Shown: piece by piece, positions 1 through 64,000 of the stretch
Layout: every line of letters starts with the position of its first letter
Numbering within the stretch: position 1 is the stretch's first letter
Assembly (NCBI GenBank): GCA_003833135.1
Contig: QZLH01000059.1
Span: 75,257-139,256 of the forward strand
DNA: 64,000 bases
Direction of reading: 5' to 3'
Source: Oehlia diaphana
Lineage: Eukaryota; Glomeromycota; Glomeromycetes; Glomerales; Glomeraceae
Program-made: the position numbers and the translations under genes
Notes under the pieces: generated by a model
What the model was told of the DNA's origin: nothing
What the model saw: the letters and a program-made list of their open reading frames with translations, nothing else
The model's database searches: none

Positions 1-1036
1 AAAAAAAAATAAATAAAAAATAAAAAACATACCTTTATTATTTATAGAACTGAAAGAACCAAAATAACTACCGTAAATAAAAAATGAAATAAAATTAGTG
101 AAAACCGAAATATGAAACAGAAACAAAATAAAAAAAAATAAAAAAATGAGTAAGAAACGAAACTATACTGAAAACGAGATTCGATAACAAATAAACATGA
201 CGAGATCATGTGGCAAATATAAGGAGTAACGTAATGTATTTACCAAAAAAAATTTACGTTCCGTACCCTACTATACAAGAGAAGTAACGTAATAGATAAT
301 GTGACTTTACGTTACTTACTTTGTCAATTTCCGTTACTTACTTTCTATATATTCATTTTTTTCTTTGTTAGCGGTGTCACCCACATCTGCCACCTGTGGA
401 TTAACAAGTATTTTATTAATCTTTCTTTCTGTACTTTATCTTGCTTGGTTTAAATTTTCATTATTACATCATTTCTTCTTATAAACTGTGATAGTTCTCC
501 CATATTTTATTATTATCATATCTCATTATTTTCACACTTGGAGAGTTTCTCCATATTTTATTTCATCTGGACTTATTATTAATTATCAGGTGAACCATGA
601 GCATATTCAAAATAACTTTTAATAATTAATAAAAATTTTATTTGAGTCAAGAAACTGCGGAGTTCAAGACTGTGGAATTCCTTTCGAATCCCACACCTAT
701 TTATAACAATTTAATAAAAATTATTCTCCTATATTCTAACTTTCTTTCAAAGATCTTACTAGAACTATAAGACACTATTTCTATCTATTCTCTTGCTGCG
801 CCACCTGTTTCTTCTAACGACTAACTAAATAAAACTATAAATAAAACTAATCTAAAAATAAAATGAACTATTCTATAAATAAAACTAATCTAAAAATAAA
901 TAATTATAAATAATATTGTATAACTATATTCTATCATTTCTTCTAATTATTCCAGTTAAATATTATTCCTTCGGCTAAATATTTATCTGTATTTCTTTTG
1001 GTATTTCATTTATTCTTTGGTTAATTACTCTTCTGA
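1..1036. other. AT-rich intergenic sequence
   Basis: I see no coding region or RNA gene. The sequence is A- and T-rich with homopolymer runs. A near-duplicated tract 'actataaataaaactaatctaaaaataaa' type occurs around 830-900, a small local duplication. Confidence 0.5.
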
Positions 1037-1690
1037 TCACGTGATTAACCTGGTTTTAAGGATTACAGCAGGATCTTCATCTTCTGATGACCACTCCTCA
1101 GAATGAAGTTCTGAGATCACTACAACACTTTCACAATCTTTTGTGTACTCATCCCAGGTAATTTCTTGAGGTTTGTAGTCATTTAAAACCTTGTCTTTTG
1201 TATTAATCATGTGTTGTAAACCACATCATTTTCTGTTAAAAAGTTAATTAATTGATTGTAATTGACAAAATTTGCATTTTATTAAATTTTGTATTTGGTC
1301 TTGCCAAGAAGTCATATGTTGACTTCTACTGTGTATATCTAATTTGCCATCCTGGGTTATTTTCCAGATATCTAGTGAAACTTATGAAGCTGTTTGATTA
1401 CAGTGTTATCGTATAAAATAGTAAGGATTTGCGTAGATTCCGACTTCTAAAATATTACTGATGCACCATTGTGTTTTTCATAGTCAGAATCATTAGGTAC
1501 CTACAAAAGAAAGAGACAAAGAAATGAGAAATGCTAATAAAGTTTATTCATCTTCACTAACTTCCTACCTTCCATTAAGCTCGATCCCAGGTTTTGAAGT
1601 CCAATATCTAAGGCATCCGGTAGGTACCTAAGAAATTAAAAGAACATTGGTAAAATTGCATTAATATTCCTTAAATCTTGCTCTACACGC
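1037..1690 (-). pseudogene. Degraded coding remnant, unknown family
   Basis: Not recognised. Read on the minus strand, several coherent coding stretches appear but not in one frame. From 1210 down to 1037 there is an open 57-residue stretch beginning MINTKDKVLND and ending in an acidic segment (HSEEWSSEDEDPAV) before TGA. Just upstream (about 1390-1240) a second stretch reads SLDIWKITQDGKLDIHS and continues through QNLIKCKF, but needs a frame change to join the first. Further upstream, about 1690-1400, exon-like pieces carry plausible splice ends (TTTCTTAG acceptor, GGTAGG donor, TTTTGTAG acceptor) and two in-frame stops. The pattern is a multi-exon gene broken by at least two frameshifts and two stops. 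Boundaries are approximate. Confidence 0.45.
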
Positions 1691-1917
1691 TTAACTCTCA
1701 CCTAATTGTGAAATTTTGGCTTCAAAAGTGGCATTCTTATTATGATTCTATTCGTCTTTAGGCTGGTAATACTTAAAACTTTTCTTTAAAAAAGAGAAAA
1801 ATCATTTTTTAATAAAAAATAAAAATAAAAATTGAATGTTTTTCTCTATTGGCTTAAAAAATAAAAATTCTTTTAATGGAAAGAAAATTTTGGTTTAAAA
1901 TAACCTTCATCTTGAAT

Positions 1918-2289
1918 TAGCTATTATTCTCCATTACTTCAGTCTTTAGCTCAGCAAATTCAATATCACGTCTAACATTCTCAGCTGAAGAATCTGCCTT
2001 GTTTTTCTCTAACTCCTTGATTCTGGCCTTAAGTTCAGCATTCTTAACATTACGTCTCTTACTCTCATATACAGCCTGTCTTAAAAGTTCAGCAATCCTG
2101 GTCTTAAGCTCAACTTTCTCGAACTCAATCTCAGCAAACTTCCTCTAAGATCAGGGTTCTCAGCATTTTTATTCTTAAGCTCAGCATTCTTCTTTTAAGT
2201 TCAGAAATCTTAGCATTCTCTTTCCTAAGCTTGGAAATTTCAGCCGAGAGCTTGGCATTTAATTCTCTTAATGAATCAATGGATTGCAT
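1918..2289 (-). pseudogene. Frameshifted coiled-coil protein remnant
   Basis: Starting at the ATG at 2289 the minus strand reads MQSIDSLRELNAKLSAEISK and then heptad-like Lys/Glu/Leu-rich sequence (KLRKENAKISELK). After about 45 codons the frame breaks. From about 2132 another frame runs to TAA at 1918 with the same character: AEIEFEKVELKTRIAELLRQ, later NAELKARIKELEKNKADSS. The repeating NAELK.RI.ELE pattern predicts a coiled coil. Such NAEL-type repeats recur in large families in glomeromycete genomes (from memory, not checked here). At least one deletion or insertion between about 2200 and 2130 separates the halves, so I call it a pseudogene; an intron is less likely because no good splice pair is visible. 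Confidence 0.55.
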
Positions 2290-2800
2290 GTTCGATAATA
2301 ATTTTTTTATAAAAGATGGAATAATTTAAAAGTTTGTTAGCATAGATAAAAAAATAAGGTAATATCTTCATCAGAATTACTGATTTAATGTGATTTATTG
2401 ATGTAAAAAATAAATTATAAGATTTGCATAAACTTGTTTTATAAAGTTTTATGCTAATGCCTGCGGGTGTTTCTTTCATCTAAGCTATCTATACTAACAC
2501 AATATCCTAACATTAACTTCATTTGTTTTAATCATCAATAAAAATAAATAAAAATCATCAGTTATATAAGATAAGCGATGCAAGCAATACTAGAAATAAA
2601 GTAGCATCATAACCTTAGTAAAGCCTTGCTGAGAATTTATTTTGTTAGCACTTCTGTGATGCTAATAAGGTCTCAGAAATCTGTACGAAAAGAAATAAGG
2701 CACTAATTGGCAGGCTTCAAATCGTTTTCTTGTAAATGTACTGAAAAAAATATATACCCAAACCCCGAATCGGTATCCGATCAAAATCTTGACAGTCACT

Positions 2801-3031
2801 TGCACGACTAACACAAGATCGATAACAAAATCTGATAATCCAAAATCTTGACAATCCAAAACCCTGACAAGATAATTTTGTAATGTGTGTTCTAATAAAA
2901 TAATTTGTTGCAATATTTAATATTTAGTTTAAATGTGTTATAATTTTGTCAGGATTTTGACTTGTCAAGATATTAACTTGTCACGATATTGGATTGTTGA
3001 GATTTTGTTGTCAGTCTTGTGTCAGTCGCTC
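2801..3031. repeat. Imperfect inverted repeat, MITE-like
   Basis: The left arm (2801-2880) contains ACACAAGATCGATAACAAAA and two ATCTTGACAA-type blocks. The right arm (2947-3031), read in reverse complement, repeats the order: GACACAAGACTGACAACAAA, AATCTCAACAATCC, then GACAAG blocks. The spacer is about 65 nt. The arms diverge by small indels. The internal CCAAAATCTTGACAA blocks also form a short tandem-like pattern. No target duplication was identified. Confidence 0.5.
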
Positions 3032-3402
3032 AAATGATTTTTGGATTTCGTACCAAAACCACCTGAATCACGTAATATCTCGCCGGAACTTCAATAATTC
3101 GTTCATCAACGCTTCTTTCAAATTGCCATCAGTTTTTTAAACACGGAGGAAATAATAATACATTAAAAAAAAATTAATTATATTATAATTAGAATTACAA
3201 ATAAAGAAAATACATTATATATTAAGAATAAAGTAAAATAGAATAAATTTAATTTAAATATATTATCATTTATATTTTATGTTATTTTGTAGTTAATATT
3301 ACTAAAAAAATAAATGAAAACAACGTAATATTAATGTCTACTATGTAGTGAAATATGAAGTACGAACGCTTAAATGGAATATAAACTCAGCAATAGATAA
3401 AA

Positions 3403-3939
3403 CTAGTATGTAGAAAAGTCAGTAGCTGAACAGCCAAAAAGATCATGCAAATTACCATCTTTACCGAGGTTTTCCCAACACTAACAATAATAGCATAATT
3501 CATTTGGTGTTGGAACATTATCTACATCTATAGAAAATTTAGTTCCAGCTTTAACTGATTGAGTGAAATTCTTATAAGATTGCACATATTTTTATTGATA
3601 TATATTAGATACTATTATTACTAAATAGGCTTTATTAAACGTGTACATATTAATAAAGAAGCTACTCTCAGAATATTGTATTCTCGTTATGATCCTTCCA
3701 AGTGCGTGGAAAAGCTATTCTTCTTGAATATAATTTAATATCATCAACTACCTCTTTTATTCCTGAAAAATTTTTAACTACCTAATTGGCCCAGTGCTAA
3801 TTTTTGCTTGGTGTTGTATAACTATTTTTTTAGCTTCATCTAAATAAGTTTCCAGTTCAGCAAAAATTAATTCACCATCTTTTATTTCTTCATTATTTTG
3901 TATGCTGCCAATATTGATAATTAAATCATCTGTAACATC
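3403..3939 (-). pseudogene. Degraded coding remnant, unknown family
   Basis: Not recognised. On the minus strand an open stretch from about 3939 reads DVTDDLIINIGSIQNNEEIK and then GELIFAELETYLDEAKK, ending at TAG near 3780. One frame over it continues as KNFSGIKEVVDDIKLYSRR and AFPRTWKDHNENTIF to TGA near 3675. After about 90 AT-rich bases a further stretch reads YVQSYKNFTQSVKAGTKFSI, then NELCYYC followed by an in-frame TAG, then CWENLGKDGNLHDLFGCSAT, and ends at TAG 3403. The residue composition is that of real protein, but the two extra stops and one frame change make the present copy non-functional. A transposon-linked gene is possible, but I cannot assign it. Confidence 0.45.
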
Positions 3940-4530
3940 GTAATATTATAATTATATGTCACATTTAGTACAGGAATAAGTAATTGCGTGAAATAATTTT
4001 ATTCTCGCCCTTGATGATCTTTACATATGGATAGCGTTAAATTCTTTTATTATTAAATTAAGGATCAGATTTTCGTAATGAGATCATTTCATATTCCAAA
4101 AAATTTTATTTAATATAAGTTCAATCCCTTAACCAATAATAAATATTTTGTTGTTATTTAACGTAATTTTGCAAAAGAAACAACTTTTACTAAGTCAATA
4201 GAGCTGGTTGTCTAATTCTTAATATAAGTAATTTTATTTACTCGTAGAAAACAGAGAGAAATAAGTTTATTAGGTGTATTTTGAGTAGCACACTTTGTTT
4301 TAATCAAAAAAACATACCAATTTCTCGATCGCTAATTTTTAAAATTTTATTTTTATCTAATAATTAACATACATTAATAAATACCCAAATATTCATTTGA
4401 AATATTTAAAAATGATCGACAAATAAAAAATCTCGTAAATAAGGTTAATTAGTATGGACGAGAATTGATGGTTAGATTATGGTTACACAAATTTGTGCTT
4501 TTATTTGGTTGGTTGCCAATGTCGATCATC

Positions 4531-4690
4531 GCAAATGACATTCCAAATGATATTTCATATCAGTTCAAATGACATTTCATATCAGTTTAAATGACATTAT
4601 ATCAGCCCAAATGATATTTCATATCGGTTCAAATGACGTTTTAAATCAATCAAAATGATGTTTTATATCGGTCCAAATGATATTTCGTAT
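4531..4690. repeat. Degenerate ~22-bp tandem repeat
   Basis: Seven to eight units of the form CAAATGATATTTCATATCGG follow one another with small length changes (19-23 bp). The last units overlap the start of the broken open frame at 4655. It looks like a minisatellite in the 5' region of the remnant gene downstream. Confidence 0.7.
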
Positions 4691-5740
4691 TCTTACGCCC
4701 ACTATTCGGGCTTGTATTTTTTAGTGCTTGATATTATTATATTGACTAATAAAGAATTTACTAAAATTTTCCTGGAAGGTGCGACTAGAACGCGCATGTT
4801 GACTAAAATTCTGATCCCAAGTATTGAAGCAAGGAAGCGTTAAGAGATTATGAATGTATTGTAGATTATTTCAAGAAGTATTATACTGTCAAATCTTCAA
4901 TCTTAGACTTGAACTTTAGTATAAGCAAGGAAGGTGAGCATCAGATAGATGCCTATTTTATTTTATATTTTCACTATGCGGGAAAACCATAATGTGAATG
5001 GTGTATTAATAAGCATGGCAGTAAAATATTATTTACTTTGCAATTATACCAATTGATCAAGGTGTTAGAAGTGTATTCTGAGAATGCAGTCCTAAATCAG
5101 CTTACCACTTGGAGTTATGCCCTTAAGTTTCCAAATAAAGCACAGAAGTGGAGGCGTAAATGGTAAGATGATAACTATATCGGTTTGTCATTTGTATTGA
5201 TTGAGCTTATCCATTTGTGTTTGGAATATGAAATATTGTATGATTCATATCAAGGCTGAAAAATAGATGTCATGATAACCTTCTATCTATTATTGGTAAG
5301 CAAAAAAAAAAGTACGCCTGCGAAAAATGATATTTAAATCTCGAGTCTTCTACAGTCAGAACTCAGAACTCAAACTCAGAACTCAGAAACTCGATATACT
5401 ATAATTAATTTTGTTATTTTATATAATCAAAACTCGTATATGATGAGGTAATGAAAATGAGTTTTTTTTCTTACAAAATTTTATTATTATGAACATCTAT
5501 TATTTTATAGTTATTGCAGTGCATGCGGTGGATGGAAAGGGACGGTTCATACATGTTCCGGAAATATGCAGGTGGATACTAGTTCGAACAGCTCGCAAAA
5601 TAATCAGACCAAAGGTGATAAGTATATGATTGATCCCAATTTCCAAACGAAATTAGATGGGGTCAATAAAGTGAAGGAAACGATAATTAAAACAACACCT
5701 TCAGGTTCCGATAATTCTAATCGTTCAGGTTCTAGATGAT
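4655..5740 (+). pseudogene. Broken gene with one preserved intron, unknown
   Basis: The first open stretch (4655-4843) ends in GATRTRMLTKILIPSIEARK. A one-base shift at about 4840 opens a second frame: LRDYECIVDYFKKYYTVKSS through HQIDAYFILYFHYAGKP, an in-frame TAA near 4990, then CEWCINKHGSKILFTLQLYQ to KAQKWRRK. At 5163 a GTAAGA donor and at 5509 a TTTTATAG acceptor define a 348-nt intron; joining in phase gives KCYCSACGGWKGTVHTC, and the last exon (5511-5740) runs to TGA, ending SGSDNSNRSGSR. The Cys/His spacing (CYCSAC...HTC) suggests a small zinc-binding motif, which is inference. One stop and one frameshift argue for a recent pseudogene, or an active gene with assembly errors. Confidence 0.5.
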
Positions 5741-7642
5741 CCAAATCTCGTCTTATGGCAGTGACATTATCAGTTTAATATAACATGTAAGTTATAGTGT
5801 ATCCAATTAAATTTCAACGTGTAACGTAAAGATTTTTGCTAATTTCAATGATATTTATTACGTAATTTTTAGTAGTGCTCTTATCAATTTTATTTTATTT
5901 TTCATATTTTATTTTCTTCCGAATTCTATTTTTTATATCAATTTTTACTCATTGTATCACTATCGGTATTTTATTAGTGAAAAATTATTTTCTGATAATC
6001 CTTCTATGTATTTTATAACGTATATTAATAAAGCATTTGTATCGGGCTTTATTTTTTTACTCGTGTATAATATATGTGTGTTGTAATCTTTGCATTTGCT
6101 ATTATCAATTTACGTGCACTGCGGTTTCAAAATTCTCTGAGCATTTATTTTTATAAATACAAAAAACCAAATACAATTACGGTATATAAGGCTTTATAGA
6201 TTTATATATTATACAATGCTAATGGATGTCATAGCCTATATTCTCTATATTCTAAAAAAAATATTGAAAAAAAACTAAATTGTGTTAAAACTTGAGAGAT
6301 TTAAACTTTAAAGTCATAAATTGTATTAAACTTTTGTCATTTAGTTATAATCTAAAGCTTAATGAATCACGTTGTGGCATTAATAGAAATTTTATGTCCG
6401 TTATTACTCAATAACCTTTTTTTTGAGAATGTACTTTTTTGATTTCTGATTTCAAAGGCTGAAATATCCCTATGAATAAAAAAATACTTAATATGTACTT
6501 GTACAGTATATTTTTAAAAATGGACTTAAAAAGACTTAAAAGTTTAAAATATATTTAAATTATATGTATATTTAAGTATATAATTTTTTTCCGTAGAGGA
6601 TGGTTTTAATTGTCAGAGAATATTACTTATCGTATACCCCTTGTTTAGAAGCAAGATTAGCCTGAGAAAGAAAATATAAAATGTTGAATATTATCCAGTA
6701 TCGCGTGATTTTTAATAATTAAAAATAGTTATCTGTTATAATAAATCGTGTATAAGACAATATTCAAATCACGGGATACCGGATAACTATTAATTATTCC
6801 CGTTGTATAAATCGCGTGAGTTGTGAAATTATATAGTATTTTTACGGTGCTCTTTAATATATACCGCAAAACGTTACGATTGACATTTTCAATTTATATG
6901 ATCTTGTTATTGAATATTAGATTTTGTTATCAAGTTTATTATAATGTTGAAAAATACTTCGCGGTAAAATATTTTTTTAGTATCATACCATTATAGTGCA
7001 TTATTTTTGCCACAAAAATAGTTTAATTATGATAGATTTTATTCATTTATTTGTAAAAAATCCAGTGTTTTAAACTATATTCTTTGAAAGTTTTTTCGTT
7101 ATATTCTGTAATTTCTTATGTCATTTTTAATTGCGATTCTTTTAATACCATTATTTTATATTAATTGAATAATCGAAAACTAGCTTTTTTATTTTAAGTT
7201 CTGATAAAATTCAAGTTAAAAAAAAAATTAATCATAATTCAGCAAGTTCGTTAAATGTTTGCATAATTTAGATGGTAATTATTTTTGCACACAACGAATA
7301 TTACTAATAGCAAAATTGAACGCACACATGTAATGATAATTACATTTTTTTTTTTTTTTTTTTTTTGAATAAAAAACCGTTAATTCAAAATTTGCAAATC
7401 ATAATTTTCGTTTTCTGCAAAATTGATCGACATCTAAAAAAGGTAATATTATAATTTATTCGCAGTCGCACAGCATCTTAGCGTCCAGTCCATAACAATA
7501 CCTAAAAATTAAAATTAAATAGCAAGCAAAAAAAAAAAGAATGTTTTGCTCAGATCTTTTTTATGATCGGTGATAATATTTAAATGGTAGGTTTACAAAT
7601 ATTTATTGCTAACCATAGTAAATAAACAAATCTATTGATATT
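5741..7642. other. AT-rich intergenic sequence
   Basis: I see no gene. It contains the inverted repeat at 6691-6786, long homopolymer runs (poly-T at about 7347-7366) and a weak repeated stretch of the TATATTTAAGTATA type near 6540-6590. Confidence 0.5.
6691..6786. repeat. Inverted repeat, 21-bp arms
   Basis: The left arm 6691-6711 (TTATCCAGTATCGCGTGATT plus T) and right arm 6766-6786 (AAATCACGGGATACCGGATA plus A) match as inverted copies at 19 of 21 positions, separated by a 54-nt loop. It could be a small MITE or a hairpin. No clear target duplication was seen. Confidence 0.6.
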
Positions 7643-8409
7643 TTAACAATTAGTATCTAAAAATAAAAGACGCTTTCCGATAAAAAAAAAGATCGATGAT
7701 GCCATCCCAGCGCCTGTAGTAGCAAATCCGTTCCAATGATTAGAAACAAGTGCAAAAATTACATGCGACCCTATAATGTGAAGGGAAAAAAAAATGTATG
7801 CCATTGAAAGGGAAAAGGTAGTATTGTCGGTGCAAAACGCTAATATCATTGCAATAATTGCTATCCCGTACAATGACCATATCCAAATGCTAACAGCTTT
7901 TTCTGTTTTCATCAGCGAAATACTTAGTGCTGTCATTCCAACCCAACCTGCGAGTGAAAGGGGGATGGTAAAAATGAGACCTGCAATACTATAAGATTTG
8001 CTAAGCTCCAAATTTTCGGAATCTATAGTACTGCCTTTGTAGCCATCATTCATTATTTTGAAACTCCAGGGGGTGAGCTGTCCAAGTGCTACAAGTATCA
8101 TTATCCAATCCGACTTACATTTGAAACATGTATAGATGGCTGGTCCTAGTATGAGAATGGACGATATGATCAAAATATATCGACCTGGTACTCGATAATT
8201 TTTACCCCGATAATATAGGACAATTTGCATGAATCAAAGCGGCACTAAAAAATGTGAAACACCAACAAATAATCCCGAAAATTCCGTATGGTAATCCATA
8301 ACAAGATGCTTGCGCTGCCAGTTCGTCTAAAAGAACATAAAAATAAATATTAATTTAGAGATTTCGTTATAATTAATTTGAATTGACTAAACATACTAGG
8401 AGAGACCAT
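7643..8409 (-). CDS. Multi-pass membrane protein, frameshifted
   Basis: Two exons are supported. Exon 1 (8397-8409) codes MVSP plus one base. The intron 8327-8396 has a GTATGT donor and TTTTAG acceptor. Exon 2 starts NELAAQASCYGLPYGIFGII and continues to CPILSG at about 8205, where one extra base creates a stop; the next frame reads straight on as KNYRVPGRYILIISSILI to the stop at 7643. With the base removed the protein would be about 231 residues with some six hydrophobic segments (GIFGIICWCFTFF, ILIISSILILGPAIY, IAGLIFTIPLSLAGW, WIWSLYGIAIIAMILAF, MAYIFFSLHIIGSHVIFAL). An internal ATG at 8230 gives an intact 195-residue frame, so a shorter product is possible. The family is not recognised. 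The shift could be a sequencing error in the homopolymer (CCCC at 8205-8208) or a real lesion. Confidence 0.6.
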
Positions 8410-8924
8410 TGTGAGATTATTAATTTCTTAGTTTAAAAGAATAATTTAAATAGAAATAATTAGCGATTATTTATAAGAGATTATGCATAAATATAACACC
8501 AAAAAATATTGTCAAATTAAGCGATTATTTATTTATTTATTACTCCTTATTCAGCCATATCTTCGATTATACTCTATCTGAATTACCAAATTTAGGTATC
8601 GATAATAAGGCTCGAGTAATAGTGTATTGTGACAATTCATCGGCTGAATTCTTTCATCTTTCTATTCGTTGTCCTCTTCATTGATTCTAATTATTTATGT
8701 TTCAGGTTTTCGTATTCTTTAACGTCACACGATCTCGACGTGAATAGTACTAGCACAGCTAACTAATTTTCATTATATTTTCCTTTCATTTTTTTTTAAG
8801 TTTAATACAACTATTTATAGATGAAACAAGTAGAATTATTGTTATGCACGAGAATCATAGAATATGCAAATTAGGCAGTTAACGGATAAGCCGCACCTTA
8901 AAAAAGAAATTTAAATACGAAGAT

Positions 8925-9015
8925 CCTATAAAAAATTCTTGAAACTTCGATAAATGATAATTTTCATTCCGAAGAAACTCAGACACGTGATCATTTTCTG
9001 AAATATTTTTGTAGG
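8925..9015. mobile_element. Short MITE, copy 1 of 3
   Basis: A 91-bp element with imperfect terminal inverted repeats: CCTATAAAAAATTC at the left and (A)TATTTTTGTAGG at the right. Its core GAAGAAACTCAGACACGTGA is shared with copies at 45132-45237 (reversed) and 50314-50405. It has no coding capacity. Confidence 0.65.
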
Positions 9016-11049
9016 GAGATACTTATTTTCACCAATTCCTAATTTAAGCACATACAATGATTGTTGGAATAGAAAATGTGAAAGTAAAATTCATTGAAAA
9101 AATTGATTAGAAATAAATTACATAAAATGTAGCTCCCGGCGCTCCCGAATAAAGCGGGATTCTTCTTTTCATCCTGATTTAAGACATAAAGTAAAAATTT
9201 TTTAAAATTTGGGACTACCATTTTTACCTTACAAATATATAAAATTTTTAAATAAAAATACCGACCGCCGACCTAAAATTTTAAATCCATGAAACGGTGG
9301 ATGTTCTGTCAACATAGTTTCACAAACCATATCAACCCAAATAACATTGAAACTTTCTCTTATTCTTCTTATTCTCGTTTCAAATTTCATGAAGGTGTTC
9401 CAAATACTTATCTTTTTTATAAAATATCTTGCTTTTTTAAAAAATAAAAAAGAATCCATTTTTATAATAAAATTGATACCTTTGAGTATAGCTTCGTAGG
9501 GAAAAATTTGTTATTCAAGATTTTTACAAAAAACGAGGTATTTTAAGTTTCTTAAGTTATCATGTAGTTGGTTAAACTTTAATATTACATAAATGAATTT
9601 TCGAAACAAGCCCAACTGATATTTAGTATAATATCATAGAAATTCATAAAGTGAATTTTATAAATTTTATAAATAAACTCAGATTTCGGAAATAAAACCG
9701 GCTTCAAAATATAAAATAAACTATAATCATAATGGTTATAAAAAAAACAATAGTAAATTTTACGGCTTGACATAGTTTTGTGACATAACACCTCAGGTGA
9801 AACGATCTACAATAGTTACATAACCAATCAATAACGTGACCTCATCTTTCGGCAAATTATTTAGCCAGTTGTTATGACCCAAATCCCGGTGGATAATTTA
9901 AAAACGTAAAGTTTAATATGAATAATTTTTGGGGAAAATTATTTATTATTTTTCACTTTTGGAATCGTTGTCTGTACTCGGAAGTATAAATAAAATTTGA
10001 GTACCGAACTAATGAAATGAGAATAAAAAAAAGTTTTTTTCATAATGCATTTTATAGATTATTGCATGAATTTAAGAATTTTAAAAAAAATAAAAAATGC
10101 ACTGCAATTTGCACAATTTATTATTCTTCTATCGATATTTTCTAAATAGCATTACAAATAGATTGAATTGTCCGAACCTAATATTCTATCCAATGTACAA
10201 ATAATCCTAACCTTTTGGCGCGATTTTTGATAGAATACTAACTAAATTTATGAAATAAAAATTTTATGAAAAGTAGCTGCAGGTTTCTAATGGAGGACAC
10301 ATATAAGAGTATACTATAAATATCTGCTGTGTTTTAGATTAACCATAATTATAATGACTCTATCATTTGATGGTTCTCTGTTCAATTGATAGTTGGGAAG
10401 TAGTATTTGCTAATAGTTGCATTGTTAATATATTGCCAAATTAGTATTCTTAAAAAAAGAAAATTTAACCTGCAACATAGTGGTAATATTTATATCTCAA
10501 CTATGCAATTATATTTATGTTAATATATGCAAGCAATACGTTCTTGACAACATTTGGTTTATAAAATCAAGTTATAATCACGAATGTCCGAATAATCTTT
10601 TACATTTTTTACATTGCAAACCCTTTACATATATAATCTAATTCAGTAAATATTTTTAGATGAATTACTGATGGACCTTCCCGTAAACTTTAAGCACATG
10701 ATGGCTAGGACACAATATATATATGCTACTGTAATGTTAATGAAAATTTCTGCTGTTAAATAAACTTTGAGCATAAAAACACTCAAAAATTCGATTGTTA
10801 CATCCCTCATAACACTAACTTAAATTCATGAATGAATTTTCATCCTAATTATTATCCAACATATATATATTTGATTAGGTATATTTATAGTATAAAGTAT
10901 TTAAATTGTTTTATAATAATCATAATCTGTGATTGATCAGATTTGTCAAAAATTAAATTATAAATAATTTTCACATTTTCATTAATTCATTTGGATATTT
11001 CTAAGATCATTAAATATAAGTACGTCTTGTTGAAGATAGATATTCAAAA
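9016..11049. other. Intergenic, no supported gene
   Basis: Short minus-strand open frames at 9039-9791 have no splice context, no recognisable domain and an AT-driven composition. A faint coding look around 9240-9400 (FMKFETRIRRIRESFNVIW) may be a relic, but I cannot support it as a gene. The rest to 11049 is AT-rich. Confidence 0.4.
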
Positions 11050-11970
11050 TTATGCTAATTGAACCAAATCAAGAACACTTCCAAAATAATGATGCCATGC
11101 GAAAAATATGCAGGATGATGAAAACAGAAACCATGTGCGTCTTATGGCACAACATCCAGGAGTAAACCAAATAATGATAGCATTTATAACGGTAAGCCAA
11201 TCGATAATTGTGGCTTTGTCAGTAATTAATGTCAATAAGAATGCAAATGGGCATGAAAGCATAACAAACAGAGAAAATGCACTAAGGACTAAACGTACAC
11301 GATACCACCAGAGTCGAAATTGATTGAATTTCCCTTCGCGAGCTGCTCCTATCAAAGTTCCGATCGTACAATGCCATAAGAGATCACTCATACCAGGAAA
11401 GAAAAATGCATATAATGATAGGAGAATTGTCCAACCCATAACTCCTTCGTATGCACCTATGAATATGACGGTTGACATACATAGTATCATTATGACAGTT
11501 CCAGATAGTCCAATTGGTTCAAACTGTTGAAAACCATTTTCGAGCCAAGGATCATCATTCCAAGACGACCAGTTTTCATAATGTATATCTCCCTCCCTAT
11601 TAATTTCCCAACAAGCTGCAAGAGGTCCTGGAGCTCCTTTTTTTAATTTTCCCACCAAGAACCAGTTCTTCTTGGGAAGTCCAGCAGTACGATAAATATC
11701 TGTATCAATTTTATTATGATATATATGGTTTCTCAAAAGCTTTGGCGGTTTTCTCATATCATTTTCTGCTGGAATCCAATATTCTCTGTCAATGAGTGCG
11801 GAGAATAAACCCAAGTTTATACTATAAGCATTATTAAGCAAACGTATAAAAGGTATTTGCAACATAGCTTCATTTATATTTTCCCAATAGAATACGCCTG
11901 GAATATATTTAGAAAGAGCGGATACCCAGTAAAGCCAAAATATCGCTACGCTAAATTTTGATTCAGTCAT
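11050..11970 (-). CDS. Multi-pass membrane protein, unknown family
   Basis: A single uninterrupted 306-codon frame from ATG 11970 to TAA 11050. The N-terminus (MTESKFSVAIFWLYWVSALS) holds one hydrophobic segment. Residues ~50-150 are a hydrophilic, Trp-rich region (KNWFLVGKLKKGAPGPLAA, ENWSSWNDDPWLENG). The C-terminal half has about five hydrophobic stretches (GTVIMILCMSTVIFIGAY, WTILLSLYAFFFPGM, VRLVLSAFSLFVMLSCPFAF, WLTVINAIIIWFTPG, WFLFSSSCIFFAWHH). I do not recognise the family; it does not look like a transporter with obvious signature motifs. No intron is needed. It lies 2.6 kb from the other membrane-protein gene on the same strand, but I see no convincing similarity between them. Confidence 0.65.
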   Translation of the reverse strand: MTESKFSVAIFWLYWVSALSKYIPGVFYWENINEAMLQIPFIRLLNNAYSINLGLFSALIDREYWIPAENDMRKPPKLLRNHIYHNKIDTDIYRTAGLPKKNWFLVGKLKKGAPGPLAACWEINREGDIHYENWSSWNDDPWLENGFQQFEPIGLSGTVIMILCMSTVIFIGAYEGVMGWTILLSLYAFFFPGMSDLLWHCTIGTLIGAAREGKFNQFRLWWYRVRLVLSAFSLFVMLSCPFAFLLTLITDKATIIDWLTVINAIIIWFTPGCCAIRRTWFLFSSSCIFFAWHHYFGSVLDLVQLA

Positions 11971-12945
11971 CTTAAAAAATAATACAGAATAAAATTTTTT
12001 TTTACGGAGTAATGTGTCCGTTCATTTATTTGATTTGCGTCCTACAGAAGATCTACTTTGTTGAACGAATATATTTATAGCTACACTGTACTACGAATGA
12101 ATCGATAACATGTGCTCGATGAGAAAAATAACATGTGATTATAATCAACAATTTATTTGCCAATATGAGTTGTTCATATTATAAGCAGTCTATTGGAACA
12201 AAAAAAAATTCGAATTTGAGTTAGTAACTTGATGGATAGATTTGATTTTAGATAGTTTAATAATTTATTCATTTTTAGTTTAAAGTATAATTTGAAGATG
12301 AGATTACTAGTCCAGTATAATAACTTAAAGTATCGGATTAGTGCGACCTTACCAGTTATCAGATATTTGTTCGATTTCTCTCTGTTATAATTTTCTTTTT
12401 CCAATTTATTACAAATTATAATAAATTAACGCAAAGTGTTACTCATAGGATCTTATTTAATCCACGTTCTTTTTTTTAAAAAAAATGTTTGTATAATGCT
12501 ATTTTTTTTATTATAAGAAAATGTAATAAGTAATGCTAATGTTAATATTATCAAATATAAATACAAATATCAAATAAATATCAAATATTACTAAACACAG
12601 TCAGTCCCAATAAACTGGATCTTCGATAAAACCGAACCTTTAATATTCCAGAACAGATTAATATTACACAATATATAAATTAATTTCGATATATCGGATT
12701 TCCTGATATATCAGATTCTTCTAATTGAACGGATGAGTCCGGTTTATCAAGCCTGCTTGTGTATATAGATTCTAAATTAACGAAAAGAAATTATGAATTG
12801 AATTATGATTATCTTTAATTATAGAGAGACTTAAAATAAAATGAGTTTGTGTGTTGTGCTTTTAAATTGTAATCTAATGCATTATGCGTAATATATACAG
12901 TGGTGAAATTTCTGTGCGTGAATCAAAAATGACATAATGATATGT
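11971..12945. other. Intergenic, AT-rich
   Basis: I see no gene. A weak inverted similarity links the CTTCGATAAAACCG stretch near 12620 to the GGTTTATCAAG stretch near 12740 and could be a decayed MITE. Confidence 0.4.
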
Positions 12946-14544
12946 TTATGGATTTGTTGTTGGCATATTTCTGATCAATTTAGTCCATTTATATGCGTAA
13001 ATACATATAACTGTTAATAGAAAAACAGTAATTGATGTTCCCATAATAGGATTTAATACTGACGACGAGGGAAAGGGTCGTAATGGTATTACTTCTTGTG
13101 TCGGTAATGGAGAAGGTAAATGTGGCTCAAAATTTGTTGTCCATACATATTCTTGATCATTACTAATATCAAGTAATAAAATATCACTTTCAATTGATTG
13201 ATCATAACAACACCCTATTAATAATTAAAAAACATTTTTTTTTATTAGTAAAAATTTAAAAAAAAAAAAATTCATCATATATTTATTACCAAATGATATA
13301 ACCATGTATTTTCCAATAACATTCGCTTTATGCCAATACCTTGGATCTTGAATTTGTCCAGAAACTTTTGGAATATACCAATTAAAATTTGTTACATCTA
13401 ACTCATAAAGTGCTGTAAGATTTGTCGTCCCCTTTCCTCCAAAAATGATTATTTTTTGACCGTCTAGCGCTTTAAATAATTAATAATGTTAACGTTAATA
13501 TATTGACTAAAAATGCTTTAGTAACATCATATATAAAAATGCTCACAAAGTACAGCAGAAAAAGCAAATCTTCGAGAAGGTACGTATCCTGAAGTTGTCT
13601 GTAAAATAATAAATCATTACATCATAAACTAATTCTTTGAGAACCTCATTTTTTAAAAAATTCCAAGTCTATTATAATATAAAAAGACTTCATAAACTTA
13701 CTTTTACACTCCAATTATCTTGGATTGTATCATATAAATATACCTGTTAATAAGAATTATTTTGATCAATTGTTATGTTACACAAACTTGCACGATAAAC
13801 AAAAATAACGTAATCTTACCTCATTTAACGGTAAAGGTTCATTATTAATTATGGAGCCACCTGTTAATAAGTAAGTTTTTTGAATATTTAAATATATAAA
13901 ATAACTTTTAATGTTACTTAATTACCTAAATAAATAATGTTTTTATTTGGTAACAAAACAGCACCGTAATCAGTTCTCATAGAAGGTGCGTTAACTACGC
14001 TTCCGCTTGTGAAAGTTAAAGTTATGGTATCAAATATGAGCATATCATTTAATATTTCATCATTTAGCTCGTTTTTCCCACCAAATAAATACATTTTTCC
14101 ATCATTGTCAATAGAAGTCAAGAATGCTTTATTTGTTTCTCCAATTGCGTTTAAAGTGATCCATGAATTAGTTGAATTACCTCGCGTATCAAATATATAA
14201 ATTAAATCTTTTTCATCATTATTAGTAGAAATTCCTCCATATAAGAACATATTTGCAACGCTTTGAGCGGATGCAGCACCTATATGTGGTGGAACCATAT
14301 TAATATCTGTTAAGTTTTCCCACGATAATTCCCAAGTATTAAATGGGTTAGATATATCAAGACAAATGAATTCTTTTCCGATAATTTCAATAGAAGTATC
14401 AGTTAAATATTGACCTCCTATAATATATAAATTATTATCAATTAATGTGACAGTGTGTAAATATCTTTGTGAAGGTAATACTCCTCGACAATTTATTTTT
14501 TGAAATAATATGAATATGTAATATGTCGAAAATTTTTTCAACAT
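12946..14544 (-). CDS. Kelch-repeat protein, single-pass membrane
   Basis: Six exons: 13926-14544, 13820-13860, 13702-13743, 13547-13598, 13290-13469, 12946-13214. All five introns (74-103 nt) are GT-AG, and the joined frame is 400 codons without a stop. The start at 14544 gives MLKKFSTYYIFILFQKINC, a plausible signal peptide; an in-frame ATG at 14625 would add 27 residues and bury it. Residues ~25-330 carry kelch-type repeats forming a beta-propeller, seen as LYIIGG, MFLYGG, MYLFGG, IIYLGG and KIIIFGG strands with Trp spacing. A Pro/Ser linker (LPSPLPTQEV) precedes one membrane segment (SITVFLLTVICIYAYKW, about 371-387) and a short basic tail. The predicted product is a secretory-pathway surface protein with a propeller outside; ligand unknown. 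A second kelch gene begins at 63396. Confidence 0.85.
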
Positions 14545-15500
14545 AATTTTCGCTTTCAAATTATTTACAATAATAGAAATACCCAGGTTTCTTTTTGGGA
14601 AAAGTAAAAACAGGAAAGTACTCATTTTATTATGTTTTATCCTTCATTAGGCGAAGATAAATTTGTCGTACTAACTAAATTAAGAACAATTAATTGTTTT
14701 GCATATTTTTCGCAAAATGAAAAAATAGTCCAATGATCTTGCGGTTCGTACCATGAACATTTTTATTGCATTTTTATTTGTTTTATAGCTATTTACGTCA
14801 ACTAGTTACGAAAATACAAAGAAAAACTAATATCATAACAGTTACACGAAAACGGAGTGACAAATTTGTTTACGGAAGAAACGGAAGAAAGTTCCACAGA
14901 TATGAACAGCTAAAACTCGTTTATTATATGTCAGTTTTGACACACATTAATCATTCAAATTTATTAGTGATTAATTAATTTTCATGATAAAACATGTGTC
15001 ATTATTGCATGACGGATAATCTTTTCCGGAACGCTTCTTTGATAAGTTTATTTATATATTCTCATTGCTTCCTAAATAAGAAGCATCCATGTTTTCTTAT
15101 GATCAAAATTTTTCATTGCATTAAACATCACAAGCCGATTGGCATATATTATTTGTTATGTATGCAGTAAGTGAGTAGTAAGTGTGACAAATAGACCTAT
15201 CAGACAAGGTGCGTAACAAAAAGATTTGCCACACAAAAATGTTATTTAGCGCAAGAGGCTTTCTTTTTATTCTTTGAGAATGAGAACCCCTTAAATTTGA
15301 AACGTGAATGCCATTAAGCGCAGTGATTTTATGTCATAATTTAAAAATATTTTAGTAATTAAAAATCGGCATCCAAAAATAGGTTGGGAAATTTGCAATT
15401 ACTAACTCCGAAGACATAATCTTCATAATTTTGTGTTAAAAATAATTTATTATGATTAAATAGGATATAATATTTATATATAGGCTCTAGAATAAATTAA
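14545..15500. other. Intergenic, no gene seen
   Basis: Putative upstream region of the kelch gene and downstream region of the phosphatase gene. An open frame at 14766-14978 on plus has no supporting feature. Confidence 0.45.
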
Positions 15501-16794
15501 TTAATATCTAGGATAAACATGTCCTTTATAAACTACTTTAGGTTCAAGAGTTGTGGAATCAATATATTCATAGGTCATTACAGTATCATTTATAGTAGTA
15601 TGTAAGAATCCCAATACTTTATCTGGTACACCCCAATCTTGTCCAGGACACCTTTCTTCCATTCTACTACCAGCTCCTGACAAGAAGTATGTAACAGGTT
15701 GACCAAGTTTTGCCAATTCTAATTGTAAAGTATGTGCATGTCCTGAGAAATAAGCCGCTACACGATATTTTTCGAAAAGCGGTCTCAACCTTACCATATA
15801 ATATTGCATTGCACACAAACCAACAAGAGGATGATGACCTAAAAATAAATGTAATTTTTTTTAAATATTATTATTGTATTAAAAGAAATTATTTCAATTA
15901 AATATTAATTTACCAACAACGATTATCCATTTTGAATTTTGTTGTTCAACTAATCTATCTTCTATCCATTTTAATTTATCTTCCTTTGCTTGTAAACTAT
16001 CCCATCCAAATTGTTTCAAATGTTTTTTCAAAGGTAATTTTTCTATTTCTTCAAGATCTGTCGAATTATAATAGAAGATATCTGTATCAATATGAATCCA
16101 TGCAATTTTCGTTTTATCTGGACCAATGTATGATTCACGAACATAATATGTTGATGGTAAAAAGAAACGAGAATCATAATTTAAACTATAATCAACTTGA
16201 GCCGTAATATTATTATACCTAAACGCATTTATATTTGTGAGTTAAATCCCATAAAGAAAAATAAATAAATAAAATTAATTCAATTACTTACCAATCATGG
16301 TTTCCTGCTATAGTATACCAAGGAATCTCAGCTAATCTTCCTTTATATACACCTTTCCATATTCTATTCCATTTTGGATCATCTACACTTGTAACCCCTT
16401 CGTGATCTCCAACATAACTAATATAAAAATTATCTAAATATATATACAAATAAAAAATATATTTAAAATCATATAATCCATAAATTCACATTTAAAAAAC
16501 AATAATCTATTTACCACCGGTATTTAAAACAAAATCATCATGATAATATTGAGCCCATGTTTCCATAGCCTTAGCTACTTTATATTGATTTGTAACTGTT
16601 TGACCTGGTTCAGTCCCTTCATAACCCCAATCACCAACGGTTATGAAATTTAACTCTTTGTTTTCATAATTTTCTACAAAAGGTTTATCAATAGGTTCAA
16701 CCAAATCACCCTTATGAGAATTCGTATTGATCGGTAACGTCGTTAATAAGATATATAATATGACAAGAACTACATGTAATAAACACGGCTTCAT
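15501..16794 (-). CDS. Secreted purple acid phosphatase (type-5-like)
   Basis: Four exons (16515-16794, 16292-16433, 15914-16218, 15501-15838) with GT-AG introns give 354 codons. The N-terminus (MKPCLLHVVLVILYILLTTL) is a signal peptide. All metallophosphoesterase blocks of purple acid phosphatases are present in order: GDWG (54-57), GDNFY split across intron 1 (93-97), GNHDW (137-141), VVGHHP (241-246) and GHAH (275-278). These supply the Asp, Tyr, Asn and His ligands of the Fe-metal centre. The length matches small (about 35-kDa) tartrate-resistant type-5 enzymes rather than large plant forms. The family hydrolyses phosphate monoesters at acid pH outside the cell or in vacuoles, so a role in phosphate release is likely, which would fit a phosphate-scavenging fungus. 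All active-site motifs are intact. Confidence 0.92.
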
Positions 16795-16994
16795 TTTTTT
16801 TATCGGATTAAAAAAGTAAAAAAAAAATTGGCATGATTAAATCTAAAATATTGGGTATCCTTTTATAATGTTTATTAAAGAATTAAACGGGAGAAATGTC
16901 CCATAAATAGATATAAAAATAAGCCAATCATTAATTTTTTTTTTTGAGATTGACGCCAACTATGAAAAAAAAAAAAATATATTCTTATATACTG

Positions 16995-17025
<31 letters not shown>

Positions 17026-17870
17026 AATAACGTAATACAAGACATATCTCTTACATATTTGGTTGGGTTAATAGTTATTCTCATTGTTCCTTGAGCTTTT
17101 TTCTTTCTTTTTAAAAGAATCAGGGGTACTTTTCGAATATGATTCGCATAAAAAAAGTAAAGAGGAGAGGAGATTTTCAAGCGGAATAAACTTGTATCGA
17201 AATTTTTGTGTAACATTATGAATTTTTTTTTAAGATTGCGTTCTCAATTTTATTAAACGTAAAAAGACTACAACATAAAAAGAAAATTGGCATCTTGATC
17301 TACGAATAGTAGAAAAACGTACACAACCTGGCCTTTTTTCCCCATCGATGATTACAAACTTGTTAATAAAATAGGTAATTATCGTCGGATTGTTTATACT
17401 AAACACAGGATAAACTTAAGGGAATACCTAAAAAGTTTTTCCGATCTTTCCAGCCTCTCTGACTCAGCCAAATCTATCGATAATTAAAAGCGCACTAATA
17501 TATTTACAGTACACTCAATATGATAGTTTTGCTTATAATGTATTTAAATGTATAGTATGTGTTGTGTTGCATATTTTAAGTATATTTTTAAATATATATT
17601 TGAGTATATTTTAAGTATACGTTCGAGTATATTTAAGTATATTTTATATGAAATTTAGTTGTTTTAATAATAAGTTATTTAATATAATAATTACAGTGAA
17701 AAAAATATTAAGATTTTTTTTATTACAGTAATCAGGTGATATTATAGTACATCTAATACAAAAAAAAACCGATACATTAATAATAAACTAAATAAAATAA
17801 TTTTTTAAGAGTCCGTAATAATTTCTCTATTTCCCAACAACCCCAGATGTGATTTTTTTTTACATTTGTG
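16795..17870. other. Intergenic, AT-rich with TA microsatellite
   Basis: I see no supported gene; the open frame at 16875-17216 spans a microsatellite. A TA dinucleotide run of about 14 units lies near 16995-17022, and TATTTTAAGTATA-type repeats sit at 17570-17650. The purple acid phosphatase promoter should lie in the first few hundred bases above 16794. Confidence 0.45.
16995..17022. repeat. (TA)n microsatellite
   Basis: An uninterrupted TA dinucleotide run of about 28 bp. Confidence 0.9.
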
Positions 17871-20800
17871 TTAATTTTTATCTACTCCCATAGTAGCTTT
17901 ATTATAATTATTAATATAATCTTGTAATCTAGGGGATAATACAGATTTTGGTGGTTCTGTAATCTTTGCTGTTAATTTACCTTCTTCTTCCGTGTTTTCA
18001 TTATTTCTTTTCTTTTTATTATTATTATTATTGATTAAAAGTCTTTCTTCTAAATTGTTCTTTTCATTTAATGCTACAATTGGTTTAGCGATTGTAGTAT
18101 TTATATAAGTTGTCGGAGCCGCTAATACTTTTTTAGGATCAATTGGAGAACTAGATGGTGATAATTTTGTTTCATTATTTTTATTATCAATAGGGATAGG
18201 GGATTTTGTTTCATTATTCTTATTATCAATAGGAATAGGGGATTTTGTTTCATTATTCTTATTATCAATAGGAATAGAGGAATTTGTTTCATTATTCTTA
18301 TTATCAATAGGAATAGAGGAATTTGTTTCATTATTCTTATTGTCAATAGGAATAGAGGAATTTGTTTCATTATTCTTATTGTCAATAGGGATTGAGGAAT
18401 TTATTTCATTATTCTTATTGTCAATAGGGATTGAGGAATTTGTTTCATTATTTTTATTGTCAATAGGGATTGAGGAATTTGTTTCATTATTCTTATTGTC
18501 AATAGGGATAGGGGATGTAACTGATGTAGCCTTGGTAGATTTTGAAATAGATTTTTGTGGTACAGGCGGTGGAATAGCAAGTTTATATTTAGTAGGGGAA
18601 GTTACCTTATTAGTAGTTGGCAATTGAATATTTTCATTACTATTTTCAATTTCATTTGAATTCCCGGATGCTTTTAACTCATTCTTAATCATTTCTATTT
18701 CAGGATTATTTTTTAGAAGAGAATTAAGTTCAACTGGTTTACGTTTAACGTTAAATTCTTTTTGTTTTGGTGGGCTAGTACTTAAAACTACCGGTGAAGC
18801 TTTCTTTGGAGATACTACCGGAGCAGGAGGTGGTGTTGATGACATTCCCAAAGGTTTTTGTCCTAAAGCAGCGAAAATCGATGCCTTATTTATTGGTATA
18901 CCAGCAAGATATGAACGTTTCGGTGGACTTGATTGTTCAGGTGATGTAACTTTCAAAGGTGATTTCTGTTCTGTTGTTACGGGCGTAACTTTGTTTATTT
19001 GTTCAACATTTAATGGTTTGGTGATATCATTACGAGGTGGTGAATTTGAAATATAATTAGATGTATTTTCCTGTTCCTCTATTATTGGATTATTAGGTGT
19101 TATTGGCTTCTGTAGAACAGAACTTGGAGGTGCAGGAAGGCTACGACGTGGTCTTGCTTTAGGAACTTGGTTTTCATCTTGCGTAGTAATAACTGATGCA
19201 TTATCCGTAATGTTATTTGTAGTTGCTGTTGTTGTTGTAGTTGTTGTTGGTGGTGGTGGAAGTTGCCTACGTGGTCTATTCTTTGGATTTTCATTTGATG
19301 TATTCTCTTCGATATTTTGTAATAAAGTTTTCTCATTTGAATCAAAAGAATTTTGAGATTGATTATTAGATCCACCATTTCCGTATCCAATCCAAGAAGT
19401 ACCCCATTTAAATAATGATGATAAATTTCCCCCACCATTAACAGCATCATTAGTATTACTGGATTTAGGTTTTTCTTGTTCAAGCCCAGGAACTTGAACA
19501 ATGTCTGGTTTTTTCTCATTATTAACCTCAGGTTCTTTAGGTTTTGGTGTTGGTGTTGGTAAAGGACGACCTTTAGGTACATTTTCGTAAGCAACATACG
19601 TATCATTGCTTGTTGTAGATACTATATCTTCAAACATATTATCCTGAATTCTAGGCATTTGTGCTTTTTGTTTCATTAATAATGTTAACCCCGAAGGACC
19701 AGGAGGTGAAGATGCTATATTGTCAGTTCGTTTAAATGATTCTGATGAGAAATCAAAATTTTGTGTTGGATCTTGACTATTCGCAATTTCCTGTGTTTGA
19801 TTAATATGTGCCCAAGGAGATTTTCCACTAGGTGCAACAACAAGCTCACTACCTTCTGATAAAGCTGGACTTGATCCTTCAGATTGATTATCGTTCTGTT
19901 GTTTATCAAGCCATGTTTGAATATTTTTTGATGGTTCGGATGGTACATTGATAAATTCATATTCCGAAGTAGGCGGTGATACTTGTGATACTTGTGATCC
20001 ATTATGTTGTCCAATACCTCCCAATCCTGAAGTTGCAGCAAAAGGACGTTTTTGTATAGCACCTTGTTCTTGTGTTGAAAAAGAAAGATATCTCACACGT
20101 TCGATAGCTGGAATATATGCATAAGGTGATGCAGGAGCTAATGGGGGTGATTTTGCGATAAGTTTCGATGGATTCGGTGGTGACATTTGTTTTGGCCTTC
20201 CAAGCAAAGATGATGCAAAAGATCCAAGTTTCTTTGGACTTGCAGAACCAAACATATATGATCCAGCAGAACCTTTTGCAGGAGAATAATGTCCACGACT
20301 ATCATCTTCTTCATTTGACCAAGGAAGTACTCTACCACCCTTTTTTGGAATATTTACTGGTGTTGAAACTACACCTAAAACATCATCATCATCTTGTCTC
20401 GTATCTTCAACAAAGAATTCTGCATTTTCATCCATCATATTATAATGATTTGGAAATACGTTCAAATCTGCATCAGCTATAGGAGCCGGTTGTAAAGACG
20501 CGGAATGTGCAATATAAACGGGAAGATGAACAGTAAGATCCTTCCTATAAAATATGATAAATAAATTTAATAATTACGTTTTTTTTTTTATAATTACATG
20601 TGAATTTTTGTATAATTACATACGTGAATGGTCCCAAATATAATGATACGACAATAAAACACACAACTTCAAATAGTGCAGTATTTCTTATCGTTCTTGC
20701 ATTTCTCTGAGTAAAAATAATAAAGAAAATCAAACATTATTAATTATAATTTTTTTTAAACGACTTCAAAAAAAAAAAAAAAAAAATATTTAATTCACTT

Positions 20801-21977
20801 ACGGGGACATTCATATGAATAGTAGTTGAACGATCCTCTCCACAATCAAATAAAAAGTCTTTATTTTTAAACCATTCTTCGGTAATTGTATCTCCAACGA
20901 CTTTAACATCATCAATTTCTTTCTTATGTTTATTAGCTAAAATTAAAAGTTTGTGTGTAATGGCTACTTTTATTCCTTGAACCTAAAATTAATTAAAAAT
21001 TTAGTTAAACAAAATTTTAAAAATATTAAAATTAAGAAAAACAGGAAAATCATACATTACCCTTCTCTTAGTTTCATTTTTAACTCTCACTTGAACACTA
21101 ACATTTCCACCACTTTGAAATAATGTTTCTGATAATGTTCCTTCTAAGGTAACAGCACCTGATCCACCCATCCATAACTGTTTCATATTAGTCTCATTTA
21201 CGGGTTGTTTGTAAATTGGGTTTTGACCATCCCAAGCTTCAACGACAAGAGCTTCTTTTGATTTAAAAAGCGTATCCGCTTTATTATTGTTGAAGAATTG
21301 AACAACCCTATTGTAATTAATTAATTTAAATAATTTTAATTTTATAAAAATAGACGATTAAATTAAAAAATAAATAAAACATTACGATAAATTGCTTACC
21401 CAGTTACAACATATTTTAGAGATGCCAAACTTGCATATGTAACAGAACTTGGTGCATCAACAGGTATTTTAAAAGCAAAAGGAAAAGTTGTTTTCCCTTT
21501 TTTAGCCGTCCAATAACCATTATCTTTTGGACCATGTACAGCATTAGAAGGTGGTAAATTTTCACTTTGAAAAACTAATCTAGAAGACAAAAAAGATTGT
21601 GAAGCAGTATATTCTTTAACAGATAATTCTTCAAAAGCGGTTAATTCTACAGAAATTTCACCAAGTTTTATTGAGCGTGCAGTAGAACTTGTCAATGCCA
21701 ATCTTCCAGTTAAAATACCACCAGCTGTATAAATTGTTGAATCCAATGAAACATGTAATTTTAATTTAGATATTTTTGTTACTGCTGTAGTAGTAGGTTT
21801 AAAATTAATGTTCGCTTGTTCAGGTGGTAATATAGAATTTGCAGCTGTAACTGCAGAAGACATGACCGATTGAGCTCCTCCTGGATAATCCTGATTTATC
21901 GGATATGATACCACTGATGACGGACTACTACCAAAAGGAAGTCGATCGTAATCTGAGCCTCCGCTTATGACAGACAT
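17871..21977 (-). CDS. Arrestin-domain protein with long disordered tail
   Basis: Five exons (21400-21977, 21061-21307, 20803-20982, 20624-20706, 17871-20544), all GT-AG, join to 1253 codons. Residues ~70-200 (LKLHVSLDSTIYTAGGILTG; FPFAFKIPVDAPSSV) match the arrestin N domain, and ~205-380 the C domain, closing with RNARTIRNTALFEVV and FTKDLTVHLPVYIAHSAS. These are features of fungal alpha-arrestins, which recruit ubiquitin ligases to plasma-membrane cargo for endocytosis. The remaining ~870 residues are low-complexity: Pro-, Ser- and Asn-rich, with several PPPP and SPPK patches and nine tandem IPIDNKNNETNSS units. I found no canonical PPxY motif for a Nedd4/Rsp5-type ligase, so the adaptor role is inferred from the fold alone. 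A CACGTG box lies at 22037-22042, 60 bp above the start. Confidence 0.85.
18160..18515. repeat. 39-bp in-frame tandem repeat, nine units
   Basis: Nine copies of a 39-bp unit code for IPIDNKNNETNSS in the arrestin tail on the minus strand. Units differ by single substitutions (N/K, S/P, T/I). The TTATTGTCAATAGG and TTATTATCAATAGG versions segregate to opposite ends, as expected of stepwise unit duplication. Confidence 0.95.
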
Positions 21978-23077
21978 CTTGAATAAAATTGTTTATAGTT
22001 CTTTGTGTAGTTCAAAGAAAATTAAAGTACTTGAATCACGTGTCGTGTATATAATATTCGTTTAAATTAATGAAATCCTGAATTCGGATTTTTTTTTTAT
22101 ACTTTTTTTAATTTCTAATTTATTTTTTTTAGTCGTTTCTTATTAAATTTATAAGGCAAAACAAAATATTAAAAATTCTTCGCTAAAAAAAATTAATAAT
22201 CATATAATTTTTCATAAAAGAAATTGAATAATACTAAAATACTTTTTTTTTAATATATTTATTTTTAAAAATTTCATAGGGATATTTATATTTTTTTTTT
22301 TTGTAAATCAACTCCTTATTTGTGTGACCAATTTAACAATTTTATAATACATGCGGAGTTTGTATACGTAACATACATACGATTTTAAGGGGATTAATTT
22401 TTATTTTATTTAAATTATTTTTAGTTATCCAAATGATTTGAATATGCTTAATACGGAATAAACCTGTTTTTAATGATATAAAGAAAAATCTTTTGATCGA
22501 CAAAGGGTTAATTTAATCCATGAGGGTTAATATATATGTCATTCTCAAATGTTAAAGTCTTCTCTCTAATACATGGTACGTGAAGATTAACATGGTTAGA
22601 ATTACCTCCGCATTGTCAAGCATCAAACAAGGATTAAGTGATTAACGAGATTTACAAAAATCTTGTGTATTAATAAATCTTTTATATGAAAAAAAAAGAA
22701 TATGCAGTAGATGCATAGAATATTTTTGTTAATCATGAGATCATAATTTGTGCGTCATTTGTTAATTATATATAATTTATTTTTAGTGATCATTTAAAAA
22801 AAAAAAAAATTCCTTTATATACTGGTCTATTATTGATGGAATTTGGAGAGAAATTTTTGAAAAAAATTAAAATATACCGTTGGAATCGCTTAACTTTTAT
22901 ATATACAATGATAAGAAAACAAGAAATGGTACAACCGTACAAGTAGTGATTTACATCAGCTGACCTAAAATTATTGGCCAATTTTTAAGGATGTAAGTTC
23001 ATAACGATTAATTATCCTATCTGATTATGTTAGCGGATATCCGGTATAATTAAATATCCGGATATAGTGTTTTTGAG

Positions 23078-23367
23078 TTACAGCAAAATTCGAAATATAG
23101 TGGACACTTGTTGTCGGGATTGTTCGGTTTCGGTTATTCGGCTAGTCGGGTTATTAGAAAAGATATATAACACGTGGCATATAATATATATAATATCGTA
23201 GTATAAGTATAATTGTATATACAATGTAATTACTGTATGTTATATTAAAATTTAAATCTTTTCTAATAACAGATAATCCGACTAGCCGAGTTAACCTGAG
23301 TATCCGACAATCCCGACAATAAAATTTTCAAGTGTCCACTTCCACTATATTTCGAATTTTGCTGTAA
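23078..23367. mobile_element. Inverted-repeat element, ~290 bp (MITE-like)
   Basis: The left arm 23078-23164 starts TTACAGCAAAATTCGAAATA, and the right arm 23256-23367 ends with its inverse TATTTCGAATTTTGCTGTAA. Inner blocks also pair (GTGGACACTTG, TTGTCGGGATTG, CGGCTAGTCGG, TTATTAGAAAAGAT), with small insertions in the right arm. The centre is AT-rich with no open frame. Superfamily unknown; no clear target duplication. Confidence 0.75.
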
Positions 23368-23452
23368 CGGTTAGGAAGATATTGAAGACGGGTTATTCGG
23401 GTTATTCGGAAGTTCCGTTAAGTCTTCATAATATATATAATTCTAAGCTAGT

Positions 23453-23490
23453 CATTTCTGCCAAAATTAATCGTAATTCTGGCAGAAATG
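23453..23490. repeat. 17-bp-arm hairpin
   Basis: The arms CATTTCTGCCAAAATTA and TAATTCTGGCAGAAATG pair at 16 of 17 positions around the 4-nt loop ATCG. It could be a transcript hairpin or the end of a decayed element. Confidence 0.75.
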
Positions 23491-24912
23491 TTATGATGCT
23501 AATTGTACATACTGGAATTTTGTATGCGAATTACTTGCAAATGACGGATTGAATCTGGATACTCAAAAATTCTTGACGGGGACGAAATTTTTTTTTATTC
23601 CGGAAACAATCACTAAATCCTATACGATTACATCACTTTGTAAATTGAAAATATTTTTTTTTAATACATAATATGTTTAAGTATAAAGTACTGGAATTTA
23701 TATTTAACGTATTATAATCATTACTGGATGATTTGCAGTTATTTATCTAATCTGAATTTTTCAAATTGTTTAACTTCTGACAAGAATTGCTTCGAAGAAA
23801 ATTTTGACGTTTGATAATATTTATATATACCGATAAATGCTATTCGAATGTGATATTCATTATTAAATCGCATCATTTCCAGCTAAATGTTGATTATACA
23901 AATTAGAAGTAATTACGTATATAAAGAATGTAATAAAAATGGGCCACTCTAATCGTAGCAAAATTGGATTCAAATAAATCATATCTATCGGTCCAAGGAT
24001 AAGTAAATGATTTATGAAGTTAGTCATGAAAGAAATTATCATTAGTACCAAACTATAAAGAGTGTTTGTTTGAAATATACTCTATGGTTCTCATTCCTGT
24101 TTTTCTAATTAGATGAGAATTCTTAGTACTGTACATATGGTAGTAGGAAATAATTTTCTTAAATTTAATATATTTGGATTTCATTTTTGATTGGTAAATA
24201 TATCTAGATTTAAAATATATAAATGTATACTTTATTACATGCTATCATCACCCAGATCTCATTTAAATCTCATGAATTATTTTGTCACTTGATTTCTATT
24301 TGTCACGAATCATATGTTACTTGGTTACGTGACAATTACCGGGGATGGACAATCTCAAAGTATACATCATATGTACGATCTTAATGAAAAAACTTATACT
24401 ACGAATATTCGTTATATGTCAATAATGATAAATTAACACGAGAAACTGAAAAGGTGTTGGACTGTTAATTTTGATCTAATAAGCAAAAAATTCGGTATTC
24501 GGATCTTGTTACATATATATTGGCTCCACATGTCAATATACTTGGCAATACATACCGCTATAATGATCACGGCGCAGAGTAAAAATGATCTCTGGAATTT
24601 ATCATCAGAGAATTTTTCACGTAAATTTCGGGATAACCCGTCAAGCATGCTATTTATTCATTTAGTTACATGCAGTAATCAAAAATTTTTTGTTCTTGTC
24701 TAGCTAGATTTGATGAATATTAATTGGATAAACATGTGATATTCTTTTTGTAGAATTGGAATTGTAATACTTATTGTTCTTCGCACCAGTTAGGTCTGTT
24801 CAATTCTGATTGATCGGATTTTTGATCGGGTTTGATTGTTGGATGATGTTATCGAATTTTACGATCAAAAAACCTGATTGTTGGGTGCATTTTATTTTGT
24901 GTAGATTTTAAG

Positions 24913-25281
24913 GTGGGCGATATAATAAGTAAATATAAAATGAAGTTCAAATATGAATCTCGTAAGCTGAACGCTGAACTCCATAGTCAAGAATTGAGGC
25001 GTAATTATGAATTACAAATTAAGAAACCCGATATCGAATTGATGACACAAATGAAAGAAACAAAATTACAAGTCGGGAAAGAATTTATACTCTTCTATGT
25101 GGATACAATTAAGTTATTAAAATATATGAGGTACTATTTTATTTATATAGTGCTGTTTCCTACTAAGTTACTTCGCCATTAACAATCTATTGTTTAGGGT
25201 TATGTGACTAAAGATCTTTTGGAATACTCAAGAAAGCAAATTCAAGAACTAATTGTGGCAATTCTCAAAGATTGCTTCTAA
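24913..25281 (+). pseudogene. Orphan exon pair, charged helical protein remnant
   Basis: From 24913 the frame reads GDIISKYKMKFKYESRKLNA and ELRRNYELQIKKPDIELMTQ, rich in Lys, Glu and Gln as in a helix or coiled coil, up to LLKYM near 25130. It opens after AG|GTGGGC with no ATG at the start. A second stretch at about 25199-25281 reads GYVTKDLLEYSRKQIQEL and ends KDCF at TAA 25279-25281. The ATGAG|GTACTA donor and GTTTAG acceptor would leave the two parts out of phase. Family not recognised; probably a broken fragment. Confidence 0.35.
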
Positions 25282-28039
25282 TATTTCTGTTCCATTTCTT
25301 GGAAATTTAGTATATAGTGATTTTAAGTTGAACAAATTCAGCTATAGTTAAATTTAATGAATTACTATTACTTTCATACTCTTTAAATTAACATATTACT
25401 TCTGCTGGACAGTTAACTAATTTTAAAATTTATAAAAGTAAGGAGTTGTATTTTATTAAAGGTATTTTCGTAAATTTTTTGTTGTATTTGGATGTGTTTT
25501 TAATAAAGATACTGTACAATCTTTTATCATTGAGAACTTACGACGGTGATCGTCATCATCACTGTCATCAAACTAAATTTGCGATTTCATTGGATGACAT
25601 TATGTGAGGCGATAGAGAAATTCACGTTGGTCGATCATCTTTCATAGTGTTAGTCCTTCGCTTCGCTCCGGAAAATCATAGTAATTATTCTGGTAATATT
25701 TCTGGTAATATTTTATAAATCAATTATTTTGGATAAGATTATTATATGATAGGGAAAGAATTTTTTTTTTCAAAATTTTAAATGTTCTTTCGCAAAATTT
25801 CAACAGAAATTCTGGATTTATGAATATAAAGTACCTTCTAAACATTCAAAAATTTGGATGACATTCTGCTATAGGTGTAGTTCAGTGATTCTTTAGTACT
25901 GTAATATCATCATTTACCATTTCCAATAATAATCGAAAATTACGATAATATTATCAACAAATAACATATAGTCTTAAGTAAATCGTTAAATATTATTACA
26001 GCATTTGTCAAAATAACACTTTTTTTCATTTGAAAATTACAAACTTTTTAAAGTAGAATGACATCCTTTAAAAATCTTGTTTTATGGTATGATAGGAAGA
26101 ATGGAATAATAATTTTCGGTTAAAAGATCAATCTGGATTAATGCATTAATTCCACATATCGAAGTTGACAAATTCAGAGAAACAATGAACATAACACCGA
26201 TGTATTTTTAATGATAAAATTTACGAAGTAAAGAAAATAAATATTTAAGATAGTAACTTAGAATAATATGGCGTAACATTTGATTTGGCTACGCCATTTT
26301 ATCACGTGATTTCGCAATAAATTATACAGTACTGTTACAGTACTGTTCATTGTTTGAGTTGTTTCAGGATTAATTTGAGATGATCTGAAGTACTAAACAC
26401 GGGGTCATTTTATGTCTTATTCACTTTGAAAAATAATTTTAAAAATAAAATATTCCAATTCTGCTTTTTTATTATTGAAAACAAGAAAAGTCTAATTCAT
26501 TATGAGTATCCAATATCCATAAAACTGGTATTAGAACGGTACCTCAATATAATAAATACTATGTAATAGAATCATAAGGAAATATAGCATAAATATAAGA
26601 GAATAACTTGATGTAGTCAATAATTAGAACCCAGTCAAAACAACTATCAATAAAATTTTCAAAATTTATATGTAATCAATATACTTTTTAAAACTTCACT
26701 AATAATCCTGAAATACTCTTAATATTTAGAATATTCACGTCAAATTTGGAAGATATCTTCTCATTTATCAATAACTTCATTCCTGTGTAATAATTGATAG
26801 ATTAGAGCGTACGAAAACATAAAGTGTGTTTAGGATGCAAGATTCTCATTTATTATGGTAAGTAAAAGAAAATTTTAACAACTCGTGCAATTTCACATAT
26901 AAAAGAAATTTTCTTACTACTTTCAAAGAAATCGGACAATTATCAATTTACCGTATATACAAATGAATTAACAATTTAACGCATATACAAATGAAATCTA
27001 TTTACTAGATAAGAAGTTCATATCGACGACAAACAGGTTTATATTGAAGAAGCGTTACATGATGAGTTTTATCATATCGGCGGGTTTGGTTCATCGCAAT
27101 TATAAAATATTTTTCGTGTAATATCAAATCGATCAGCGTACACAGGATTTATCGTCGTTGTCAAATTAGTGCGACCCCCTGCGTGTCATCCCCTAAGGAA
27201 ATCGATTTCCAAAAATTTGTGAAAACCCGGAATTTTCCTGAATAACTATGTGGGAAAGGACAAATTATTAGCGATTCCAGAGGAAATCTTGGGAAATTCT
27301 CAGTTATAAAGGTAGTTTGCTTATAAAAAAGTGTTTATATTAACAAAGTTTTATCACTCACTTATAAACAAACTATTTGAATAATTGAAAATTTCCTGAG
27401 ATTTCCTCTGGAAATCACTAGCAATCGGACCTTTTCTACAAAGTTATTCAGAAAAATTCCGGGTTTTCCACATTTGCGAAAACCGATTTCCTTAGGGGGT
27501 GACATACAGGGGGGTCGCATTAATTTGAAAACAGCTAACCATTTTTATCGGATATCCTTTAGCTATACCAATCCGGATACGCTACATGCTTTTGCCTTTA
27601 TTTTTAATTAATAAATAAATGATTAAATGTATTTACAAACTTTATATAATTTTTAAACGTAAACGAAAAAAGTCAACGTATAAGGTGAATTTGCAGATCA
27701 ATTGAATTATTTTATTTAAAACAAAAAAACTTAGTATAAAAACCCGGTTCAACCCATCTAACATAGTTAACAACCCATCTAACTTATGGTAGGTCATTTT
27801 TAAGTTGTATGAATAGTTATAGTAAATAGTTTTTTTTATTTTTCAGCTATTTTTTCTGTTTCTATTTTTTTCTTTGGAAAAAAAAATTTTGTTCTAACTT
27901 CTTTTTTTTCTTTTGTAGTTTCCTATTTACAAAGATATTTTTAGAGATATATATTGAAGGAAGCTAAAACTTGCTTCTTCAACACTTTTTATCTTTATTC
28001 TGTCATAGCGGAGGATTATTTTGAACGATTTTTAATTAA
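25282..28039. other. Intergenic, AT-rich
   Basis: I see no gene apart from the MITE at 27161-27528. The palindrome ATCACGTGAT occurs at 26301-26310. Confidence 0.45.
27161..27528. mobile_element. MITE with ~145-bp terminal inverted repeats
   Basis: The left half (TCAAATTAGTGCGACCCCCT onward) is mirrored by the right half (TAATGCGACCCCCCTG in reverse complement), with pairing through CCTAAGGAAATCG, AAAACCCGGAATTT, CTGAATAACT and CCAGAGGAAATC. Only about 70 nt in the middle is unpaired. There is no coding capacity. TA bases flank GTGCGACC on both sides, consistent with a TA target site as used by Tc1/mariner-like elements; that is inference. Confidence 0.8.
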
Positions 28040-28158
28040 GGTGGCTTAGCAATAACACGTGATATTGCGGATGAATCAAACCCGCCCATATGTTTAATAT
28101 CGGAAGTCATTGGTGAAGTAGCTCTGAGAGTCAAAAGATGTTTCGAACACATGATGCG
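28040..28158 (+). pseudogene. Isolated exon-like coding stretch
   Basis: A 40-codon open stretch after a TAA reads GGLAITRDIADESNPPICLI then SEVIGEVALRVKRCFEHMMR, ending at a good GTGAGT donor at 28159. It starts without ATG. Codon choice and residue mix look like genuine coding sequence. A possible next exon after TTTGTAG near 28206 stops after a few codons. The gene it came from is not recognised. Confidence 0.35.
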
Positions 28159-28588
28159 GTGAGTTATTTCCTATGCCCTATAAAAACAAAATGTATTAAA
28201 TTTGTAGCTCATGTGTAATAAATGTCTAAAAAAGCATCAGACATAAATCGGATAAAATAGTGCTTTTCTAGACTTTTTACATGTGAATACAAATATAAAA
28301 TGAATTTAACACATAGGAATGCTAAGAAAGGAAAGAATCTCTCTGTTATATTGTTCTACACAAGGTGCTCGGTCATTAGAATTATCATCAATACTTTGCT
28401 TTTTACTAACTGTATGCCATAATGGAAAGCCACATATATTTACTTGAGGAACCTTTCATATTTGATTCAATATTGATCACATGACTCTGCAAATTGATTA
28501 GCATTAGTCATCTGAAGTGCAAGATATATCAAGATATATGAATATATTATCATAAAATTTTTTTTACAACACATTTTCTTTTAAAAAA

Positions 28589-29938
28589 ATGATTTCAACA
28601 CTTCCTACTGATTGTCTTAACCAAATTTTCGAGTGCTTAGAGGAAGACAAAGTTACTTTACATTCTTGCTTACTGGTAAATCGTCTTTGGTGCAGAATTT
28701 CCGTTGAAATATTGTGGAGAAATATTTGGGAATTTGAAAAAATAAGGACTTTAATCGCTTGTCTTCCTAACGAATTAAAAGACTTTCTACTTAATAATGG
28801 AGTCACTTCAATTTCAATCTCAAAACCTCCATTGTTTAATTATGCATCATTTTGCAAAGTTATTTCAATTCGATATCTATTATTTGAAGATAACGAAATT
28901 TTATCTAAAAATCAAAAAAACTATTTGATAACCAAAGAAATATTGAAAATGTTTATGAGACAAATTTCTTCTTTAAAAAAAATGGATTTTAGTTTTATGG
29001 AATATTATGATGATTATGCTTGCTATGATGATGATTTTTATAAAAATTATAATTTTTTAAATTTTATTAATTTTCCTGGAGCAAAAGATTGTTTAAAAAA
29101 TCTTTCAGAATTGAAATGTTACTCATACATGAATTCTGAATTTTTTTTTCAACTATCTAAAATATGTCGCAATATAAATTATTTAGTTATAATATTTGAA
29201 AAAATTGCTTCAGTTGGAATAAAAGATTTGATTCTTTCTCAAAATAATTTAAAATCCATATCATTTAGCGGTTGTAATAGTTGCAATGAGAGTAATTTTG
29301 ATGATGATATACTTAATTATTTCACATTGTCAAATACTTTAACAAAATTATTTTTAAGTGGAACATCACTACCATCCATTTTTACTAAAATTATGTTTTC
29401 AAACTTCCGAATTTTAATATTAGATTTTTATCCAGTTAATCATGTTGATATATTGACTAAATTTTTAGTAAATAATGGAAAGAATTTAGAAGAACTTGAA
29501 CTTGTACTAAGTAATTGTGTGAATTCAGTTATTAATAATTCAATAAATTTAGCTATAGCTAAATATTGTCCAAGCTTAAAATCATTACATACAGAATTTA
29601 AAAGAATAGAAGAATTAATTATGATTTTTGATAATTGTCAACAATTAGAAAGTATTAGAATTTCTAGTGATAAGTCATTAGGAGGAAAAAAACTGTTAGA
29701 AATTGTTGCTAAATATTCTCCTAAAAATTTTCATGAATTAAATTTATTTCATGCAAAATTACATTCAAAAGATTTGGAATCATTTTTTATTAGTTGGAAA
29801 GATCGTGTATCACAAAGACCATTTTCATTTATCTATGATGGTGATGGTCCTGTAAATAATAACAAAACCGGGAAATTAATTAAAAAATACAAAGCCTTAG
29901 ATGTTATTAATAAATTTGAGAAAAGAAATAGACGTTGA
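28589..29938 (+). CDS. F-box protein (1 of 5 intact in cluster)
   Basis: A single-exon frame of 449 codons. Residues 4-45 form an F-box: LPTDCLNQIFECLEEDKVTL followed by SCLLVNRLWCRISVEILWRN. The rest is Leu- and Ile-rich with degenerate leucine-rich-repeat spacing (CLKNLSELKCYS, NNLKSISFSGC, KNLEELELVLSNC, CPSLKSLHTEF), ending with a segment conserved across this cluster (KLLEIVAKYSPKNFHEL ... LESFFISWKDRV). F-box proteins couple substrates to SCF ubiquitin ligases through Skp1; the LRR-like part would bind substrate. Paralogues lie at 31786, 40127, 45457 and 47253, with a pseudogene at 36105. Asn- and Lys-rich composition follows local AT content. Confidence 0.88.
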   Translation: MISTLPTDCLNQIFECLEEDKVTLHSCLLVNRLWCRISVEILWRNIWEFEKIRTLIACLPNELKDFLLNNGVTSISISKPPLFNYASFCKVISIRYLLFEDNEILSKNQKNYLITKEILKMFMRQISSLKKMDFSFMEYYDDYACYDDDFYKNYNFLNFINFPGAKDCLKNLSELKCYSYMNSEFFFQLSKICRNINYLVIIFEKIASVGIKDLILSQNNLKSISFSGCNSCNESNFDDDILNYFTLSNTLTKLFLSGTSLPSIFTKIMFSNFRILILDFYPVNHVDILTKFLVNNGKNLEELELVLSNCVNSVINNSINLAIAKYCPSLKSLHTEFKRIEELIMIFDNCQQLESIRISSDKSLGGKKLLEIVAKYSPKNFHELNLFHAKLHSKDLESFFISWKDRVSQRPFSFIYDGDGPVNNNKTGKLIKKYKALDVINKFEKRNRR

Positions 29939-30327
29939 GGTAGAAGACGTCTAGATTTTTTGAATAAAAGTGAATTAAGATTCACTTATAATTATATGTT
30001 CCTACTAAATATATTAAATCATATTAAAATGATTATTATAAGTAAATTCGTGTATTCTACAGTACAAAGCAAAATTAAGAAATATACTGTACATCATATT
30101 TTACATCATTTTTGAATACTGAGAGAAAATTTTATATATGAACCATTCTCCACCCTTACATGGGGGCGAATCATGGAGAAATATTACGGCACATTACACC
30201 AATTCGGCATTACACTGGTGTAATACTAGTGTAATACTTACTATTTTAATATGAATCTTTGAACAAAATTTGGTGTAATAAATATTCACCAATACGAAAT
30301 ATCTGAAATAATTACGCATGTATACTC

Positions 30328-30486
30328 GCATTTTCCCTCTTCTTTCCTTTCCCTTCCTCTCTCACTTTCTCTCTTCACGCACCCTTTACTTCCTCACTCT
30401 TTCCTTCTTACTCTTTTCTCACATCCTTTTTTCGCCTTTTCCCTTCCACTTCGTCCTTTACCCTTACTTTTAGTCTCTTCCCGTGA
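30328..30486. repeat. Polypyrimidine strand-biased tract
   Basis: About 160 bp of nearly unbroken C and T on the plus strand (for example TTTTCCCTCTTCTTTCCTTT), with few purines. There is no strict repeat unit. It is more GC-rich than the surroundings. Confidence 0.75.
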
Positions 30487-31003
30487 GTACTTTTTTTTTA
30501 TTTTCAATTCCATAAACTTTCTTTCTTAAGAGAGATCGATTCCAAACATTTTTTATAATTTGCTAAAAATTGTATTGATTTAATTCATAAAAAGTAATTA
30601 AAGAAGGATTGATTATTATAACGCAATACAGTACTACTAACATAACGTTTTCTACGAATTTTATTATAATTGATGTTGGTTAGGCGACAATTATTTAAAT
30701 TTTCTTAACGAAATAGTTTGTTAATGATATTGATATAATATTTCACGTTTTATCTGATTTTTTCCAAAAACTATTATTAATGAATTCCAATAATAAATTA
30801 TTGGCGGCGATTTTATCATCATCCAAATTTGATCCGTTAATTCATATATATATTTAGGGGTACTGATATACAGTATACTGATACACTTTATTTATCAGGC
30901 ATTTACTAATTGATGATTTATGATAGTACAACCAGTTACTAAGTTGTATAATAAATACCTATTACGTAAGCCTGATAAAACAGTTACAACGTGACCTCGT
31001 AAC

Positions 31004-31212
31004 TAGTGTTTTGATCCGGATAAAAAATATTTTAAATGAGATTATTGCCGAAAAAAGATTGTAAATCTCAGCTCTGAATAGACTATAATTTCGACCAGAA
31101 TATTTAATATATTATGAATCAAAAAATTGGTAATTCTGATAGTTCCATCCTGAATTAACCGAAATGGATACCGGATAAAAACCGGATAAAACCGCTTCGG
31201 ATCCAAACACTA
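31004..31212. mobile_element. hAT-type MITE with 8-bp target duplication
   Basis: The termini are TAGTGTTTTGATCCGGAT and the inverse, ending CGGATCCAAACACTA. The element is flanked directly by CTCGTAAC at 30996-31003 and again at 31213-31220. An 8-bp target duplication and TAGTG-type ends are the marks of the hAT superfamily. Length is 209 bp with no coding frame, so it is non-autonomous. Internal GGATAAAAACCGGATAAAAC repeats lie near the right end. Confidence 0.82.
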
Positions 31213-31239
31213 CTCGTAACTGCGTGCCTTACATGTATT

Positions 31240-31339
31240 TGCAATAAGAATATGATCAGTGAGCTGCGCTCAGTAAATCCCACCAATCATATTGCTTATT
31301 GCAATACAACAGTTACTCGGCACGAAGTGCCGAGTAACT
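31240..31339. repeat. Two adjacent hairpins
   Basis: The first pairs TTGCAATAAGAATATGAT (~31240-31257) with ATCATATTGCTTATTGCAA (~31287-31305). The second, 31311-31339, is a perfect palindrome: AGTTACTCGGCAC, loop GAA, GTGCCGAGTAACT. Confidence 0.75.
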
Positions 31340-31785
31340 ATTAAATATTGTATATTTTTCTAGCGACCTGCGGGATTAATGAACTTGAACCATATAGTAA
31401 ATTGTGCACACAAAATGAACTAAAAAATGATCGACGTTCATCATACTAATTTATACAAGTATTTAGGCGCACTAAAGGAGAAACTGATATTTCCCATTGG
31501 TAACGATAAAATAATCGGATGAACCCGATGAATCGATTAATGTACAAAATAATCCTATAAATATGTGCTGAAGAATTTACTGGAGATTATTTATATTATT
31601 TATCGATCGGTATTTCCGATAAACACGAATCCAATTTAAATGAACAAAGAAAAATCATAATAAATTTAACAGAAACATGTTACATGTTACACAATTCAAA
31701 TAATTCAATAATTCACTATTAATTTATATAAGGTAATCTAGATATGATCAAATTTTTTAATTATATATTATGGATTTGAATACTC

Positions 31786-33228
31786 TTATTCAAATTTTTT
31801 AATGATACCCAAATTTTTATATTTTCTAATTATTTTCTTATTTTTGCTATTTTTTATAAATTTACTATCATTAACAATAAAAGAAAGTGATTTTTGAGGT
31901 ATACGGGTTTTCCAATTAATAAAAAACGATTCCAAATCATCTTTTCTTAATTTTACATAATTACATAATGTCAGTTCATGAAAATTCTTGGGTGAATATT
32001 TAGCAACTATTTCCAATAATTTCTTTCCTTCAAAATATGGTTTATCACATAAAGTTTTAAAGCTTTCTAATTGTTGACAACTACTAAAGATAACCGCTAA
32101 TGATTCTATTTCATCAAATTTGAATTGAGTATATAGTGATCTCAGATTCGGACAAAATTTTGCTATAGCTAAATTTAACGAATTATTACTATTACATCCA
32201 TATACATTAAATTCCCTCAAATTCCTTCCATTATTTTCTAAAAATTTAATCAACATTTCAAATTCCGAATATCCATAATATAATTTTAAAATTTCTAAGT
32301 ATGGAAAAATAACGTATTGTAATTCTTTAAAATCTTCAAATCCTGATGATAAATCAAGTTCTTGTAAATTTGTAAATTTGGTAAAAAATGATGATGTTGA
32401 TATTCCTTGTAAAAATAATTTCGTCAGTGTTTTTGCATGTTTTGTTAATGAAGGTACGATCTTTGCGCAATCTATATCCTCTTTATCATCATAATCAATA
32501 CACCGCTTAACTGATAAAGATTTTAAACCATTTTGTGAAAAAATCAAATCATTTAATCCATCCAAATTTGTAATACTGAATTCTATAGTTAATGATTGAA
32601 TATTATGGCATATTTTAGATAATTGATAAAAAAATTCAGAATTGATGTTCGAGCTACATCTCATTTCTGATAGATTTTTTAAACAATCTCTTGCACCGGA
32701 AAAATTAATAAAATTCGGAATTTTGCTACCATAAATATCGGAGTAATAAACCAGTTTTTTTAAAGAAGGAATTTCTTTCATAAACATTTTTAACATTTCT
32801 TGTGCTATCAAATAGTTTCTTTCTCTTAGTAAAATAAAAGATTCATGATTTGTGGTAATTTTTTTAAATTCATCATCGATTATCATTAGATCAAGAATTG
32901 AAAGAACTTTGCAAAATGATGGATAATTAAATAATGGAAATTTCGAAGTTTGGGTTGGAATAAAAACACCTTTGTTAAATAAAAGTTCTTTTGATTCATT
33001 AGGAAGGCAAGCGATTAAAGTATTGAAAATTTTTGATAACGCGTCCAGTTGATATAATACAGTATCCCAAATGTTTCTCCATAATATTTCAACAGAGACT
33101 CTACACCAAAGACGACTAACTAATAAACATGAATGCAAAGCGACTTTATTATCATCTAAACATTCAAAAATTTTCTTAAGACAATCGATGGGAAGTACGG
33201 GAAGTTGGGAGGGCATTTTACTATTCAT
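31786..33228 (-). CDS. F-box protein (2 of 5)
   Basis: A single-exon frame of 480 codons. The F-box (residues ~9-50) reads LPVLPIDCLKKIFECLDDNK, then SCLLVSRLWCRVSVEILWRN. LRR-like spacing follows (CLKNLSEMRCSS, NGLKSLSVKRC, TNLQELDLSSGF, LEILKLYYGYSE, PNLRSLYTQF), and the family C-terminal signature KLLEIVAKYSPKNFHELTLC ends in IRKYKNLGIIKKFE. It lies opposite in strand to the copy at 28589, with 1.8 kb of element-rich sequence between. Presumed SCF substrate receptor. Confidence 0.88.
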   Translation of the reverse strand: MNSKMPSQLPVLPIDCLKKIFECLDDNKVALHSCLLVSRLWCRVSVEILWRNIWDTVLYQLDALSKIFNTLIACLPNESKELLFNKGVFIPTQTSKFPLFNYPSFCKVLSILDLMIIDDEFKKITTNHESFILLRERNYLIAQEMLKMFMKEIPSLKKLVYYSDIYGSKIPNFINFSGARDCLKNLSEMRCSSNINSEFFYQLSKICHNIQSLTIEFSITNLDGLNDLIFSQNGLKSLSVKRCIDYDDKEDIDCAKIVPSLTKHAKTLTKLFLQGISTSSFFTKFTNLQELDLSSGFEDFKELQYVIFPYLEILKLYYGYSEFEMLIKFLENNGRNLREFNVYGCNSNNSLNLAIAKFCPNLRSLYTQFKFDEIESLAVIFSSCQQLESFKTLCDKPYFEGKKLLEIVAKYSPKNFHELTLCNYVKLRKDDLESFFINWKTRIPQKSLSFIVNDSKFIKNSKNKKIIRKYKNLGIIKKFE

Positions 33229-33589
33229 TTTTAAAAGATTTTATAAAAAGGGCTAAAAAAAAATTAAAAAAAATGAGTCATAAAGAGAATAGTCCTTTTT
33301 ATATTATTTATATTACTTATAATATTATAACAGTGTTGAAACAGAAGTCATGTGAATGTAAATTCATAATTAATAGATTAGTCAGATTATAGTTTAGTAT
33401 TTATTAAAATCTACATATTAGTATGACATATAATCTTGATGATCTATACTTTAATATAATATTAGATTAATTGATTTTTTTCTGTAGATAAGAAGATAGT
33501 AATTAATGTCATCAAAATATCAAATCATTACAAAAATCATGATCTTTGATAGCAGCTGTAAAGTAAATTTGAATTTTCCGACAATTTCT

Positions 33590-35890
33590 GTAAAGTACTG
33601 ATTAATATAAGTTACTTTCCTGTAAATAAAATAATAAGTTAAAATATTATAACTAGCTTCGAATTGTGCACAAAGTTACTTTAATTATTGCATTTGAATC
33701 TAATTCAAACCTAATTTATATGAAGTACTGATTATTATAAGCTACTTTTCTGTAAATAAACTATAGGTTTTGATATTATCTAACTTCAAATACGATTACT
33801 AATCACAAAGTCACAACTTTGTTTGCTTGTATTTAAATTTAACTCACATCTATTTTATTTAAAGTATTGATTATTATAAATTACTTTTCTGTCAATAAAT
33901 TAGTATATTATAATTCTTTAAAAATTATATATAAAGTTACTATTTTAAATTTAATTCAGATTATCAATACTGATTATTACTATATAAGTTGTTCTTCTGA
34001 GATAAAATAACAGATAACTAATATTATTATAACTAAGATTATCATATAATATATTACTAATCACAAGCTCATGATTTTGATGACAAGTATTTATAATTAT
34101 AGGTTACTTTTTCTGTCAATAAAATAATAATTAGTAATATTATATCTAACTTCGAATATAATTACTAATCATAATAAAGCCACAACTTTGTTTGCTGAAT
34201 TAAATATTATTATAATCTTTAAAATTATACATAAAGTTACTTTGATGGTTGTATTCGATTATCACAAATCACTCTTTGTAAATAATTAGTATATTATAAT
34301 TCTTCATAAAGTTACTTTAATAGCTGTATTTAAATTTAATTTAATTTAGCTCAAATAAAAATACTGATCATCAGTAAAATAACATAGTTACTGATTATCA
34401 GTAAAATAACATAAACTTGCTTTAATAGCTGTATTTAAATTTAATTTAGCTCAAAAAAAAATACTGATTATCAGTAAAATAACAAGTAACTATAAATAAC
34501 CTTAAAATATGATATATTACCTAGTAATCACAAGTTTATAACAAGTGCTGATAATTATAAATTACTTTTCTGTAAATAAAATAATAAGTTAAAATATTAT
34601 AATTAACTTCTAATTATGCACAAAGTTACTTTAATAGTTGCATTTGAATTTAATTTAAATCTAATATATGTAAAGTACTAATTACTATAAGCCACTTTTC
34701 TGTAATATTATATTCAACTCCAAGTATGATTATTAATCACAAAGCCACAACTTCGCTATATTTAAATTTAGTACAGATCTATTTATTCAAATACTGATTA
34801 TTATAAATTACTATTCTATAATAAGATTATAATATCATAATATAAATTCAAAGTACTAGATTGTTATAAGCCACTTTTCTATAATTAAAATAATAGGTAA
34901 TAAATAATATTATAGTTAACTTCAAATTAAAAGATATATGATGTCATAATTTTGATTACCTGATCTAATAATATATACAAAGTACTGATTATAATAAACT
35001 ACTTTTCTGTGAATAAAATAATAGGTTTTAATATTATACCTGGCTCCAAATTAAAACCACAACTTCGTTTGCTGCATTTAAAATTAACTCAGATCTATTA
35101 TATTCAAAGTATTGTTTATTATAAATTACTTTTTTGTATATAAAATAGTATACTATAATTCTTTAAAATTTACTTAAATAGTTGTATTTAAATTTAATTC
35201 AGATATAATGAAAATACTAATTATCATATTACTGTATGAGTTATTCTAAAATGAAATAATAGGTACGGTATTTTGCGGTTAGTAAGCACCCCGAAAATTA
35301 GCACTCCGGCCATAATTATGAGGATCTTGGCCGGCATTAAGTGCAAAAAAGGGTGCTTATATACCGCAAAATATGGTAATTAATTATATTATAACTAAAT
35401 TAGAAGATTACTATATAACTGTATATCATAATTTTGTATTAATATAATTACTTAGTAAGTGACTAATAATTATAAATAATAAGTTAAAATATTATAGCTA
35501 ACTTTAAATATCTATTTTATTTAAAGTATTGATTATTATAAATTACTTTTCTGTCAATAAAATAGTATGTTATAAATACTGAAAATTACCGTATAAGTTA
35601 TTCTTCTGAAATAAATAATAGGTAATTAATAATTTTATTTTCATTTAATATAATCAGCTCATGACTTTGATATCAAGTACTGATAATTATGAGTCACTTT
35701 TCTACGAATAAAATAATAAGTTAAGATATTATAATTAACTTCAAATTATGCACAAAGTTACTTTAATATTTACAACTGAATTTAATTCAAATCTAATGTA
35801 TATAAATTACTGGTTATTATAAGCTACTTTCTATAAATAAAATGATAAATTCGAATTACTGATTACTTGTTCTAAAAATTAAATAATAGG
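33590..35890. repeat. Degenerate ~125-bp tandem array, ~2.3 kb
   Basis: A unit built on AGTACTGATTATTATAA followed by ACTTTTCTGTAAATAAAATA recurs at intervals of mostly 108-140 bp (ACTTTTCTG-type anchors near 33612, 33743, 33882, 33990, 34105, 34562, 34693, 34809, 34872, 35000, 35127, 35545, 35697, 35824). Between anchors the CACAAAGTTACTTTAATA and ATTTAAATTTAATTCAGA blocks also recur. Copies differ by substitutions and indels, so it is an old satellite-like array. A small MITE has inserted at 35264-35378. There is no coding capacity. Confidence 0.8.
35264..35378. mobile_element. 115-bp MITE inside the tandem array
   Basis: The left end TACGGTATTTTGCGGTTAGT with AAGCACCCC pairs with the right end GGGTGCTTATATACCGCAAA with ATATGGTA. 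Inner CCGGCCA / TGGCCGG blocks also pair. It interrupts the ~125-bp repeat array, so it is younger than the array. Confidence 0.75.
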
Positions 35891-36104
35891 TAATAGCATT
35901 GTAATTAACTTACTAAATTAGTATAACTTTATAGTTTTTTATTACAAATTACCTAAAGTATTATAATACTAGGTAATTATTAATATTTAAGCACTGTAAT
36001 ACTATATAAACTAGAATTTAGTATTAAATTTTAACAATAGTTTAAAATTTATTAATATAAATGATAATAAATATTTAAATTAATTAAAAAAAAAACTATT
36101 TTTA

Positions 36105-37336
36105 TTCAAATTCAAATTTTGAATAATACCAACTTTTTATATTTTTCTATTATTTTCATATTATCATTATTTTCCTCATTATTACTATTATGATAAAGGA
36201 AAGTGATTTTTGTGACTTACGGTTTTTCCAACTAATAAAAAAGGATTCTAAATCTTTTGATTCTAATTTTACATAATTACGTCTCCTAATTTTAATACTT
36301 TCTAATTGTTAACAACTAATAAAAATTATTTTTAATGTTCTTATTTCATTTTTTATAATCGAGTATAAAGAGATTTCAAATTTTGACAAAATTTAGATAT
36401 AGTTAAATTTAAAAAATTATTATGCTTATCTGTATATTTCTTTTAATTTTTTCCATTGTGTTCTATAAATTTAATTAAAGTTTCAACTTTTGGAAATCCA
36501 TTAACAAATTTTAAAATTTGTAATTTTGTAAAATTAATATTTGTATTTTTCAAAATCATCTCTATAATCAAATGATATAACAAGCTCTTGTAAATTTATG
36601 AATCCAGCAATAAATAACTTGCCACCCCTTGTACAATTAATTTTGTTATTGTATTTGCAAAGTGAAAAAATCAAAATCTTTTAATCCATCTGAAACAATT
36701 TCTTCGCATGTTATATTTAATGATTGTATATGGTAACATATTTGAGATAATTGATAAAAAAAATTTAAAATGAACATTTAAATCACATTCTAATTCTGAA
36801 AGATTTTTTAAACAATCATTTGCTCCAGGAAAATTTATGAAATCTGGAATATTTATATCATAAAAATCAGAATAATAGGTCAGTTTATTCAAAGTAGTTT
36901 GCATTTTTGATATTTTTTGTGCAATCATATTGTTATTATTTAATAATGTATGTATAGATTTTGATTCTTAAAATACTTTTTGCTATAAAAGGCATCGTCA
37001 AGTATTAGATTAATATCAAGAATTGAAAGAACTTTACAAAAATGATGCATAATTAAACAATGGAGATTTCGAAGTTGGAATTGGAATAGCTCCATTCTTA
37101 TATAAGAGATCTTTTGATTCTTTAGGAAGACAATTAATTAAAGTATTAAGAATTTGTGATGATATTCCAAACTTATATGATGGACGTTTTAAATCCCAAA
37201 TGTTTCTCCACAAAACTCTAACAGAAATTTCACACCAAAGACGATTAACTAGTAAGCATGAATATAATGCAGCTTTATGTACATCTAAATAATTAAAAAT
37301 TTAATTAAGACAATCAGCTGGAAGTTGATTAGGCAT
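36105..37336 (-). pseudogene. F-box gene remnant
   Basis: From ATG 37336 the minus strand reads MPNQLPADCLN, then an in-frame TAA, then IFNYLDVHKAALYSCLLVNR and LWCEISVRVLWRNIWDLKR, clearly the family F-box. Further on a good stretch (about 36928-36700) reads NKLTYYSDFYDINIPDFI and NDCLKNLSELECDLN, matching the copy at 31786. Several frameshifts and short deletions follow, and the C-terminal signature is only partly recognisable near 36110. The copy is non-functional. Confidence 0.85.
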
Positions 37337-40126
37337 TTTATCTAACAAAAAATAATATGAAATTCAACGTATTGTCAAAAAATAAAATCGTTGTTATCTT
37401 CTTATAGTAAGTTGAATTTAATCGTGTTACATACACCTGTTATATAACAGATAAAGTAGATTGTGAAATGTGAAAATTTACGCCAATAATTTAAATAAAT
37501 AATTTATACATTTAATTAGTGGTTGAAGGTTAATTCTTTAATCAATCTCATTGATCCAGGAAAGGTATTGTTTGTTATAAAAATCTTCGAGTTAAAGATA
37601 ATTATTTTAAGCTATAGTACATACCTATTAATAATATTCAACTTCACTTGAAAATTAAACGTCTTAATATTAGTACAGTACATGCAATTTCAATTAATAA
37701 AATGATTCCAAATCTTTTGAGCTTAATTTTACATAATTTTAATTTTAATCTACGGAAATTCCTTGATGAGAATTAATAAAGCTTCCAATACCGGTCCCTG
37801 TAGGCTAGAGCCTGCTTTAGCCCTAACTTTCCCAGTTATTGTCGAAAGTCGACAACAGGAGTTTACGTATATAATAAGAAACCCTAAACAAATGATTTAT
37901 ATTGTGTGATATATTTTCGGGAGAAATTTTTTTTTGTCTGGTTTTGCTGTAGTGAAAATCAGGTGACATTAAAATATTTGTCGCCCCTGTTATCTCGTTT
38001 CTCTGTTTCGATTTTCCACCAAAGTGACATCGCCCTCGTAGCGATTTAGTGTTCAGTTTTCTAATTACTTTCGGTTTTAGTGTTAAAAATCTTTGTATTT
38101 TGTACTGCTACTTTGTGTAATAAATAAAAATAAAAAAGCTCTTTTAAAGTTGGCTAGCCCTAGTCCCGAAGAATTTAAACCATATTTCGCTACCAATACT
38201 ATTAAGATACAGCCATTCAGTTCCATTTACGATCATTTATTCATTACTAACCCGGCTAATTTTGTTTCATTCGCCTTATCTATTTTGCCCATTTATAAAT
38301 GTGTATCAGATAAAATACTAAAAAAATATTGTGTAAATATGTGTAATATGTGTAATATGTGTAATAAATATATGGTAATATATGTGATAATGTGTAATAG
38401 TGGCGCTTATGTATTTCTAATTTGGATAGCTTATTTTAACATTTTATTACGTTCTTTCATATTATATAAAAAGGAAAATTTTATAGTTTTATTCTCTTAC
38501 AATTATAGGAGTGCAATCTACTGTTGTTAAATGTGGTGGTTCATCTTGTGAAGCCAACGCGTACTGAAGCCCGGGCTATCCTAGATGTAAAGTTTAAGAG
38601 GACCAAACTACCCTCTTTGTTTCTTTGATTAGAAAAGAGTGACCAAATTGTCGTATGTCAGATGCAGGATTGAAGATACAGTACCTGAAAGGTTCAAAAG
38701 TGAAATCGGAGACGTACTCAGAGAAGTAAACGCTGAAAATAAGAAACAGTAAATTGCTGGAGACGCACAAATAATTATAAAAAGTATGCCTGATTTTGTC
38801 TTGTGGGTTGAGTTGATTCTATTTAGATAGTTGTTTTGAAATATTAACTTCGAGTTCATTATCATAACGATATTAAAGTAGAATCCTTGAAACTATTTTT
38901 GATATTGAAAAATAAAGGTAGAACCCTATTACAATCAGGACATAGTATTAGCCGCATGGTAAAAATCATTAGTGAAGATTTTTTGTGTACAAAATAAATG
39001 ATATAAAAAAATGTTAATAAATTCTCCAAATAAATTTTACGCTGTAATTCTTAGTAATTATGGAAAACACTTTATGTATCGCGAGAAATTAAACTTTTCG
39101 CGGTGGCAATCTTAAATAGTAGGAATTTTTAATGATTTTTTTTATGGCTCCTATTTGATCAGGCGTAAGGCTATTTGTCTGATATATTAAATTTGTTGAT
39201 AATAAAATAATTAAAATAATTAACTCATATAATCGAAATGTTAATTACTTAATTTCAGCTAAGAAAAATCGACTTTAGTCTTTGTAAAAGTTTAAATTTC
39301 ATTCCGGCCTAAATTAACTGCTAACACATCGTTTCACGGGAACCAATAGTAAAATTTATTTTATTTCTTTCGCTCAAGATGTTTATCATAAATCATATAA
39401 AGTTAACGTCTTTACAGTATTTGTTTGTATTTATTTGAGTAACTACTCATTAGTGTTGGAATTAAGCCGGAATGGAATAAAAACAGGTTAGTCGAGAGAA
39501 AGGTGTTTTAATTCGAAATATAAATTCGATGAATAACACGTCACAACTACCTATATTTGGAGTATTATATAATAGTTATTTCACGGGGAACTATGGAATC
39601 ATTGATTTGCGCGGCTGCGTCGTGAAAATCATTGTTTGGTATAACCCAGTTATTTCACGGATCATGGCGGATCAATGGCTTCCTATTAATTAATAATGAT
39701 ATAATGATGGACTTTTTATTCTAATATTCTAATATTAATTATTCTAATATTAATTTATCCATCTTTTTAAATAATCATCTGTGAGATTATTAGGAACTGT
39801 GACCTTATTTATATAATCACATTATTAGCATCATGTTTCCCTGTCCTTAAGAAGCAATGTACAATTTTTTATTATAGTACAATTATTATGTTTGGTGAGT
39901 CATCGCGTCGTATCACTTTATTTTCACGTGTTAATATATAGCTCATTATTCATTTTGTTCTACAAATATAGCTAAATCAACATGTGACTAATTAAAGTTA
40001 ATTAAATTAACTATTCGCATCATTTTCATCACCTTTTTTTTTCTCTCTCATTTTTAAAAAAAATTAAACTTCTCAAATTTCTCAAGCTTCTCAAACTTCT
40101 AAATTTCTCAAGTTTCTCAAAACACA
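37337..40126. other. Intergenic with coding-like debris
   Basis: No supported gene. About 37790-38840 is richer in GC than its flanks. An open stretch at 38140-38320 reads LASPSPEEFKPYFATNTIKI and SIYDHLFITNPANFVSFALS; another at 38535-38625 reads VKPTRTEARAILDVKFKRTK. A third near 38640-38750 reads LSYVRCRIEDTVPERFKSEI. They are in different frames, broken by stops, and look like a decayed transposon or gene. Three TTTCACGG stretches (about 39334, 39590, 39650) recur without clear meaning. Confidence 0.35.
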
Positions 40127-41755
40127 ATGTCTTCTCAACTTACTGTTGATTGTCTTAACAGAATTTTTGAGTGTTTAGAAGAAGATAAAGTTAATTTACA
40201 TTCTTGTTTACTAGTCAATCGTTTTTGGTGTAGAACTTCAGTTGAAATTTTATGGAAGAACATTTGGATTTTTAAATTTATTGACTCCTCACCGCACGAT
40301 TTGGATGTATCATTAAAAGTATTTGAGACTCTGGTCGCTTTTCTTCCTGACGAGTCAATAGACTTTTTATTCGAAAATGGAATTTCTATCCCAACTACAA
40401 ATCAAAGATCTCCATTATTTAATTATGTATCATTTATCAAAGTTCTTTCAATTCCACACCTCATAATCGGTAATGTCTCATATAACAAAATTCTTACTGG
40501 AAATTCAAAAACAAACTGCTTGATATCACAAGAAATTTTAAGAATGTTCATGAAACATGCTTCTTTAAAAAAATTGGCCTATTGTTTAATAGAAGATAGT
40601 CGTGATAATAATGTTTCTGATTATTTTAAGCTTATTTCAAATTTTATTAGTTTTCCTGGAGCAAATGATTGTTTAAATAATCTTTCAGATTTGAGATGCG
40701 GCTCAGACATTAATTCTGAATTTTTTCAACAACTGTCTCAAATATGTCACAACATACAATCACTTAGAGTACATTTTTGTTGTATTTCAAAGGAGTTAAA
40801 TGAATTGTTTTTATCACAAAAAAATTTGATATCCGTATCATTTATAAAATATGGAGATTATTATTATGGTGATTATTTTCATAATATTGGTGATGATAAA
40901 GTTGTTGATGATGGTGACGACGACGACGATGATGATGATGATGACTACAACGACGACGACGACGACGACGACGATGAAGTTTATGTGTATTCGTATAGTA
41001 TTAGACTTAATAACAATGATGATGATGATGATGACGACGACGACGACGACGACGATGATGATGATGATGATGATCATCATAAAATTCATCATAATGATCA
41101 AGATTGGCCAAAGATTGCATCTTTATTAGCAAAACATTCAAACACAATAAAAAATTTATTACTTGAATATAGACATGCTGACTTTAAAGAAATACAATAT
41201 ATCACTTTTCCACACTTACGAATTTTAAAATTAGTTATTTGTCCAGAAGTTAAAATGTTGATTAAATTTTTAGAAAATAATGGAAGGAATTTGGAAGAAT
41301 TATATGTGAATAGGAATGATAATTCATTACATTTAGCCATAACTGAATTCTGTCCAAACTTAAAATCATTACATACTATATTTCCAAGAAATGAAATAGA
41401 AATGTTAAAATTAATTTTTGAGAGTTGCCAACAATTAGAAAGTTTTCTAGGTATATGTGGTCATTGTTTTCTGGGAGGAAAAAAACTATTAGAAGCTGTT
41501 GTTAAATATGCACCCGAAGGTTTTCGTGAATTAAAATTTCATAGTCATGTGACTTTAGGTTCAAATGACTTGCGATCATTTTTTATTGGTTGGAAAGCCC
41601 GTAAACCACAAAATCCAATTTCATTAATAATTAGTGAAGAAAGTTTTAAGTTAGATATCAAAACTGGTGAAATGATAGCTAGATACAAAAAGTTGGGTAT
41701 TATAAAAAATTTCGAAACTGATGACCAATTTTTTCTAAATATGTATAATTTTTAA
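40127..41755 (+). CDS. F-box protein with Asp-rich insertion (3 of 5)
   Basis: A single-exon frame of 542 codons. The F-box (residues ~3-44) reads SQLTVDCLNRIFECLEEDK, then SCLLVNRFWCRTSVEILWKN. LRR-like segments (CLNNLSDLRCGSD, HLRILKLVICPE, RNLEELYVNRND, CPNLKSLHTIF) and the C-terminal signature KLLEAVVKYAPEGFRELKF follow. Unlike its paralogues it has an insertion of about 70 residues (~255-323) made mostly of aspartate runs with a YVYSYSIRLNNN island between, ending in His. This lengthens the protein by the amount it exceeds its relatives. The acidic loop would interrupt an LRR-like repeat. Presumed SCF substrate receptor. Confidence 0.88.
   Translation: MSSQLTVDCLNRIFECLEEDKVNLHSCLLVNRFWCRTSVEILWKNIWIFKFIDSSPHDLDVSLKVFETLVAFLPDESIDFLFENGISIPTTNQRSPLFNYVSFIKVLSIPHLIIGNVSYNKILTGNSKTNCLISQEILRMFMKHASLKKLAYCLIEDSRDNNVSDYFKLISNFISFPGANDCLNNLSDLRCGSDINSEFFQQLSQICHNIQSLRVHFCCISKELNELFLSQKNLISVSFIKYGDYYYGDYFHNIGDDKVVDDGDDDDDDDDDDYNDDDDDDDDEVYVYSYSIRLNNNDDDDDDDDDDDDDDDDDDDHHKIHHNDQDWPKIASLLAKHSNTIKNLLLEYRHADFKEIQYITFPHLRILKLVICPEVKMLIKFLENNGRNLEELYVNRNDNSLHLAITEFCPNLKSLHTIFPRNEIEMLKLIFESCQQLESFLGICGHCFLGGKKLLEAVVKYAPEGFRELKFHSHVTLGSNDLRSFFIGWKARKPQNPISLIISEESFKLDIKTGEMIARYKKLGIIKNFETDDQFFLNMYNF
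40890..41085. repeat. (GAY)n trinucleotide expansion in coding sequence
   Basis: Two long runs of GAT and GAC codons (about 40906-40973 and 41018-41073), separated by a non-repetitive stretch, all in frame within the F-box gene. GAT and GAC blocks alternate, so DNA slippage rather than codon-level selection alone is likely. Confidence 0.95.
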
Positions 41756-42466
41756 CACGTTTATATTACATTTGTGCGGAACATACATATATAGTATATT
41801 GAAATATTGAACTAAAAAAAAAGCTATTGCAAAATGTAATTCAAAATATATTAGTTGAATAAAGAAAACTATTTCCTGCAATTAAAATATTCTCTCCTAT
41901 TTCTAGTACAACTACTACTGAAAGTCTGAAACGTTTTATGTTTTGATAATTTCCAGATTTTGGGATTTTATGCAATAAACACAACTTCCTGACTAGTATA
42001 TTTGTTTTAACCATTTTCTTGCAAATGGAACACGAAAATTGTTACAATTAATATGTCAATTTGTCTGTAGTTTGCTTACTCTAAATGAATTGTATACAGA
42101 AGAACGTCAGGAACTAAACTGCGCTACAACCAACGCTCATTTTTTTAAAATCGTTTCCTTCAAAAAATTGGTATTCTCATAAAATGATACACTATGCCTA
42201 GTACTTGCCTCAACTGAAATCACTTTTTAGTTTGTGGACCACCGGCCTGAGGACCGATGATTTCTTCATTTGATTAAGGTGCCCCGAACGTGAAATTATG
42301 ATTTTCGCTCAATAATTTGTTTCATCTTTGAACCGTATCGGTGGCAGTATCCTGAACTATAGGTCAATTCTGAAACAGTATCTCGCTCTATGAAAATTTG
42401 AAAATGACAAAGTTATAATTATATTAACAATATTATCTCACATAATTTTTAATTAGTGTTTACTAA
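41756..42466. other. Intergenic upstream of retroelement remnant
   Basis: No gene seen. Somewhat higher GC from about 42090 on may be further decayed retroelement sequence. Confidence 0.35.
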
Positions 42467-44206
42467 GTGCAGCCATACAAGTTTGTACCCTATTCAACAC
42501 AAAATAGACTTCCCGGCATTATCATGGATGGCAATACTACCAGATTGGTACAACGTTTTCAACTGTCAACTGTAGAAGTGTTTCAAGACTCGCAAGGAAT
42601 ATACAGATTGCTATACCCGAGTGTGTGGTTTTCAGACGAACCAACAACCACACTTCGGCCGAACTTACCAACTTTGTATGACGATTTACCCACACCTATG
42701 ATTAATGTCCACCAACCTCATGACGATCGTTGGATCCCGGACTCTATCCTGAAAGATCAACTAACCTCTGCCTCATCACGTCATACGTTACAATTTTATA
42801 CAGATGGTAGCTTAGGGTTTTGACTCCACCCTCGCACCCTGGTCAAGTACCGGATGAAAACGTTGTGGACGTTTCAATGGGGGTTGCCTTTATAGAAACA
42901 TATAGTAATACACAGCTCGCATACAAGATTGGCCTTCTTCTACCCGTGCGGAATTGATGGCATATTTTAGCATTGCTAGTTAGTCCTCCTAATAGCATTG
43001 TCCATATTTATACAGACAGCCAATCAGTAATTCACTCTATCACAATGTTTTCCAACGTAAGAATGCTAGGCGGTGTAGATGGCTGAATCATAATAATAAT
43101 TTTTTATTATTTAAAATTTTCCTGCTGATTAGTGATTACGGAGAAATTACACTATTTCATGCATAAGGTCAAGGGACATAGTGGTGACGTTGGGAACGAT
43201 AAAGCAGATGATCTCGCAAAACTTAGTTTAGATTTAGATAGTTCTTATGATAATAGGTTTACCCATGGCAGTAATGAATTTAGGTTAATGCCACAATATA
43301 ATCGCACTTCTAATGAACAGAATATTCGGAAATTCATTCATAAAGCATTACATTTTAGGAACTATGGTGCTTCAATCTAATATAGATTGTTTTGTTGATA
43401 AACGATTCGATTACAAACAACTTGGACTACCATCAAACAAGTCAAGTTTTTTAAATGTACTTCCACTAAACGCAACAGCTTTTGGTCGTTAATTATCAAA
43501 GCCCTTCATAATCAACTACCTATTTGAAGCAACGAAAACCGCTTTGTATAGCGACCACAAAATATCAATTTTGTCATACGCATGAAGAAACACAAATCAT
43601 TTATCAACTTGCACACAAACGACGGATTTCGAACTCATTTTAGATCCGAACTCATTCAATTCCTTAATAACACTGATGAATTTCAAAACTACCTCCTCAC
43701 ATTTGATCACGCGCCATATACTCACTCCTTGGCACTTCGTCGGACTCATTTGAATATGCAAGTCTACTCTATGACGCCATGCAGGCAAAGATTAGTACAA
43801 CAGCGATCTCTCACCCTGAAGAAAAGTCTTAAACTCTCACGAGCTGATAATGTACGATTGGGATCCAAAATTCTAATGCAAGCCATTATTCTTTTCAAAA
43901 ACCCATCTATGGAAAGACAGTTGTGAACGCGTCATCAAATGGGAACAATCACGTAACAGTCGTAACATTACCGTTCAGGACAAACGTATTTCTATTCATA
44001 ATCGTAGCTCTAGGACCAGCCGTGCCGACAAACCTGTAACATAGGATGAAATTATTGTCTTGGATGGCCCTGATCCCACTACACAGCCGATATACGCTCC
44101 AGTTTATAATTCTCCTCGACAACGTTTTTCAAGACTCTTTAGGCCTGATGCACTCTCAGCTTCAATTGTATATCAAAAAGTCACTTTTATTGCCTTGGGT
44201 TTATAA
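42467..44206 (+). mobile_element. Broken non-LTR retrotransposon tail with RNase H
   Basis: Open fragments in shifting frames carry RNase H motifs in order: FYTDGSL (about 42800), TRAELMAYFSIA (about 42950), HIYTDSQSVIHS (about 43005) and VKGHSGDVGNDKADDLA (about 43170-43215). These hold the four acidic catalytic positions of the RNase H fold. Further C-terminal pieces follow (HALRRTH-type stretch near 43730, SRNSRNITVQDKRISIHN near 43960), and the frame ends at TAA 44206 after RLFRPDALSASIVYQKV. A T-rich run with TTTTATTATTTTATT follows at about 44330. At least four stops or frameshifts break it, so it is inactive. The reverse transcriptase domain is not in the window. An LTR element is less likely because no integrase or LTR is seen. 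Confidence 0.75.
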
Positions 44207-45456
44207 ACCTTTATCATCACATTATTATTTTGATATAGGAATTTGATTTGAGTGATTAATTAATTTAAATATAGTGTTTATATGATTATTTATTTTATAG
44301 TTAGGATTTTTGATAGTTTTAATTTTTATTATTTTATTATTTTATTTTAAATTATTTAATTTTATAGATTTTATTTTATGATCGTATTGTGTATAGTTTA
44401 TAGCTCATCTGGAACATTTGCTGGGGGTATTTTAGAGGTTAATGTTTATGATTGATTACGTAAACTTATTAAATATCGATCCCTTATGAAAAAAAAAACA
44501 ATCGATTATTTATAAAAGTTAATCAGAATGAATTTAGGAGATTTGGAATGACTCTTTTCCTACACAAAGTGGTCATTAATTCGTTGGGATGACAATATTA
44601 TTATGTAAAGGTTTTCGGATTAATCAAGTAGACAAATAATCAAAGTATTAAGAACTTTTATCGATATATTGGGTAAAATTCTAACAGAGATTCGAGGTGT
44701 GAATAAAGTGCTCTAAATCATATATCTCGTTATGAAAATTGAGACATTTTGTTATTTATTTAATAAAATTTAAAAAATTTCTGCTGAAATTTTTTCTCGT
44801 AGAAGTACTTTTAAATGAGTCATATTGCAAAGCAGTAGACATATATAATTGAATGCGTTATTACCGTCTAGTACTGCATATAACTTATCTGGTTTAAAAA
44901 AGATTATATAGGAAAGATGCTATTTTAAAAATTGGATAATATCGTATGGTAATTAATGATACTGTACTATGTACAGTACGGGCCTATAACATAGCAAAGG
45001 GATAATTTAATTAATTTATGTAACGCTAGACTGTATTAAATAATACATTCCGCGCATTCATTATTACAAAGCATTCATGTACTTAAAATTAAAAATTTTA
45101 ATATTATTTCTTCATATGTGTCTCTAACCGCCCTATAAAAAATTTTTCAGAAAAATGATCCCGTGTCTGAGTTTCTTCGGAATAAAAACTAGAAGAATGA
45201 TCATTTATCGGAGTTTTTTCCAGAATTTTTTTATAGAGACTGTCCAGGTAATGTCTGTACAATCTGAATCTTCACATTTCGATACATTTTCTGGGCATTT
45301 TAAATTTTCCTAGACATACCGGACATCCTCACTGTAATTTCTGGACGAATCTTATGTATTGTAAAATGTAATCCATTAATTTATTTATATACAATCAAAA
45401 ATATTTCTTACAAATAAAGTACATAATAATATATACAACTTAAAAAATACATAAAT
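44207..45456. other. Intergenic, T-rich then MITE copy
   Basis: No gene. It begins with the T-rich 3' region of the retroelement remnant and contains MITE copy 2. A faint F-box-gene relic may lie near 44640-44700 (minus), where a stretch resembles the paralogues' 5' region (AAAATTCTAACAGAGATTC), but it is too short to call. Confidence 0.4.
45132..45237. mobile_element. Short MITE, copy 2 of 3 (reversed)
   Basis: In reverse complement this reads CTATAAAAAAATTCTGG, GATAAATGATCATTC, then GAAGAAACTCAGACACGG and GATCATTTTTCTGAAAAATT to TTATAGG, the same order as copy 1. It is about 15 bp longer in the middle. Confidence 0.65.
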
Positions 45457-46953
45457 TTACACCTTTAAAATTTTAATTACACCATTCTTTTCATATTCAT
45501 TAATAATTTCCTTCATTTCATTATTTTTTTTAGAACCAACATTTTTAAAATTTAAAGTAAGTAATTTTTGTGGGTTACGCTTTTTCCAACTAATAAAAAA
45601 GGATTTTAAATCTTCAACGTCTAATTCCGCATAATAATTATGAAATTTTAATTCGTGAAAATTCTTCGGTGAATTTTCAGCTACAATTTTTAAAAGTTCT
45701 TTTCCGCTTAAATTTGAACCACGACGAAATATTTCAATACTTTCTAATTTTTTGCATTTCTTAAAAATATTTCTTAATAATAATCCTGATAAATTTTCAC
45801 CAAATATAGTATGTAATGATTTCAATTTAGGACAATGATCGTTAACAGCACGATTTATTGATGAATTTTTACATTTACATCTACTTTGAAATTCCTCTAA
45901 ATTCTCTCCATTATTCTCTAAGAATTTTACTACTATCGGTTCAAATTTTGTTGGAAGATTAACATTTAATTTTCTTAAATGTGGAAAAGTAAAATGTTGT
46001 AAATCTTTAAAATATTCGAAATCTTCGTCTTCATTAATGAAACTTAACGATATATTAAGTTCTTGTAAATTATTGAAAACTTTTATAAAAGATAATGGCC
46101 AATGATTTTCTTCTCCTTTAATGCTTAACTTGATTAAAGTATCAGAATGTTTCATCAACGAAGGTATGATATCTGCCCAATGATATGATTCATAATAAGT
46201 TGATAAGGATTTTAAATTATTTTGTGAAGAAATTAAATCTTTTAATCCATCGGAAACTGTATCAGCATATTTGTTAAACCTAATATTTAATGATTGAATA
46301 TTATGACATATTTTTGATAGCTGATTAAAAACTTCAGAATTAATATTTGAAGTACAAGTAAATTCTGAAAGATTTTTTAAACAATATCTCGCTCCAGAAG
46401 AATGAATGAAAGTTATTCTATCTGATATTTTCAAATTTTTTATTTTTGAGCTATAATTTACATCACAAGTATATGATAATTTGTTCAACAAAGAAACGCT
46501 CATAAACATTTTTAATATTTCTTGTGTTAATAAATTAATATTTTTTTTTGTATTAATTGACTGTTGATTGTTAGTAAGAAAAAGCTTAACAATAGAATGA
46601 ATTTTATAAATTGATAGAACTTTGCAATATGATACGTAGTTGAATAATGGAGGTTTCGAAGTTGGAGCCGAGATAATTTCCTTCTTACACAAATGGTCGT
46701 CAGGAGCATATAAAGATTTCAAATTTGGTACTAAAATAATTCCATTGTTATATAAGAAATTTTTAGATTCATCAGGTAAACAAATAATCAAGGTATTAAG
46801 AACTTTTGTCGATGCATTGGGCTCCTTCCATAAAATTCTAACAGAAACTTGACACCAAAAGCGATTAACTAGTAGGCATGAATATAAAGTGGCCTTATCT
46901 TTTTCTAGGCATCCAAAGATCTCGTTAAGACAATCAGCATCAAGTTGAGACAT
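45457..46953 (-). CDS. F-box protein (4 of 5), tandem duplicate
   Basis: A single-exon frame of 498 codons. The F-box reads MSQLDADCLNEIFGCLEKDK then SCLLVNRFWCQVSVRILWK. LRR-like spacing follows (CLKNLSEFTCTSN, NNLQELNISLSF, HLRKLNVNLPT), then CPKLKSLHTIFGENLSGLLL and the signature ELLKIVAENSPKNFHELKF, ending INEYEKNGVIKILKV. It is close to the next gene (47253-48704) along its whole length, in the same orientation 300 bp apart, so the two are a recent tandem duplication. A 14-residue insert (NLKSLYAPDDHLCK region, ~78-91) is the main difference. Presumed SCF substrate receptor. Confidence 0.88.
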   Translation of the reverse strand: MSQLDADCLNEIFGCLEKDKATLYSCLLVNRFWCQVSVRILWKEPNASTKVLNTLIICLPDESKNFLYNNGIILVPNLKSLYAPDDHLCKKEIISAPTSKPPLFNYVSYCKVLSIYKIHSIVKLFLTNNQQSINTKKNINLLTQEILKMFMSVSLLNKLSYTCDVNYSSKIKNLKISDRITFIHSSGARYCLKNLSEFTCTSNINSEVFNQLSKICHNIQSLNIRFNKYADTVSDGLKDLISSQNNLKSLSTYYESYHWADIIPSLMKHSDTLIKLSIKGEENHWPLSFIKVFNNLQELNISLSFINEDEDFEYFKDLQHFTFPHLRKLNVNLPTKFEPIVVKFLENNGENLEEFQSRCKCKNSSINRAVNDHCPKLKSLHTIFGENLSGLLLRNIFKKCKKLESIEIFRRGSNLSGKELLKIVAENSPKNFHELKFHNYYAELDVEDLKSFFISWKKRNPQKLLTLNFKNVGSKKNNEMKEIINEYEKNGVIKILKV

Positions 46954-47252
46954 TTTTTATTTCTATTTTTTTTAAAAAAAAAATATATATATATTTTGCG
47001 TGAAATTTCAGTTTTTCTAAAGCCAAAATCGTAAAGTCATTTATAACCATATTTATTACTTTATTAAGTCGTATTACAAAGTACAAATATCTTTGTTGCG
47101 TTACTAAAATTAGAAATTCTCACGCCACAATGAAGAAAACGAGATTTTTGTATGATACTTAATTTAATTTTATTATACACACAAAGCATATTTGATATTT
47201 CAACATAATTATAATATATATACAACTATACAACTTAAAAACATGCGTAAAT

Positions 47253-48704
47253 TTACATCTTTAAAATTTTAATTACACCCTTCCTTTCATATTCATTAAT
47301 AATTGCCTCCTTTTCATCATTTTTTCTAGAACTAACATTTTTAATATTTTTAATAATTAAATTAAGTAATTTTTGTGGGTTACGTTTTTTCCAACTAATA
47401 AAAAAGGATTTCAAATCTTCAGCGTCTAATTCCTCATAATAATTTTGTAGGTTTAATTCATGAAAATTCTTCGGTGAATTTTCAGCTACAATTTTTAAAA
47501 GTTCTTTTCCGCTTAAATTCGAACCACGACGAAATGGTTCAATAATTTCTAATTTTTTGCACTTCTTAAGAATATTTCTTAATAATAATCCTGAAAATAT
47601 TTCACCAAATGTAGTATGTAATGATTTCAATTTCGGACAATAATCACTTATAGCACGATTTATTGATTTATAATTACTTTGAAATTCCACTAAATTCTCT
47701 CCATTGTTCTCCAAAATTTTTACTACTATCGGCTCCACTTTTTTTGGAAGATTAATATTTAATTTTATTAAGTGTGGAAAAGTAAAATATTGTAAATCCT
47801 CAAAATGTCCGAAATCTGAATACTCATCGTCTTCTTTACTAACGTAATCTAACGATATTTCAAGTTCTTGTAAATTTTTGAAATCTTTTATAAAGGATAA
47901 TGGCCAATGATTGTCTTTTCCTTTGATGATTAACTTGATTAAAGTTTTAGAATGTTTTGACAACGAATCTATGATAAGGTACCAATGACTTAATTCATAA
48001 TAAGTCAATGATAAGGATTTTAAATTTTTTTGTGAAGAAATTAAATTTTTTAACCCATCTGAAACTTTATCAGAATATTTGTTAAACTCAATATTTAATG
48101 ATTGAATATTATGACATATTTTCGACAACTGATTAAAAACTTCGGAATTAACATTTGAAATACAGGCAAATTCTGAAAGATTTCTTAAACAATATTTCGT
48201 TTCAGGGAAATTAACAAAATTTATATTGTTTAGAATTTTTACATCATCATTAGTATATGTTAATTTTTTTATCGAAGAAACACCCATAAACATTTTGAAT
48301 ATTTCTTGTGTTAGTAAAGTAATATTTTCTTTTGTATTAATTGATTGTTTGTTGTTAAAGAAATGTTTAACAGCAGAATAGATTTCAGAAATTGAAAGAA
48401 CTTTACAATATGATGCATAATTGAATAGTGGATTTTTTGAAGTTGAAGCCGATATAACTTCTTTCTCGCAAGGAGTTGGTCTTAAAATAATTCCATCTTT
48501 ATATAATAAGTCTTTAGATTCATCAGGTAAGCAAGTAATTAGATTATTAAGAACTTTTACTGATACATTGGGGGTTTCCCATAAAATTCTAACAGAAACT
48601 TTACACCAGAAACGATTAACGAGTAGGCATGAATGTAAAACGGCCTTATCTTCCTCAAAATATCTGAAGATCTCGTCAAGGCAATCAACGTTAAGATGAG
48701 TCAT
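47253..48704 (-). CDS. F-box protein (5 of 5), tandem duplicate
   Basis: A single-exon frame of 483 codons, the sister of the gene at 45457. The F-box reads MTHLNVDCLDEIFRYFEEDK, then SCLLVNRFWCKVSVRILWE. Shared blocks include NSEVFNQLSKICHNIQSLNI, HWPLSFI, CPKLKSLHTTFGEIFSGLLL, GSNLSGKELLKIVAENSPKN and the ending INEYERKGVIKILKM. The F-box retains its hydrophobic core residues. Substitutions concentrate in the LRR-like middle, where substrate would bind. Presumed SCF substrate receptor. Confidence 0.88.
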   Translation of the reverse strand: MTHLNVDCLDEIFRYFEEDKAVLHSCLLVNRFWCKVSVRILWETPNVSVKVLNNLITCLPDESKDLLYKDGIILRPTPCEKEVISASTSKNPLFNYASYCKVLSISEIYSAVKHFFNNKQSINTKENITLLTQEIFKMFMGVSSIKKLTYTNDDVKILNNINFVNFPETKYCLRNLSEFACISNVNSEVFNQLSKICHNIQSLNIEFNKYSDKVSDGLKNLISSQKNLKSLSLTYYELSHWYLIIDSLSKHSKTLIKLIIKGKDNHWPLSFIKDFKNLQELEISLDYVSKEDDEYSDFGHFEDLQYFTFPHLIKLNINLPKKVEPIVVKILENNGENLVEFQSNYKSINRAISDYCPKLKSLHTTFGEIFSGLLLRNILKKCKKLEIIEPFRRGSNLSGKELLKIVAENSPKNFHELNLQNYYEELDAEDLKSFFISWKKRNPQKLLNLIIKNIKNVSSRKNDEKEAIINEYERKGVIKILKM

Positions 48705-50313
48705 TTTTGGTTATTTTTTATTTTCAAAAAAAAAACTTCAACGTTGAAATTTATCCTATCTCGTTTTTTTTTATTACTTTTAAAGTAAATCAAGTGATTT
48801 ATTTAGATAAACATATTTGAATGTAAACAAAGGGGTTTGTACTTTTTTTTATCACTCTATTTTTGGAGTAGTTTATCGTGTGACATGATGTCATGTGAAT
48901 TTGCGCTCATTGAGAATGAATGAACATTCTTAAAATTTTTTGACACCATTCATTATAAATGAAATGATCGCCGGACCAATTGATTATTGGATACCCGGAT
49001 AAATTAATTACATTTACATTGACAATAATAAACCCTGCGAAATCATTGCGAATACCTTTCATTTATACGTTTTAAATTTCTTTTCCATTTATAGATTTTG
49101 CGCAACTTAATCTATTTAAGAATTATAATTTTTTATCTGCTCATTTATTAGTGTGACGAGATTCTGTGTTACGGGTAAATAGATAACATGATATGTATTA
49201 TAAGAAATTTGGCGCAATTGATAATCAATTGTTGGGAACAAAGACTTTAAAGATTATCATTTTATATTAAAAATTATAGAATCTATTGTAAACATTCTAA
49301 AAATTTTGGAAAACTTCATGTGAAAACATGTACAGTATCTAGCCGAAACTATTGGTTAGAATATGAGTTACAGGCACTTTTTTTTTTAGAAATTAGGGAA
49401 TTCTTTTGGACAGTATACTTGCAGATAATGTCTTTATAAAAGAATGACACTACCGATCCGAAATTAGCATCCGGAATAGCATAATACTCCGTAGATATCC
49501 CGATATATTATAGATTTCCTAGCCTAGTAGATTTGAAATAGAATTCTCTTTTTTTTTTAAAAAAAAAAAAAGTTATATATGTACAAAATACACGAAATAG
49601 TGACTTCACATAAAGTTTCGACGAAGAGTTTAATTGTTTCATCTGATAGTAAATTACAATTTCATCTCGTCCATTAAATATATTAATACCGGACCTCATC
49701 AACATTACTTTCTAAAAAAGAAAACGTAAATTTGTCTACAGTACATTGTTGAGTAATAAATAACAAAATTAACCTTTCTCGCATAAATACCACCGCTGAA
49801 TAATTCTTAGGTATATATTAGTTAATATAATATTCGAATTTCATTTGTCGAAAGATAAATTAACGAAATAATACACAATTGAAAATTCTCCAATGAAAAA
49901 ATTTTTTATCAAAAATAAATCGCACTGAAGTAAACTATGCTATACAGTATTCCTGAGCCCAGCTGAATTAATATTATTAGTTTTGACTTTTGATCTCTAT
50001 TTGTTGTAAGATGTACCGAATTTTGATTAATCTTTTCAGCTGTCGTGTCTCTCCTCCGGCTCTGCTATTTAGACAAGCTTTCTGTTGGAATGTTTAACCT
50101 GTCCATCTTACAATTACGATTGACTGTTTTAAGACCCAATGTACTGCGTGCAGAGATCACGACGAAACATATCTTGAAATGCAATATAATGTGATCCCTA
50201 ATTACGTATATTTTCATCACGACGGGTGAGTATCTCGGCAACGAGTTGCGTTTTTCCAAAATTGTTCGTAAGGTGAACATTTCACAGGTGTTCCTATTAA
50301 GGGACTTCATTAT

Positions 50314-50405
50314 CCTTATAAAAAAATAATTCTGGATAAAACTCCAACAAATAAACAAACGATCGTCTCAGGCACGTGATCATTTTTCGGAAAATTTTTT
50401 ATAGG
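50314..50405. mobile_element. Short MITE, copy 3 of 3
   Basis: Begins CCTTATAAAAAAATAATTCT, carries CTCAGGCACGTGATCATTTT and ends TTTTTTATAGG, matching copies 1 and 2. The middle has diverged. Confidence 0.6.
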
Positions 50406-51925
50406 ATATCAGAAATCCCACCAATCCTTCTGATATCGAAATTATGATCTCAAGTTCGTCATAAAGAATTTCAGGGAACATATTGTTTAGAAAGTCTTTA
50501 ACTAAACAATATTTGAACTGCTGTATTTGCTAAGAGAAATCATAATATCTGCTGTCGTGAAAAGAGATGCCTAATATTGATTGTGAAACCTAACTTTTTT
50601 AAGCATCCCAAAATATTTTTGTTGAATAAAGTAGTAGTAAAAGAATGTCAGTCAGAAAGCACATGATGCAGGTCGGGAAAACCTACAACGAGTCTGAGTA
50701 ACAAAGACACTTATTTCGATTATTCTAACATCTGCGCATAATTTGATGCACAACATATCACATGAGTCATTGAAGGATACATTATGAATCAAAAAACAAG
50801 TGAGCATACAGGTCCATAAACAGAAATACAGAATGTTAAATAAAATCTTTATTGACAACACATCACCCGATTTTTTTGTGCCGATGCATCACTTTCAACA
50901 GACTATGAAAGCGAAATTTCACTCAATATGGGTTTTATTATGATCCTTGTAAAACATTTTTCTCGGAAATGCCAATTATCGTCAGCCTTATTAACTTTCA
51001 CATCTTCACAACAAAGAGAAAATATTAATGACAAAAAGTTGATATGTTTAAATATATGGTAAAAAACGAGTGGTAAATTATTTAATAGTTCCATTTCTTT
51101 CAAAATCAATCTTCATTTGACTGATAATAGTCAGACTTTCTACATTTTTTAGATGAAATGGAATTTACGTTAATTTATTCCCTTCCAAAATTGTACTGTA
51201 AATTTTTATTTGTATTATTTGCTTCTACTGGAAACATTTTTATTCATAAAGTTTAATAAAATACATATTATCTGAAGTTCTTAATAATCAAAATTACTAT
51301 AGTCAACTCTCTATAAATTGGCTAGAACCATATGCATAATTTTCAAAATAGTGTATTTAAAGTAATATAATTATAAAACATATAAGCTTGAGACAAGACT
51401 AAAGGATGCATTTATAGAGGGCATTTATAGTGGGTGTGTTTATGGAGAGTTACAAAAATTCATATTTATATTGATATCCCAATATGCCTGCTATTATCAT
51501 TACTATTTGAATTGGTTTTGCTCCAATACCTATCATATGCTAACTGTAAATTATGTCATCAAAGAAAATGTATCAAAAGTTGAAGAAATAAGAAGTGAAT
51601 TTACTAGAAAATCGTTTGTCTCAAGTTAGGAATCTCCATAGTAAAATATTTAGTAATAAATTATTATACTTAGTCAATTTAATTTGATATAATTATATTT
51701 ATAAGAGGCTAATTTCATTCGATAGCATTGAAATATGATAAAAACATATTCTTTGATGCGTTAATCATAAGTCTTATTAAGTAAATATTTTGATAATTGG
51801 TACATTATTTCTATATAGTTATGCATTATCCTAACTCTATAGTCTTCAGTTGTGCAGTGTCAGAAATAATAAACAATATTAACCTTAGTAAAATAGTAAA
51901 GTTTTGTGATATCAATAATATACTT

Positions 51926-52150
51926 ACCGTCGGAGTTAATTACGGCATGTGAAGCTTATACCATAATATATTAAATCGCCGTAATGCCGTAATTATTTAA
52001 TGTCAAAAATACAAAAATTACACAAAGTAAATATTTTTTTTTCTGGTTATGCTGTGTAATCCGTAAATCTATAATGCTGGTCTCGATGATTGTTAAATAT
52101 TTAAATGGTAAAATCCATGCCGTAATTTCAATTCGGCAATTCCGACGGCA
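51926..52150. mobile_element. Inverted-repeat element, ~225 bp
   Basis: The left end ACCGTCGGAGTTAATTACGG with CATG is the inverse of the right end, CATGCCGTAATTTCAATT ... ATTCCGACGGCA. Pairing is interrupted by about 10 extra bases in the right arm. The interior is AT-rich with no frame and has a further CGCCGTAATGCCGTAATT stretch near 51995. Confidence 0.6.
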
Positions 52151-53568
52151 CCTATAATTAATAATGTTCTTGGAAATTTGTACAAAAAAAAATAGTTATT
52201 AATGCGCAAATTTGCAAGTCTCATTATTGCAAACGCATATATTCATGTACGTATATTTGAGAAAATTCCTTATCATACGAATTTGAATTTGGCAAGAATT
52301 TCTCCCAATAACAATAATTAGTACATCAATGACTATTCGCATAAATTTTTTATTGAAAACGTCACGATGAATAATAAAAATTCTGCTTTTTAATTGGCAA
52401 TCCCGAAATTAATAAGACATTGGATGCTAACTTTTAGCTGTTATGCTAAACAGGTAAGTCCCAAAAAATTTGGTTTCCTGCATGATAATATTTAATGCAC
52501 AGAAAAAACAAACGACATTTCAAAAGCACAGACAATAATCATAATGGTAAATGATAATCACTTTTTTTTGCATCTCGGATAACTATAATGGAGTGCAATT
52601 GCAGAATTCATCCAATAAAGATCAGTGTTTTCTGAAATAAACGATTATCAACGTTGTATTTAGTGCATCAATCATAGCTTGCGACTTGCAATGTGATAAG
52701 AACTTTTCTCAGGATCATAATGGAAATATGACATGACTCAATTTTAGATAATTGAGAGTTCAGGAATTGCACGAGATGAATGCTTTGACTTTTTGGAACA
52801 GATTGTTTCGAACATTACATACAAGGAATTAACAGCAACATATTTGGTATTGCAAATATCTACCCACATGGTTGTTTTTAGATGATTCGGATATCCTCTT
52901 TGAATGAAGTGAAATAACACAAAAAATGAATGTGTCATCATTGAAGACCTAGCGAGCTGATTCCTAAAATGGTACTTAGACATTGTGCAATTCGCAGTAA
53001 GAGTGATATAAGATCAGGCTGATAGTTGCGTTTCACTGTAAAATAATATAGGATTTTTTTTGCTTTGCATTACTAGTATATTGAGTTTCCGAATATGTGA
53101 GATTATTATAAACATTTATTCTGCTAAAATGAGAGAGATAACCGACCTAAATAACAATTATGTAAAATCTGCATGAATTTATGATAATATTAAATATTTG
53201 ATTGGCAGGTTTCAAAGGAGGGATATAATATATTATTCTAAATGTATTTTCTGATAAAATATTACTACTTACTTTTTTTTTATAAACATATTCTCAAATT
53301 CATTTCAATTTTTACAATCAGATCACAAAACTGCAAAATAATTTATTATAATTATTGGGACGATGATATATAAGATATATAATTAAAATTTTATTAAAAA
53401 ATATATAAAAAAATGTAACCTTTTTTTGAATTATATTCGAAATAATAAAATAAATAAATATTTTAAATAAACTATATTATAGTCCATGGCCAATTAATAA
53501 CAATACATAAAATTTTTGTACAAAAGAAAAAAAAATTGATAAACGTATAAATTATTATTAGTAAATGT

Positions 53569-56500
53569 TTATTTGGTTACAATCTCTTTCGGTATTTCCG
53601 GCATTGGTGGTTCATCTTCTTTAAGACTGTTTAATATACTTTCAGCTTTCAATGCAATTGACATACTTCTTCCTATACGTTTTTCCCTTTCACCACGTTT
53701 TCTTCGAGATCGAGTATCCAAATCTCTTCCATCTCTTAAAGTTTCCAATAGATTGTCCATAAGATGCTTTTCTTCTATAGAATCTTGTGAATCTTGTGAA
53801 GTTGGAGTGACTCTGACTGGATTGACATGAGCATTTTTTCTGCGATTCTCCAATTCCTATTTTTAAACAAGAAACCATTAATAAATATAAAATAGAAATC
53901 CAAAATGTAATTAATAACAAATACCTCTCTTCGTTTTTGAGCTAGTAATTCATGTTCACGCTGTTGCTTGTTATCATATCTTGCTTTCTGCAAAATAAAT
54001 GTTATTAGAAATTAATACAATAATATAAGTTCGAATAAATACAGCAATAAAAAACAAACCTCAAATGATGCAATGAAAGTTTTAAATATTCCGAAGAATT
54101 CATCAGGTTTAGTATTATTTGGATCTTCACCGAAGTATGCTACTACATCTTTGTAAGCTACTTCCATAGAAGTATATTTAACTTGAAGTTCCTCAAATTT
54201 CTGTTTTGATTTAATAACAAAGTCTTTCATTATAATTGGAAATCTATCATTTTTTTCTAATTCAACATCTATATAGTGCTTTTGAAGTTCAAAATCGAGG
54301 TCATTCAACTGTGTTCCCATCGTCCTATATTCACTAGTCATTTCTTGTTGTGAAACTAGAAAAATAAACAAACATTAATAATGATATTAAGAGAACCACT
54401 AATTATAAAAAAAAAATTTTAACCAACCTCTGCATGCGGATCCTGTGTCTTTTAAATCATTAGCAAACTCTACTATATGTGGTAACTTTTCTTCAACAGT
54501 ATTTGAAAGGAAATGAAGTAATGTAACTGAACTACTATTAGATGCCTTAGTGTCAACAAGCTAAGAATAATTGCAATAAATCATTAATATTTATTAGATT
54601 TATTAGATGTTTATTATAAAAATATTAATAAATATCTAATATATTACTTACCTTATTAATACTAGAAATTTTGAACCCAAAAGCGCCACCCTTATGACCA
54701 CTTCCATTCATATAATTACCAAATAATAAAATAAGCTAACAATTATTTGCCCATAGGTTAGATTATAATTAAACCAATTAGTGTAATAAACATTAATTAA
54801 TATAAATTCATACAACTTACGCTTAGAAGTTCTTTGAAATGTTTAGACTCCTTGAGTGCTATTGAAGCATTCAATATCGATACAACGGACTATAAATAAT
54901 TAATAAATAGATACAAATATAATTATAATCGTTTCAAATAACAAGTACAATTATTTGTTTCGTTAATATACTAACGTTATCAAGACTATTAAACCTCTCA
55001 TCAAAAGTAATATAGAAATACATGAATTTCAAACGTTGTTGATATCGATGAATCTTCATGATTTCAACAAAGAATTTATCCGGTCGAGCTAGATTTTCAA
55101 GCACCTCATCTGGTCCGTCTTTATAAACTGACAATTTACCACGCTATTAACAAAAATAATAATTAGAAAAACAAATATAAAAATATGAAATATTATTCCA
55201 TTTAGCCATTGCTAACCTCTTCTGCAGTTGGTATATGTTGCATTAATTGATTAAGAAGGTTCTCTGTGCAGAACAATTCATCCATTTCAATGATTTTTTG
55301 ATGAATTTCTTCAAATGTATAATGTTTATAACGACCAAGGATCAAATCTGTATACAAATAAGAATTAAGATATTTTAATCAACATATCGATAAAGTAGTG
55401 TTAATGAAAGAAATCACTTACTAATATTATGAGCCCGTTTAGAATCAAGAACGCTTATTTCATCTTTTTTTTCAGCTTTCTTTTCTATTTAAATTTAATT
55501 AATATTACTTAATATTTAGTCTGATATAAAGTTGAAATATTTATAATAAAACATACTCCTTAAAGCTACTTCTTTAGCTGCAAATAATTCTTCAATAGTT
55601 CTAAAAACTCCATCTTCCCCGCCGAGCAATTCAAGAATTTCATCATCACTTAAATTTGCCCATAACGTCTTGTTTATTGTTAATTGATTTATCTTATCCC
55701 ATTGTAACACTTTCATCTTCTTTTTGGCAACGAACGGAAGCATTTTACGGCCATTATCTAATTTTAATAAAGTAAATAAGTCACTATTGAACTAAAAATT
55801 TTAAAAAACACCTTTCACTTACTTGCTATAGGAGCAAAACGTCCTCCTGGTAGAGGGGGACCAGGTGGTGGTGGTGGACCTCCTTTAAATCCTGGTGGCG
55901 GCGGTGGTGGTGGTGGACCTCCCATGGCTCCTGGTGGCGGCGGTGGTGGTGGTGGACCTCCCATAGCTCCCGGTGGTGGTGGTGGTGGCGGTGGTGGGGG
56001 TGGACCTCCCATAGCTCCCGGTGGTGGTGGTGGTGGTGGTGGTGGTGGTGGTGGACCTCCCATAGCTCCCGGTGGTGGTGGTGGTGGTGGTGGTGGTGGC
56101 GGTCCACCAATATTTGAGGAAGGTGGAGGTGGTGGAGGAGGTGGAGGAGGAGGTGGGGGTGGTCCATCAGAGCTTGGTGGCGGAGGGGGTGGAGGAGGTG
56201 GGGGTGGTCCATCAGAACTTGGTGGCGGTGGTGGTAATTCAGATGATTGTGAAGAATGTTTTGGACTTGTCGGTGATAATGATGTTTCTTGTGGTAATTC
56301 TGAAGCATCTGGTGACTGTATTGGTGGAGATTGTGGCTTCTCCGTAGGTCTTTCTTCATAGTCTTCCGTCAAAACTTCACCATTATGTTCTTGAGTCGCT
56401 TCGTTGCTTTTATTTTGTAACCCTTTAAGCTCATCCAAAAAGGGTGGCATCTCTGGCATTTTTAATACCCCATCCGAAGAAGCGTTTGCATAATTATTAT

Positions 56501-59500
56501 TTGGATTTTGGAGGGGATTACCATAAATTGAATTATAATTAGGACCGGCGTTTGGTGTTGGGGCGTTTGGTGTTGGCTGTTGTGGAATTACAAAACCACC
56601 AGGAGAACCTTGACCATATCCTTCTTGATATGGATAAAATTGAGAACCAGTTGACTCTGAAGCATATCCAGTATTTGTAGTAGCATCATTTGTAACATTG
56701 GTAGGAGCGTTATATCGATATAGGTCGACATTAGGCATCTTTGTTATAAATAAAAAAAAATATTCATATCAAATAAATATAGGAATAAATTATATCAAAT
56801 GTAAATATAATACTAACTCTGAATCCATCAAATGGTGTCCAAACTTGACCTTCTAAAATAGCTTCTGTCTTAGCTATTTCCTGCATCCTTTCCAACTTTT
56901 TAATCATTTCCTGCCGATCTAAGGAATAATCAGAGTCACGCTGTTGCTCTTTCAACTGGGATTCAAATTCTCGTATTTGTACATTTTGCTCAGACAATTT
57001 TTCGAGATAACTTGCTTCAAGATCTGCAAGTTTAGTTTGTAGAGTTTGTATGGTATGACGTGAAATCCGCAAGAGATCTTCAAGTGAATCAATTTTGTTT
57101 TTCAATTCACCAACCTTTCCATCTAGCCGATGTGACAATAAAATTAATATATTAACCCCAACTTCCCATACAAATTAACAATTCAATTTATTCTTACCTG
57201 ATCCTAAGGAAAGCTCATTTTGCAACTCCTGTTTTTCACGTAATGCTTTTTCAGCTACTGCTTTAGCTTCCTTCGCCTCTTCAAGAGCAGTTGCAACTTT
57301 CTCCTGATCAGCCATTTTACTTAGAACTTGAGAAACGGTTATGCCAACTGAATTACTCCAATCTTGGTCAAGTCCTCGCCGATCAAGAACAACTTGAGTA
57401 ATTAAAGCATCAATAAGTTGAAAATAACGTGTTCTATAAAATAAATCTCCTTGTGAGAAATATAATTTATAATAATAATTTTAGACTAAATTTTATAATA
57501 TACCTTGTCTCGCCGTCGTCACGAATTAACAACATATGTTGCAACGATGACAAAAAGAAATCATATGCTCGCGTTCCTTCAACTGAACTAAGAATACATT
57601 TAAAAACATCATAAGGATCAGTAAGAGATGAGTTAAGGAATTAATTAATTATTTTGTTAATTTTTTTTTTAAAAAAAAATAGTATTATAGTAAATATAGA
57701 ATATTAATGTTATATTCAGCCAAGATAATAAAAGGATATGTCATATCCTTTAAAATTTGGTGATTATAGTAATCCAAAACCTCTTCATAATCTAATTCAC
57801 TCTCTCGTTCAAATTTACTGATTTGACGATTAATTAAATCATAATTTAAAGTTTTCATTTTCTAATCAAATAAATAATTATTAGATAATTCAAATTATAA
57901 ATTAATGCGCTAAGAGTGTAATAAATCCTCACTTCAATAATACGCGACAAACCACATGCGTGCAGCTGATTCCTTAAGTGCACTCTAATTTCTACGTCAT
58001 CACATACTCCAATAATCGAATTTATCAAGATCATGTTGGCAAGCTAAGATATAACACAATATAAAATGAATAAAGTAAAATAATCATGTTTCGCTGGAAA
58101 TTAATCATACAGAAAATGTTGTAAAAATTTACCGCATATTCCATTAATGAACCATCCATTCCTATACCGCCTTTTTTGTATTCATCACTTGCATTAACAA
58201 AACTACCTAAACGACCACGACCATCAATTGTATTTTCCAACACTCTCATCCATGCATCAAATCTACCATGCTCATTTTGAAATTGCATAAGCTGGTCAAA
58301 ACCTCCCAATACCAAATTGTGACCAGTAGGAATTTCACAATAACAGAAAAAAGAAAGAACTTCGGCCACAAGTTTCCGTGTATTTAATTGAGGAGAAACA
58401 AGTGAGAATGTAATGCTATATATGCATGTTGGATGTGACAGAGCTTCTTGTGCACCCCACTATGTATGCGAAAAAGGTTTAATTAATAATCCTTTTGAAT
58501 TATCCAACACAACTATAATATTCTTGTAACATACTCTGTTGTTTAATAATGACTTTAAACATTTGATAACTTCGTACTCCATTTGCAAATCCAATTCTTT
58601 CCTAGTTAAGAAAAAAAAATTTTAATAATACAGTATAAATGAATTATTATTACTAAAAAAAGATTTAGAAAAATAATACAACTTGACAGGTTTCCGTGTA
58701 ATAATGTTTAGACGATTTGCAAGAACCTCCAGACCTTTAGCATCAATGAATGATCTCACCCACCTAAAGAACAAAATAAAATGATTACTTATAAATTCAT
58801 ATGCCACATTAATCAAACTTCTACACACTTTAACGTTAAAGTTCTTAGGGAAACACTAAGAGAATTCATATCTTTGATAGTTATTGTACCATCCAAAATT
58901 TTTTTGAGAAAATATTCAGGTGAATTTTTATCATGTGAAGATGCTATTACATTTGTCGAGCCTGATTTTGATGATTTCTATTTAAGGAAAAATTCATTTA
59001 ATAATAATAATATAATAATATGTAATAATTAAAATTAAATAATAAAAACCTCTTCTTGTATCATTTCATTTTTTACTAGAATCCATTTTTTTTCTGTCGG
59101 AAAAGCTAACATATCTTTTCTCTGGGATACCTTCAAATCTCTTTTATTCTACTCAAAAAAAAAAGTTATAATTAAAGAATTTTTTGATAATCTAATTGTA
59201 TTAATAAATTCGAATTCGTACCATTAAATCCAAAAACAAATTTTCAATTTCTGCATCAGAAGGCTTAGCAGGTTCCTTGTTTACACCAAAAACACTGCCT
59301 ACCCAATTATGTATATCACTAGAGAAAGCACCTGAAGATCTTACGGAGGAATTTTCAGAACTATATCTTGAAGCGCTATCTTGAAAACTATAGGACGATT
59401 GAGATTGTGGACTATGTTCTTGCGATTGGCTTCTTGAATGAGTCTGATGTCCCGAATTATCTGGAAAATATTGCTGATTGTTAGATCCTGGTGACTGTGG

Positions 59501-59725
59501 ACGTTGACCATACTGTTGGGGGTAATGTGAATCTTGGTAATATGAATGAGAAAAACTTTGTTGCTGATGTTGTTGGCCATAATGAGCATTACCATGATAA
59601 CCTGAATTATACGTAGTAGGAGTTTGTCCAGGCGAATGAACAGGCGGCCTGATTTGAGAATATGGAACCGAATTATTTACATCCAAAGGAATTTGTTTTT
59701 GCTGTTTTTTCTTTTTTCCAAACAT
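53569..59725 (-). CDS. Diaphanous-type formin, 22 exons
   Basis: Exons (5'-3'): 59222-59725, 59050-59148, 58829-58977, 58683-58763, 58535-58601, 58133-58459, 57933-58043, 57740-57861, 57504-57620, 57198-57433, 56818-57122, 55823-56738, 55557-55757, 55422-55484, 55217-55347, 54976-55143, 54821-54889, 54652-54735, 54428-54560, 54060-54355, 53925-53987, 53569-53856; 1509 codons in frame. Order: Gln/Ser-rich N-terminus; GTPase-binding/FH3 region (~150-530; KWVRSFIDAKGLEVLANRL, EYEVIKCLKSLLNN, FDAWMRVLENTIDGRG); coiled coil (~590-700); FH1 poly-Pro (~870-1000); FH2 (~1012-1410; KMKVLQWDKIN, ISVLDSKRAHNI, GNYMNGSGHKGGAFGFK); DAD (~1446; MDNLLETLRDG plus RSRRKR). FH1 feeds profilin-actin to the FH2 dimer; DAD binds FH3 for autoinhibition released by Rho GTPase. 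All introns are GT-AG except 57621-57739. It is divergent from polyubiquitin. Confidence 0.93.
55850..56232. repeat. FH1 proline-codon minisatellite
   Basis: On the minus strand, runs of CCA/CCT/CCG/CCC codons give 8-13 prolines each, separated by GAMGG, SSDG and SSNIGG linkers. The GAMGG spacer occurs four times, showing duplication of a unit of about 45-55 bp. Run lengths are likely to vary between strains. Confidence 0.9.
57621..57739 (-). other. AT-AC intron, U12-type, in formin gene
   Basis: On the coding strand the intron starts ATATCCTTTT and ends CTCTTAC, with TTCCTTAAC (57640-57632) placing the branch adenosine 12 nt before the 3' end. The 5' site matches the U12 consensus ATATCCTT exactly, and the branch element matches TTCCTTAAC exactly. 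The 119-nt intron contains no GT and no AG on the coding strand, so a major-class intron cannot be drawn here. Joining the flanking exons in phase gives ILKDM|TDPYDVFK, then CILSSVEGTRAYDF, normal formin FH3 sequence. Without removal the frame stops. Confidence 0.88.
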
Positions 59726-61996
<2,271 letters not shown>

Positions 61997-63395
61997 ACGT
62001 CTTGTTATTTGTCAGAATATGTTGCAAATGATACGATATGCTTTATCAAGGATAGTTATATTATTTTGCATATAATAGATTTGTTTATTAAAGAGTCTTA
62101 ATTATTGTCTTAGATCTTTTTAGCAATAAAAAATATAAACGTTAATAAATTTAATAAATTTAAAAAATTGCATTAAATTTTTTTTATAATGATATTGGTT
62201 ATTTTAAAAGTATTTCAATGTAACTATAATAAATAATGATATGATGATTTGCCTTTAGCGGCATTGTCAAGAATAATAATATGTTATGATTGCGCGTCTG
62301 CGTGGCAGATCTGACATTGGACATTGAACCGACATTCCCATATGTGTATAGTATAACGAAAATTTATCAATAAAACTACGGCCGCATCAGTCGCATTATG
62401 CACAGATTTGGTTTACAATCCATTTTCGGTTAGTTTAGTTAGTACCAATAAATGATCGAAATATTATGTGCATTTATTTTATTTATTGTTGTTCATCCTA
62501 TTCTCTACCCATTATCTTTTATATAATAACACTACTTTGCTTGGCAATTAAAATAGTAAATGATTTGTCAACGCGTCTTTACCAAAGATAAACTTAGTGA
62601 TTCTTTCAATTTTTATAGTTGTTTTCCCATTTTGGAAAAAGACATTTAATTAAAATTTACCATATGAACTAGACAATTATAATAACCTAGCCAATATAAA
62701 ATTAGCGAAAGAGAAACTACAATCGCTGTACTTTTATTATCAAAAAGTTCAATGTTTAAATAACAGTTATTCCATGAAAATTCCATGAGTAAATAGGATG
62801 AACCATTCGAAAATTCGAATACAGTAATTCTCACATGAATATTCGTTTGATAATCCATAATATTTTCCTAATAATTATGGAGAAATTAAATTTGATTTTC
62901 CGAGAAAACGTTTGTTTTTTTTAAAAAAAAAACACATACGAAAATAATTTTTAATATAATTAATTTTAATCTTAAATTCTGATTTGAATAAGAATCCATT
63001 TAATAAATTTTTAAATGTTAGACGATTCTTACCTTCTCATAGCTGATAGGTTATTCAGAATATGCAAACGAGTGGTACAAACAAATGCATAAACGTAAAC
63101 GAACTGATTTATATTAAAATAAAATAAATAAGCGTATAACCAATTAACAAACAAAATAAAACAACTTTCAAAAGGAAGAAGGAAGAAGACTAAAGGATTC
63201 TTACCCACCATTTTAAAGTCACCCTTCCTACAAATATCCAAGGGCTAAACACATTAAAAAGCCAACTTTCCCTATTTATTATTCTTACATTCTTTTAGAA
63301 TTCTTTATTTTAATAAATATTAAAACCTTCTTTCCCACATTCCCACATCATTATTCGTATGACTTTTTAATATTATTCCATAAAAATTTGGCATC
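61997..63395. other. Intergenic, no gene seen
   Basis: 3' region of polyubiquitin and upstream region of the second kelch gene. The minus open frames at 62646 and 63029 lack support. Confidence 0.5.
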
Positions 63396-64000
63396 ATGTT
63401 CACAAAAAAACAAAAACAACAAAAACAAAGTCCTTGGTCTCAAAAAACACTTTCTATATCGAACCCTTTTCCAAGATATGGTCATTCTATAAATCAAAGC
63501 GCCATTAATGACCAACTATATTTATTTGGTGGTGTATCTAACGGACGTGTAACTAATGATATATTTATGATAGAAACAAGTAAGTTTGGATGAATTATAT
63601 GAAATTATTTCTATTACGTTATCAAATGCTGACGATGCTTTTAAAACAGATACGCTCAATGTTTGTGGATTAATGACGACAGGAGATATTCCACCGCCGC
63701 GGAGTTTTCACACACAAGTTAATATTGGAAATAATATGATCGGTAACTATATTTAGATTAATGCTCAAGTTTAATTACATTATAACTAAATATTTATCAC
63801 ATTTTATTTAGTTTTTGGTGGTTTACCAATGAATCCAATAGAGAAACCTGATAACAACATATATATATTAAATACCGGTAAAAAGAAAAAAGTTTTAAAT
63901 GTTTTCAAATGTGAGAATAATATTTAATCATGATAAACGTGTATTTTTTATTATGATTGTTCCTATTTAGATACGAAACAATGGTATAAACCGCCTATAC
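63396..64000 (+). CDS. Kelch-repeat protein, 5' part (runs off window)
   Basis: Exons 63396-63579, 63650-63742, 63812-63877 and 63971 to beyond 64000, with GT-AG introns of 69-93 nt and coherent phase. The start MFTKKQKQQKQSPWSQKTLS has no signal peptide, so the product is likely cytosolic, unlike the membrane-anchored kelch protein at 12946. Kelch strands follow: PRYGHSINQSAINDQLYLFGG, then NVCGLMTTGDIPPPRSFHTQ, MIVFGGLPMNPIEKPDN and IYILNTDTKQWYKPPI. The PPPRSFHT and GG..W spacing fits fungal kelch proteins of the cell-polarity or Rho-regulator type, but the downstream domains that would decide this are outside the window. Confidence 0.85.

Follow-up and report, generated by a model that had tools for sequence, protein, structure and literature searches.

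How a 119-nt insert with neither a GT nor an AG on its coding strand could be removed from a formin transcript is the question raised by the minus strand of the 64-kb window, the whole stretch of DNA analysed here. Positions 57739..57621 (minus) were re-read, and the count of 0 GT and 0 AG upheld an earlier sequence-only reading, as did the sequence, coordinates, strand, motifs and branch distance that it had given. The insert begins and ends ATATCCTTTT...TTCCTTAACTCATCTCTTAC, so that the terminal AT and AC are both present. Its 5′ splice site ATATCCTTTT (57730..57739, minus) has 0 mismatches to the U12 consensus [AG]TATCCTT at the intron start, and its branch point sequence TTCCTTAAC (57632..57640, minus) has 0 mismatches to TTCCTTRAY. 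The 3′ splice site AC was read from the sequence at 57621..57622 (minus); from the branch adenosine at 57633 to the last base of the intron is 12 nt, and U12-type introns have short branch-to-acceptor distances of about 8–20 nt. The exact motifs and the AC end, the restored reading frame, four minor snRNAs with pairing potential, minor-spliceosome protein genes and the gene models of relatives together argue that the insert (57621..57739, minus, 119 nt, phase 2) is almost certainly a minor-class (U12-dependent) spliceosomal intron, AT-AC subtype, predicted as intron 8 of a diaphanous-related formin gene.

The formin gene was modelled by hand from a start codon at 59725 to a stop codon finishing at 53569 (53569..59725, minus), which gave 22 coding exons and a protein of 1509 aa. 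Drf_GBD (PF06371, residues 154–340, 170.9 bits), Drf_FH3 (PF06367, residues 365–552, 172.1 bits) and FH2 (PF02181, residues 1022–1392, 312.5 bits) all scored far above the Pfam cut-offs, and the predicted protein is accordingly a diaphanous-related formin having GBD, FH3 and FH2 domains. The model contains 21 introns, 20 GT-AG and one AT-AC; the other introns had been described earlier as all starting with GT, which was correct, but their number had been put at 21. Exon 8 (57740..57861, minus), upstream of the AT-AC intron, ends with ...ILKDM plus AC, and exon 9 (57504..57620, minus), downstream of it, starts with T plus DPYDVF..., both within the FH3 region. Joining these flanks keeps the frame in phase 2 as ...ILKDM-T-DPYDVF... 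and rebuilds the FH3 domain, in agreement with the in-phase formin that had been anticipated, and an alignment of the rebuilt protein with mouse mDia1 extends over the junction.

To estimate how often the motifs would arise by chance, sequences were simulated from the dinucleotide composition of the gene's remaining 20 introns. Under this model TATCCTT at positions 2–8 is expected 5.5e-5 times per intron and TTCCTTAAC in the branch window 2.5e-5 times per intron; on the assumption that they occur independently, the joint chance is about 1.4e-9 per intron. The other 20 introns themselves showed donor mismatches of 2 to 5 of 7 and branch mismatches of 3 to 5 of 9, and none of the 20 came within one mismatch of either motif. 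When the 64 kb were scanned on both strands with up to one mismatch tolerated per motif, 38 donor/branch pairs were returned, among which the formin intron alone had zero mismatches in both. Genome-wide, the strict long-gap pattern TATCCTTTN{65,95}TTCCTTAAC had two matches, the formin intron and one on contig C422; its reversed control had five, so there is no enrichment at gap lengths of 65–95.

The sequence-only reading had predicted that the host would encode U11, U12, U4atac and U6atac. Rfam profiles were searched against the host genome (108.8 Mb in 1672 contigs) and 14 control genomes, and each of the four gave a single full-length match above its cut-off in the host assembly: U11 at 71.9 bits (cut-off 39), U12 at 69.1 bits (cut-off 53), U6atac at 79.8 bits (cut-off 33) and U4atac, the weakest of the four, at 55.7 bits (cut-off 53; 2.7 bits above). 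None of the 14 control genomes matched any of these four profiles, and the 64-kb window itself held no Rfam match at the gathering cut-offs. Sm-like sites were seen in host U11 (AUUUUUAGG), U12 (AAUAUUUGG) and U4atac (AUUUUUGGA). In computed duplexes, the 5′ end of host U11 could form 10 bp with the donor ATATCCTTTT (−9.2 kcal/mol) and host U6atac could form 7 bp with the donor (−6.9 kcal/mol). Host U12 could form 9 bp around a bulged branch adenosine (−9.1 kcal/mol), whereby the branch site plus the two following bases can pair with U12 GAGUAAGGA. The 5′ parts of host U4atac and U6atac also have extensive pairing potential in a computed duplex (−43.1). As a side observation, the host U11 5′ end (UAAAAGGGUGUG; contig C701:41173-41313) could pair with the whole donor, its first nucleotide included; the core pairing of human U11 with the donor is shorter than this potential duplex.

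Removal of the intron by the minor spliceosome is predicted from these cis motifs and machinery genes, and the steps assigned to 57621..57739 are those of the general minor-spliceosome scheme. As parts of the U11/U12 di-snRNP, U11 would bind the donor ATATCCTTTT and U12 would bind the branch site TTCCTTAAC. U4atac/U6atac.U5 would then join, and U6atac would take the place of U11 on the donor. The donor would next be attacked by the branch adenosine (57633), and the exons would be ligated as ...AC|T GAT... to give a continuous FH3 domain.

A check for protein factors had also been proposed, and two of the six minor-spliceosome protein genes sought were found. SNRNP25 (U11/U12-25K) was clear: PF18036 matched over two exons, and the translated match finds U11/U12-25K in the PDB at E 9.4e-16. 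The other was a CHHC finger over the cut-off of the Pfam profile zf-U11-48K. This profile is short and was also exceeded in one control genome, that of Sulfolobus acidocaldarius, and the best PDB match of the finger was GTSF1 (E 7.7e-6), ahead of U11-48K (E 0.022); for these two reasons the predicted SNRNP48 gene is considered no more than likely. Profiles for PDCD7, CENATAC and SCNM1 had no match in the host genome; they had none in the control genomes either, and absence is thus unproven. The DIM1 profile found one gene in the host genome (contig C48:20536-21239), clearly TXNL4A from its strong match to human TXNL4A, and a human TXNL4B query against the host genome, run without control genomes, matched solely this TXNL4A locus, at 23 bits.

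The last two proteins bear directly on AT-AC introns. In human cells, AT-AN minor introns are reported to be retained when CENATAC is depleted, and TXNL4B is reported as the strongest CENATAC interactor (PMC8280824). AT-AC splicing that dispenses with both CENATAC and its main partner TXNL4B is nonetheless unlikely in this fungus, since the exon-by-exon search, the draft assembly and sequence divergence could each conceal these genes, and their non-detection is weak evidence of absence. If it were true, AT-AC donors would be recognized by RNA pairing alone, through the potential 10-bp U11 duplex, or by some unknown factor, and the non-detection makes this fungus a possible test case for AT-AC donor recognition.

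Formin models of relatives were collected by two protein searches (the best 120 of 300 matches, and 41 of 41), which gave 18 models from 15 Glomeromycotina species; the host species' own formin model is outside this set. Sixteen of the 18, covering all 15 species, extend to the AT-AC junction, and two do not. Among the matches listed, none of these 16 deposited models was right at this junction (junction 8), in line with the misannotation by gene callers that had been predicted, whereas junction 7 was right in 13 of 16 models (12 species) and junctions 7 and 9 were both right in eight of 16 (seven species). Two scores were set by hand. The script had counted junction 8 as right in one of 15 models, that of Funneliformis caledonium, which was rescored as wrong since the alignment shows read-through (TYPFIIF...); the Diversispora model, which stops five residues past TYP, had been scored out of range and was counted as in range, hence 0/16. 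Junction 7 is also wrong in the models of Acaulospora colombiana, Racocetra fulgida and Gigaspora rosea, which therefore say little about junction 8. Other junctions of these draft models are also imperfect, and sequence conservation is weak around junctions 1, 2, 11 and 12 (models right/in range: junction 1, 1/15; 2, 0/15; 3, 13/15; 4, 12/15; 5, 11/16; 6, 13/16; 7, 13/16; 9, 9/15; 10, 5/13; 11, 0/10; 12, 1/6; 13, 3/6; 14, 6/6; 15, 5/6; 16, 5/6; 17, 4/6; 18, 4/6; 19, 6/6; 20, 6/6; 21, 4/6).

Several of the faulty models carry peptides that fit a translated U12-type intron, the nucleotide motifs being deduced from the protein records. DMTYP[LF], as expected from a translated donor AC|ATATCC.TT, occurs in proteins of six species (Acaulospora morrowiae, Ambispora gerdemannii, Dentiscutata erythropus, Funneliformis geosporum, F. 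caledonium and Diversispora epigaea), and SLT, which corresponds to translated TCCTTAAC as TCC TTA ACN, occurs in both Ambispora models (two species). The A. gerdemannii protein reads through a whole insert, TYPLLEVMPFLVTLDSLTFFS-T, that fits an in-frame AT-AC intron from end to end. Apparent translated U12 elements were thus found in seven of 15 species, suggesting that the AT-AC formin intron is probably old and has been misannotated repeatedly in Glomeromycotina. The models of three of the 15 relatives have a longer damaged stretch at the site. An apparently intact junction in Racocetra persica, picked up by a loose text pattern, was rejected because the match lay at residue 18, away from the site. 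All 13 of the chosen Mucoromycotina, Mortierellomycotina and Basidiobolus proteins run cleanly through the site. The junction region was ungapped in 76 of 143 non-Glomeromycotina homologues, gapped in 65 and out of range in two; the one gapped homologue viewed in alignment, Aspergillus P0063, has an insertion upstream of the site, a few residues away, and the clean contrast is accordingly with the 13 chosen proteins and not with all fungi.

Other explanations of the locus were weighed against this evidence. U2-type AT-AC introns share their terminal dinucleotides with the formin intron and, to our knowledge, have neither a TATCCTT donor nor a TTCCTTAAC branch site. Removal by the major (U2) spliceosome is conceivable in that non-U12 AT-AC introns are on record (column ‘Other AT-AC introns’ in Table 2 of PMC2846911), but the insert matches both U12 motifs exactly and has the potential for 10-bp and 9-bp pairing with host U11 and U12, which makes such removal very improbable here. 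A GT-AG intron with shifted junctions, taking part of the neighbouring exons, was judged slightly less probable still. There are 11 in-frame GT/GC...AG combinations around the insert, with junctions outside or across it, and the models of Scutellospora, Racocetra persica, Cetraspora, Funneliformis mosseae and one of F. geosporum do lack exon sequence at the site, as would be expected from such splicing. Judged from the offsets, however, each of the 11 would cost at least 33 codons of exons 8 and 9, a region kept in 13 of 13 aligned Mucoromycotina, Mortierellomycotina and Basidiobolus proteins as well as in mouse mDia1, and the deposited models conflict among themselves.

Least probable of all, and to an extreme degree, is that the sequence is retained in the mRNA or is an assembly artefact. 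The deposited A. gerdemannii protein running through its entire insert would agree with retention, but in the host the frame that enters the insert (ORF 57685..57861, minus) meets a stop codon within it. An assembly error would leave the recurrence of motif-fitting peptides in other genera unexplained. Splicing of 57621..57739 as a U12-type AT-AC intron is the reading retained.

A minor intron in this host is much less surprising than the sequence-only reading had claimed, because a minor splicing system in Rhizophagus irregularis has already been published: the survey of Larue and Roy (2023, PMC10639083) reports for that species 205 minor introns (0.272%) and the full set of four minor snRNAs, along with orthologues of ZMAT5, RNPC3, SNRNP35 and SNRNP25. 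One protein of the window (in ORF 11050..12021, minus) shares 99% identity, along its whole length of 306 aa, with an R. irregularis protein. As reported in PMC10639083, the R. irregularis system resembles that described here in its U12 consensus, its four snRNAs and several U11/U12 proteins, and the species are the same or very close. The formin intron is one further case, mechanistically ordinary for a host with a minor spliceosome. A term search of the main text of PMC10639083 returned no mention of formin or diaphanous, and no literature on this particular intron was found among the matches listed. The survey was built on genome annotations, and states that some annotation pipelines omit minor introns (PMC10639083). 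The formin intron may be absent from the published 205, as the survey is annotation-based and the junction is wrong in the models of relatives.

In the early-diverging fungi Rhizopus oryzae and Phycomyces blakesleeanus, U12 introns of both AT-AC and GT-AG types have been predicted from EST-to-genome matches; these fungi belong to another lineage, with few AT-AC introns reported (one in Rhizopus and 8–9 in Phycomyces; PMC2846911). For the diaphanous-related formin family, a passage in PMC6865273 that does not state the species gives 100% of genes as having minor introns, which makes the intron described here a candidate minor intron of great age, as old as the opisthokonts. What is newly added is the misannotation of the formin junction across the subphylum, together with the CENATAC/TXNL4B question. 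Gene callers restricted to GT-AG have no means of placing an AT-AC intron. Every one of the 15 relatives examined has a faulty formin model at the AT-AC junction, so AT-AC introns may be undercounted in surveys that rely on annotation, and arbuscular mycorrhizal fungi may have further gene models broken at AT-AC sites.

Elsewhere in the window, five long ORFs (28556..29938, plus; 31786..33240, minus; 40103..41755, plus; 45457..46956, minus; and 47253..48710, minus) have in common an N terminus, DCL..IF.C.E.DK...SCLLVNR.WC, labelled F-box-like by eye, and look like a local paralogue cluster on both strands. An ORF of 900 aa (17871..20573, minus) carries tandem repeats of ~13 residues (NSSIPIDNKNNET) in its C-terminal third. 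A polyubiquitin gene (60692..61996, plus) consists of head-to-tail ubiquitin repeats with a terminal RLRGGQ.
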